A stretch of DNA of 43,292 nucleotides from a virus. A program made the position numbers and the translations under genes. Shown in pieces: positions 1-43,292 of the stretch. Location: the IMG/VR virus record IMGVR_UViG_3300036760_000310, positions 1 through 43,292 of that record. One strand, written 5' to 3'. Position 1 is the first letter of the stretch. Every line of letters begins with the position of its first letter. The notes beneath the pieces were generated by a model. It was not told the origin of the DNA. It made no database searches and saw only the letters and a program-made list of their open reading frames with translations.

Positions 1-217
<217 letters not shown>

Positions 218-233
218 GAGAGGGAATGCAACA

Positions 234-353
234 ATGAACGCAATAGACGAACTGCTGCCGGCGACGGTGGGCGCGGTGCTCGCCTTGTGCGCCGGCGTGG
301 TACTGTGGCTCGGCCTGGTGGCCGTGGCGACGCTGGCGGGCGTGACGCCATGA
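234..353 (+). CDS. Small single-helix membrane protein
   Basis: A 39-residue protein beginning MNAIDELLPATVG. Most of the rest is one hydrophobic helix rich in Ala, Leu, Val and Gly (about residues 10-36), ending in VTP. The start is supported by AGAGAGGG about nine bases upstream. The stop overlaps the start of the next gene (ATGA at 350-353), which points to translational coupling. The family is not recognised; a small inner-membrane protein is the only safe statement. It lies just after the Gly-X repeat gene. Confidence 0.6.
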   Translation: MNAIDELLPATVGAVLALCAGVVLWLGLVAVATLAGVTP

Positions 354-637
354 GCACGCCGATGAAAGGGGAACTCACGGCCTACACCAAACCGCTCACC
401 TACAACCAGCGCACCATTGATGCCGCTCGAGCCAATGCCTATCACCCGCAGCCGGATCACGTCTCGGGCGAGCTGATCGCGCCGGGGATCGTGCGATTGA
501 CCAACGGGGTCTCGTACTTCTCGCCGGCGGCCATGCTGCGGGCCGCGGCCGAGATTGCAAACCCTGGCCCAGTTCCCGCGCATTTGGGCGATGCAATCGC
601 CGCCGTGCTCGGCCGGATGATGGAGATGGCGCGATGA
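350..637 (+). CDS. Hypothetical phage protein, 95 aa
   Basis: The protein begins MSTPMKGELTAYTKPL and contains a central segment ending VSYFSPAAMLRAAAEI. The start at 350 overlaps the stop of the preceding membrane protein, and its own stop overlaps the start of the nuclease gene at 634. This coupling argues for a real gene in the early operon. A longer in-frame start at 287 would run through the preceding gene and is less likely. No domain is recognised; its place directly before the RecE-like nuclease suggests an accessory role in recombination, which is only inference. Confidence 0.7.
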   Translation: MSTPMKGELTAYTKPLTYNQRTIDAARANAYHPQPDHVSGELIAPGIVRLTNGVSYFSPAAMLRAAAEIANPGPVPAHLGDAIAAVLGRMMEMAR

Positions 638-1497
638 TCGCCGGCTTCCACAAGATCCCGGAGGCCGAGTATCATGCGGATCCGTGCGACGAGCCGAGTT
701 TGTCAGCGTCGATTGCACACGTCCTGCTCTCGCGGAGTCCGAAGCACGCCTGGTTCGCCCACCCGAAGCTGAACCCAGCGTGGGCGCCGTCCGAGCCCAC
801 AAAGGGCATGGACCGCGGCAGCGCGATCCATAAGCTGCTGCTGGAAGGGACGGAAACCGGGCTCGTGATCGTGCACGCAGACGACTGGCGCACCAAGGAT
901 GCGAAGACCATGCGCGACGAGGCCCGACAGTGCGGAGAGATTCCACTGCTCGCCAAGGACGCCGACGAGGTGCGGACCATCGTCGAGGCCGTGCGCGCCC
1001 AGCTCAAGGGCACCGAGCTTGCGGACGTGTTCCAGGACGGCGACGCCGAACTCTCCGCGCTCTGGCAGGAGCCGGAGCACGGCGGCATCTGGTGCCGGAG
1101 CCGGCTGGACTTCCTGAGCACCGACCGCAAGTTGATCGTCGACCTGAAGTGTACCGAAGGCAGCGCAGCGCCGGGCGCCTGCGTGCGCCGTATCCTCGAC
1201 ATGGGCTATGACATCCAAGGGGCGTTTTATCATCGCGGCGTCCAGGTGCTCTCGGGCGTCGTCCCACAATTCGTCCTGCTCGTGCTCGAGGTGGAGCCGC
1301 CATATGCGCTCTCGATGGTGGGCCTCAAGCCGGCGTGGCTCGCATTAGCCGAGAGGCAGGTCAGAGAGGCGCAGGCTCAGTGGGCAACGTGCTTGGCGAC
1401 GGGGCACTTTCCTGGATACCCCGAGCGCATCGCGTGGTGCGACTGCCCGGCATACTGGGAAGCACAGATGATGGAACGGGAGTTGCGTGATGCCTAA
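634..1497 (+). CDS. RecE-like PD-(D/E)XK exonuclease (exodeoxyribonuclease VIII type)
   Basis: A 287-residue protein of the phage RecE/Cas4-like nuclease group (DUF3799-type). These enzymes degrade one strand of double-stranded DNA ends to feed single-strand annealing. The active-site pattern is visible: an acidic residue in the DAELSALW segment (about residue 139), Asp in RSRLDFL (about 158), then VDLK (about 169-172), followed by a Gln-x3-Tyr element in QGAFYH (about 195-199). The N-terminus (HKIPEAEYHAD, then SLSASIAHVLL) is typical of the family. It lies two genes before a Sak4-like ATPase, its expected partner. The start overlaps the preceding stop (ATGATG). Confidence 0.85.
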   Translation: MIAGFHKIPEAEYHADPCDEPSLSASIAHVLLSRSPKHAWFAHPKLNPAWAPSEPTKGMDRGSAIHKLLLEGTETGLVIVHADDWRTKDAKTMRDEARQCGEIPLLAKDADEVRTIVEAVRAQLKGTELADVFQDGDAELSALWQEPEHGGIWCRSRLDFLSTDRKLIVDLKCTEGSAAPGACVRRILDMGYDIQGAFYHRGVQVLSGVVPQFVLLVLEVEPPYALSMVGLKPAWLALAERQVREAQAQWATCLATGHFPGYPERIAWCDCPAYWEAQMMERELRDA

Positions 1498-2071
1498 CAA
1501 TCTTCACTGTTCCGTTGAAAACTGTTCGCGTCCCGTGGACGCCCGCGGCTGGTGTCATACGCACTACCTTCATTGGTGGAAAATTCACCGTGATCCGAAT
1601 CGCCACTGTGCTGTCGAAGATTGCGTGCGACCCGTGCATGCGAAAGGTCGATGTCGGTTGCACGATTGGAGATGGCAGCATTATGGAGATCCATTCAAGA
1701 AGAGCATCCGGTCCGCCGGGGAGGGAAGCCCTGATAGCAGCGGCTACTGGCGACTGACTCGCAACGGCGAGAGGGTCAGGCGGTCAGTTGTGATCGTCGA
1801 AGCGGCCTTGGGCAAGCGACTTCCAGGCGGGGCCGAGGTGCATCATGTTGATGGAGATAGGTCAGGCGACCGGCCAGGGAATCTCGTCGCCTGTGAGAGT
1901 CGAGGGTACCATACGCTGTTGCATCAACGATCGCGAGCCCTGCGCGCTTGCGGACATGCCAACTGGCGCAGTTGCAACGCATGCAAAACATACGATGCAC
2001 CGGAAAACCTGGTGTTCTACGCGAGGGCAACTTTTCATCCCAGATGCAATGCAAGAAGGAAAGCGGAATGA
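1490..2071 (+). CDS. HNH endonuclease with paired zinc-finger-like repeats
   Basis: A 193-residue protein. The N-terminal part has two similar Cys/His units (CSVENCSRPVDARGWCHTH and, about 30 residues later, CAVEDCVRPVHAKGRCRLH) that look like small zinc-binding DNA contacts. An HNH core follows with EVHHVDGDRSGDRPGNLV and then HTLLHQ, the usual His-His, Asn and His of HNH_3-type nucleases. A further Cys cluster (RACGHANWRSCNACK) is near the C-terminus. The gene sits between the exonuclease and the ATPase and has weaker GC bias than its neighbours, so it may be a homing endonuclease insertion. GTG at 1487 is an alternative start. Confidence 0.8.
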   Translation: MPNNLHCSVENCSRPVDARGWCHTHYLHWWKIHRDPNRHCAVEDCVRPVHAKGRCRLHDWRWQHYGDPFKKSIRSAGEGSPDSSGYWRLTRNGERVRRSVVIVEAALGKRLPGGAEVHHVDGDRSGDRPGNLVACESRGYHTLLHQRSRALRACGHANWRSCNACKTYDAPENLVFYARATFHPRCNARRKAE

Positions 2072-2346
2072 CATACAAACAACTGGTTGAACAGGTCGAG
2101 GAGCTGCGTGCGACGCACCCGATGCTGAGCGTCAACGTGGAGGTCTCATACTGGACTCATCGAACTGGCGGAAAAGAACTGACCTGGCGTCTATGGTGGG
2201 CCGAATCCGAGACGGCCCGGGGGCAGGCGATCACGGGGGTCTCTGCGCAGTACGTCTACGATCTGTTCAGAGCGCAGGTCGAGCCGGACCAGGCCACGCT
2301 TGACGCGGTGGATCCGGTGCCCGAGGCGGCGACGGCATCAGCATGA
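2068..2346 (+). CDS. Hypothetical protein, 92 aa
   Basis: The protein begins MTYKQLVEQVEELRATH, a short amphipathic helix, followed by a strand-rich segment (LSVNVEVSYW, ELTWRLWWAES) and an acidic Ala-rich tail. A good ribosome site (AAGAAGGAAAG) lies inside the end of the HNH gene, and the start overlaps its stop (ATGA). Its own stop overlaps the start of the Sak4-like ATPase. No family is recognised. The order exonuclease, this gene, ATPase suggests a recombination accessory protein, but that is inferred from position alone. Confidence 0.7.
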   Translation: MTYKQLVEQVEELRATHPMLSVNVEVSYWTHRTGGKELTWRLWWAESETARGQAITGVSAQYVYDLFRAQVEPDQATLDAVDPVPEAATASA

Positions 2347-3434
2347 GCTACGAATTCCGCCCCGCCGTCACCAGCGAGGCTAAAAATCTGGTGGGCCTGT
2401 ATTCAGAGTCAGGTTGCGGCAAAACCTTCAGCGCGCTCCTTCTCGCCAAGGGGTTTGTTGACGACATGACACAGGTCGGGATGTTGGAAACTGAGGGCGG
2501 CCGCGGCGAGATGTACGCCAGCGATCCCGTTGTCGGCGGGTACGGCGTTGTGTCGCTACGTGAATCGTTCTCGTCAGAAGAGTACGGCGAGGCCATTGCG
2601 GCGCTCGAAAAGGCCGGTGTGCGCGTCGGTATCATCGATAGTGCCTCCCACGAGTGGCAGGGACCGGGTGGTGTGCTGGCGAAAGCGGCGCTCAACGAAA
2701 AGGCCGGCATGTCCAAGAATCGCATCTGGACCGAGCCGAAGATGACGCACGAACGCGAGTTCACGCTGCGCCTGCTCGCTAGCCCGATCCAGTTGATCAT
2801 CGTCTGCATGCGCGCCAAGTACACGATGATGATCGTCGACCGGGAATATCAGGAGCTGGCGAAGGCGCGCAACGAACCAGTCCCAAAGCTCGGCGATTGG
2901 GTTCGTAACCAGTACGAGCCGACGCCCAAACAGTCGGAGGACATTCTGTTTGAGATGATGGTGCATGGCTGGCTCGACGAACAGCACCGTTTTCACTGTA
3001 CGAAGCCGCGAGCCGGCGATGACAAAACGCTGGTAGCACGCGAGATGCGAACAATTTTCATCGACAACCAGCCGATCTCCGTTGGGACCGGCCAGCGATT
3101 TGCGAAGTATGCGGCAGGCGCGGCGCCGGGTCCGGTGAGTAGCGCAACACCGGCGGCGACCGCGACGAAAGCTCCGGGGGCAGCAGCGCCAGCGAGCGCA
3201 GCCCGGAGCGCACTCACTGATCCGAAGGCGCGGACTGCGAGCGTCGCGCGGATCATGACCGCAGCGGAAAAGGCGGGCTGGGCGTCCAAGGATCTCTTGC
3301 GGCTCCTACTCGGCCACGATGTGAAGCGCAGTTCGGAGATCACCAACGCGGAGATCTGGAAGCTGGATGCGCTCACGGACAACGAGATCGCCGCGAAGAT
3401 GGAGGCGGCTTTGGAGCCGGGCGCTGATGGCTAA
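2343..3434 (+). CDS. Sak4-like RecA-fold ATPase (single-strand annealing)
   Basis: A 363-residue AAA/RecA-like NTPase. Walker A is GLYSESGCGKT (residues 18-28) and Walker B is VGIIDSASHEW with Asp about 99. Phage Sak4-type proteins of this layout bind single-stranded DNA and help annealing or strand exchange, usually beside a RecE-like nuclease as here. After about residue 260 comes an Ala/Pro/Thr-rich linker and then a helical C-terminal domain (about 290-363). The start overlaps the previous stop (ATGA). A general AAA_24 phage ATPase is the alternative label; the family call is firm and the precise biochemical role is inferred. Confidence 0.85.
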   Translation: MSYEFRPAVTSEAKNLVGLYSESGCGKTFSALLLAKGFVDDMTQVGMLETEGGRGEMYASDPVVGGYGVVSLRESFSSEEYGEAIAALEKAGVRVGIIDSASHEWQGPGGVLAKAALNEKAGMSKNRIWTEPKMTHEREFTLRLLASPIQLIIVCMRAKYTMMIVDREYQELAKARNEPVPKLGDWVRNQYEPTPKQSEDILFEMMVHGWLDEQHRFHCTKPRAGDDKTLVAREMRTIFIDNQPISVGTGQRFAKYAAGAAPGPVSSATPAATATKAPGAAAPASAARSALTDPKARTASVARIMTAAEKAGWASKDLLRLLLGHDVKRSSEITNAEIWKLDALTDNEIAAKMEAALEPGADG

Positions 3435-4251
3435 CCTAACGTCTCATGACCTGTACTGGTGCCACGCGCGCTTGCCGCGTGACTTGATGGAATTAATGCA
3501 AACGGCGGGCCCCCGATTGGTGGTAGCCGGCGGATTCATTCGTGCGTGCATTGCGCGTGAGCCGGTCAATGACGTGGACGTCTTCACTCAAACGCCGGCC
3601 GATGCGCAACTGTTCGCCGACTTGCTCGCCGTGAAGCGCGGTCACAAACCCTACACCACCGAGAACGCTCACACGATCCGCGGCCGCGGGCTGCCGGTGC
3701 AGTTCATCCACCGTTGGACGTTCGAGGTGATCGAGCAGCTAATCGCATCGTTCGATTTTACGATTGCCCGTGCGGCGATCTGGTTCGACAAGCCAGAACC
3801 GCCTGGCGTCCAACAGCTCTGGGGCAAGGTCGACCCGCATTTCTATGCCGACTTGGCGGGCCGGCGCCTGGTCTACTGTTCCCCCACACGCAAGGAGGAA
3901 GCGGGCGGATCGTTGCTGCGAGTCCTCAAGTTTTACCAGCGGGGCTACCGCATCCCGCTCGATTCTCTCGGCGCTGTACTCGGCCGGTTGCTGATGGGCG
4001 TCGACGAACCGAACTGGCAGAAACGCGCCACGATGATCCCCGACGTGTGGGCCGGACAGATGGGGCATGTGCTCACCCAACTTCTGCGCGAGGTTGACCC
4101 CGCGATCGACCCGAACCACCTCGCCCACGAACCGTCGCTTGCTGACCGGCCGGAAGACGCGCCACTCACCGACGCCGCGCCCAGTGAAACACCGCCGGCC
4201 GCGATACTGAAAGGAGGATACGATGGCAGGACCAATGCAGACGTGCCGTAG
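3427..4251 (+). CDS. Nucleotidyltransferase-fold protein (poly(A) polymerase head-like)
   Basis: A 274-residue protein with a nucleotidyltransferase signature near the N-terminus: VVAGGFIRACIA followed by VNDVDVF, that is a Gly-Gly-x-x-Arg helix and an Asp-x-Asp metal site. This is the arrangement in the head domain of CCA-adding enzymes and poly(A) polymerases. A later RRLVYCSPTRKEEAGGSLLRVLKFYQRGY segment resembles the region that follows this fold (the Leu-Arg-x-x-x-Phe helix). The tail is Pro/Ala-rich. The substrate is unknown; RNA tailing, tRNA repair or a toxin-like activity are all possible. The start overlaps the ATPase stop by eight bases. It ends 28 bases inside the next gene. Confidence 0.65.
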   Translation: MANLTSHDLYWCHARLPRDLMELMQTAGPRLVVAGGFIRACIAREPVNDVDVFTQTPADAQLFADLLAVKRGHKPYTTENAHTIRGRGLPVQFIHRWTFEVIEQLIASFDFTIARAAIWFDKPEPPGVQQLWGKVDPHFYADLAGRRLVYCSPTRKEEAGGSLLRVLKFYQRGYRIPLDSLGAVLGRLLMGVDEPNWQKRATMIPDVWAGQMGHVLTQLLREVDPAIDPNHLAHEPSLADRPEDAPLTDAAPSETPPAAILKGGYDGRTNADVP

Positions 4252-4441
4252 TTGCGGCGCGGAAATCATATGGATTCGTTCAGAGAAGGGGCGCGCGTGC
4301 ATCTGCGACGCCAAGCCCGTGAGCGGCATGACGGCTGATGGCAAGGTCACGAGGGTGTGGATCAGCCACTTTGCGACGTGCCCGAACGCAGCGGCGCACC
4401 GCAAGCCGAAAACGGAGGAGGAGGCGCCCGATGTCTCCTAG
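4223..4441 (+). CDS. Small zinc-ribbon-like protein
   Basis: A 72-residue protein with C-x2-C in TCRSCGAEIIW, then CICDAKPV, and a later Cys in ATCPNAAAH. Together these look like a short zinc-binding ribbon. A very strong ribosome site (AAAGGAGGATACG) lies directly before the start, inside the end of the nucleotidyltransferase-like gene. The C-terminus is charged (KTEEEAPD). Small zinc proteins like this are common in phage early regions, and no specific function can be named. Confidence 0.75.
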   Translation: MAGPMQTCRSCGAEIIWIRSEKGRACICDAKPVSGMTADGKVTRVWISHFATCPNAAAHRKPKTEEEAPDVS

Positions 4442-4616
4442 GGTTCAGCGCTTTATCCCGACGAGCGGCGACGTGCTCGACATCGAGCGTCGCAACGGGA
4501 GTACCGTCCGGCTGCATTGCGAAGACCGCGAAGGCGACTGCTCGTGCTGCACGCTCACCCTCGACGAGGTCCGCGAGCTGGTGCAGCTACTGACGGATGC
4601 AGTGAGAACGCCATGA
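4431..4616 (+). CDS. Hypothetical protein, 61 aa
   Basis: The protein begins MSPRVQRFIPTSGDVLDIE and has a short Cys cluster (DCSCCTLTLDEV) and a C-terminal helix (EVRELVQLLTDAV). The start has GGAGGAG seven bases upstream, inside the end of the preceding gene. The stop overlaps the next start (ATGA at 4613). The overlaps and the good ribosome site support expression. No family is recognised. Confidence 0.65.
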   Translation: MSPRVQRFIPTSGDVLDIERRNGSTVRLHCEDREGDCSCCTLTLDEVRELVQLLTDAVRTP

Positions 4617-4933
4617 TTAACATCTACAAAGACCGTTCCAAGGGCGGTAACGGCGAGATGATCATAGAAACGGACTGCCTGAAGGTCGAGCAGCTCATCA
4701 GCGAATTGGCTTCTGCTATGGTAACACTGGCCAGTAGCGAGGCCTTTCGGGACGACCTGGATTTTACTTTCGCCGCGATCCTCAACAACGCATTTCCGCT
4801 GGCCTTCAAAATTGCCGGTTACAAGGCAGAGACCGTCCGTGAGCAACGGGTGCTGATTGCTGGCTCGTCGCTACCACACGCAACTGATCGGATCTATTCG
4901 CATGACGAGAACGGGTATTGTTGGAGCGAGTGA
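4613..4933 (+). CDS. Hypothetical protein, 106 aa
   Basis: The protein begins MINIYKDRSKGGNGEMIIE and contains a helical centre (KVEQLISELASAMVTL) followed by LDFTFAAILNNAFPLAFKIAGY. The start overlaps the preceding stop (ATGA), and eight bases separate its stop from the ribosome site of the resolvase gene. No recognised domain, signal peptide or Cys cluster. Confidence 0.65.
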   Translation: MINIYKDRSKGGNGEMIIETDCLKVEQLISELASAMVTLASSEAFRDDLDFTFAAILNNAFPLAFKIAGYKAETVREQRVLIAGSSLPHATDRIYSHDENGYCWSE

Positions 4934-4943
4934 TAGGTGAAGG

Positions 4944-5456
4944 ATGATCGTCATTGGAGTGGATCCGGGGCTTTCTGGGGGCGTGGCGGCGATCGGCGAT
5001 TTCGGCGCGCCGTTCCTCGAGGTGATGCCCTCTATCCGCGCCGCCAATCGGGGAGTCGTGGACCCGGGAGCACTGGCGCGCATGCTGCGGCGCTTCGGGG
5101 ACGATGTACGGCGCGGCGTGGAGTGTCATGCGTACCTCGAGCAGGTCCACTCCATGCCGCAGCAGGGCGTGTCGTCGAGTTTCAAGTTCGGCCGCGCCTT
5201 CGGCATCGTCGAGGGCGTCCTGGCCGGGCTCGGCATCCCGTACACCCTCGTCACGCCGCAACGCTGGCAGAAGGAAATGTTGGTCGGGACTGAGCACGGC
5301 AGCACGAAAGAGCGCGCCGCGATCGCGGCGTCGAGGCTCTTCCCTGATGTCGAGCTGCGCGCTTCGGAGCGGTCGCGCAAAGTGCATGAGGGGTTGGCTG
5401 ACGCCTTGTTGATTGCCGAATTCGGCCGACGGCTGCAGGAGCGGGGGCAACCATGA
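4944..5456 (+). CDS. RuvC-like Holliday junction resolvase
   Basis: A 170-residue RNase-H-fold nuclease. The acidic active site is visible: Asp7 in IGVDPGLSGG, Glu66 in LEQVHSMP, and His148/Asp153 in KVHEGLADALLIAEF. The TPQRWQKEML segment (about 104-113) is also typical of phage RuvC-like proteins. The enzyme would cut four-way or branched DNA made by recombination and clear it before packaging, which fits the neighbouring RecE-like and Sak4-like genes. The start is preceded by AGGTGAAGG. The length matches the family. Confidence 0.9.
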   Translation: MIVIGVDPGLSGGVAAIGDFGAPFLEVMPSIRAANRGVVDPGALARMLRRFGDDVRRGVECHAYLEQVHSMPQQGVSSSFKFGRAFGIVEGVLAGLGIPYTLVTPQRWQKEMLVGTEHGSTKERAAIAASRLFPDVELRASERSRKVHEGLADALLIAEFGRRLQERGQP

Positions 5457-6013
5457 GCGTCCTGACACAGGAGCAACTCGAACATCACGTAGCAGCGTTG
5501 CGAGCTGAGGGTCCTGGCCGCTGGTCTGCCACCGATCTCGTGGACACCTACGAGGCCCGCGTGGCCGAGCTGGAGAGCACGTCGCAAATACGGGCGACAG
5601 CCAGCCGAGTCGATTACGACGCGATGCAACAGGAACTGGGCACGACGCGGGAGGAATGCCGGCAACTGACTGCCAAACTCATCACCCTGCGTCTCGAAGT
5701 CTCGCGATATCAGAACTCCTGGGATGAGGCGATGACAGCCTGTGCTCACCTAGCCTCCGAGCGCGACACACTGCGCACGACGTGTCTGGACCTCCGCGCA
5801 AAAATCAACCTGGCCGAGGCGTTGCTGGCAGAGACGACAGACGACGCCACCATCCTGCGGACCGAGCTCCGCCTCGCTGAGCTGGCGCGCGACCTGTACC
5901 GCACCACGCTGGGGCGGCTGGTGAACGAACGGAAGGCACTGGCGGCCGCCGAGTTATCCGAGTGCCGGCATAGTAAGCCATGCTGGTGCCAGACGTTGCT
6001 GAGGGGGGTGTGA
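5453..6013 (+). CDS. Coiled-coil protein, 186 aa
   Basis: The protein begins MSVLTQEQLEHHVAALRA and consists of long heptad-like helical stretches rich in Glu, Arg, Leu and Thr (about residues 35-165). It ends with a Cys cluster (ECRHSKPCWCQ) that may bind zinc. The start overlaps the RuvC-like stop (ATGA) and the stop overlaps the next start (TGATG). The following gene is also a coiled-coil protein, so the two may be distant paralogues or partners. Function unknown. Confidence 0.7.
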   Translation: MSVLTQEQLEHHVAALRAEGPGRWSATDLVDTYEARVAELESTSQIRATASRVDYDAMQQELGTTREECRQLTAKLITLRLEVSRYQNSWDEAMTACAHLASERDTLRTTCLDLRAKINLAEALLAETTDDATILRTELRLAELARDLYRTTLGRLVNERKALAAAELSECRHSKPCWCQTLLRGV

Positions 6014-6783
6014 TGGCCATCGACCTCTACGCGAAATACGTTGCCGCATGTGCCGAGCGTGACGAAGCGTTGGAAGAAAACGAACGGTTACGTATCGATC
6101 GGGATGCGGTAAAGGGTATGCTGGACGAGATCCTGCGCCTGCCTAACGTGGAGACGCCAGGGTCGGAGGAAAACGCGGCGTCCGTGGTGCAGGATGCGCT
6201 GGAGTCCCTGCGGACCGAGCGTGACGGCCTCGCAGAGCGGTGCGAGGACCTAAAAGAGCAGCTCGGGGACCGAGAGGCGCAGGCGCTCGCATATGAGCTA
6301 GCCAACACGCGCCCTGCCGCCAAAATTGAACAATTGACGGACGACGTAGCGAGATTGAAGCGCACACTCCTGCGCGATGAGGAGTCCATCGTACAATGGG
6401 AAAAACGCGCGCGCGAAGCACACCACGACATGATGCGCGTGGTAGACGAGCGGGACCGGCTCACCACAGAGCTGGCGACGTTGCACAACGACTACCGCGA
6501 TCTCGTGCAGCTCGACGATGATAAGTGCGGCGAGGAATTAAGACGCGAACAGGAGAACGTCCGCCTCACCGCCGAACTGGCGGCTTCTCATGCCCAACTC
6601 GACAGCGCCTACGTCGTCCGTCAACTGCCCGACGATGCGCCACTAAGCGTCGAGGAACGCATCACAGCTCTCACCACCGAGTTGGCTGCGTGCCGGAAAC
6701 TGTTGCGGGACGCGTTGGCATATGAAGCCTGCCGTTCCGACCTCGACGCTGCCCTCGCCATGGTGCCGGGAAAGGAGACGTGA
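6013..6783 (+). CDS. Long coiled-coil protein with the shared PGKET tail
   Basis: A 256-residue, almost entirely helical protein (MAIDLYAKYVAACAERDEAL onward) with Glu/Arg/Leu heptads through most of its length. The end reads DLDAALAMVPGKET, the first copy of a C-terminal tail that recurs in later genes of this operon, followed by the AAGGAGACGTGATG junction. The start overlaps the stop of the other coiled-coil gene. A scaffold or DNA-associated role is possible but unsupported. Confidence 0.7.
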   Translation: MAIDLYAKYVAACAERDEALEENERLRIDRDAVKGMLDEILRLPNVETPGSEENAASVVQDALESLRTERDGLAERCEDLKEQLGDREAQALAYELANTRPAAKIEQLTDDVARLKRTLLRDEESIVQWEKRAREAHHDMMRVVDERDRLTTELATLHNDYRDLVQLDDDKCGEELRREQENVRLTAELAASHAQLDSAYVVRQLPDDAPLSVEERITALTTELAACRKLLRDALAYEACRSDLDAALAMVPGKET

Positions 6784-7019
6784 TGGACGACGTGCTGACG
6801 GATCAGGATATGAGCCGACTGAGCCACAAGCACTTATCTTGTACTATCGATCGCTGCGTGTGGTGCCGTGCTCTCGCCCGCATCGAGCGGGACGCGAAGC
6901 TATTGCGGCGGTGCTTGGAGGAACTCGGCGTCCGTACGTTTATAGCGGACAAAGCCGAGACCCAACTGGAGCGCGACCTTCGTGCCACCCTCGCCGCGAC
7001 ACCGGGGAAGGAGAGGTGA
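6783..7019 (+). CDS. Small protein with C-x-x-C and shared tail, 78 aa
   Basis: The protein begins MDDVLTDQDMSRLSHKH and has CTIDRCVWCRAL, a possible metal site, then helices ending ERDLRATLAATPGKER, a variant of the recurrent PGKET tail. The start follows AAAGGAGACGTG directly; GTG at 6780 is an alternative. The stop overlaps the next start (TGATG). No family recognised. Confidence 0.6.
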   Translation: MDDVLTDQDMSRLSHKHLSCTIDRCVWCRALARIERDAKLLRRCLEELGVRTFIADKAETQLERDLRATLAATPGKER

Positions 7020-7225
7020 TGCAAGATCCAGTAACCGGACACATGCACTCGATCACTGAAGCCCTCGCCGTAGAGCTGAGCAATGATGGCAAGACGTGCG
7101 TGCTGAGAATAGGAGAAGTAGTCGAAATAAAGCATGGCCACTTCCGTGTGGCAGCTATCGGGAAAAGGTTCATACGTTTGGAAGGGATACCTGGGACCGT
7201 CGTGAGGAGGGGGAAGGAGACGTGA
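7019..7225 (+). CDS. Hypothetical protein, 68 aa, shared junction
   Basis: The protein begins MQDPVTGHMHSITEALA and is mostly short strands (CVLRIGEVVEIKHGHFRVAA) ending IPGTVVRRGKET, so its last four residues repeat the RGKET/PGKET tail. The GGAAGGAGACGTGATG junction follows. It is coupled at both ends by TGATG overlaps. The strand pattern resembles a small beta-barrel (KOW or SH3-like), but this is weak. Confidence 0.6.
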   Translation: MQDPVTGHMHSITEALAVELSNDGKTCVLRIGEVVEIKHGHFRVAAIGKRFIRLEGIPGTVVRRGKET

Positions 7226-7482
7226 TGGCTGAAAAACGGGGAATGGTGGGTGTCAGGAATAAAGCCAGAATGCTGCTCGCAGAGATCGGCCCCAGCGCGG
7301 CGGAGGTGGAAATTGCGCGCCTCACCGCCGAGATGGCTATCGTCAGCAGGCGCGCCGCTCGTTTTTTTGCTGAACTGCACGAGATTCGGGGAATGGCGCA
7401 AAGTGGGCCATCGGGGATGCGGGCTGACATAATCCGGCGAGTGGACGCTGCCCTCTCCGCGGTGCCGGGGAAGGAGACGTGA
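7225..7482 (+). CDS. Hypothetical protein, 85 aa, shared tail
   Basis: A helical protein with VEIARLTAEMAIVSRRAARFFAE in the centre and RVDAALSAVPGKET at the end, almost the same tail as the coiled-coil gene at 6013-6783. The start at 7225 sits in a GGAAGGAGACGTGATG junction. It may be a shortened relative of the neighbouring helical genes. Function unknown. Confidence 0.6.
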   Translation: MAEKRGMVGVRNKARMLLAEIGPSAAEVEIARLTAEMAIVSRRAARFFAELHEIRGMAQSGPSGMRADIIRRVDAALSAVPGKET

Positions 7483-7694
7483 TGCAAACGCATTGGACTG
7501 AGCAACTAGTAAAACTGGGGGCGTGCTTGGATGCGATACAGTGGGCGCGGCGGGAGAACGGCACGACATTCGCGCAGGTGCGAGCCGCCGCCTACGCCGC
7601 CTCCGCCGACGCCGACGCAAGGGCCGTTACGTTGCGGCGCTGCGCGGATATTGTACGCGCGTGCTACCCAGCACCGCCGAGGCTGGCGCGATGA
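7482..7694 (+). CDS. Hypothetical protein, 70 aa
   Basis: The protein begins MQTHWTEQLVKLGACLDAI and continues with an Ala-rich helical segment (about 25-60) ending APPRLAR. Its start lies in a perfect copy of the recurrent GGAAGGAGACGTGATG junction, and its stop overlaps the next start (ATGA at 7691). No tail copy and no recognised domain. Confidence 0.55.
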   Translation: MQTHWTEQLVKLGACLDAIQWARRENGTTFAQVRAAAYAASADADARAVTLRRCADIVRACYPAPPRLAR

Positions 7695-7873
7695 AGGCAG
7701 CAGACAGAGACGCCCTATGGCGAGCGTTGTACGAGCTGGCCATAACGCTGACTGAGAAACGTGACAACGAGTGGATTCTCAGCCGGAAGAGTGCATCGGA
7801 GCGGTTACATCAGCTCGCCGAACGATTCGCTGCACTCACACCGCAGCACAAACGCGCCACGGTGCCGCGATGA
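7691..7873 (+). CDS. Hypothetical protein, 60 aa, truncated shared tail
   Basis: A helical protein (ADRDALWRALYELAITLTEK, then SASERLHQLAERFAAL) ending KRATVPR and TGA. ATVPR matches the start of the shared ATVPxKET tail, cut short. The start and stop both overlap neighbours by ATGA. This small helical phage protein has no known name. Confidence 0.55.
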   Translation: MKAADRDALWRALYELAITLTEKRDNEWILSRKSASERLHQLAERFAALTPQHKRATVPR

Positions 7874-8190
7874 ATCCGACTGATAGGGGCAGGTTGGGAG
7901 ACCGACGCCGCTGGGATCTGTTCACGGTAGATGAGTTGAAAACCATGAAACTTTACATGGCTGACGGACCATACAACGAGATCAAAGAGCGGCTTGTCGC
8001 GGAGATCAACGCAGTGCTGAAGGAAGGACGCGCCCTGTCTCAGGCGGAACATGAACGCTGGAACGCCCACGACTACCCCGGCACACGGCAACTGTGTTGT
8101 CTCTGCGATCAGCCGACTGAGCGGTGTGAGGACGATACGTTGGTGGTGGGCGATGTTGGGCCGCTCTGCCCAGACTGTTGGGAGTCGTAG
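7870..8190 (+). CDS. Zinc-finger-like protein; amber stop before shared tail
   Basis: A 106-residue protein. The C-terminal part has CCLCDQPTERC and GPLCPDC, a four-Cys zinc site. It ends at TAG (8188-8190). The eleven codons after TAG stay in frame and encode TVLATVPRKET before TGA-TAA, which is the tail shared by other genes of this operon. Either the TAG truncated an ancestral tail, or it is sometimes read through. The start overlaps the preceding stop. Confidence 0.65.
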   Translation: MNPTDRGRLGDRRRWDLFTVDELKTMKLYMADGPYNEIKERLVAEINAVLKEGRALSQAEHERWNAHDYPGTRQLCCLCDQPTERCEDDTLVVGDVGPLCPDCWES

Positions 8191-8228
8191 ACGGTACTCG
8201 CTACGGTGCCGCGGAAGGAGACGTGATA

Positions 8229-8420
8229 ATGGAACTGAACGACGGCGATCAAATCATCAACTGCGGGCGGATGCCCATGGGCTACGTGGTGATCTGGTCC
8301 GTCAGTACAGAACACTACATGGCGCTGGGGCCTTCGGACTGGGAGGGAGATATATCCGTTGACCGTTTTTGGTGTCGTCGCCAAGCTATCGCCCGTGCCG
8401 CCGGCGCCACGGTGGGATGA
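8229..8420 (+). CDS. Hypothetical protein, 63 aa
   Basis: The protein begins MELNDGDQIINCGRMPMGYVV and ends IARAAGATVG. The start is preceded by GGAAGGAGACG, the recurrent junction sequence. No domain is recognised; a short strand-rich protein with two Trp-containing segments. It follows directly on the amber-stopped tail cassette at 8191-8226. Confidence 0.55.
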   Translation: MELNDGDQIINCGRMPMGYVVIWSVSTEHYMALGPSDWEGDISVDRFWCRRQAIARAAGATVG

Positions 8421-8511
8421 CACCTGGTGGGGGCGCGCGTCGATCCGCCTCTGCGCCCTCATTTGGCTCGTAGGTGTGGGATGGCTGGCACTGCATGTAC
8501 CGTGGGAGTGA
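8395..8511 (+). CDS. Possible small membrane protein (weak)
   Basis: From GTG at 8395, or TTG at 8359, a short frame encodes one hydrophobic segment (IRLCALIWLVGVGWLAL) preceded by WDDTWWGRAS and followed by HVPWE. It overlaps the end of the 8229-8420 gene in another frame, lacks an ATG and has no clear ribosome site. The single-helix pattern suggests a small membrane peptide; chance is a serious alternative. Confidence 0.3.
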   Translation: MPPAPRWDDTWWGRASIRLCALIWLVGVGWLALHVPWE

Positions 8512-8518
8512 GGGAGGG

Positions 8519-8584
8519 ATGATGGACACTATAAACACCCGCGACTGCAAGCACGGGCACCTGGCGCGGTCCTGCGATGAGTGA
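8519..8584 (+). CDS. Tiny Cys/His peptide, 21 aa (weak)
   Basis: ATG at 8519 (a second at 8522) after GGGAGGG gives MMDTINTRDCKHGHLARSCDE. The C-x-H-x-H-x5-C spacing resembles the first half of phage zinc peptides. Its stop overlaps the start of the next gene at 8577 by eight bases, so it may act in translational coupling. The length makes it uncertain. Confidence 0.35.
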   Translation: MMDTINTRDCKHGHLARSCDE

Positions 8585-8807
8585 ATCGGCATATTGGAAC
8601 GAGATGTACGCGACGGCGTGCGAACAGCGACGACCATTCATCCAACTACGGCCACGGTTGTTTATCGACGGCAATCGGTGGTGTGCCCTGTACGGTGAGA
8701 ATATCCAGGATGGGGTTGTCGGCTTCGGTGTGTCGCCAGAGGAAGCGGCATGGGATTTTGATCACGCTTACTGTGCCGCCCTCGCGCCCGATGTCACCGT
8801 CGACTGA
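8577..8807 (+). CDS. Hypothetical protein, 76 aa
   Basis: The protein begins MSESAYWNEMYATACEQRRP and contains FIDGNRWCALYGENIQDGVVGFG followed by SPEEAAWDFDHAYCA. The last motif (x-PEEAxxDFDxA) is common in small phage proteins of unknown function in which short strands are followed by one helix. The start overlaps the tiny Cys/His frame. Confidence 0.6.
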   Translation: MSESAYWNEMYATACEQRRPFIQLRPRLFIDGNRWCALYGENIQDGVVGFGVSPEEAAWDFDHAYCAALAPDVTVD

Positions 8808-8881
8808 TCCAGGCCATCCCGCCCACCTACACCGAGTTCATCGGCAAGCAACTCATGGCGGCTTTAGGAATGACAAAATGA
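8804..8881 (+). pseudogene. Possible remnant of a DNA methyltransferase C-terminus
   Basis: A 25-codon open stretch just after the 8577-8807 gene encodes LIQAIPPTYTEFIGKQLM and ends in TGA at 8879-8881. The AIPPxYTExIG pattern is what I remember at the C-terminus of phage-type DNA methyltransferases. There is no start codon with a ribosome site, and upstream in this frame is a stop at about 8760. It looks like the end of a deleted gene left between two intact ones. This rests on memory of a short motif. Confidence 0.35.
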
Positions 8882-9360
8882 ACCGCGAACTTTTTGCATT
8901 CGTCCTGGCCTGGCTGGCGCTAGTGGTATGCATCGCGCTGATGCTGCTGGCGGTGGGTTGCGGTAGAGCCCAGGCCGCGACTACCATGCGGGCCGTGGTG
9001 CAAATGACCATCCGGATCCCGGTAACGATGCGGGGCAACTCGCTGCAAGGGGCGCTCGTCACCCTGCGCTATGCGCCATCGGCATTGTATCCGCTCGACG
9101 CGACCGGGCCGACCGGCTGCATGGTTGTCACCGGGCCGCCGCCACTCGACCGCGCCGGGGAGTTGAAGATCGCAATGGTGTGCCTGCCGGCACGCGATAA
9201 CCCGACGATCGTCGTGCCGTTCTACGTCCTCGACAGCGGCACGTCAGTAGTGACGGTCTGGCACTGCGACAAATCGCAGAACCCGATGGCGGCCGACGAT
9301 CACTGCCCGGCCGAGGGCGTAATCATCAAGGCCAGTGAGCCAAAGCGGCGGCGTCCCTGA
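8878..9360 (+). CDS. Exported protein with signal peptide, 160 aa
   Basis: The N-terminus is a signal peptide: MNREL, then a hydrophobic helix (FAFVLAWLALVVCIALMLL) and AVGCGRAQA. Cleavage could be at AQA/ATT by signal peptidase I, or Cys28 could be lipidated (AVGC, an imperfect lipobox). The mature part is strand-rich (VQMTIRIPVTMRGNSL, VVPFYVLDSGTSVVTVWHC) with several Cys and a basic C-terminus. It is the last rightward gene and abuts the leftward holin candidate at 9361 with no spacer. Function unknown; an envelope or superinfection role is possible. Confidence 0.65.
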   Translation: MNRELFAFVLAWLALVVCIALMLLAVGCGRAQAATTMRAVVQMTIRIPVTMRGNSLQGALVTLRYAPSALYPLDATGPTGCMVVTGPPPLDRAGELKIAMVCLPARDNPTIVVPFYVLDSGTSVVTVWHCDKSQNPMAADDHCPAEGVIIKASEPKRRRP

Positions 9361-9744
9361 TTACTCCGTGCCCCACAGCGCGCCCTCGCAGGATTCGTCA
9401 TCGTCCTCACAGCCGCGCTTTTTGACGCATGCGAGTTTCGTGATGATGCGCTCGATCCTGTCGAGGCGGTCCTTGATCTCCGGCACGGTGGCCGCGTTCG
9501 CACTCATCTCGTGTATCCGGGACACGCCGCGTCTACCCCACTTGCCGACCTGCCACAATAGCCCCAGACCGATTAGCGCACCTTGAATGGAAACGGTCTT
9601 GTCGAGTTGCCAGCCGGCACCGAGATTGATGAGGCTGGTGTTCTCGGTGGCTGTTGCCTCGCTGAAATACGCCAGCCATATAATGAGCAGCACCGCCGTC
9701 AGAGTCACGTCGCACCAGCGCCTCAATTGGTTCAGTCTCGTCAT
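9361..9744 (-). CDS. Two-helix membrane protein, holin candidate
   Basis: A 127-residue protein with two hydrophobic segments, about residues 13-32 (VTLTAVLLIIWLAYF) and about 50-67 (VSIQGALIGLGLLWQVG), followed by a charged coiled-coil-like C-terminus (EIKDRLDRIERIITKL) and an acidic Cys-containing tail. Size, topology and position directly after the endolysin gene make it a candidate holin, which would open the inner membrane at the end of infection. It overlaps the endolysin stop by four bases. No sequence family is recognised. Confidence 0.6.
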   Translation of the reverse strand: MTRLNQLRRWCDVTLTAVLLIIWLAYFSEATATENTSLINLGAGWQLDKTVSIQGALIGLGLLWQVGKWGRRGVSRIHEMSANAATVPEIKDRLDRIERIITKLACVKKRGCEDDDESCEGALWGTE

Positions 9745-10175
9745 GGGGCCTCGTAATCGTGGTCAACGTCGTAAAAGCTCATTTTGCCGAGCTTGCCGCA
9801 GAATCGCGCAGTCGCCGTCCAGAACGGTGCGACCGTTTCGTCGTGGTAGCTATCGGCCCCAGGCATCGGATTCTGCACGCTCTTGTCCTGCACCGCGTGC
9901 GCCCACTGGTACGTCTCCCACCAGCTCGGATCGCCGGGCTGTGGCCAGCGGACCAGGTTCACGTCCTTGGGCGCCGTCATCGCGGAGTATTGCCAGCGCT
10001 TCGAGACGACCTCGAGGACCGACCGCCCCCACCATTTCGGTCGCTCGACCCGGTTGAGGATCGAGTACATGATGGCGATCCGTGCCAGTAACGGTTGGTT
10101 GCTGCCCTCGCGCCAGGCGACGAATGCCAGCATGAAGGCGGCGGCGCGGAGTTCGAGGGTTGGGCGGTCGATCAT
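9741..10175 (-). CDS. Endolysin, SleB/cell-wall-hydrolase type
   Basis: A 144-residue protein resembling the Hydrolase_2 (SleB-like) family that cleaves peptidoglycan glycan strands. Visible features are AFVAWREGSNQPLLARIAIM (Glu23 in the position of the catalytic Glu), SILNRVERPKWWGRSVLEVV, a WQYSAMTAPKD segment (the QFSA-like motif) and a late GADSYHDETVAPFW segment. It has no signal peptide, so a holin is needed for export; the next gene encodes a suitable candidate. Its start overlaps the stop of the large virion protein gene (ATGA). Confidence 0.8.
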   Translation of the reverse strand: MIDRPTLELRAAAFMLAFVAWREGSNQPLLARIAIMYSILNRVERPKWWGRSVLEVVSKRWQYSAMTAPKDVNLVRWPQPGDPSWWETYQWAHAVQDKSVQNPMPGADSYHDETVAPFWTATARFCGKLGKMSFYDVDHDYEAP

Positions 10176-13100
10176 GGCTGCGCAAACTCCTTCCCGATGC
10201 GTAACCGTTCGTTCTTGGGGAGCGACTCGAATTGCCGCTGCAGGTTCGTCTTGCCTTTCGATTTGAGCAGGTCGTTCAACGATGCCGCCGTCACTGGCCT
10301 ACCTTGCTTCGAGGCTTCCACCACCCACGCTTTCAAGGCCTCGACAGCTTTAGGCCGGTCAGTATCGGCGGTCTTCAATCCCTCGCGCGCCTTTACCTTC
10401 AGCCGGTCGAGCGCCTTCTGTTGCGGGGTGCGGGGCCCGCGGGTGCCGTGGACCTCTTGCCCAGTGGCCCGGATTTCTTTCTCCAGTGGACTCGTGATCA
10501 CTTCGCCGGGTGCTTTTGTGATGCCGGCGAACGCCTCGATTGCGGCTCCGATACCCGGCGCCTCGCTGATGCGGCTCCGCTGCTGAATCGAAAACGGGGT
10601 TGCGACCTGCGTCAGATAGTCGAAGACTTGGCCGAATTGCTTCAAGGTTGGATCATTCTCGTTCCTAATGTAGTCACCGAAGTAGTCCTTGTTGGTAAGC
10701 AGCACACGCACAAATTCCACGGGGACCGGGCCGAGTTTGTTGCCTAGTGTATCGCGGACACCGCTGGCCCACATGAGCGGGTTGCCCTCACTGATGCCGC
10801 GCGTGAAACCATAGAGATCCTTGAGCGGGTTCGCAAACCGCACCCTAATTTCGTTGCCGTGTGCGTCGATCTGACCGTTGCGGGGATAGAGCGCATCCTC
10901 GGGTGATTCGAGGCCCTTCCCCGTGTGGAGGTACTGGTAGAGCGCAGCGGCGCTGACTTGGGCGAAGATCATACCGGCCCAATACTGCATGTCTGGCGTG
11001 AAACCGGGAGACGGACCCCCACGAAACAGGGCGGAGAGATTCCCCTTGATGTCCTTGCCTGTCTGGTTAAGCGAGCGCCCAAAACCGAAATTCCAGCCGA
11101 CAGCACGAAACGTGATCTGCATCGCGCTCTTGAATGTGTTGTTCCAGAACCAGTTGTCGTAGTTTACCTGACCCATGCGGTTGTCGATCGATTCAGTCAG
11201 CTTGCGCGCCAAGGTGCGCGGGTTGATTTTCCCCGATGCGATACCTGCGGCGTTGCGCTCGAACTCGTCTTGCAACTGAATCAGATACGCGCCGGCCTTC
11301 ATCCGGGGCACCATCCATTTGAAGATCGGGGCTTGCGCGAGATCGATTATCGCACCCGGCAGGTTCACAAGAGCCCGTCCTAGCTCCATGCGGCGGCTGG
11401 CCCGCATGAAGTTGTCCCATGCCGAGCCGGGGGCAAAGGTTCCCTCCGGCTGTGCGAGCCGCATCCCATTACGGAGTGGGGACATCGGCCCTTCGTAGAG
11501 GATGGGGTCATTCCAAGCTCGCGTACCACGGATGAAGAATTCGAGCGGCGCCGTAGGAACGCGCACTAGGCTGCTGAGGGCCTTCAATGGCACGCCGCGG
11601 GCAAAACGCGCGAGGGTCTGCCCCCACATGGTGGCGAACGCCTCAGAGGCTTCGTTCTGCATATGAAACCCAGAGAGGCCGAGCTGTAGCCCGTTGAGCT
11701 TTGCATTCGCCAGAAGCACGCCCCGCAGCGTGGGCTCCTCCATGATCCAGTTGCGCGAGAGGGAGTTGTTGAGGATCAGCGCCTCGGCTTCGTCTACGGC
11801 CCACCGGCCGGCCAGCGGCTGCATGGGGATGCCGCCGGCTGAGGATTCCCCTGCCGGCACGAACTGTCCCGGTGCGAAATACTTTCGCGCGATGGCATCG
11901 TCGAGCCAAGCCTTACCGTCGGGAAGTTTGCCACGTTCGCCTCCTACCCATGTCCAGCGTCCGGATTCCCGACCGTCAGCCATAACGTCATATGCCCAGA
12001 CCGCCTTCCGGCCGTCTTCGAGGCGGGTGCGCACCAAGACCTCAGGGTTCGGCGAGATCGGTTCGAGGCCACCACCGCCCTGAGACTTGGGCTTCATTGC
12101 AAGCCCTACGTCAGTCCAGAACTTCTTTTCGTTGTAGCCCTCAGTGCCGCGCATCGGTCGCCGCGATCCCAGCCACCGTTCCGCCTCGCCCGGCTGCTTG
12201 AACAACCCAGGGAAGTAGTCTTCGATGTAGACCGTGCCCTTGCCAACACGCCCACGGGCTCGTGCCTCACCGAGCCGCTGCGCATCCAGGGCCTTACGGT
12301 GGAAGTCGGCGATCGCCTGCAACTCCGGGGTCTGTAGCTTCTGGCCGGTCGATACGCGGCTGAGATAGTCTGGCAGCCAGTCCGTTCCGCTGCCGCCTCG
12401 GCGCTTCTCCGCCCCGATCATGCGGTCGAAGAACGCTTCGTTGTTCTTGGAAGCCTGATTGTATTGGAACCTGACCGCCTCGATGTCGTCGCCCTTGCGA
12501 CCGACGATGGAGTTTAGGCTTTCCTCGCTGGCACGGCCGGCGGGGTTCAGTACGCGCGCCGCGTTGCTGGCACTCTTCTTCACCTTCTCGACGAAGGCCT
12601 TGGCCGACTCGCCGCCGGGGACGACAAAGGCCCCCTTTTCGCCTTTCAGGATGTCGGCGACGGTGGCTTTGCCGGCGGGGCGGGCTCCGAAGAGTCCTTC
12701 TTGCGCGGGAGGTACTTCGCCAGCCCCCGATCGACCAACGCTTGCAGCAGCTTCGGTATCGATTCCGGCCGTACCACGTAGTTGATCGAGGACGGCTCGA
12801 TAGGTTTCGGGGAAAACGACATTGGGCTCCTCTCCTCTGGCAATACGCCTTGCTGCGTCGTTCAGCAAATCGTTGACCTCTCCGGAGTGGCGGATCTCTT
12901 TGCCGAACATCTCCCGGAGTTGGGCAGCTCCCAAAGCTCGGGCGCGGTTGCTCTCGGTCTCGATGATGTTTCCGCCGCGGCTCAGGATGTCGGCCACGTT
13001 CTGCTTTCCGACTGCGGTAAAGCTACGCTTCTCAGTGGCGAGTTGGCTGTCGATGTAGTCAGTGACCTTGGCTTTGGGAACGGCGAGGCTCTTGTTCCGC

Positions 13101-15454
13101 GGCGTGTTGAAGGAGAAGCCTTCCTGTTCGCCGGCAACGACTGGCGCGAGTTGCGATTGCACAATCAGCGACCGGAGCTGCCCGTCCGTCAGTTCGCCCT
13201 CAGCCAAGTGCGGCCAGAGCCCGCGTTGTGCGGCCTGGTCCGGGAGTTCTCGGCCGATCATGGCGCCCTGCTTCTCTGACAGCTCGCCAATCACCACCTT
13301 ACGGAACAAGGCGTCGTCGAGGTTGGCGAGTCCAAGACCGAGCTTAGCGTTGCGGCCTTCGAGCGACACACCGCGCGCCTCGATCTGCTCAGTGGTCAGC
13401 TTGGCGTCGCGGAATATCTTTGCCGCGTCGAGTGCGGTCCCGCGGCCCTGAGCGATGTTCTCCAGGGCGCCGAATACACGCGCGTCTGCGGCATCGGTAA
13501 GATCGATGATGTCGCCTTCGAGGTTGCCGACATAACCGGACTCATGCGCCTTCCCCAACCGATTGAAGCCGTTTATGACTCGCAGGTTGCCGTCTGCCGG
13601 ATCGCGCCAGAGGGTGAGCCCTTGATCAAGTTGCGGGTTGTAGGCACGGGCAGCCTTCATCTCCGCGCCCATGCCGGCTACATCCGTATCGCCCTTGAAC
13701 TGGAAGCGCTCGGGCTCCCGGATGATCTCCTCTTTCTTCCCCACCCACCGTTGCCCACGGGCGCGCGGTTCCGCCACTGGCATTCCCGCCACTGGCGCTG
13801 CCGCCACAGGGGGTAGCTGCGGCGTTTGCGGCCCGGGTGACACCACGGGCAGTCCCGCCGGCAAACGTGGCTCCCGGTGGCTCGTAGGCGTTTCGGGCTG
13901 CGGGGCGACCGATGGTAAAGTCTCACGCACCTGTGCCTCGGAGATGCTGAACTCGCGACCGATCTGTGCGTCCGACCAGCCGATGTCGCGATAGTACTGA
14001 ATTCGATCAACGAGGGCGGGATCGCTCGGCGCCTGCGCCGCGGCGGACGGTGGCTTGTGGGTTGTGATCGGTCTGCGGATTCGATACGAGTCGGGCTCGT
14101 TGCCGCCACTTTGAATGTCATCGACGTTTGCGTCGAACTCGGCGACACGCGCACCGGGGCCGCGTTCCCGCGCGTAGTACTCTGCCACCTCTCGCCGACT
14201 GGACGCGCGTGCGGCGCCTCCCGGCTGGATGATTCCCGTGCGCTGCCACTCGGCGTATTGCTCGGCGGTCATCGCTCGGTAGAGTCTGATCGTGCCAGCC
14301 TCCGGCAGGCCATAGCGCTCCCGCGCCGTAGGCTGGGGGGTGTGCTCGTCTAAATTGATGACCTTTTGAGTGCCTACTGGCTTCCCTTGGAGGTCCCAAC
14401 TGGTGCCATCTGGCCGCGTAAAGGCAGCAGAGGCGCCAGCTAGGTCAGATTCCGTCGCCAACCCTCTTTCGATCGCAGCATTGTACGTTTCCCCGTGGTT
14501 TTGCCCACCGACAAGCGCCGTACCATTTTCCAGCACGATTGAGGTGCGCGCGCCGTTTTCGCGAATTGGTGAGGCTAGTAATCGTTGCCCGCCTTCGATC
14601 GGGCCGGCCGCTGCGATACGCGGAGGTTCCGGTTGCGGTATTGGGGCTTCGAAGCCCGGTGGACGCTGCCGCAGGCCAGCGAGGGCTTGCCGCGCCGGGA
14701 TCGGGGGCGGTTCTGGCGGTCGGCCCGCCTCCAGCCAGCCGGGGGCCAACTCTGCCGGTGGGGCGGTGGTAAAGGGTTCGGTCAGCGGCGGAGGTTCCGG
14801 CCTTGGCGCTGCTGGAGGTAGCTTCTGGCGCCGTAGCATCTCCGCCAGGCTGACCCGTCCCAGGCCGGGGAGCATCATGACTGCGGTCTCGGCAACGCCG
14901 CGGCCGACCTGCGACGGGATGCCTTCGCCGGGGATAGCTTGCTCGATTGCGGGCGCGGCGAGTTCCGCAGCCTTTGTCCCAAGCGCCATGTCGATTGCCG
15001 TTGGCCAGGCGGCGCGCGCGCCGCCTGTAGCGATGCCCATGGCTCCGCCTTCGAGGGCCGCTTGCATGTAGGGGGCGGGGAGCACGTTGGCCGGCGTGGT
15101 CAGCGGCTCGTGTCCCGGTGCAACCAAACTGGTGTCCCCCTGTAGTCCCGGCCGCATGTCTGAAGTCAGCGAAGGTTGGCCGGCCAGGGACCGGCGCACA
15201 GCCTCAGCTTCAGGATCAAGCGGAGGTGGCTCCTGCGGTCGCGGTGCCGGCACGGAGGTTGGCGCAACGTCGAGCATGCTAAAGTCGGGTATGTAGCGAA
15301 ACAGCGGTTCCTGTGGCTGCGCTGTCTGCGGCTGGACCAGTTCAAAGCCGGGGACGGGAATAGGCGATTGGCCGGCCTTGACGGCGGGCGCAACAAACTC
15401 GAAGCCAGGTGCGGATTGAGCGGCAACCGCCTCGAAACCGGCGGGCTCCGCCAT
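10172..15454 (-). CDS. Large polyvalent virion (ejection) protein, 1,760 aa
   Basis: A single unbroken frame. About residues 1-370 are Pro/Ala-rich and disordered. About 375-465 (TIRLYRAMTAEQYAEW then SSRREVAEYYARE) resembles an ADP-ribosyltransferase-like fold. About 480-515 holds a helix-turn-helix-like piece (WSDAQIGREFSISEAQVRE). About 585-690 resembles a ParB-type nuclease domain with INGFNRLGKAHESG. About 1020-1300 (WLPDYLSRVSTG, YIEDYFPGLF) matches the large polyvalent protein group, and the C-terminus is helical. Such proteins are packaged in the head and injected with DNA. The gene lies before the endolysin and after two other probable internal proteins, where podoviruses keep ejection proteins. 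Domain assignments other than the ParB-like one are tentative. Confidence 0.75.
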   Translation of the reverse strand: MAEPAGFEAVAAQSAPGFEFVAPAVKAGQSPIPVPGFELVQPQTAQPQEPLFRYIPDFSMLDVAPTSVPAPRPQEPPPLDPEAEAVRRSLAGQPSLTSDMRPGLQGDTSLVAPGHEPLTTPANVLPAPYMQAALEGGAMGIATGGARAAWPTAIDMALGTKAAELAAPAIEQAIPGEGIPSQVGRGVAETAVMMLPGLGRVSLAEMLRRQKLPPAAPRPEPPPLTEPFTTAPPAELAPGWLEAGRPPEPPPIPARQALAGLRQRPPGFEAPIPQPEPPRIAAAGPIEGGQRLLASPIRENGARTSIVLENGTALVGGQNHGETYNAAIERGLATESDLAGASAAFTRPDGTSWDLQGKPVGTQKVINLDEHTPQPTARERYGLPEAGTIRLYRAMTAEQYAEWQRTGIIQPGGAARASSRREVAEYYARERGPGARVAEFDANVDDIQSGGNEPDSYRIRRPITTHKPPSAAAQAPSDPALVDRIQYYRDIGWSDAQIGREFSISEAQVRETLPSVAPQPETPTSHREPRLPAGLPVVSPGPQTPQLPPVAAAPVAGMPVAEPRARGQRWVGKKEEIIREPERFQFKGDTDVAGMGAEMKAARAYNPQLDQGLTLWRDPADGNLRVINGFNRLGKAHESGYVGNLEGDIIDLTDAADARVFGALENIAQGRGTALDAAKIFRDAKLTTEQIEARGVSLEGRNAKLGLGLANLDDALFRKVVIGELSEKQGAMIGRELPDQAAQRGLWPHLAEGELTDGQLRSLIVQSQLAPVVAGEQEGFSFNTPRNKSLAVPKAKVTDYIDSQLATEKRSFTAVGKQNVADILSRGGNIIETESNRARALGAAQLREMFGKEIRHSGEVNDLLNDAARRIARGEEPNVVFPETYRAVLDQLRGTAGIDTEAAASVGRSGAGEVPPAQEGLFGARPAGKATVADILKGEKGAFVVPGGESAKAFVEKVKKSASNAARVLNPAGRASEESLNSIVGRKGDDIEAVRFQYNQASKNNEAFFDRMIGAEKRRGGSGTDWLPDYLSRVSTGQKLQTPELQAIADFHRKALDAQRLGEARARGRVGKGTVYIEDYFPGLFKQPGEAERWLGSRRPMRGTEGYNEKKFWTDVGLAMKPKSQGGGGLEPISPNPEVLVRTRLEDGRKAVWAYDVMADGRESGRWTWVGGERGKLPDGKAWLDDAIARKYFAPGQFVPAGESSAGGIPMQPLAGRWAVDEAEALILNNSLSRNWIMEEPTLRGVLLANAKLNGLQLGLSGFHMQNEASEAFATMWGQTLARFARGVPLKALSSLVRVPTAPLEFFIRGTRAWNDPILYEGPMSPLRNGMRLAQPEGTFAPGSAWDNFMRASRRMELGRALVNLPGAIIDLAQAPIFKWMVPRMKAGAYLIQLQDEFERNAAGIASGKINPRTLARKLTESIDNRMGQVNYDNWFWNNTFKSAMQITFRAVGWNFGFGRSLNQTGKDIKGNLSALFRGGPSPGFTPDMQYWAGMIFAQVSAAALYQYLHTGKGLESPEDALYPRNGQIDAHGNEIRVRFANPLKDLYGFTRGISEGNPLMWASGVRDTLGNKLGPVPVEFVRVLLTNKDYFGDYIRNENDPTLKQFGQVFDYLTQVATPFSIQQRSRISEAPGIGAAIEAFAGITKAPGEVITSPLEKEIRATGQEVHGTRGPRTPQQKALDRLKVKAREGLKTADTDRPKAVEALKAWVVEASKQGRPVTAASLNDLLKSKGKTNLQRQFESLPKNERLRIGKEFAQP

Positions 15455-16420
15455 TTAGTTCACGGGCACCCAGTCTGGAGGAGGCTGGGCGTTCGGGTCG
15501 GTGCGGCGATGTAGATTGCCTTGCGGATCTCGGTAAAGCTGAGCGGCTTGTGGTTGTGCCGTTGGTTGGCCTTGAACACTCTGCCCGAGTCCTTGCGCGG
15601 TCGCCGGCGCAGCAACGGTTGGGGCTGCCGCCGGTGCGGGCGACTGCGGCTTGGGCGCGCCACCCTGTAGGCTACTCAGCAGTTGCGTCATCAAATCGTT
15701 CTGCGACAGCGCCGCATTGCCCGGGATGTCAACGACGTTGCCCTGATTGTCGATCAGCTTGTAGACGTTTTGGCCGTTCTCGATGAAGGTCTTGATGAAG
15801 GGTTTCTGCTCACGCGGTTGCAACGCCCGTTGCGCCTCCGCATTGGCCTTGTCGGTCTGCTCGCCCGTCAACGCCATGCGACCGGGCTGCGTAGCTTGGA
15901 TGTCGGCTGCGCGAGTGCCCGCGAGGCCAGCCTGTGCGAAGTTGCGCGTAGCGCCAGCCTTGGCCTGGCCTGCCTGCTCGACGTTCCGACCAGCCGCCGT
16001 CAGCGCCTGAGTCGTTCTCGGTCCGGCGTTATAGTTGGCGACGCTGCCACGCTGTAAAATCTCCGCCATCGTGTTCAGCCCGCCCATGCTGTTGCCAGCC
16101 TGCGGCACACGGCCCATCATCTGCGTGTACCGAGCGGCCCGCATGATCGCGTCCGACGTACCCGGCTTCAGCGCCTCATCGATGATCTGATCGGTGCGTG
16201 TGGTCAGTGGCTTGCGTTCCGGCAACGAGTAGCCATCGGCCATGGCGCGGTCTGCGACTTCGGCAATCTTCTGCATGCGTGCGTCTGGGTCTGGGATGCC
16301 GTCGAGCGCTTTGATGTCCTCACCGTACTTGTCCTCAAACTTCGGCTTGAAGAGCGCTCCGCCTGCACGCGAGAGGATGTTGAGCAGAGGAACGTCAGTA
16401 GGTGAGAAGAGATCAGGCAT
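15455..16420 (-). CDS. Probable internal virion protein, 321 aa
   Basis: The protein begins MPDLFSPTDVPLLNILSRAGG and has an N-terminal helical part, an Ala/Gln-rich middle (TAAGRNVEQAGQAKAGATRN) and a Pro/Gln/Ala-rich tail ending PPPDWVPVN. It directly precedes the giant polyvalent gene (TAAATG junction) and follows another Ala/Gln-rich protein. The composition and place resemble podovirus ejection proteins, which are helical and Ala-rich. No family is recognised from sequence. Confidence 0.65.
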   Translation of the reverse strand: MPDLFSPTDVPLLNILSRAGGALFKPKFEDKYGEDIKALDGIPDPDARMQKIAEVADRAMADGYSLPERKPLTTRTDQIIDEALKPGTSDAIMRAARYTQMMGRVPQAGNSMGGLNTMAEILQRGSVANYNAGPRTTQALTAAGRNVEQAGQAKAGATRNFAQAGLAGTRAADIQATQPGRMALTGEQTDKANAEAQRALQPREQKPFIKTFIENGQNVYKLIDNQGNVVDIPGNAALSQNDLMTQLLSSLQGGAPKPQSPAPAAAPTVAAPATAQGLGQSVQGQPTAQPQAAQLYRDPQGNLHRRTDPNAQPPPDWVPVN

Positions 16421-16426
16421 GGCGTC

Positions 16427-17548
16427 TTAGGTCTTTTGGGTGGGGGCTGGACTCGCACCAAACGTCAGGATGCCAGCCTGGCCGGCGGAGCCCTTGCCTG
16501 AACTCGTTGCCACCTGCCCCGCACCCGCCAGCGTCGCGTACTGCTTCAGCCAGGAATCCAGGGCCAGTGCTATCGAATCGAGCGTCTCTTTCCCCATGCG
16601 GCTGAGATCCTGCTCGGCGATCTGGAGGTACTGCAGGAAGGACGCGCGCCCTTGCTGTGCAGTCTGCTCGTTGAGACCCATGGTGGCCAGATAGTTCGAT
16701 GCGTTCGCCGTGTTTCCGGCGAGCACGTTCGAAGCGTTCGCGAGGTTAGCTTGCTGTTCGCGCCCAAGATTGGCTTGCAGTTCCTGCGCTTGCAGGCCCG
16801 TCGTCTGTACGGCAGCGTTCGTCGCCGCCTGGCCTGACAGGTTCTGCAACTGCGCTTCGCGGTTCTGCTGCTGCTGCTGCATCTGTCCGACGCCGGCACC
16901 CGATGACGCCAGCCCCGCACCCGCGATCTGAGACTGCAAGGAGCGATCCTGCTGGGCTCCGAGCCGCGCAGTCTCTTGGGCCACAGGACGATACTGCTGT
17001 TCGTAGAGCCCCGATCGGTAAGCGTTCCAGTCGCCTTCGCTGAGTGAGCCCGTGGCCGCCGCAGCGTTCGGAACATTGATCGAGGGTGGCGTGTACGTCT
17101 GCGGCGTTGCGCCAATGCCGGTGTTTGTCAGACCCTGACGGTTGACCAGGCCCATGCCGTTGTCCACCGGAGCGCCCGTTGGCTGCGACAGGTCCGGGCT
17201 TGCGGCCGGCGTCCCATAGTTGGTTGGAATGGTAAAGTCGCCGTAAGGCGTGTTTACTGTCGTGAATTGCGGTGTGACGGGCGCGCTCGGCGCTGGGGCT
17301 ACGGGCGCCGCCGCGGGCGTTGTTGGGCCGAAAAGTCCGGTGCTCGTCGGCCGATTCCGCATGAGTTGGTCTAGCGTGAGCGGCCCACCGACCACGGGTG
17401 AGGCCCCGCCAACAAAGGCACTTGGCCACTGTGTGTCGGTTTTAGCAGAAGACTTCGAAGAACTGCCGCCTGCGCTGAAGCCACCACGGATCAGCCGAAT
17501 GCGCGTACCGGGGTAGTATCCACTAAGGAAGTTGGAGTGTCGTTTCAT
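16427..17548 (-). CDS. Ala/Gln-rich protein with YPGT leader, 373 aa
   Basis: The protein begins MKRHSNFLSGYYPGTRIRLI then RGG, followed by a Gly/Ser and Pro/Thr-rich segment (about 25-150) and a long Ala/Gln-rich helical part (about 170-340) including a QMQQQQQNREAQLQNL stretch. The YPGTxIxLxRGG leader also occurs in the scaffold-like protein at 31635-32627. This is likely an internal virion protein ejected with DNA, by composition and by position next to 15455-16420. The 5' end overlaps the upstream gene by 26 bases. Not a recognised family. Confidence 0.65.
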   Translation of the reverse strand: MKRHSNFLSGYYPGTRIRLIRGGFSAGGSSSKSSAKTDTQWPSAFVGGASPVVGGPLTLDQLMRNRPTSTGLFGPTTPAAAPVAPAPSAPVTPQFTTVNTPYGDFTIPTNYGTPAASPDLSQPTGAPVDNGMGLVNRQGLTNTGIGATPQTYTPPSINVPNAAAATGSLSEGDWNAYRSGLYEQQYRPVAQETARLGAQQDRSLQSQIAGAGLASSGAGVGQMQQQQQNREAQLQNLSGQAATNAAVQTTGLQAQELQANLGREQQANLANASNVLAGNTANASNYLATMGLNEQTAQQGRASFLQYLQIAEQDLSRMGKETLDSIALALDSWLKQYATLAGAGQVATSSGKGSAGQAGILTFGASPAPTQKT

Positions 17549-17978
17549 CAGCTACAGACTCCAGTGCCCAGCCAGGGCGCGCGCCGAATCCGATATGGGC
17601 GCAGATACCTTCAACTCCGGGGATCTCTCGTAGGGCGTGGGTGGCTGTGGAGACCTGACCCGGGATGAGCGAAAGGGCGTCCGACACCCAGAGCACTGGC
17701 CCCGTCGTGAGTTCGATGTCGTCGAGTTCGTAGGCCAACCTGAAATTGCGCTCCTCAAATAGCGGTACGGACTCCCACCGGCAGCGTAACCAGGCGACGA
17801 AACCGCCCTCGAATTCCCAAAACTGCCCGAGGCGGTCGCACCACGCCAGCATGTGCGCGATGAGGATCGGATCGGCCTTGAGACGAGGATCCGCATGGAG
17901 CGCTTCGGTCGCTGCGTAATCGGCGAGGGGAAAGCGTGGCATTTCGACATGAGTGTCCTTACAAACATATGAATTCAT
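17523..17978 (-). CDS. Hypothetical protein before the internal virion genes, 151 aa
   Basis: The protein begins MNSYVCKDTHVEMPRFPLA and includes ADPILIAHMLAWCDRLGQFW, VAWLRCRWESVPL and SLIPGQVSTATHALREIPG. A second start (ATG at 17942, residue 13) has AAGGACA upstream and may be the true one. GTG at 17981 is another option. The gene lies between the exported protein at 18012-20084 and the Ala/Gln-rich protein. No domain is recognised; the Trp/Leu-rich alpha-beta pattern could be a tail or head accessory protein. A 17-base repeat shared with two other junctions precedes it (17990-18006). Confidence 0.65.
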   Translation of the reverse strand: MNSYVCKDTHVEMPRFPLADYAATEALHADPRLKADPILIAHMLAWCDRLGQFWEFEGGFVAWLRCRWESVPLFEERNFRLAYELDDIELTTGPVLWVSDALSLIPGQVSTATHALREIPGVEGICAHIGFGARPGWALESVADETTLQLP

Positions 17979-17989
17979 CACCGGCGCGA

Positions 17990-18006
17990 CGCAAGGATTT
18001 CTGTCA
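17990..18006 (-). repeat. Copy 1 of the TGACAGAAATCCTTGCG junction motif
   Basis: On the minus strand the sequence is TGACAGAAATCCTTGCG, five bases after the stop of the 18012-20084 gene and eleven bases before the start of 17523-17978. Two other copies share 15 bases exactly. Preceded by G it reads as a GTG-started nonapeptide (VTEILASRR) ending in TGA that overlaps the next start. See finding on this motif. Confidence 0.85.
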
Positions 18007-18011
18007 CGCCA

Positions 18012-20084
18012 TCACGGCCCCGGTGTGGTCCAGAGCACCGCAGGCGGGATGCACCCCATCTTCCTGATACCGCCAACATTGATTTCTGCCAGTAGGCAAT
18101 CGACGAGGATTGTTGCCGGCGTAGGGGTTTGCGTGACGGTGGGTGTGTGGGTGGGGGTGCGCGTTGCCGTCGGGGTGGCTGTTGGGGTTATTGTCGGAGT
18201 TTCCGTGGGGGTGCTTGTCACTGTTGCGGTTGCCGTATGAGTCGGGGTCTCGGTAGGTGTCAATGTTGCCGTCGGCGTGGTGGTTACTGTCGGCGTTGGC
18301 GTCACCGTGGGGGTCTCGGTAGGCGTCGGTGTCACGGTCGGGGTGTCGGTAACTGTAGGGGTGGAAGAAAACGTGGCCGTCGCCGTCGGCGTCACCGTCG
18401 GCGTCTCGGTCGCCGTCGGCGTCACCGTCGGCGTCTCGGTTGGCGTCGGCGTCTCCGTCGGCGTCGGCGTCACTGTCGGCGTGTTCGTGGGCGTCGGCGT
18501 CACTGTCGGCGTGTTCGTCGGGGTAGGCGTCACCGTCGGGGTCGAGGTCGGGGTAGGGGTCACTGTCGGGGTCTCCGTCGGGGTAGGCGTTGGTGTCAGC
18601 GGAGCGGCACACAATTCTAGGACCGGATGCCTGCCATCGAACGTCCTGTAATTGGTCGAATAGAAGTTGACGAAATTATTCACAGTCGGCGGCGCTGGCC
18701 CGTCTAGCCATAGTCGGAAACCCGTGTACCCAGTCGTACTGACCGACGCGATATTCGACAACGAGAAATCATTGAATCCAGTCGTGTTCCACGTCGTAGC
18801 GTCAAGTGTCCCGGCTGCTGTCCCTGTCGCATCCAATGCCCAATCGGCGCAGTCGATCGGCCACTGAGCTGAATCGTAATACCGTAGCAGTACGTTTCGT
18901 GGCGGGTCGTCGATAACGCTTCCAGATCCACGCAAACGTAGACGACCTTCGACCACCCCTAAGCCCGCAGTCAATGTCGTATCGAAACGTGCCAGAAACT
19001 CTACTTGCGACCACTCGAACCCGACATCCCCAGGATGACTCCGGTACGCTCCCGTGATCCCCCCGGTAGTATTTGTGGTAGAACATGCCAGCCCGCCGTA
19101 TGTGGACCCGTAAGCGGTCAACGAGCCATCGTCATCCATATCCCCGACCTCAAAGCTCAGCGGCGTGCCCGTCGCGCACGCAATGGCCGGAGTGGACGTG
19201 GGCATCCGGGTAGGTGTGGGGGTGTGAGTCGGTGTCGGGGTTACCGTCGGCGTGTCCGTAGGCGTCGGGGTTACCGTCGGCGTGTCCGTCGGTGTCGGCG
19301 TTACCGTCGGCGTGTTGGTAGGCGTCTGGGTGGGTGTCGGCGTCACGGTCGGCGTGTAGGTCGGGGTAGGCGTCACGGTCGGCGTCTGAGTCGTGGTAGG
19401 AGTCGCAGTCGGACACGTCCCTCGCTCCAGATAGATGTCCGCAATCTGACCGGAGGCGTGATTGAGTGAAACATCTGCATAGACCGGGTAGGAAATGCTT
19501 GTACCTGATGTATAAAGCAAATACCACGTAGACGTTGATACAGGTTGATAATAATACCGTACTTGAGTGCCTACAATCTGTACACGGAATTTATCATCAG
19601 CACTGTAACTATTTAATATCTGAAACAATACGGGGCCAACCTTTTCATATATCCAAACCGTGGTGTTCCCTGTCGGCTGGATTGCCCACCCTATGTAATT
19701 GGGATTGAAATCAGCATCGTCTGCGAGCGACAACCCCCAAGCCCTGCCGTGCGTAGTGTCTACTGCCGCACGGGCTTCGATGAATCCATCGCCAGAAGCG
19801 ATAGAGACAGTAGAGAACGCCCCCGCGTTCCAGCCCGCTGCGCCAGTCTTGGTGATGTTATTAGTTGATATACTTACACCCGTGACATTCGTCCATGATG
19901 TTACTGCACTACATGCTTGGGGCGTTGCTAATGTTGCAGGCGTTGCGGTTGGGGTCGCGGTGCGAGTTGGTGTCTGCCCCCACGCCATCGAGGGCATCAG
20001 CAGCAGCGCGTACCACGCCACCACAGTCAGCAGCACGAGCAGCGCGTCGAGCCGTGGACGCGCGCTGGCGTGCTGGCGGGTCAT
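18012..20084 (-). CDS. Exported Thr-Pro-linked protein with carbohydrate-binding-like module, 690 aa
   Basis: The start at 20084 gives a signal peptide (residues 1 to about 36: basic N-terminus, [19 protein letters not shown], then PSMAWGQ). The mature protein has a first globular domain (about 55-225) resembling a concanavalin-like jelly roll, a TPTVTPTP linker (about 228-300), a second domain (about 305-505) of the C...LELC beta-sandwich type also present in 24090-27683, a long TPT linker, and a short C-terminal Cys-containing segment. It resembles cell-surface glycan-binding proteins. It is the third exported protein in the late operon. Its start overlaps the stop of the upstream lipoprotein gene. 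A virion fibre or a surface decoy are both possible. Confidence 0.75.
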
Positions 20085-20275
20085 GGTGTCACACAGGTGG
20101 AGTATGTGCCATCCGACATCAGGAAGCAGAGCTGAACGCCATAGGGTATCGGTGTAGGCAGGGCGAACACGGAACACGTCGGGTTCAGTTTGTCGCAGGG
20201 GATGAACTGCTCCGCATCGCCGCGTGTGCAGCCTGCCGCCAGCGCGGCCAACAATGCCACGAACAAGATTTTCAT
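20081..20275 (-). CDS. Small lipoprotein, 64 aa
   Basis: The signal sequence is [16 protein letters not shown] with a good lipobox (LAAGC, Cys16 lipidated). The mature 49 residues contain several Cys and the strings [13 protein letters not shown] and [17 protein letters not shown]. It overlaps both neighbours by four bases. It could be an outer-membrane lipoprotein; an Rz1-like spanin partner is possible by size, but the neighbours are tail genes and no i-spanin is visible. An alternative is a superinfection exclusion lipoprotein. Confidence 0.75.
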
Positions 20276-20628
20276 TCCGTCACCGCCCACAAAAATGCGA
20301 GATACTCCCCAACCTGCGGCACCGAACCCATCACGATGGTCTGTGGATTCCCGGCGCGCAGGTGCCACGCCCCAGCCTCGGGCGGGTCGTTGTCGTCGTA
20401 GAGGTCGGCGCTCGCACCGCGAAAGAGTACGGCCTGCGGTCTGCCCGCAGTGTCCAGACGCACTGCGACCGGAGACAGGAACTCTGTGGCCACCCCATTG
20501 GCTCCCGCGATCGCCACGCCGAACAGCAGCCAATCGAGTGGATTTGTCGATGGCAGTTCGGTGGCGACCATGAACCGGGACCGGCCCAGTTGCAGAATCT
20601 TGATGCTGCCCTGTGTCCTTACCGCCAT
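20272..20628 (-). CDS. Hypothetical protein between tail genes, 118 aa
   Basis: The protein begins [20 protein letters not shown] and is strand-rich ([17 protein letters not shown]), ending [14 protein letters not shown]. Start and stop overlap the neighbouring genes, so it is part of the tail gene run. A small beta-rich tail or cement protein is possible. No family is recognised. Confidence 0.6.
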
Positions 20629-22661
20629 TGCCGCACCGTCCTGAACGTCGCGTCGAGCGCCACACGGTGCAACTCGAAGTCCGGCCCGTCGCTGGCGTTC
20701 AGTATCTGCACGTCAACCACGCGACCGAACGTCTCCTGATCCGTGATCGTGGCCCGAAGATTATGGAAGCCCAGCGTCCCAGCCTCTGCGACGTTAAACG
20801 CGAGAACGCGACTGTCGTCACTGTCGTAGCGCAGTGCGGCCGTGATGGCGGCAGCCGACCGAAGCGACGGCTTCACGTAGTTGATTCGGCCTTCTCGCAG
20901 GACCGGCGTGCGGTCGTCCATTACCCGGGCTCCTGTGCGTACCAGGACGGGGATCAACTGCCCTTCGACCGTTCCGTCGTCGTCAACGCTGCCGCTGTCG
21001 GCCAGGCGCACGTAACCATCGGCGCCGCCGACTAACAACTCGCCATTGTCTTGACCCCCTCCCCAGACGCATGCGGCCTGTAGCGGCATCACGGGCATAT
21101 GCGACCAGGCAACCTTCGGCGATGCGCCTTCCCCGAGGAAGTGCAGGACGTAGCCATCAGCGTCCGCAGGGTCCAGCTTCAGCCAGTATTGTCGGGCATT
21201 CGGGTAGTATATCCCAACGGCGTCGGGATAGCGCACCGTGCTGGTTCGTCCTCGAAACAATGGGCGAAAAGGGTCAGATAGCGTGCGTAGATTTTCGGTC
21301 TGCCCATCAGTCAGATACAGGGCGTCAGAGCCGAGGAAAATCACCCCCCACGGGCTGAGTTGCACCGTGTCAGGAGCTATGCAGCCGCGTTGACTATAAC
21401 GGACGAGTTGTCCGCCACTCAGCGGATCACCGATGAAGTAGAACAGGCAGGTATCCTTCAGGATGATCAGTTGCGGCACGTTGCCGGCCACCGGCACTAA
21501 GCCGGTGATGATCCCACCATCTGGATCGTTGACGGAGAGTTGAATATCGCCACGCCATGTGGTTGGATCGTTGACCTCCGAACCGTAGACGCTGAAATTG
21601 ATCTCGCTCGGAGTTGTGGCCCAGAGTCGGGACTGCCAGAGCGCCGCGTATGGACCGGGAGGCGGAGCCATGCCGCCGACCGCCGCCTCGACCAGTGACA
21701 TTTGGCCAAAGGGTAAGGTCGACGGGCTCGGACTGTCGTACCGCCTGACTGGGTTCAGTCCATCAAACAAAAACGTCGCGTCCTGCTCCGGCCAAGGCAC
21801 AAAGCGCACGCGACGCGCGGCGCGATATGGTCGGTAGCCAGGAAATGTCTGCCAGGTTCCCAACGGCGTAAGCTGCACATGCTGGAGTAGTGGCGCGCCG
21901 AAGACATCAACATTCATTGCTACCAGTGTGACCGGGGGCTGCACGGGCGCCAGGTAATAGACCGTGATCGCCACCGCAGAAACCGTGGCGACGGAACCAT
22001 TACCACCAGCGGTGACAACCAGACCGCACCCAAAAGCCGTGTTGATGTCGTCTGGATCCCAGACAAGACCCCAGGTGTCACCAGGACCGCCATAGGAGAC
22101 CTGTGTCGCCGCCGCGTTCCAGATTCCTGCGCGCGCGCGGTCTTCATCAGTCAAAGCGTCGAGCAGATAGAACAACCGCATCGAACTATCTGTAATCGTG
22201 CCCGTGGCCGATCGGATAACATCGACCTGAATCCCCGTCACGACGGCATTTGCAGGCAGGGCAAAACCGAAATCGCGCACCCGAAGAATGCGGCTGATTT
22301 GTCCCGTATTGAGCGTGCTGCTCACGGGCTGACTGACGCTAAAGGTTGCAGTATTGGCCCACGTAATCGCGGAACCAGACTGAACATAGTCGGTCGCCGT
22401 GAACGAGCCGACCGGGCCGAGTTTTATCGAGCCCTGCCGCGGGTAATGCCGGTGCATGCCAACGAACTGCTGCCCATCGAAAATCTCGATGCTGCGTCGC
22501 ACCCGGCCGCGCCGTCCACGCACGCCGCCGCTCGGGAGATACTCGAGGTTGTCAGCCTTCAGGAGTGCATTCGCCGGCAGGGCAAAGCCAGGTTGAGGCG
22601 CTGCCTGGTCTGGGTCCCCGGGAATCCAGAGGCCGTCGGAGAAATCGAGCCACGGCTGCAT
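20619..22661 (-). CDS. Tail nozzle/stabilisation-like protein, 680 aa
   Basis: The protein begins MQPWLDFSDGLWIPGDPDQ and continues ADNLEYLPSGGVRGRRG, the N-terminus I associate with podovirus tail nozzle (P22 gp10- or T7 gp12-like) proteins. An inserted beta-sandwich (about 90-225) interrupts a beta-propeller-like body with repeated short strands (LQAACVWGGG, GELLVGGADGYV, YGSEVNDPTTWRGD). It would form the end of the short tail attached through the adaptor encoded by the next gene upstream. It overlaps 20272-20628 by ten bases. Confident as a tail structural protein, less so on the exact name. Confidence 0.7.
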   Translation of the reverse strand: MQPWLDFSDGLWIPGDPDQAAPQPGFALPANALLKADNLEYLPSGGVRGRRGRVRRSIEIFDGQQFVGMHRHYPRQGSIKLGPVGSFTATDYVQSGSAITWANTATFSVSQPVSSTLNTGQISRILRVRDFGFALPANAVVTGIQVDVIRSATGTITDSSMRLFYLLDALTDEDRARAGIWNAAATQVSYGGPGDTWGLVWDPDDINTAFGCGLVVTAGGNGSVATVSAVAITVYYLAPVQPPVTLVAMNVDVFGAPLLQHVQLTPLGTWQTFPGYRPYRAARRVRFVPWPEQDATFLFDGLNPVRRYDSPSPSTLPFGQMSLVEAAVGGMAPPPGPYAALWQSRLWATTPSEINFSVYGSEVNDPTTWRGDIQLSVNDPDGGIITGLVPVAGNVPQLIILKDTCLFYFIGDPLSGGQLVRYSQRGCIAPDTVQLSPWGVIFLGSDALYLTDGQTENLRTLSDPFRPLFRGRTSTVRYPDAVGIYYPNARQYWLKLDPADADGYVLHFLGEGASPKVAWSHMPVMPLQAACVWGGGQDNGELLVGGADGYVRLADSGSVDDDGTVEGQLIPVLVRTGARVMDDRTPVLREGRINYVKPSLRSAAAITAALRYDSDDSRVLAFNVAEAGTLGFHNLRATITDQETFGRVVDVQILNASDGPDFELHRVALDATFRTVRQWR

Positions 22662-22665
22662 ACGC

Positions 22666-23343
22666 TCACCGATAGGGGCTACGACCGGGCCGCACCCAGC
22701 GCCGAGCCCACATGCGCTTTTTGGCCGCCTGATACTTCATCTCGGTCAGTTGACGGTCGGCTTGTAGTTGCTCCGCGAAATACTGGCCACGGCACTTCAC
22801 GCCGAGCATGGCGCAGTCGATGTCCTCTTCCTGCAAGTCGAGCACGTCCTCGTCGAGTTCGATCGCCTGCCACGGGCGAATGAACAGGATCTCGCATTCG
22901 TCTGCGTGCGTGCTGTCGACCGCCGGATGCACCTGAAGGTTGTGGTGATTGGGGTACAGACGCCAAAGCGTTACACGGCCGAGTTGGGCGAGAGAAGCTC
23001 CGGTCTCCGGGTCCCAGTCCTGGAGACGGGCACGTTCAAACTCGTCGTTGTTCTCGGCCTTTTTGATCTGGCCCCAGTTGAGCCCCCATGGCCACACGGT
23101 GAGGCTCACGATGTCGGCCGGGTAGTGCGACGTCAGGTGGCAGATTTCCCGCGTCTCATAGTCGGTCACGCCTTCGCGGAAACGGAACATCGCCGTAGTA
23201 CGCACGGCTTCGACGCACTCGAAGGCGGTCAGGTCCCGCAGCACGAAGTCGAGGGCTGGGGCCAGGATGTCAACGATGAAATTGTCGCTGGTGTCGCCAA
23301 GCTCGCGGCCGGCCTGCAACAGAATCTCGCGCTTCGTCGTCAT
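22666..23343 (-). CDS. Head-tail adaptor-like protein, 225 aa
   Basis: The start at 23343 gives MTTKREILLQAGRELGD. The N-terminal helical part, the YPADIVSLTVWPWGL segment and the C-terminal TEMKYQAAKKRMWARRW helix fit podovirus adaptor proteins (P22 gp4-like) that sit between portal and tail nozzle. The gene is directly before the nozzle gene and overlaps 23340-23735 by ATGA. The name is inferred by position and general shape more than by clear family residues. Confidence 0.6.
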   Translation of the reverse strand: MTTKREILLQAGRELGDTSDNFIVDILAPALDFVLRDLTAFECVEAVRTTAMFRFREGVTDYETREICHLTSHYPADIVSLTVWPWGLNWGQIKKAENNDEFERARLQDWDPETGASLAQLGRVTLWRLYPNHHNLQVHPAVDSTHADECEILFIRPWQAIELDEDVLDLQEEDIDCAMLGVKCRGQYFAEQLQADRQLTEMKYQAAKKRMWARRWVRPGRSPYR

Positions 23344-23735
23344 GCGGTGAATTCCTCTTCGAGTCCGTGGCCGATTTGCAGACCCTGGAGTGTCACTGGG
23401 TCGGTGCCGGCATACTGTACCTCGATCACGGGCTGGGTAACGGTACGCATGTTCACGTCCCAAAGCACAATGATACCGCCGGCGTCGAGGTTGATGGCCC
23501 GGCCTGTCTGCCAGTAGACGCGCACTGCGATGGCCTGGTCCGTAGTTAGGATGAGGCCACGGACGAGCCCCAGCGTTCGCACGGGCACCGATTCCCATTG
23601 TTCTGGTGCTGTCGGCCCGTCCAGGCGATGTTCGAAGGTCTCGTAGTCTTCTGCGTCGATGGCGCGCAGATACGGCGATAGGCCGAGATTCCTGAGCCCT
23701 TCTCTAATTCTCAGTCGTAGGAACCAGTGCGTCAT
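23340..23735 (-). CDS. Hypothetical head-tail region protein, 131 aa
   Basis: The protein begins MTHWFLRLRIREGLRNLG and is strand-rich with GLVRGLILTTDQAIAVRVYW and IIVLWDVNMRTVTQPVIEV. It is placed between the adaptor-like gene and a short beta-rich protein, four bases apart. A completion or stopper protein is possible. No recognised family. Confidence 0.55.
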   Translation of the reverse strand: MTHWFLRLRIREGLRNLGLSPYLRAIDAEDYETFEHRLDGPTAPEQWESVPVRTLGLVRGLILTTDQAIAVRVYWQTGRAINLDAGGIIVLWDVNMRTVTQPVIEVQYAGTDPVTLQGLQIGHGLEEEFTA

Positions 23736-23739
23736 TTTC

Positions 23740-24093
23740 CTAGGCTCCGATGATCCCGTCGAGGTGCGTCTGCACCGTGGCCACGATAGCCGGATCGGGG
23801 TTGCTGCCGGCCGCGCCGCCGAACACCAACAAGATGCCGCCTCCGTTGATGGGGATGTTAGAAGTTTGCTGTCCCGCCAGCCGGACGCGGGCAGCATGGT
23901 CGGTCCGAAGGAGGAGGATCTGTGGCGCCGTCAACGGAGGATCGACCGGCAGAGGCTCATAGATGCCGTCTGGCGTCCGTGCCATGCGGAAGATTTTGAG
24001 GTGGTCCACGGTGACGCCAGCGACGATCGGGTAGCCTGCGACATGGCGACCGTCTTGCTCGAGATCGAGTTGTAGAAGAACGGCGTGGCTCAT
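23740..24093 (-). CDS. Hypothetical beta-rich protein, 117 aa
   Basis: The protein begins MSHAVLLQLDLEQDGRHV and contains YPIVAGVTVDHLKIFRMA and GGGILLVFGGAAGSN. The stop and start overlap or lie four bases from neighbours. It is immediately before the 1,197-residue exported protein in position but after it in transcription. No domain is recognised; a small tail or decoration protein is plausible. Confidence 0.55.
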   Translation of the reverse strand: MSHAVLLQLDLEQDGRHVAGYPIVAGVTVDHLKIFRMARTPDGIYEPLPVDPPLTAPQILLLRTDHAARVRLAGQQTSNIPINGGGILLVFGGAAGSNPDPAIVATVQTHLDGIIGA

Positions 24094-27000
24094 TGGGGCA
24101 CCACGCAGAGGTCGAGCACCGGCGCGTTATCCGCGTCGACGGCGTACAGATTGACCTCATTTTGGCCGGTTGGCCGATCCCCTACGACACCGATCCGCAT
24201 TTTCGTGTAGCCGCTCATGTTTACCCCGGCTGTAGGAAGGGCGAAATTGATGGCGATGGGGAAAACATTTGCGTAGGAGATGCTCATCACGAAGACGCTA
24301 TCTGCGATGTCGAGAGCGTAATCATTCGCGGTGATCAAGCCATCGGTAAGCCACTCTCCCATGAGGAGTTGGCCGTCGGCGTTTTTCATGCCCGCGATCG
24401 TCAGATGGAGGGTCGCTGTAAGAGCACGATATGGCATGGCCGTGTTCCAACGCATTACGGCCACCGTGTTCCAGTAGGCCTGCTGGTAGAAGTCGTTGAC
24501 GACCTGGTTCACGTTGGCATCGGTCCATACGACCGTCGCCCCGGTGGGCGGATAGGTGCCGCCGCGCTTCCCCACCATGCCATCATCGCCACTGGTGGCA
24601 ATCGGGATCGACACGACGAAACACGGCGGGGTCGGGGTTGCGGTTAGGGTTGGGGTTGCCGTGATGGTCGGAGTTGTGGTCGCCGTGAGGGTTGGGCCGC
24701 CGGGAGTAATCGTCGGCGCCGGGGTTGGCGTCTCGGTTGGTGTCGCCGTGACGGTCGGTGTCGCAGTTGGCGTGTCGGTTTTGGCCACCAGCACTTGAGG
24801 GACGAATCGCGCGCGCGGGGTTCCGGTCTTAGTCGCCGTCGGCGTTGCTGTCGCAGGAGGGGTAGCTGTAGCTGTTGGGGTCGCGGTGCTCGTCCTGGTG
24901 GGCGTCGCGGCTGGCGCCAGGAGCACCTGAAGCGCGAACTTCGGCGCGGGGGTTCGCGTTGGAGTCTGCGTGACCGTCGGTGTGACTGTTACAGTTGGCG
25001 TTGGAGTTTCGGTCGGTGTCGAGGTCGCCGCAATTGATCCAGTCGGAGTCACTGTTGGTGTCTGCGTAACGGTCGGTGTCTGCGTGACCGTAGGGGTAAT
25101 CGTCGAGGTAGGCGTTACTGTTAACGCCAAGAGCACTTGAGGCAGGAACTTCGGCGCAGGGGTACGTGTCACCGTCGGAGTCCGCGTCGGCGTCCTCGTC
25201 GCAGTCGGTATCGCGGTCGGCGTCCTCGTCGGCGTCCACGTCCGTGTCGGCGTTGCCGTGAGCGTAGGAGGGGATGTTGGCGTTGCCGTATAAGCCATGA
25301 GCACCTGCGCGACAAACCGCGGTTTCGGAGTCTTCGTAGGCGTTGGTGTAGGCGTTGGACTGATGAAGAACGGTGGTGTGGGTGTGAAGGTTGGCGTTAT
25401 TGTCGGCGTTTGCGTTACTGTCGGTGTAGGTGTCGGCGTGGCGTCTGAAAGGCACAGTTCCAATACCTCGCCATTCGTGTTCGCCATCGTCGTCGGGTAA
25501 TCCGCGCTGTAGATGTAGACATCGTTGTAGTTGTTATCACTAGTCGGCTGCCCTCCGTCTACCCATGCTCGGAACCCTGTATGACCAGTGGTGTTGATCA
25601 AGGTTGGACTGAATGACGAGCGCTCAATACCCGTACCCAAGGCAGACAACGCAGTAGAAAAAGCAGTTGTGCCGGCGGGAGTAGAGGTGAAGTCGCTACA
25701 GTTGATCGGCCAATTTGCTGGGTCATAGGTCTTGACGACCAACGAGTTTGCGCCATCCCAAGCAACGAAGCTCACGTCATAACGCAGCCATGCCGCCGCG
25801 ACGACTTTCCCTACAGGGATCACGCTCGTGTCGAAGCGCATCGCGCTCATTACCCAGTAGTACTGTCCACCAGAGACGTACCGTGCCGCTTCGAGCACGT
25901 CGTTGTTGACCGCGTACTGGCAGACGGGCGCGGCGTAGTTCGTCGAAGTAGCCCATACAAAGCTGTCGTCCGTGCTCGCCGTGATCGGCACAGTGAGGCC
26001 CGTCTGCCCGCCAGTGCATCCACTAATAGTCGGCGTCGTGGTGCGCGTAGGAGTCTGCGTTGGGGTGCTTGTTGGCGTAGGTGTCTGCGTAGGGGTTGCT
26101 GTGCTTGCGGGGGTATTCGTATTTACTGGGGTATTGGTCGGCGTCCATGTCAACGTGGCTGTGGCGAGTGGTGTTGGGGTATTTGACGGCGCGAGGAGCA
26201 CCTGAGGGACAAAGCGTGGAGCGGGCGTATGTGTGGGCGTCGATGTTGGAGTCGGAGTTGGAAGAGCGTAGCAAAGTTCGAGGACAGGACGATAGAGAGC
26301 ATTATCAGCGCTTCTCCACGTAAACCAATTGATACCCGTCGGTTGGCCTCCGTCTATCCACACGCCAAACCCCGTGTACCCAGCAGGGTTGATCAATGCT
26401 AGATTGGACAGTGCGAAATTGTTGTACGCATTGATACTTAGAGAGGTGACGGCGGTACTGTTATTAGCAACAGGCCCCCATGCGTCGTTTGTCCAGTCCC
26501 ATATATCAATCGGCCAGTCGCTAGGATTCATGTATCGGATATCTACGTTGCGAGCATCGTCCCAGGCGGTCGAGACCCCATACAGCCGCAACCGACCAGC
26601 TACTACCAACATCCCATCCGGTAGGGTCGTATCGACCCGCATCATGGCCATCCGTTGCTCGAATAACCCGTCACTCAAATAGCGCCCAGCTTGGTTTTGG
26701 GTCGTGGTAGTACTGACGGAACTACACGAGTAATTGGGGTATGAAAACGATTGAGCTGCGTACAGCGTGCCGTCATCGGACGGTGTGTTCAGCTCGAAAC
26801 TCGCCGACGTTCCCACCGCGCACCACGTGCTGGGAGTGTAGGTCGGTGCTGGAGTTCTGGTGCTGGTTTGTGTCGGGGTCGGCGTCACCGTAGGTGTGGA
26901 CGTAATGGTTGGGGTGGTGGTTGATGTTAAGTCAGGCGTCGGGGTCGTCGTCGGTGTTGGCGTCACGGTTGGCGTCAATGTTATAGTTGGTGTTGGTTGC

Positions 27001-27683
27001 GTGTACGTGACGAGTAGATACGGACGATACCCAGAGGTGCTGGACTCTTGCTGGTACACGTATATATATTCCCCCGCCGGCGGACTTGTACTGGCACCAT
27101 CACGATTAGACAGCAAACAGTAAAGAGTGTTCCCCGAGCCTTTAGCTACGTACTCATTTGTCAGCACATCCGATTCATAGATAGTGTTGACATCAGCAGT
27201 CGTAGTGTCCTTCCAGGTCGTAGCTCCAGTCGCGCCAAGACACCCATCATAGTTGGCTTCACGGTTCCCAGAGGTGAGAGGACTACTCCAGGCATATTCT
27301 TTGATCTGTGCGATGAAATTGTAATTGAGTAACGTGGACTCGATTACCATTCCCAGTTTCACTTCGGTGATGGTGGCGTCACTAGGAATCGCCGCCCCGG
27401 TGGGGAACTCTAAGAACACCCTGCTGACGTAATAAACACTCCCTGACTTTTGCTGGCCGAGTTGTGCAATCTCACTGGTGGTTTGACTGTTGACTGAAGT
27501 TGACCTCGCAGTGGCATATATAGTGCTTATTCCCGTGATGCTACCATCAGTGTCGTTCCCGTAGATTGTGACCTGCGTGGCAGACGCAACCGTACCCCAC
27601 CCTCCGAGGAGAGCAAGGCACACCATCAGGCAGGCGAATGAGCGAAAGGGGGCTACATTCGGTGAAGGCCGCAAACGGCGCAT
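24090..27683 (-). CDS. Exported multi-domain Thr-Pro-linked protein, 1,197 aa
   Basis: A signal peptide is visible (basic MRRLRPS, then FACLMVCLALLGGWGTVASA). Four beta-sandwich modules resembling DNRLRE-type domains follow: about 36-228, 285-470, 560-745 and 1020-1197. Modules 2-4 begin near a Cys and end PVLELC, EVLELC or PVLDLC. They are joined by linkers of TPTPTVT-type repeats. In these linkers a hydrophobic peptide of the form RF-VPQVLLA recurs five times. Such proteins are typical of bacterial surface adhesins, and the gene is unusual inside a phage structural operon. It lies between tail gene 23740-24093 and the secreted 27717-28358. Glycan binding is suggested but not shown. Confidence 0.75.
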   Translation of the reverse strand: MRRLRPSPNVAPFRSFACLMVCLALLGGWGTVASATQVTIYGNDTDGSITGISTIYATARSTSVNSQTTSEIAQLGQQKSGSVYYVSRVFLEFPTGAAIPSDATITEVKLGMVIESTLLNYNFIAQIKEYAWSSPLTSGNREANYDGCLGATGATTWKDTTTADVNTIYESDVLTNEYVAKGSGNTLYCLLSNRDGASTSPPAGEYIYVYQQESSTSGYRPYLLVTYTQPTPTITLTPTVTPTPTTTPTPDLTSTTTPTITSTPTVTPTPTQTSTRTPAPTYTPSTWCAVGTSASFELNTPSDDGTLYAAQSFSYPNYSCSSVSTTTTQNQAGRYLSDGLFEQRMAMMRVDTTLPDGMLVVAGRLRLYGVSTAWDDARNVDIRYMNPSDWPIDIWDWTNDAWGPVANNSTAVTSLSINAYNNFALSNLALINPAGYTGFGVWIDGGQPTGINWFTWRSADNALYRPVLELCYALPTPTPTSTPTHTPAPRFVPQVLLAPSNTPTPLATATLTWTPTNTPVNTNTPASTATPTQTPTPTSTPTQTPTRTTTPTISGCTGGQTGLTVPITASTDDSFVWATSTNYAAPVCQYAVNNDVLEAARYVSGGQYYWVMSAMRFDTSVIPVGKVVAAAWLRYDVSFVAWDGANSLVVKTYDPANWPINCSDFTSTPAGTTAFSTALSALGTGIERSSFSPTLINTTGHTGFRAWVDGGQPTSDNNYNDVYIYSADYPTTMANTNGEVLELCLSDATPTPTPTVTQTPTITPTFTPTPPFFISPTPTPTPTKTPKPRFVAQVLMAYTATPTSPPTLTATPTRTWTPTRTPTAIPTATRTPTRTPTVTRTPAPKFLPQVLLALTVTPTSTITPTVTQTPTVTQTPTVTPTGSIAATSTPTETPTPTVTVTPTVTQTPTRTPAPKFALQVLLAPAATPTRTSTATPTATATPPATATPTATKTGTPRARFVPQVLVAKTDTPTATPTVTATPTETPTPAPTITPGGPTLTATTTPTITATPTLTATPTPPCFVVSIPIATSGDDGMVGKRGGTYPPTGATVVWTDANVNQVVNDFYQQAYWNTVAVMRWNTAMPYRALTATLHLTIAGMKNADGQLLMGEWLTDGLITANDYALDIADSVFVMSISYANVFPIAINFALPTAGVNMSGYTKMRIGVVGDRPTGQNEVNLYAVDADNAPVLDLCVVPQ

Positions 27684-27716
27684 GAGCGATGCTCGTACAT
27701 GGCGCGGGCCGTGCGG

Positions 27717-28358
27717 CTAGTTCGAGTAACGAATGGTCGTGCTGAGTATACCAATAGCTCCAGTAACCTCATTACCACCACATGCGATACGCTTGAGTTT
27801 GAGTGTTGCCTGGGCGCCTTGGCATGTCGTACTAGCACATGCAGACCCTGTATGTGCATCAACGATATTTTCAGGTACTGCAATAATTGTATCTGTGGGA
27901 TTGTATTGCCCCCACGTCTGTTCCGTTACGTTTGTTCCGACTCCTAAGGCGCCAAGAGAAGTCGTACGATAGTTCTGGCCCCCATACGATACCGGCCAGC
28001 TTGTGATGGACGTTTGCCAGCAAGCGACATGTCCCGAAGTGTTATCTGTTTCCGGCATATACTCGACGACAACATACAGGTATGAAGCAGAGTTTGCCGC
28101 GCTATAGTCGTTCTGCACATTGAAATGGAAATACACCGTATCCGCAGTTGTCGTCGTGCAATCTGCCACGGTGTATGGTTGACCATTTGTACCTGGTGAT
28201 GCAGCATTTGCCGCACACGGAGTCGTTGTACCATACTCTGCTTGTCCGCCTTGTATATATACAAAGCTAGGTGCAGCCCATGCCCTCGGCACCGCCACCG
28301 TCATCACGAGAAGGGCCGCACACGCAACCCCAATGAGTCGTCGAATGAATGCTGTCAT
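27717..28358 (-). CDS. Exported protein with four or more Cys, 213 aa
   Basis: The start at 28358 has CGGAGTGACA upstream. The signal peptide is MTAFIRRLIGVACAALLVM, then TVAVPRAWA, cleaved before APSF. The mature part is strand-rich with paired Cys (TTPCAANAAS, VADCTTTT, ACASTTCQG, RIACGG) and ends ILSTTIRYSN. It resembles secreted beta-sandwich surface proteins. It is next to two other exported proteins. Family not recognised. Confidence 0.65.
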   Translation of the reverse strand: MTAFIRRLIGVACAALLVMTVAVPRAWAAPSFVYIQGGQAEYGTTTPCAANAASPGTNGQPYTVADCTTTTADTVYFHFNVQNDYSAANSASYLYVVVEYMPETDNTSGHVACWQTSITSWPVSYGGQNYRTTSLGALGVGTNVTEQTWGQYNPTDTIIAVPENIVDAHTGSACASTTCQGAQATLKLKRIACGGNEVTGAIGILSTTIRYSN

Positions 28359-28475
28359 TGTCACTCCGCGTGCCACTCCCCGTCGCAGCGTGCCCCGTCT
28401 ATGCACGCACCGCTGATGGATGGCCTCCGAAGCGCACGGGGAACGCGCCCGGTCCACCAGCGGCACGCTGTCTTC

Positions 28476-29390
28476 TTACGTTGGCGTCGGGCTCGGTGAT
28501 TGTGTCGGTGTCCTAGTCGGTGTCGGTGTCGGCGTCGGAACCGTCGTTGGCGTGTGCGTCCAGGTGGGCGTCGGCGCGTTCGTTGGCCACGGAGTGCGTG
28601 TCTTTGCCGGCCCTGCCGTCGGAGTCGGCGTGAAGCAGTTCGGCAACTCACCTTGCTCCACAACCCACACGGGGATCGGCGTAGCGCTTCCAACACACTG
28701 GAACGGTTGTTCTGCCGTCGATCGACCCTTGTAACCGTTGTCGACGCCGAAGCGCAGTGGCGAGCTGGCGATCACGGGCACCCAATCGGCTTCCGCGCTT
28801 GCGACAGGACCACAAAGCAGATTCCCCGACGTGTCCGTACTACGCAGCTCCAGGAGCCAGCGACCAGAGGGCGCGCCTACTCCACTGGCGGTGGCGTTCA
28901 TCAGGTATTTCGTGGTGCGGCTACCCACACCGGCAACACCACGGCACAACGCAGTGGGAGTTGGCGTAACGGTCGGGGTGAAGGTGCGCGTGGGCGTTTC
29001 GGTCGGGGTGAAGGTATGCGTGGGCGTGAAGGTCAGGGTCGGCGTGAACGTCGGTGTCGCGGTGTGCGTTGGCGTTACGGTTGGCGTTTCGGTCGGCGTT
29101 TCGGTTGGCGTCTCGGTCTGCCCAAGGGCGGCACCAGCCGCAATGAGGCTGAGAAAACAGACAACGACCGTCTTGCTGGCGAACTCACGGAGTTTCTTGA
29201 TGGGCATCTTCGGATCTCCAGCCTGGGGGTGTCCGGCTTTCGCGCGCCCGTAGGCGGCGCCCATGTAGCGCCGCTGCTTTTTGGAGACGGCAGGGTTGCA
29301 GCTCAACTCTTTGGCGATCTCACCACAGCCCTGGGCAAAATGCGCGTGCGCTTTGGCCATGGCCTTGTCAGCCATCGGCGGCTGAGGCAT
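28476..29390 (-). CDS. Thr-Pro-rich protein with internal signal peptide, 304 aa
   Basis: From 29390 the frame gives a short soluble part (MADKAMAKAHAHFAQ, SKKQRRYMGAAYGRAKAG) and, from residue 62, a complete signal peptide beginning MPIKKLREFASKTVVVCF. That internal ATG (29207) has GGAGATCC upstream, so the exported form may start there. The mature part holds [11 protein letters not shown] repeats, a Cys-containing domain (about 160-260) and a TPT-rich end. No stop separates the two parts. The upstream piece has the SKKQRRYM motif of small phage proteins. Which start is used is uncertain; both may be real. Confidence 0.6.
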   Translation of the reverse strand: MPQPPMADKAMAKAHAHFAQGCGEIAKELSCNPAVSKKQRRYMGAAYGRAKAGHPQAGDPKMPIKKLREFASKTVVVCFLSLIAAGAALGQTETPTETPTETPTVTPTHTATPTFTPTLTFTPTHTFTPTETPTRTFTPTVTPTPTALCRGVAGVGSRTTKYLMNATASGVGAPSGRWLLELRSTDTSGNLLCGPVASAEADWVPVIASSPLRFGVDNGYKGRSTAEQPFQCVGSATPIPVWVVEQGELPNCFTPTPTAGPAKTRTPWPTNAPTPTWTHTPTTVPTPTPTPTRTPTQSPSPTPT

Positions 29391-29415
29391 GCGATGTTTT
29401 TCACGCACGTCACCC

Positions 29416-30078
29416 TCACGCCGCCACGCGCGGTACGTCGACCGCCGCCGGCTGTTCGTCCAGGAGGCTGTAAGGGTACGAGAGGCGCTGATAGTGGACG
29501 AGGCGCGGGTTCTCGTCGACATCGAGTTCCTTGGTCCATACATCATAGACCGCGTTGTCGAGGACTTCGAGATGTTCAACCGGAAGCACAGTGGCATCGC
29601 CGCGCCGCACAATGAGAAGATTGCCGTTTACTCCGAGGGGTACCGGCCAATTTTGGGCGGGATCCTCGTGCGTATGGATGAGCACTGTGCACAGTCCGCC
29701 TTTGGTGCGAATGCGATCGTAGGTGCTCCGCCGCTCCATAGCCGCCTGAATCAGCGCGACTTCGCGCGCAACGGCAGAATAGCCGCCCCTATCTTTCGCT
29801 ATCTTCTGGACCAGTTCCATATTCTCGGCCAACTGCTCCTCGAGGAGTTTGATCTTGCGTTCCAGTCTGGAAGTCGGATCTTCCGGTGGCGGTGCCTGTG
29901 CGTCGGCGAGCGCCTCACGTTCTTCGATCTGGGCAGGGGTTGCCCCGACGTACTGGTCCATCGGCCCGTCGAGCTTCCGATCTTCCGCCTGTATCTCGGC
30001 GATGATCTCGCCCAGCGGTTTGTTGAGATCGAAGGGTGCCCCAGATGGGAGGCCCCCTGCTTTGTCAGGCTTGGCCAT
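29416..30078 (-). CDS. Hypothetical head-region protein, 220 aa
   Basis: The protein begins MAKPDKAGGLPSGAPFDLNK. The N-terminal half is helical (KPLGEIIAEIQAEDRKLD, then RLERKIKLLEEQLAENMEL) and coiled-coil-like; the second half is strand-rich (LCTVLIHTHEDP, NLLIVRRGDATVLPVEHLEV). It lies directly after the possible decoration protein. A head completion or minor head protein is possible. No family recognised. Confidence 0.55.
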   Translation of the reverse strand: MAKPDKAGGLPSGAPFDLNKPLGEIIAEIQAEDRKLDGPMDQYVGATPAQIEEREALADAQAPPPEDPTSRLERKIKLLEEQLAENMELVQKIAKDRGGYSAVAREVALIQAAMERRSTYDRIRTKGGLCTVLIHTHEDPAQNWPVPLGVNGNLLIVRRGDATVLPVEHLEVLDNAVYDVWTKELDVDENPRLVHYQRLSYPYSLLDEQPAAVDVPRVAA

Positions 30079-30082
30079 AGGC

Positions 30083-30577
30083 TCAGCGGTTGCCGCGGAA
30101 CGCGATCACCAGGTTGTACCCGCTGGCGACCTGATGGTCGGCAGGAATGGCAAGGCCCGCTTGGGTCGTGAACGGGATCTGGTTCACAGTGTCGGCTTCG
30201 CCTACTGGCAACCCGACCATGCTCACATGCTTCGGATCGCTGTCGCCCGTTTCCGGTCCTGCCTCACTCGTATCGACGCCGTTCAGGTAGCGCTGGTTCG
30301 CGGCATCGTAGGTGATGCGGTCGCCGCCGGCATAGAGACCGATGCTGGAGGTGTCACGGGTCATGATGCCACTGCTGCCCGTATGGAGCAGCCCCAGCAA
30401 CAGCGCCCACTGGCTAAACGAGGCATTGTTGGCCCAGTAGCGGAACAGTGGGTTAGTCCCGCCGTGATCCTCGATGATGATGGCGAAGTCCGGCTCGAAA
30501 CCGAACATCACGTTGACGATGCCGGCCGAGCTGGCCTTGGACTTGAACTGTGCGATGGCAATGTCGCTGATCAACAT
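30083..30577 (-). CDS. Possible capsid decoration protein, 164 aa
   Basis: The protein begins MLISDIAIAQFKSKASSAGI and is strand-rich with FGFEPDFAIIIEDHGGTNPL, a Ser/Thr-rich middle and VASGYNLVIAFRGNR at the end. It follows the capsid gene by twelve bases with a strong ribosome site (GTAAGGAGAAGG). Genes in this slot often encode head cement or decoration proteins; this is a positional inference. Confidence 0.5.
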   Translation of the reverse strand: MLISDIAIAQFKSKASSAGIVNVMFGFEPDFAIIIEDHGGTNPLFRYWANNASFSQWALLLGLLHTGSSGIMTRDTSSIGLYAGGDRITYDAANQRYLNGVDTSEAGPETGDSDPKHVSMVGLPVGEADTVNQIPFTTQAGLAIPADHQVASGYNLVIAFRGNR

Positions 30578-30589
30578 GGGACCTTCTCC

Positions 30590-31624
30590 TTACGCGGTCT
30601 TCAGGGCCGCTGTGACTTCGCCGCGCACCATGAAGGTTTCATTCAGGCGCCGGCGTGCTCCGGTGTGCTTCCAACCGGAGGTGCCAATCTGGTTCAGAGG
30701 ATCGCTCGGACCCCCAGACCCGATCGGCTTGATGATGTTCTCCAACGACATGCCCTCCAGGGGCACCGCCGCGATCGCCCCCTCGGCAAACGCCAGGATG
30801 CTGTAAACGTCGGCGTTGCCGGAGGTCGATTTCACATCGCCACTGACCGTGCCGCCGCCGCCGCGGAAGACCTTCGCGCCGCCCTGCGCGTCTCCGGTCC
30901 CGCCACTAGAAGCGAGGAATCGCAGTTCGCGCCAGGCGCCCACTTCGGCTTCCATCACCGGGCCTTGGCTCGCGTACTCCACGACCGGGGTGTACTCGGT
31001 CAAGCCTTCCAGGGTCCGCACCACGTCGGGGTGCGTGATGACCCAGAAGGCCGGGCGGATACCCACTGTCGAAACCTTCACGCCGGCTGTGACCATTTCC
31101 GTGAAGCGCGAGGCGTTGGCATTGAACAGAGCGTTGATCATCCGGTCAAGCAGCCCCGCGTCAACCTTGTGGGTTGTCGTGGTCAACTGTGCTCGGCTCG
31201 CCGCTGTGCCGCCGTAGAAAACGTTGGTTCCAGCGTTGGCCTCTTCGCGCATCAGCACGTCGATGGTTTGTGCCGCCTGCTCGCCTAGGAGCTTGCTGTA
31301 GTCGTTGAGCAACGGGTGATCGATGGTGGCCTTGATCAAGTCAGCCACCGTCACATAGTCGCCGTATTGCTGGATGCGCACGTTAATGTCGGTGTGACTG
31401 ACCTTTTTCCCACTCGGGGGTACGCCCTCGACCAGTGGCACAGTCGCCAGGCCAAGCGGCTCCAGCCGGCGGAAGACGATGGTGTTCCCGCTCTTTTGCT
31501 TGAGCGATCGCCGCTCCGCCACGCGCGAATGTACCAGCAACGGCAAAGCCCGCGCGAGGAGCTTGCGGTCGAAGTAGGTCTGTACCACCGGGGGGATTAC
31601 ACCAGTATCTGTCAATACGCCCAT
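30590..31624 (-). CDS. Major capsid protein, N4 gp56-like
   Basis: A 344-residue HK97-fold capsid protein of the N4 gp56 group. Characteristic pieces are QTYFDRKLLARALPLLVH near the N-terminus, KQKSGNTIVFRRLEPLGLAT, PLVEGVPPSGKKVSHTDINV, QQYGDYVTVADLIKATIDHP, and the C-terminal EIxG-type stretch replaced here by GWKHTGARRRLNETFMVRGEV. A strong ribosome site (AGAGGTGAAAG) precedes the start. It lies after the scaffold-like and portal genes, the usual head gene order. High confidence. Confidence 0.85.
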   Translation of the reverse strand: MGVLTDTGVIPPVVQTYFDRKLLARALPLLVHSRVAERRSLKQKSGNTIVFRRLEPLGLATVPLVEGVPPSGKKVSHTDINVRIQQYGDYVTVADLIKATIDHPLLNDYSKLLGEQAAQTIDVLMREEANAGTNVFYGGTAASRAQLTTTTHKVDAGLLDRMINALFNANASRFTEMVTAGVKVSTVGIRPAFWVITHPDVVRTLEGLTEYTPVVEYASQGPVMEAEVGAWRELRFLASSGGTGDAQGGAKVFRGGGGTVSGDVKSTSGNADVYSILAFAEGAIAAVPLEGMSLENIIKPIGSGGPSDPLNQIGTSGWKHTGARRRLNETFMVRGEVTAALKTA

Positions 31625-31634
31625 CTTTCACCTC

Positions 31635-32627
31635 TCAAGCGCCACTACCATGGCGCCGCTCAAATTCTTTGAATTCCGTGTCGTTCATGTTCCAGATTGC
31701 TTCGGAGTCTACCTTGATGCGCTTCGTGCCCGGCCCTGCCTCACGCAGTATCTGCGAGGCGCCGCGCTCGGCCGCCTGCTGGATCTTGTGCGTCACGTCC
31801 TGCTGGGCATCGGCTGCAGTTCCCGCCGCGTCGAAGATTGCCTTCAGGGCCGCGACGTCGTTGCCCTTGTGGCGACTGCGCAATTCAAGAAAGGCCGCGC
31901 TGTACATCTCCGCCACTGCCGGGTTGTCGGGGTGGAGCATCGCAACGGCAGAGCGCAAAGCTGGATTCGTCTGGTATGCGGGCTCGAGATGTTTGGTGCG
32001 GAGGCTGTCGTAATCCAGGCCGCCGGGAAACGCTGTCGCGCTGAACTGGCCGCGCGCTTCGGCCTCCGAAGATGCACGCCGCGCCTCTTGCGAGAGCTGC
32101 ATGCGCAGATCGCCGAAACCGCGCTCGATCATCCACTGATTGTACTGCAACAATTCCTCGGCGGTTGCTTCACCGGACTTCAGTCGCTCGATGTCGATCG
32201 GCGGCTTGGCAGCCGCTTCATTCAGGCGCCGGCTCCGTTCGTCGATGAGCGGCGCAAACTGCGACCGCATTTCGTTGACGAGTCGCGTCAGTTGCTGATT
32301 TTGCGCCTGAAGATCTTGCGGGCTGAATGGAGCAGGAGACGGGGCAGCCACGGGACCTGGAGCAGATGAGGGAGGAGGACCAGTTACGCCCTCTGCCGTA
32401 GCGGGTTCCGAGCTGCCCTCGGGAGGAAAGTCGAATTCAATAGTTGGTTCGGGGGGAGTTTCTGTCCCGCCTTCCGTTCCGGATGCCGCCGGCGTACTGC
32501 CGTCCTCTGGAGCCCCACCGCGAAGCAGCGGGATTGTGGTTCCTGGGTAACAGAGCGGGAGTCGCAGGCTCATGGTGTTAGGTATGGCCAAGTTTTTGTC
32601 GTGCGCAAGGATTTCTGTCACTTTCAT
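31635..32627 (-). CDS. Scaffold-like protein with YPGT leader, 330 aa
   Basis: The start at 32627 overlaps the portal stop (ATGA). The protein begins MKVTEILAHDKNLAIPNTM, then SLRLPLCYPGTTIPLLRGG. A Pro/Ala/Glu-rich disordered part follows (about 40-110), then a long charged helical part (QDLQAQNQQLTRLVNEMRSQ, then SRRLNEAAAKPP) and a helical C-terminus ending EFKEFERRHGSGA. Position between portal and capsid, high Gln/Glu/Ala content and helical form are typical of phage scaffolding proteins. ATG at 32573 is a possible later start. The YPGTxIxLxRGG stretch also occurs in 16427-17548. Confidence 0.65.
   Translation of the reverse strand: MKVTEILAHDKNLAIPNTMSLRLPLCYPGTTIPLLRGGAPEDGSTPAASGTEGGTETPPEPTIEFDFPPEGSSEPATAEGVTGPPPSSAPGPVAAPSPAPFSPQDLQAQNQQLTRLVNEMRSQFAPLIDERSRRLNEAAAKPPIDIERLKSGEATAEELLQYNQWMIERGFGDLRMQLSQEARRASSEAEARGQFSATAFPGGLDYDSLRTKHLEPAYQTNPALRSAVAMLHPDNPAVAEMYSAAFLELRSRHKGNDVAALKAIFDAAGTAADAQQDVTHKIQQAAERGASQILREAGPGTKRIKVDSEAIWNMNDTEFKEFERRHGSGA
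32604..32620 (-). repeat. Copy 2 of the TGACAGAAATCCTTGCG junction motif
   Basis: Minus-strand TGACAGAAATCCTTGCG, three bases after the portal stop and inside the first codons of the scaffold-like gene, where it encodes the VTEILA part of MKVTEILA. It matches copy 1 over 17 bases and copy 3 over 15 bases. Confidence 0.85.
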
Positions 32628-34555
32628 GATGTGGGAGTTGATGGTGCCGATGGCGGAGGAGGCATTCCGCCCCCCATTTCCGCCTGTATCCTGGCATTCG
32701 CAAAAGCGAGAATTTTTGCCGCGTCGTCCTCGTCGATGATGCCAGCCTCTTGGCCGCGAGAGATGAGCACCTCGGGTGGAATGAAGCCGGGATATTCGCG
32801 GGCAATCTCGCGCAGCGTGTTGAACATCGTCATACGCAGGCTCGGCTCCCACGGCTTCGTGTCGTCAATCACGGTGTCGTACTCGGCGAGCATCGCATCC
32901 TGAAGGATCGTTTGTACGTCGTCGCCGACGCTTGTCAGCATCCCTTGCACCTGTCCGGTCTTGTCGCGTGCCGCCATTGTGCCGAGAATGCGGATCGCCT
33001 TCGAGACGGGCATGTACTGTTGGATTGCCTTCACCATGAACTTGATCGCCGGTTCCTTGTCGTCGCGGAAGGAATCGATCAAAGGCTCCTGGGAAACCAC
33101 GCCGGGGCGCTGGATCGCTTCGACGTGCTTGGCGGAGGTCGTGTAACCGGGCGCGGCTGGTGCGAGGGCGCGCGTGCTGATTATCTCGGCCATTTCCTGA
33201 TCGCATTTCTGATCGAGGAAGACGAGCGTCTGCGGTAACTCGGGAGGCTTGATCGCCGTGGGCATGATGTCCTCGTAGGGAATCTGCGCTCCACTGCCAT
33301 TGGCGAAGTTTTCGATGTCTTCGGTCTTGGCGCCGCCGATCTTACGGTTGAAAAACCCAGATATGGGCATGCGGTGAATGATCTCAACCGTCGTCGAGCG
33401 GGTCTTGTTCTTCTGGCGCTGCGGATCCTTCAGTGGTTCGACAATGCCAAACGGATTCTGCCAGAAGTAGTAGGCGGTCGCTGGGAATATAGGGAACTGC
33501 GCTTCGTCGAATGGGCTCGACTCGTCGGACAGGAGCAGGTCATTCAAAACGGTCGCCACCCGTATCTGCGTGACTGGCCGTTCGATGAACTGGAAGTGCT
33601 CCGTCTCTGCCGGGTAGCGTCGAGCGCGGTCACGCAGTGACTTGACGCGATCTTGATCACCCTCGATTTGGCCGTCGATGGAGTTGCGAGCAACGGTGAC
33701 GGTGACACGTCGCTTGTACCAGGTCTCTAGCACGCGAATACGCTGCGTGTCTGGGTCCCAAAATAGGCGCTCGCCAGACCATGAATCCCCTGCGCTCTCT
33801 GCCGTGCCGCCGTTGTTGCCTATGACGACACCTCCCTCGGTCAGCCATTCACCAAACTGTTTCGCTATCTCCTCATGGTACATTGACCAGCGATCTTGCG
33901 CCTTGGGTCGCGTAAACCACGTTGCATGAATCACGTACTCCGCGTCGGACCACTCCTGATCAAACCAGTTGGGATCGGCGTAGATCGACAGCGGATGCGC
34001 GCGAGTCCAGTCCGGCCGGCCGTCAGGTTCTACCTCATAATCCATGACGATCTTCCAGTAGCCCAGGCCGGTGATGATTTTGTCGAGAAAGATGCGTGAG
34101 TCCTTCTTCCGCTCGTGGCTCTGTTTGCTCACGTACTTCAGCAAGAGGCTCATGAGTTCCGCACCGCGTGGGTTCTGCCCAGAGAAGGGCAGCAACGTGG
34201 CCTGGGTGCGCGCTTGACGCTGCATGCCAGCCAGGAGGAGTATCGGGCTGAGAATTTTGTTGATCACCAGGTGCGGGCGTTGCACGGTTGCGTTGTCGAG
34301 CGTGCTGAGGTCATCTTGATCCCACTGCTCGTTGCCCGCAAACTGGTAACTTTCGATCGCTCGTGTGCGCCAAGTCTGCGTGGTCCGCGCGGAGTTGCGA
34401 TACCACTCGTGTACCTGAGCGACAAACTTTCGCCGCCCGTCAGGAGTATCGGCGCCCTCTTCGTCTTGCGTCCTCGACGTTGCGCCGCCAGTCACGACGG
34501 AAGGTTGATAGCCAAACTGGCGCTGCGAGGCTTCGACGCCCATGCAATACCACAT
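32624..34555 (-). CDS. Portal protein, P22-like
   Basis: A 643-residue protein. The region around TTQTWRTRAIESYQFAGNEQ, WDQDDLSTLDNATVQRPHLV and GLGYWKIVMDYEVEPDGRPD is typical of P22-type portals, as is a later QKCDQEMAEIISTRALAPAA segment. It ends with a Pro-rich tail (MPPPPSAPSTPTS). The portal forms the ring through which DNA is packaged and ejected. The start may be ATG 34555 (MWYCMGVEAS) or ATG 34543. It follows the large terminase after 33 bases that hold copy 3 of the junction repeat. Confidence 0.85.
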   Translation of the reverse strand: MWYCMGVEASQRQFGYQPSVVTGGATSRTQDEEGADTPDGRRKFVAQVHEWYRNSARTTQTWRTRAIESYQFAGNEQWDQDDLSTLDNATVQRPHLVINKILSPILLLAGMQRQARTQATLLPFSGQNPRGAELMSLLLKYVSKQSHERKKDSRIFLDKIITGLGYWKIVMDYEVEPDGRPDWTRAHPLSIYADPNWFDQEWSDAEYVIHATWFTRPKAQDRWSMYHEEIAKQFGEWLTEGGVVIGNNGGTAESAGDSWSGERLFWDPDTQRIRVLETWYKRRVTVTVARNSIDGQIEGDQDRVKSLRDRARRYPAETEHFQFIERPVTQIRVATVLNDLLLSDESSPFDEAQFPIFPATAYYFWQNPFGIVEPLKDPQRQKNKTRSTTVEIIHRMPISGFFNRKIGGAKTEDIENFANGSGAQIPYEDIMPTAIKPPELPQTLVFLDQKCDQEMAEIISTRALAPAAPGYTTSAKHVEAIQRPGVVSQEPLIDSFRDDKEPAIKFMVKAIQQYMPVSKAIRILGTMAARDKTGQVQGMLTSVGDDVQTILQDAMLAEYDTVIDDTKPWEPSLRMTMFNTLREIAREYPGFIPPEVLISRGQEAGIIDEDDAAKILAFANARIQAEMGGGMPPPPSAPSTPTS

Positions 34556-34574
34556 GGACTGTCAAACCCTTAGC

Positions 34575-34591
34575 CGCAAGGATTTCTGTTA
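34575..34591 (-). repeat. Copy 3 of the junction motif (TAACAGAAATCCTTGCG)
   Basis: Minus-strand TAACAGAAATCCTTGCG, in which TAA is the stop codon of the large terminase gene. It lies 19 bases before the portal start. In another frame it belongs to a stretch reading QLTEILAAKGLTV from GTG at 34604 that overlaps the portal gene. Confidence 0.85.
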
Positions 34592-36073
34592 GTTGCTCAT
34601 CCACGTCCGTCGGCCGCTGGCGCGTCGTGGCCGGGCAAAGGGGTCGAAGACGGGTAGGCGTTCCGGCTTGGTGAGCTGTTTGGCTTCGCCACTGGTCACC
34701 GAAAATTCGCCGCTGCACCCATATTCGAGCGCGTTGCATAGATGCGAGAATTTGTTCTTCAACGGCGCCCTAGCGAGTCGCCCATCGGTGGACTTCGGAT
34801 AGCGATAGCCACCCAGAAGGCCCTCCATGAGGATCGGACAACCGTTGCGGTCGATCAGGATGGCGGGCCCGCCGTCGATCATGCGATTGCAGCGCTGGTC
34901 CACCGCCTCGAAGCGTGATCGTAGGTCCTCTGCCCCGGGCTGTACCGGAAAACCCTTGGCGGCGAGAATCTGAAAGCAGGTTTTCTCGTCCGTCTGCATG
35001 CGCGCCTTACCCGCGGGGTCGGCCCAGCCACGCCACTTCGAGAAAACCGAGAAATCCGCCTTCAACAACTCGTGTAATTCGTCGCCTAGGCGCTCGATGC
35101 CGGCCGACCACATCTGCAACTCCTTGTAAATCTGGAAACGGCCATTTGGCAGGGTCTGCCCGATCAAGCAGCAGGGCGTGAGACCAAAATCGAACATCAA
35201 GATCAGCGGCACCGTCGCCAATGGTTTCAACGCTTCGACGAAATGGTGCTGTTCATAGAACTGCGTGTAGACGCGCTGCCCAGGGTAGATGGTAACGACC
35301 TCTCCCAGCACAAAACGGCGCGCGAGCTCCTCTCCGAGAGTCGCCAGCAAGCGGTCGTAGTAGCCAGGCGGTAGGTGGACCGCGTTTTCAAACGGCGGAC
35401 AGCGGAACAGGGCATAATCCATGGATGCCAGTTCCTCTGGCTTCGGCTTGAAGAAGGTGTCGTACACCCAGTGGAACCCAGAGGGCGGGTTGAAGGTCAA
35501 CACTATCTCCAATCGGTGCATGTCGCGCTGACGTTGGCGCATCATCGCGGTCTTGAACAACTCCTGGGGAAGGCCCGCACCGATTACACCTCCCTCGGAC
35601 TGGTAGGCGGGTACGGGTTCTTCCAACCAGATGAAAGCGTACTCAGTTGACAGCAGATTGCTCACCTCTTCCGGCCGCCGGCAATGCCGGAAGTCAAGTT
35701 CGTGAGTCATCATGTCGCCGGCAAAGCTCGGGATCGTGATCTTGAGCCGTTCGTCACCCTTGTTGTAGTGGCTGCAACCCCCGAACCATTCACGGATAGT
35801 GCGTTCGGTCGAGTCGTGCAACTGGCGATACGATTCGCGCACGACGAGGCCGCGCACCGGCACGACGCTCTCGGTGCATAGGAAGAAGAACTCGAAGGCT
35901 GCCGCCGACGACTTGCCAGACCCGACGGGGCCGCACAACGCTTTCACCTGAGCGTGTGATTCGTGGAAGGGCACTACCGAAGGGTGTGGCCGGTACTCAC
36001 GCAGCTCGGTTGGCAACGCGCTGGCGTTCGGTCTTGACCTCGATAGCTTCTTGTCGAGCTTGTTCTGTGCCAC
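34589..36073 (-). CDS. Terminase large subunit
   Basis: A 494-residue packaging motor. Walker A is GPVGSGKS (about residues 48-55), Walker B is AFIWLEEP (about 145-152), and the nuclease acidic residues are in ILMFDFGLTP (Asp294) and GWADPAG (Asp351). It would translocate DNA into the head and cut it. The first codon used here is GTG at 36073, 77 bases inside the small-subunit gene. TTG at 36016 (LPTELRE) would shorten the overlap, so the start is uncertain. It is directly downstream of the small subunit. Confidence 0.9.
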   Translation of the reverse strand: MAQNKLDKKLSRSRPNASALPTELREYRPHPSVVPFHESHAQVKALCGPVGSGKSSAAAFEFFFLCTESVVPVRGLVVRESYRQLHDSTERTIREWFGGCSHYNKGDERLKITIPSFAGDMMTHELDFRHCRRPEEVSNLLSTEYAFIWLEEPVPAYQSEGGVIGAGLPQELFKTAMMRQRQRDMHRLEIVLTFNPPSGFHWVYDTFFKPKPEELASMDYALFRCPPFENAVHLPPGYYDRLLATLGEELARRFVLGEVVTIYPGQRVYTQFYEQHHFVEALKPLATVPLILMFDFGLTPCCLIGQTLPNGRFQIYKELQMWSAGIERLGDELHELLKADFSVFSKWRGWADPAGKARMQTDEKTCFQILAAKGFPVQPGAEDLRSRFEAVDQRCNRMIDGGPAILIDRNGCPILMEGLLGGYRYPKSTDGRLARAPLKNKFSHLCNALEYGCSGEFSVTSGEAKQLTKPERLPVFDPFARPRRASGRRTWMSN

Positions 36074-36404
36074 GGTTCACGTTGTAAATTTTGATGGTGG
36101 TGCCTCCAGTCGGCGCCGCAGCTTGGTCGGGTTGCTGAACGATCTCACGTTGTGCCGGCAAAAGCGAGTCGAGTAGGCGGATGATCAGCCGGGTACGTGG
36201 CTCGGTGTCCTTCGTCGCCTCACGGATTCCCTCTTTGAGTTGCTCATAGATCCAATCGAAGTCAGATTCGAGCCGGTCCAGCAGCCGCAGTCGCAGCGCC
36301 ATGATCTTCGGTAGATCGGGACGCGACCGGACGAGCGCAAGTTGCCGACCTTCGGTAAGTGTCAGGCCGCGCGCTGCCGCTTTTGGGGTTTTCCGGTTGG
36401 ACAT
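35997..36404 (-). CDS. Terminase small subunit-like, 135 aa
   Basis: A helical, basic-ended protein (MSNRKTPKAAARGLTLTEG, then KIMALRLRLLDRLESDFDWI) with a coiled-coil middle and a Gly/Thr hinge before a strand (TTIKIYNVN). The place just before the large terminase and the size fit a small terminase, which recognises phage DNA for packaging. No clear helix-turn-helix motif can be identified by eye, so this is mainly positional. Confidence 0.6.
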   Translation of the reverse strand: MSNRKTPKAAARGLTLTEGRQLALVRSRPDLPKIMALRLRLLDRLESDFDWIYEQLKEGIREATKDTEPRTRLIIRLLDSLLPAQREIVQQPDQAAAPTGGTTIKIYNVNRGTEQARQEAIEVKTERQRVANRAA

Positions 36405-36619
36405 TCGTCTTGTCCGGCAGTGGAGAGAATCGCATCGACTACGCGGAGGATATGATCGGGGTGGCGCCGCATGTACTTGCCGAGGCCACCGAGCACGCGC
36501 TGAACCTGAAAGCCGTTGAGAGCGGGGTGGTATGGATCGGTGCCGAAGTATAAGCCCTCCTCCTGCCCCAAACGTTCGATCAGGGCCCGCACCGTCAGCC
36601 CGCCGCGGTAGTAGCCCAT
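36362..36619 (-). CDS. Hypothetical protein before terminase genes, 85 aa
   Basis: The protein begins MGYYRGGLTVRALIERLGQE and contains YFGTDPYHPALNGFQVQRVL and KYMRRHPDHILRVVDAILS. It overlaps the start of the small-terminase gene by 43 bases. The pattern of short helices with conserved-looking His residues is not a known family to me. A DNA-packaging accessory is possible. Confidence 0.55.
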   Translation of the reverse strand: MGYYRGGLTVRALIERLGQEEGLYFGTDPYHPALNGFQVQRVLGGLGKYMRRHPDHILRVVDAILSTAGQDECPTGKPQKRQRAA

Positions 36620-36620
36620 C

Positions 36621-37049
36621 TTAGGATGACGGTGTGATGGCCGGATCTTCGCGCAACAGTTTCGCGCCGTAGTAGATGCCGATGACGGTCGTCACCTGCG
36701 AGTTGATCGACTCCGGGACCCAGTTGAAACACAACAGGAAAGCCACAAAGGCGCCGACATAGAGCATGGACAGCAGGCCCTTCATGGTCGCCGATGCGGA
36801 GCCGGTCAGGTAAAAACCTGTCGCCAAGCCGGCAGCAGAGACGAGCGCGGCGGGAACAGCACCCTCTTTCGGTGAATGCCACTGCATCCAGAGCATCCCG
36901 CCGATCACCACGAATGCGATTAAGGCACGCACTGAATTCTCCGGCAGAGCGAAGGCGTTGGGATCGGTAAGTAGGTTATGAAATAGGGCCCTGACCCGAG
37001 TGATTGTCGGTACGACATTCGCCTGGGGGTCTACTTCAGGCTCAACCAT
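36621..37049 (-). CDS. Membrane protein with three or four helices, 142 aa
   Basis: After a soluble N-terminus (about 1-40), hydrophobic segments appear at about 43-60 (IAFVVIGGMLWMQW), 66-88 (AALVSAAGLATGFYLTGSA) and 91-112 (GLLSMLYVGAFVAFLLCFNW), with a possible fourth (VTTVIGIYYGAKLL). It is near the front of the late operon, next to a small hydrophobic protein and a lipoprotein. It may be a holin or a superinfection exclusion protein; no family is recognised. Confidence 0.65.
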   Translation of the reverse strand: MVEPEVDPQANVVPTITRVRALFHNLLTDPNAFALPENSVRALIAFVVIGGMLWMQWHSPKEGAVPAALVSAAGLATGFYLTGSASATMKGLLSMLYVGAFVAFLLCFNWVPESINSQVTTVIGIYYGAKLLREDPAITPSS

Positions 37050-37236
37050 TCGTCGCCTGTCCCGCGCCGATCAACGCGCCTAGCCGATCGTGCGCAATCT
37101 TCAGTTGCGCATCAATCGCCGCCATCTGTTCAGGCGCAACGGTGGTTGTCACGGCCAGCTTGCGAAGCTGCTCAGCGAGCGGCAGTAACTGAGTGACCAG
37201 CGTCAAAATGAGTTGCACGATTCCGGCGACGTTCAT
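37042..37236 (-). CDS. Small protein with hydrophobic N-terminus, 64 aa
   Basis: The N-terminal helix MNVAGIVQLILTLVTQLLPL is amphipathic or membrane-associated and is followed by a charged helical part (PEQMAAIDAQLKIAHDRLGA). It overlaps the next membrane gene by eight bases and the lipoprotein by four. It could be a small inner-membrane partner of the neighbouring proteins. Confidence 0.6.
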   Translation of the reverse strand: MNVAGIVQLILTLVTQLLPLAEQLRKLAVTTTVAPEQMAAIDAQLKIAHDRLGALIGAGQATNG

Positions 37237-37637
37237 GCGGCACCTCCTGCACTGCTGTCAATATGAATTCTCGGGAACACACTCACGGCCGATGGCGGCG
37301 CGAGTTTGCGTTGATTCAGATCCGCCAGAATGTCCGTCGCAATCTGTAAGACGGTGGCGATGTAGACTTGCGCGGAAGCCGGATCCTTCGCCACCAGCGC
37401 CTCCGCTGTGGCCAGCGCCCGTTGCGCGCGTTCCAGATTGCCGTAGATATCGCGCGCCTGCCCGATGTCCAAGCGACCCGCCAGAATCAGGTCTTCGGTC
37501 ATCGTGTACGCCGCCGTCAACGACAGCTTGACCGCCGCCACGCTGCGCAGCGCCGTGTCTTGCGGCGTCGGCGAGGAGACCACCGACCCACAACCCGCCA
37601 GCAACACCATCATCGCCAACACCACAACTCGTCTCAT
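37233..37637 (-). CDS. Lipoprotein with helical domain, 134 aa
   Basis: The signal sequence MRRVVVLAMMVLLAGC has a good lipobox (LLAGC, Cys16). The mature part is helical (TALRSVAAVKLSLTAAYTMT, then RLDIGQARDIYGNLERAQRA) and ends HIDSSAGGAA. With the membrane proteins at 36621-37236 it forms an envelope-associated set at the start of the late operon. A spanin subunit is possible but the partners do not show a clear i-spanin. The ribosome site GGGGGTTAGG precedes the start. Confidence 0.7.
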   Translation of the reverse strand: MRRVVVLAMMVLLAGCGSVVSSPTPQDTALRSVAAVKLSLTAAYTMTEDLILAGRLDIGQARDIYGNLERAQRALATAEALVAKDPASAQVYIATVLQIATDILADLNQRKLAPPSAVSVFPRIHIDSSAGGAA

Positions 37638-37645
37638 GACGTCAC

Positions 37646-37777
37646 CTAACCCCCTTTCGCTAACTTAGTCAGCCGTACCAACATGACACCCACCCAGTAC
37701 TCTACTCGGACATCTGCGTCAAGCGCTCGCCATCTCCGTCGCCATGTAGTCATCTCTGTCAGTGGTGGGACAGCCAT
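37646..37777 (-). CDS. Possible first late-operon gene, 43 aa
   Basis: The frame begins MAVPPLTEMTTWRRRWRALD and ends WVGVMLVRLTKLAKGG, eight bases before the lipoprotein. It is Arg- and Trp-rich with a short hydrophobic C-terminal part. The ribosome site is weak. It is divergent from the HNH-like gene at 37793 with only 15 bases between start codons, so the two must share overlapping control DNA. Confidence 0.45.
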   Translation of the reverse strand: MAVPPLTEMTTWRRRWRALDADVRVEYWVGVMLVRLTKLAKGG

Positions 37778-37792
37778 GCTACCGTTTGGACC

Positions 37793-38155
37793 ATGCCGAC
37801 ACTCTGTACTCATTGCAGCATCCAACCACGCGGGAAAGCTCAACGATGGTGTGTGCCGTGCCATAACGCTTACATGCGGGTTTGGCGTCAGACGCACCGA
37901 TTGAGGCCAGAACAGCGGCACAAAGCCTACGCGAGGTGCTACGCTGGCGTCTATCGCCGGCGGGGAAAATTGCTGCGGCAACCGTGTGAGCACTGCCAGT
38001 CTCAGGAGTCACAGATGCATCATGACGATTACGATCGCCCGTTGCACGTCCGCTGGCTCTGCCGTCTCTGCCACGTGAAACTTCATCGGACGCCAACGAT
38101 CATTTCGCACCTCTCACTGGACATTCGAGAACCTCTTCAGACATGGGGGGCTTGA
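37793..38155 (+). CDS. HNH-like zinc protein, 120 aa
   Basis: The N-terminus has CTHCSIQ and WCVPCHNAY, a zinc site. The C-terminal half has CEHCQSQESQMHHDDYDRPL followed by WLCRLCHVKLHR, the Cys pair, His-His-x-Asp and Cys pair-His of phage HNH proteins. It lies on the opposite strand next to the packaging genes; some phages have an HNH protein that works with terminase, but this gene is not in the late operon. Expression direction is rightward. The stop overlaps a TTGACA hexamer. Confidence 0.75.
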   Translation: MPTLCTHCSIQPRGKAQRWCVPCHNAYMRVWRQTHRLRPEQRHKAYARCYAGVYRRRGKLLRQPCEHCQSQESQMHHDDYDRPLHVRWLCRLCHVKLHRTPTIISHLSLDIREPLQTWGA

Positions 38156-38180
38156 CAAGACATTCGTACCCGTGTAAATG
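38151..38180 (+). promoter_or_regulatory. Candidate promoter with overlapping CTTGACAAG palindrome
   Basis: CTTGACAAG (38151-38159) contains TTGACA at 38152-38157. After 17 bases comes TAAATG (38175-38180), a weak -10 with the correct spacing. The palindrome matches the two CTTGTCAAG copies at 39432 and 39454, so a repressor could block the -35. The transcript would enter the hairpin at 38261 before the next gene. Confidence 0.4.
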
Positions 38181-38260
38181 CGACGGTATGGGTGGGTCAG
38201 CTCACAGAAATTCGCAAACGTTGTCGGCTGGCCCCCCAATCCTTTCGACGACACCAGCAG

Positions 38261-38296
38261 ACGGCTCCCCGGGAAACCGAGGGGCCGTTTGCTTTG
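38261..38296 (+). terminator. Hairpin terminator with GAAA tetraloop
   Basis: ACGGCTCC pairs with GGGGCCGT (8 base pairs, one G-T), then a C/A mismatch, an inner CGG/CCG stem and a GAAA loop. The downstream sequence TTTGCTTTGG on the plus strand is a moderate U-tract. It lies between the HNH-like gene and the zinc-ribbon gene at 38310. Confidence 0.6.
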
Positions 38297-38309
38297 GCAG
38301 TGATAGGCC

Positions 38310-38525
38310 ATGAGTCTTCGCTGGATCGCGGTTAACTTCCCCGCTCGCTGCTTGCGTTGCAACGAGTGGATTGACCGGGGCGAGTCAGCACAGTGGAGCA
38401 CTCAAACGCGCAAGGTCCGGTGTGGGGCCTGTGCCCGACCACCAAAAGGTTCCAGACAACGCGGGAGGCGCGGTGCGGTGATAACTGCGAGCAGCAGAAC
38501 CCCCGACGCGAGCCGGTGCGAGTAA
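38310..38525 (+). CDS. Zinc-ribbon protein, 71 aa
   Basis: The protein begins MSLRWIAVNFPARCLRCNEW and has a second pair in VRCGACARPP, so it has the C-x2-C ... C-x2-C arrangement of a phage zinc ribbon, with DRGESAQWSTQTRK between. The C-terminus is basic. The start is 13 bases after the hairpin terminator. Function unknown, possibly nucleic-acid binding. Confidence 0.6.
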   Translation: MSLRWIAVNFPARCLRCNEWIDRGESAQWSTQTRKVRCGACARPPKGSRQRGRRGAVITASSRTPDASRCE

Positions 38526-38632
38526 TGAGCGCCGCCGGTATGAACCTTCCCGCTGGACACCCTCGTCGTATGCCAAGGGCAGAACGGGCTACACTCGTCG
38601 CAAGACGCAGTCTCCCGCGGGGAAACCAATAG
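38525..38632 (+). CDS. Possible small basic peptide, 35 aa (weak)
   Basis: ATG overlaps the preceding stop (TAATG). The sequence begins MSAAGMNLPAGHPRRMPRAE and ends LPRGNQ. It has no domain; only the coupling supports it. Confidence 0.3.
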   Translation: MSAAGMNLPAGHPRRMPRAERATLVARRSLPRGNQ

Positions 38633-39025
38633 TCCAGCCGGGCACCGAGGCCCGCTCCATTCTCGGCTACTTCTCGTTTTTCGCATCTCTCTTGAAGGGG
38701 GTACTTCGTTCGGAGATGGTCCGAGCTTCCCTCTTCTCGCTTGTAAATCCTCCCAACTAAATCGTTGGAAATTTAGGCCCCGCGCACCCCGCATGGGTCC
38801 CTTAGTCAATCGGGACCACCGGGGGTGCCCCAATGTCTCCTTGGGCAGAGACCCTCTTGGGGAGTCTCAGGCTGAAGCCTCGAGGTTACCCAGACGCTGT
38901 ATAGGCGTGTCGGTACTACGGACAGGCTCTGCGTTTTCTCGGTTCGTGGTGCGGTTCGTGGTGCGGCTCCTCACTGGCTCTGCCCTTCTGTCTCCCCACC
39001 GCGGCGGCCGGCTGGCGGCAGGGTC
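38633..39025. other. Non-coding region with inverted repeats and a 12-bp tandem repeat
   Basis: I see no convincing gene in these roughly 390 bases. They hold CTAAAT/ATTTAG (about 38754-38775), GGTCCC (38796-38801) with GGGACC (38812-38817), TGCCC (38826-38830) with GGGCA (38843-38847), GAGAC (38848-38852) with GTCTC (38864-38868), and two copies of GGTTCGTGGTGC (38941-38952 and 38953-38964). An RNA with stacked hairpins, an origin or a regulatory region could explain it. Confidence 0.55.
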
Positions 39026-39403
39026 TTGACCTTGCTGGAAGGCCGGCTTAGTGGCTTGGGTGTGGACAGGCAGCAAGCACGAGCTCGGGTAAGACGGCGG
39101 CACCGATGGCGTGGTGGACGGGTAGAGGGGGAGCGATTACGGGTAGAGGTAGAGGGGGAAGTATTAGCGGCGGCAGGCTTCGAGGAGGGGGACGAGCTCC
39201 GGCTGACTGCGATCGGCAGGGGCACGGTGTTGATGACACTGGCTCGGCATGCTGGCGAACCGAGCGAAGAGCGGGGCATCGACTACGCGGCGCGGTGGGC
39301 TCACCGGCGGGCACGGGCGGCGCGGCTGGGGTTGCGGCCTTTCCGGTGGCGGCAGGAGGCAGCGGCTTTGACTGCGGCGAAGCCGGCGGCGCGCAAGCGC
39401 TGA
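39026..39403 (+). CDS. AbrB/SpoVT-like regulator candidate, 125 aa
   Basis: The first codon is TTG (39026); GTG at 39062 is an alternative. The middle (LRVEVEGEVLAAAGFEEGDE, then LRLTAIGRGTVLMTLA) resembles a swapped-hairpin AbrB domain, and the C-terminal part is Arg/Ala-rich. It uses GTA, TTA and GGG codons more than neighbouring genes, which suggests transfer. It lies upstream of two palindromes and a promoter, so a regulator role is plausible. Either start and the family are uncertain. Confidence 0.4.
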   Translation: MTLLEGRLSGLGVDRQQARARVRRRHRWRGGRVEGERLRVEVEGEVLAAAGFEEGDELRLTAIGRGTVLMTLARHAGEPSEERGIDYAARWAHRRARAARLGLRPFRWRQEAAALTAAKPAARKR

Positions 39404-39431
39404 GTGTGGAGGCGTGTGTTTGACTGCGCTA

Positions 39432-39462
39432 CTTGTCAAGTTTAACCACGTGACTTGTCAAG
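39432..39462. promoter_or_regulatory. Two CTTGTCAAG palindromes, 22 bp apart
   Basis: CTTGTCAAG occurs at 39432-39440 and 39454-39462. Each is a perfect palindrome around a central T, and centre-to-centre spacing is 22 bases, about two DNA turns. A third copy (CTTGACAAG, the reverse complement) is at 38151-38159. This looks like an operator pair upstream of the 39523 promoter. Confidence 0.55.
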
Positions 39463-39522
39463 CGGCGGCAACTATTTTCGCAGGCTGGCATTGATGTTTC
39501 TGCTTTCTTTGCATGCGTGGTA

Positions 39523-39551
39523 TTGACAGCCGCACATCAGAAGCGTATAGC
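39523..39551 (+). promoter_or_regulatory. Sigma-70-like promoter
   Basis: TTGACA (39523-39528), 17 bases, then TATAGC (39546-39551). It is upstream of the 39618 gene, with start of transcription expected near 39558. The upstream palindromes at 39432 and 39454 could control it. Confidence 0.65.
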
Positions 39552-39617
39552 TGGCGGCATGGAGGCAAAGCGCACGGCAGCCGGACGCTGACAGGACCGG
39601 CGGGGGAGAGAGAAATT

Positions 39618-39875
39618 ATGACTCACTGGGCAGACAAATATCGGATGGCAGATACCACCACGTTCGACGGCAAACTCTACCTCGCCGCATGCTACGTCAC
39701 CTGCCGGCCGGGCACGGAAGTAGAGCATGAGGCGACCTGCCGCGCCATCGCTCAGATCGCGCACAATACCACTGAGCACGTCAATATCTGGCACGCCACC
39801 GCTGTGCATTTCGGCACGGTGCCCACATGCTGCTGTGTCGTGTGCGTTCAGGCACGCACGGCAACCGGACGGTGA
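39618..39875 (+). CDS. Cys-rich hypothetical protein, 85 aa
   Basis: The protein begins MTHWADKYRMADTTTFDGKL and has CYVTCRPG, a later TCRAIAQIAH and a cluster VPTCCCVVCVQ near the C-terminus, which may bind metal. A clear ribosome site (GGGGGAGAGAGAAATT) precedes the start and the promoter at 39523 lies upstream. No family recognised; probably an early regulatory or inhibitor protein. Confidence 0.65.
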   Translation: MTHWADKYRMADTTTFDGKLYLAACYVTCRPGTEVEHEATCRAIAQIAHNTTEHVNIWHATAVHFGTVPTCCCVVCVQARTATGR

Positions 39876-39886
39876 CAGGTGCGACC

Positions 39887-40048
39887 ATGAGCGCCACGCG
39901 CACCATCCAGGTAAGCATCACCGAGTGCACGTGCCAGCGCTGCGGGCACGTCTGGCAAGCGCGCGGGCCGGAGCTGCCACGGACATGTGCGCGCTGTCGT
40001 TCGCCCTACTGGGACCGCCCACGGCGCGCCAGGATGGCCAAACGGTAG
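39887..40048 (+). CDS. Small zinc-ribbon protein, 53 aa
   Basis: The sequence ECTCQRCGHVWQARGPELPR, then TCARCRSPYWDRPRR, has the C-x2-C-G-H-x-W ... C-x2-C-x-S-x-Y-W-D pattern of short phage zinc ribbons. The start follows ACAGGTGCGACC. It is probably in the same transcript as 39618-39875 and ends before a hairpin terminator. Confidence 0.7.
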   Translation: MSATRTIQVSITECTCQRCGHVWQARGPELPRTCARCRSPYWDRPRRARMAKR

Positions 40049-40078
40049 CAACATCCTGTCACCTTCCTCGTTACCAAG

Positions 40079-40108
40079 CGGCGCCGCCATCATGGGGCGC
40101 CGTTTGCG
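40079..40108 (+). terminator. Hairpin terminator after the zinc-ribbon gene
   Basis: CGGCGCC (40079-40085) pairs with GGCGCCG (40096-40102) around a ten-base loop and is followed by TTTGCG. It lies between converging genes, and its loop contains the stop of the leftward gene 40090-40707. It mostly fits a rightward terminator, because only that side has a short T run. Confidence 0.5.
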
Positions 40109-40707
40109 TGTGTGGCCGCGCCGATGAGATCGAGTTGGCCGTGCAGCGCGCGGCGCCGGAGATCGGTGGCTATCTGGTCGTCGAGATCTACGAGGGAGGG
40201 CATGGTTTGCGCCACGGTATCGAGCAATGCCGCCAGGTTGACACCGCGGGCGCCATGGCACCAGCAATCGGCGGCACACTGGGCATGCTCTCGGCGGTAG
40301 GCAGCCTGGAAGTCGGCAGGGTACTCGTGCATCTCGGGGGCTCGGAGTCCGCCGCGGCGGTGTCTGCCCTGCTCGGTGTTGATCATCGGCCCCTGGCTGG
40401 CGAGTCCGAGCGGATAGATCCAGACGGCACAGCGCGAGCACAGTGCCTCCCGCGGCCGGCCCACGCACTGGTCGCAACCCATGGTTTGGTGACAGTGCCA
40501 GCAATCCGGATGCTGGAGGCGGCCATGGTGGGGTGTCGGGACCTCTGGCTTGAGCCAACCCACGCGCGATCCGGTGCAGTGGACAGGGGGCGGCGCTGGG
40601 CCTGAGCCATACCAGAACTCTGCCGGCATCTGCTCGCCACAGGTGGAGCAGCGGCCGGGTTGAGCGCTCGAGGTGTCGGTAGTACGTCGACGTCGTGGCA
40701 TTGTCAT
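40090..40707 (-). CDS. Cys/His-rich zinc protein, 205 aa
   Basis: The protein begins MTMPRRRRTTDTSSAQPGRC and contains CSTCGEQM, CWHCHQTMGCDQCVGR, LCSRCAVW and CAADCWCHG, several probable zinc sites. A helical C-terminal part follows. The start overlaps the stop of the replication-initiator-like gene (ATGA). It is the last gene of the integrase operon. A regulator or DNA-binding accessory protein is likely, though no specific family is recognised. Confidence 0.6.
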   Translation of the reverse strand: MTMPRRRRTTDTSSAQPGRCSTCGEQMPAEFWYGSGPAPPPVHCTGSRVGWLKPEVPTPHHGRLQHPDCWHCHQTMGCDQCVGRPREALCSRCAVWIYPLGLASQGPMINTEQGRHRRGGLRAPEMHEYPADFQAAYRREHAQCAADCWCHGARGVNLAALLDTVAQTMPSLVDLDDQIATDLRRRALHGQLDLIGAATHANGAP

Positions 40708-41483
40708 TTCCGTTGTGCTCCCTCCCGCCGCTTTTTGCGGTCAATCGCTTCCCGGACCCAGTTGCGCCAGACGCCATCCCAGTCCGACCGGGTTGTTGTG
40801 AAGGTGTGATCGCACATCTTGTCGAACTCCCGTTCCGCCTCTTGAACGTACATTCCTTCAGCGGTAGCGAATTGCAGGCGTTCTTCGGTAAGGTCGAGAT
40901 CTTCGGGAGCCTTCCGGGTTCCCTTTGTTTTGGGTGGCACATCCCCATTTCTCTTAGAGTACGAAGTACTCTTCTCTTTAGGACCAGGACCAGGACCAGG
41001 ACCGGAGGGGGCGTCCGTCGGGCGTGTGTCGGGCGTCCGTCGGGAAGCGATATATTGGAATTCCGCGAACTTAGGCCATCGAATATGTAAGGTCTTGAAC
41101 CAGTTGCGGCCGCGAATATGTAGCGTTTCGGTGAGGACTCGGCGACGTTGCTGCTTCGACTCGGCGACGTTGAGGCATGGATCGAGGGGGGGGACTGCTA
41201 TTGCAACCCCGTTGATTGAGACGTGGAGAGTAACCAGTTGGGCGAGCGACAGCACGTTATCCACGGCGTCAATAATCCGCGCGCCAGGGTCGGCGGCAAT
41301 GCGGAACAGGTCTCCATGAGCGAGGGTACACTCGTTGGCTTGCTCAGGGCTCAAGCCGTCGCGAGCCCACCGCTCATGGAGATGGGCGGCTAGGCGAATG
41401 AAGACCGCAAGCTGGCAGTTTGTCCACGGCTCATGGCCGATCGAATCCGCAACGAAGAAGTAGTGCCGGCGTCCTGTCGCCAT
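40704..41483 (-). CDS. Replication-initiator-like protein, 259 aa
   Basis: The N-terminal part (CQLAVFIRLAAHLHERWARD, then ARIIDAVDNVLSLAQLVTLH) looks like a winged helix-turn-helix of phage replication proteins. A GPGPGPGP linker follows (DNA repeats of GGACCA). The C-terminal segment (EFDKMCDHTFTTTRSDWDGV, then WRNWVREAIDRKKRR) matches the end of phage replication proteins that recruit a helicase loader. It overlaps the integrase stop (TGAATG). The name is tentative but the pattern is good. Confidence 0.6.
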   Translation of the reverse strand: MATGRRHYFFVADSIGHEPWTNCQLAVFIRLAAHLHERWARDGLSPEQANECTLAHGDLFRIAADPGARIIDAVDNVLSLAQLVTLHVSINGVAIAVPPLDPCLNVAESKQQRRRVLTETLHIRGRNWFKTLHIRWPKFAEFQYIASRRTPDTRPTDAPSGPGPGPGPKEKSTSYSKRNGDVPPKTKGTRKAPEDLDLTEERLQFATAEGMYVQEAEREFDKMCDHTFTTTRSDWDGVWRNWVREAIDRKKRREGAQRK

Positions 41484-42539
41484 TCATCGGATCCCTGATG
41501 CGGTTTTTGTTGCGTGTTGATCAATAATATCGGCCATTTCCCGCTCCAAGCGGCGCGCCACCTCCCAAACCTCGGGATCGATCGCGTGCATGTAGCGCTC
41601 CGTGGCGCCGGCATTGGTGTGACCCAAAAACATGCCGATCGCCTTCCGGCTTCCCCCGCCGGCGGTGGCCACGTATCCCGCCCAGTGCCTCACCTGGTGG
41701 AACGAGTATCGCGTTAGTCCGAGCCGCCGGCAAAGGTCGTGCAGCCGGTGCAGCTCTGAGTCGTAATTGAGTCGGCCGCCGGCGACGCCTCGAAAGACGT
41801 ACTCTCGCCCAGAGAGGAGTGGAACCAGCGCAGAGACGGCCAGTTGTGTGAGTGGTTGTGGACGCTTCCGCTCGTGGCCGCCGACATTTTTCCGCGTCGT
41901 CAGCAGGCAGAACGGCCGGTCCCCGTCGAGGAAGACCTCGGCGACCTTGAGGCGGGCCATTTCGACGAACCGCGCTCCGGTCTGCGACTGCACGGTGAGG
42001 AGGGCCCCCAATGCCGCGTCCGCTCCCAAGATGAGCTTCTGCAGATCCGCCTTGGGGATGGGATCTATCTGCGTCTCGGGCTCGGGCACCTTGGAGATCC
42101 GTGCGGCCGGGTTACTGTCGACGGCCTGTGCTTTCAGCGCATAGTTAAAGACGGCCTTCGAGACCTTCAAATACTCATTCAGGCTTCGAGCCGATCGCCC
42201 ATCTGCTGCTAGGTCCGTGAGACACCAATCCACATGACCCGTCGTAATCTCACGCGGCGCCAAAAGCCAGAGGCTAGCGAACCCACGATGCAGTTTAACC
42301 CGGAGCTGATACGTCCAATCTTCGGACTTGGTGCGTTCTGAGGTAGACAAAAAGGCGGCCACAAGGTCGCCGAAGGTTGGATATGTATCTAGCAGGCCAA
42401 GCGCGAGCCGCCTACGGTGCGCGTGCTCGGCATCGCGCGCCAACCGTTTTGAGGGGAACCCACGCTTGCTGTACCGTCTACCCGCAGCCTCAAAGTGGTA
42501 GCGGAACCGCTGACTTTTAACATCACGGTAGACGGACAC
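41484..42539 (-). CDS. Tyrosine integrase
   Basis: A 351-residue recombinase from GTG at 42539 (VSVYRDVKSQRFRYHF). A core-binding domain (about 50-145) is followed by the catalytic domain: Arg190 in TGARFVEMARL, Lys217 in TTRKNVGG, His281-Arg284 in HQVRHWAG, His307 in LGHTNAGATERYM and Tyr316. It integrates the phage into the host chromosome, which supports a temperate lifestyle. It shares an operon with a replication-initiator-like gene and a Cys-rich gene. An upstream start is possible but would overlap the early operon regulator. Confidence 0.85.
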   Translation of the reverse strand: MSVYRDVKSQRFRYHFEAAGRRYSKRGFPSKRLARDAEHAHRRRLALGLLDTYPTFGDLVAAFLSTSERTKSEDWTYQLRVKLHRGFASLWLLAPREITTGHVDWCLTDLAADGRSARSLNEYLKVSKAVFNYALKAQAVDSNPAARISKVPEPETQIDPIPKADLQKLILGADAALGALLTVQSQTGARFVEMARLKVAEVFLDGDRPFCLLTTRKNVGGHERKRPQPLTQLAVSALVPLLSGREYVFRGVAGGRLNYDSELHRLHDLCRRLGLTRYSFHQVRHWAGYVATAGGGSRKAIGMFLGHTNAGATERYMHAIDPEVWEVARRLEREMADIIDQHATKTASGIR

Positions 42540-42571
42540 AAGCCGCTTGTCCCATAATGTCGAGACGAATG

Positions 42572-42586
42572 CAATAGAGCCTATTG
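42572..42586. promoter_or_regulatory. CAATAG-AGC-CTATTG palindrome between integrase and early operons
   Basis: A perfect inverted repeat of six bases with a three-base spacer. It lies between the divergent integrase start (42539) and the ribbon-helix-helix gene (42619), and overlaps a TTGACA hexamer. Upstream, TAGACG (42529-42534), 18 bases and CATAAT (42553-42558) is a weak rightward promoter. It may be an operator for the small regulator next to it. Confidence 0.45.
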
Positions 42587-42618
42587 ACAAAGTGCAGAAA
42601 AAAGAGGAAGAAAGGCTC

Positions 42619-42792
42619 ATGGACAACCCAACCACACACAAAGCAAAGATACCGAAGATCACGATTGCGTGTGATTCCGACGCGCAGCGCTCGCGGTTTG
42701 TTCGCGCCGCGCGTCGAGCAGACAAGTCGGTAGCAAAATGGGCGCGCGAGGTTCTGGAGCGTGAGGCGCGCGGACATGCCGTTACTGATTGA
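42619..42792 (+). CDS. Ribbon-helix-helix-like regulator, 57 aa
   Basis: The protein begins MDNPTTHKAKIPKITIACDS, then SRFVRAARRADKSVAKWARE and VLEREARG. A strand followed by two helices with the S-x-A-x-WARE-x-LE-x-EA ending is typical of Arc/MetJ-type DNA-binding proteins. A strong ribosome site (AGAGGAAGAAAGG) precedes the start. It is the first rightward gene, divergent from integrase, and a good candidate for the lysogeny switch or integrase control. Confidence 0.7.
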   Translation: MDNPTTHKAKIPKITIACDSDAQRSRFVRAARRADKSVAKWAREVLEREARGHAVTD

Positions 42793-42880
42793 AATAGGCG
42801 CACGCTTCGGGCGTTGGACCGTTGAAGCGTCGGCCGCGCGTACCACAAACGAATCGCTGAACGGAAGGGAGAACCGATGA
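42776..42880 (+). CDS. Small coupled protein, 34 aa (weak)
   Basis: ATG at 42776 after GAGGCGCGCGGAC, with stop at 42878-42880 overlapping the next start (ATGA). The sequence begins MPLLIEIGARFGRWTVEASA and ends NGRENR. The IGxRFGRWTV piece is a common N-terminal motif of AP2/HNH-type phage proteins, so this may be a shortened remnant. It overlaps the regulator gene by 17 bases. Confidence 0.4.
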   Translation: MPLLIEIGARFGRWTVEASAARTTNESLNGRENR

Positions 42881-43148
42881 AGACGAAGGAACGAGCAGTG
42901 TTGGTCACCACGGAGTATCGTGGTGTGTTTTTCGGCTACGCGACGCACACGGATGGCGACACGATCAAGTTGAGTCGCGCGCGCAACTGCATCTATTGGA
43001 GCACCGACATGCGGGGCTATCTGGGCCTGGCGCATTCCGGGCCAAGCGCGGGCTGCCGGATCGGGCCGCCAGCAGACATCGAGCTGCGAAAGGTAACCTC
43101 TGTCGTTGAGGTAACAGCCGAGGCTATCGCGGCGTGGGAAACATCACC

Positions 43149-43161
<13 letters not shown>
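42877..43161 (+). CDS. Phage protein of the DUF6948 type, 94 aa
   Basis: The motif VTTEYRGVFFGYATHTDGDT, then ARNCIYWSTDMRGYLGLAHS, and VVEVTAEAIAAWE at the end are typical of a small conserved phage protein group. A strong ribosome site (GGAAGGGAG) precedes the start. It comes before the Gly-X repeat gene, whose start overlaps its end. The function of the group is unknown to me. Confidence 0.7.

Positions 43162-43292
<131 letters not shown>

Follow-up and report, generated by a model that had tools for sequence, protein, structure and literature searches.

Short motifs repeated along the disordered chain of CsoS2 bind their partners by avidity. CsoS2, which belongs to the alpha-carboxysome, is a disordered multi-motif linker protein (PMC10484944). 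TPT linkers are found, in glycosylated form, in Cellulomonas cellulases and in a polyprotein of Caldicellulosiruptor that has three CBM3 domains (PMC12757957). Linkers rich in Thr and Pro are usually dismissed as inert spacers; in the five phages considered here, they are interrupted almost exclusively by one conserved peptide centred on a Gln.

The window, that is, the whole stretch of DNA analysed (an IMG/VR virus record of 43,292 bases, in which a tRNA search returned no tRNAs), is the contig of a temperate tailed phage and holds a capsid-packaging cassette on its minus strand (Table 1). The peptide-bearing gene is located between the capsid gene and conserved downstream genes. By a simple heuristic, Sec-like starts were observed on several consecutive genes of the cassette (24090-28466, as well as 18012-20177 and 28476-29612), likewise in the cassettes of relatives (L153, L170, L173, L176-L180), and even in relatives lacking Thr/Pro linkers (G003, G412); a structural cassette encoding exported products, export being predicted here by heuristic only, is unusual. 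At 28476-29612, the reading frame of a signal-peptide-like Thr/Pro protein stays open through a small conserved sequence, HFAQGCGEIAKELSCNPAVSKKQRRYMGAAYGRAKAG, ahead of it, and the counterpart at L153 4267-5061 has the same arrangement, possibly reflecting a fusion or an internal start. Small lipoprotein-like ORFs were also detected at 37236-37664 of the window (MRRVVVLAMMVLLAGCGSVVSSPTP) and at L154 7776-8147 (MKAQRSIVIGLTLLLVGCSSIISSPTP).

Table 1. Features of the window discussed in the text (aa, residues of the 1,197-residue protein unless a length is given).
Feature	Position	Strand	Remarks
1,197-aa gene	24090..27683	-	signal-peptide-like start, CBM96-like domains, Thr/Pro linkers, five peptides
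Predicted Sec signal peptide, aa 1-36	27576..27683	-	heuristic; L006 ortholog has one too
Globular domain 1, N-terminal, aa 37-226	27006..27575	-	
Globular domain 2, CBM96-like beta-sandwich	26265..26822	-	AF2 and Foldseek
Globular domain 3, homolog of domain 2	25443..26018	-	alignment
Globular domain 4, homolog of domains 2 and 3	24096..24623	-	alignment; Cys-rich tail instead in L006
Copy 1, RFVPQVLLA, aa 490-498	26190..26216	-	linker between domains 2 and 3
Copy 2, RFVAQVLMA, aa 789-797	25293..25319	-	long linker before domain 4
Copy 3, KFLPQVLLA, aa 845-853	25125..25151	-	long linker before domain 4
Copy 4, KFALQVLLA, aa 915-923	24915..24941	-	long linker before domain 4
Copy 5, RFVPQVLVA, aa 959-967	24783..24809	-	long linker before domain 4
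Adjacent exported-looking protein, about 210 aa, start MTAFIRR	27717..28358	-	candidate partner
Thr/Pro-rich protein without peptide	28476..29612	-	internal comparison
Thr/Pro-rich protein, one CBM96-like domain, without peptide	18012..20177	-	internal comparison
680-aa structural-cassette gene	20619-22661		kept in relatives of the window phage
Major capsid protein	30590..31624	-	PHROG 1357, E=1.3e-56; query for finding related phages
Portal	32624-34555		minus-strand cassette
Terminase	34589-36073		minus-strand cassette
Integrase	41484-42911		

The 1,197-residue protein had been called exported in an earlier note on this DNA, and its clear Sec-like N-terminus (MRRLRPSPNVAPFRSFACLMVCLALLGGWGTVASA, judged by the same kind of heuristic) supports that prediction. 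Its globular parts, compared with the ortholog in contig L006, give a dN/dS of 0.09, and the ORF is therefore taken to be real. The Thr/Pro linkers that connect these parts are 58, 83 and about 280 residues long. The AF2 model of domain 2 (pLDDT 85.3, pTM 0.83) was matched best by Foldseek in the PDB to the chondroitin-sulfate-binding module 8wab (E=3.5e-6, TM 0.60-0.67), followed by the alginate-binding module 7vbo (E=3e-5, TM 0.54), and its viral structural matches include phage proteins annotated as CBM96, such as A0A0K2CP88. The Pfam CBM96 profile (PF24517) matched domain 2 alone, with 14.3 bits against a gathering cut-off of 26 (E=0.037), so that the domains are called CBM96-like by fold, without family membership by sequence. 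They are probably carbohydrate-binding. A Pfam search with domain 1 gave zero matches up to E=5, and domain 3 had zero matches in phage and plasmid records; a weak PilY1-like match of domain 3 in one genome was judged irrelevant. The AF2 model of domain 3 with its linker has a pLDDT of 30 over the whole stretch, domain included, which amounts to no confidence. PHROG 15511, a phage family with no function assigned, matches Thr/Pro stretches in this protein and in others that these phages encode.

Five peptides of the form [RK]F-x-x-QVL[LMV]A interrupt the second and third linkers of this protein, flanked by low-complexity Thr/Pro sequence, while the first linker holds none. All five had been quoted exactly in the earlier note, which placed them within 24787-26220; the peptides do lie there, except that the left edge trims four bases off copy 5. 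The claim that TPT follows every copy is true as well, and the gap from QVL-x-A to TPT is exactly three residues each time. The peptides are not due to chance: the DNA pattern for F-x-x-Q-V-L-x-A-xxx-TPT has five matches in the window versus zero in 100 dinucleotide shuffles, and among 20,000 shuffles of the linker residues only eight contained one [RK]FxxQV and none contained more.

Relatives were picked through the capsid protein, every contig with Thr/Pro proteins being taken, and all of the genomes compared are metagenomic. Four related phages carry the peptide, here called G001 (contigs L006 and L154), G005 (L013, L153), G409 (L078, L170) and G410 (L079, L173). The G001 ortholog has five copies in the same order and with nearly the same spacing (299, 56 and 70 residues between the first four). 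In the 3' part of L154 10651-14133, a Cys-rich module (DDCCQCWDDEDNPTLSC) takes the place of the C-terminal CBM96-like domain; since the peptides persist before it, the C-terminal module was swapped and the peptide-bearing linker retained. G005, whose capsid protein is 80% identical, has two YxxQYL copies (DYVTQYLFAPTATPT and DYFPQYLAGPTRTVT) in a 422-residue protein that is the ortholog of domain 3 together with its linker. The capsid proteins of G409 and G410 are 57-58% identical, and these phages encode, respectively, nine VPPQPVPN-type copies in one protein plus one in another (ten) and twelve VPPQVLEN-type copies in one protein plus one in another (thirteen). Copies in the main proteins are of type TPAVPPQPVPNT in G409 and TPAIPPQVLENTPT in G410. 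The single copies, TPALGGQYVPNT and TPALEGQYIADT, are found just after the signal peptide of a second exported-looking protein, one in each phage, which is unrelated to the stalk protein. Spacing between copies shrinks towards the C-terminus in both main proteins, being 81, 53, 41, 55, 39, 33 and 29 residues in L170 15666-19433 (G409) and 73, 69, 45, 59, 29, 25, 25, 23, 19 and 21 residues in L173 13390-15837 (G410). Right behind the Thr/Pro linker these two proteins end in AWRPKPMPWIF and AWRPRALPWIF, and the product of L154 10651-14133 ends in PIRKGVMPYYFG; these ends are possibly a C-terminal tag of stalk proteins.

Altogether, 35 copies from seven proteins of five phages align without gaps around the Gln as P-x-[hydrophobic]-x-x-Q-x-[LV]-x-[N/A/G], the per-copy residue list having taken in one false copy (L006 aa 935) and left out the first G005 copy. 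With Gln as position 0, every copy has a hydrophobic residue at -3; position +2 is Leu, Val or Ile except in one G410 copy, where it is Arg. In nearly all copies, position -5 is Pro and position +4 is Asn, Ala or Gly. When Thr-free interruptions of at least six residues were collected from Thr-rich sequence in 17 proteins of the five phages, no motif being assumed, 34 of 40 turned out to be this motif; the Thr/Pro linkers of window 18012-20177 and 28476-29612, G409_335 and G410_359 had zero interruptions. The strict motif, which fits all but a few of the 35 copies (those of G005 fit the relaxed form only), was observed 4, 5, 9 and 10 times in linkers versus a mean of 0.003-0.008 in shuffles. 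Outside the peptide proteins it was matched four times in six-frame translations of the five phages and two related contigs (229,129 residues). The motif is thus confined almost entirely to the Thr/Pro linkers of proteins that look exported. No record of it was found in the libraries or open-access literature searched, and scans of viral collections, at the pattern stringency used, returned only these five phages and chance matches.

The earlier note had proposed a search of TPT-rich proteins of bacteria and phages. In bacterial genomes, the motif pattern showed no excess over chance in 201 Chloroflexota genomes or in 198 genomes of a second phylum. No prophage with a close capsid gene was found in 400 Chloroflexota genomes (two weak matches). 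Cys-rich modules beside TPT linkers are reminiscent of Binatota-type genomes. A separate peptide, R-x-Y-L-P-[LVI]-[VI]-[LM]-R, is strongly over-represented in 50 Anaerolineae genomes (L181-L204): the matches listed include about 90 occurrences, whereas the reversed pattern, used as control, gave about 8. Among 20 contexts, about 15 place it at most three residues from the C-terminus, sometimes after a Thr/Pro linker. No paper on this peptide was found, and it is possibly an undescribed C-terminal tag of Chloroflexota exported proteins.

Whether the copies merely reflect repeated DNA can be judged from their silent sites. Between the window and L006, the peptides have a pS of 0.57, a pN of 0.15, a dN of 0.17 and a dN/dS of 0.16 (dS about 1), and at silent sites they have diverged as much as the remainder of the gene has (pS 0.55-0.61). 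Between copies of one phage, silent sites are largely randomised (pS 0.55-0.71), and the seven core codons show a dN/dS of 0.18 in the window, 0.22 in G410 and 0.06 in G409. The DNA of the G005, G409 and G410 copies is unlike that of the window, yet the protein pattern remains. A recombination or packaging site in the DNA that is incidentally translated is thus hardly credible, even though some codons are common to the copies, and nucleotide duplication alone, with no peptide in relatives, which the earlier note had named as the outcome that would count against the motif, is contrary to these data: silent sites diverged and amino acids were kept. The motif recurs in related phages and is held at the protein level. 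As a block, however, the peptide is no more conserved than its linker, because the surrounding linker has similar values against L006 (dN 0.17, dN/dS 0.17), the domains being lower; only core positions stand out, with F, Q, V and L retained in all five window/L006 pairs. The window copies have 34 of 63 codons in common versus 24 expected, which traces them to old duplications whose amino acids were subsequently kept. At the DNA level, the copies resemble each other more within the peptide than in most of the flanking sequence. These shared codons would also suit a partnerless element, a hinge or spacer free of glycosylation, which interrupts the Thr/Pro register and owes its spread and uniformity to ancient duplication of the linker DNA, as would some identical recent copies in G410 (IPPQVLEN) and the C-terminal shortening of spacing in G409 and G410, which growth of an array at one end would give. 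Such a hinge is nevertheless rather unlikely, as it needs neither a fixed Gln nor hydrophobic residues, and it fits poorly with the low dN/dS between copies at nearly saturated silent sites, with the same motif in the unrelated G409 and G410 protein, and with the other long, uninterrupted Thr/Pro linkers of the same phages.

The earlier note offered four options, namely an interaction peptide, a site for a protease, a beta-strand that self-assembles and a repeat unit of the DNA, and the first of these fits best. The preferred reading, to which we give a probability of roughly 0.42, takes the peptide for a short linear docking motif that occurs in 2 to 12 copies along the Thr/Pro stalk of a probably Sec-exported phage protein and binds a partner outside the cytoplasm. 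The Thr/Pro stretches would be extended and may be O-glycosylated, since secreted bacterial Thr/Pro linkers often are (PMC12757957), leaving each peptide as an accessible island, and many weak sites together could hold the fibre onto its partner. The stalk might serve as a coat of the dying host, as decoration of the virion, or as a block of re-adsorption. Alternatively, the peptides could be stickers that pair with one another in the same molecule or across molecules, tying stalks into bundles or a network in which Thr/Pro sequence is the soluble spacer; this needs no partner, and it suits the many copies, the regular spacers and the hydrophobic core seen in the window, G001 and G005. We consider such self-association unlikely, because the G409 form AVPPQPVPN is saturated with Pro, has few large hydrophobic residues and is poorly suited to beta structure or aggregation, although it aligns with the others without gaps, and because generic stickiness does not require an invariant Gln; the same Pro-saturated form speaks against a beta-strand or amyloid sticker as a general explanation and would favour an extended, recognised ligand over an aggregating strand. 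Less probable still is an envelope sorting or retention tag that the export machinery of the host would read and that was taken over from the host's own Thr/Pro proteins. The outwardly similar Chloroflexota tag RxYLPLVLR, of a basic-aromatic-aliphatic-Pro-x-Val-Leu type, on exported-looking proteins and often after Thr/Pro linkers, and the RPxxxPWIF ends behind the stalks of G409 and G410 speak for it, but the phage peptide is internal, repeated and contains Gln, and its pattern is at chance level in the bacterial genomes searched. Processing sites that free domains after export would take advantage of accessible hydrophobic islands among probably glycosylated, protease-resistant linkers; this is very improbable, because window copies 2-5 (four of the five) and most G409 and G410 copies share a single linker without a folded domain between them, where cleavage would free linker only.

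For the docking motif, the partner could be a protein of the host envelope or a phage product exported together with the stalk, and the neighbour of about 210 residues is a candidate suggested by its gene position. In G001 and G005, its homologs (35-40% identity) are encoded next to the peptide gene, and near its place G409 and G410 encode a different exported family (50% identity to each other); the two families could not be linked (hhalign probability 1.6). The peptide form co-varies with the adjacent exported family, FxxQVL or YxxQYL with one and VPPQ with the other, although shared descent alone would give the same. No phage gene was found that occurs in every peptide phage and that the other phages clearly lack. 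A wider proposal, that this phage clade exports stalked carbohydrate-binding proteins from its head-tail cassette and uses an undescribed extracytoplasmic peptide-recognition system, with a Gln-centred peptide in 2 to 12 copies and a receptor that is possibly the adjacent exported protein, is doubtful at present. In any case, the conserved peptide is a precise bait sequence, by which the function of a group of exported-looking phage proteins becomes directly testable.

Compared with described systems, domain 2 has, by AF2 and Foldseek, the fold of CBM96 or DNRLRE-like modules (PF24517; PDB 7vbo, 8wab) and of phage proteins that contain them, and domains 3 and 4 are its homologs, whereas the phage domain falls below the Pfam cut-off and the peptide is no part of CBM96. 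The best stretches of PHROG 15511 cover the Thr/Pro linker, and the peptide is not described by that family. The Chloroflexota tag outwardly resembles the phage peptide in being hydrophobic, often beside a Thr/Pro linker and similar in residue pattern, but it is C-terminal, single and without Gln. Bacterial Thr/Pro-linked enzymes likewise have carbohydrate-binding domains joined by TPT linkers (PMC12757957); however, they are cellular enzymes rather than phage proteins, and the linkers printed in that paper have no repeated hydrophobic, Gln-centred peptide. CsoS2 (PMC10484944) differs in being cytoplasmic and devoted to shell assembly, with sequence and setting unrelated to the phage stalk, and the likeness would be conceptual only, in that copies of one short motif, strung along a chain that is disordered in CsoS2 and may be so in the stalk, would bind partners by avidity.
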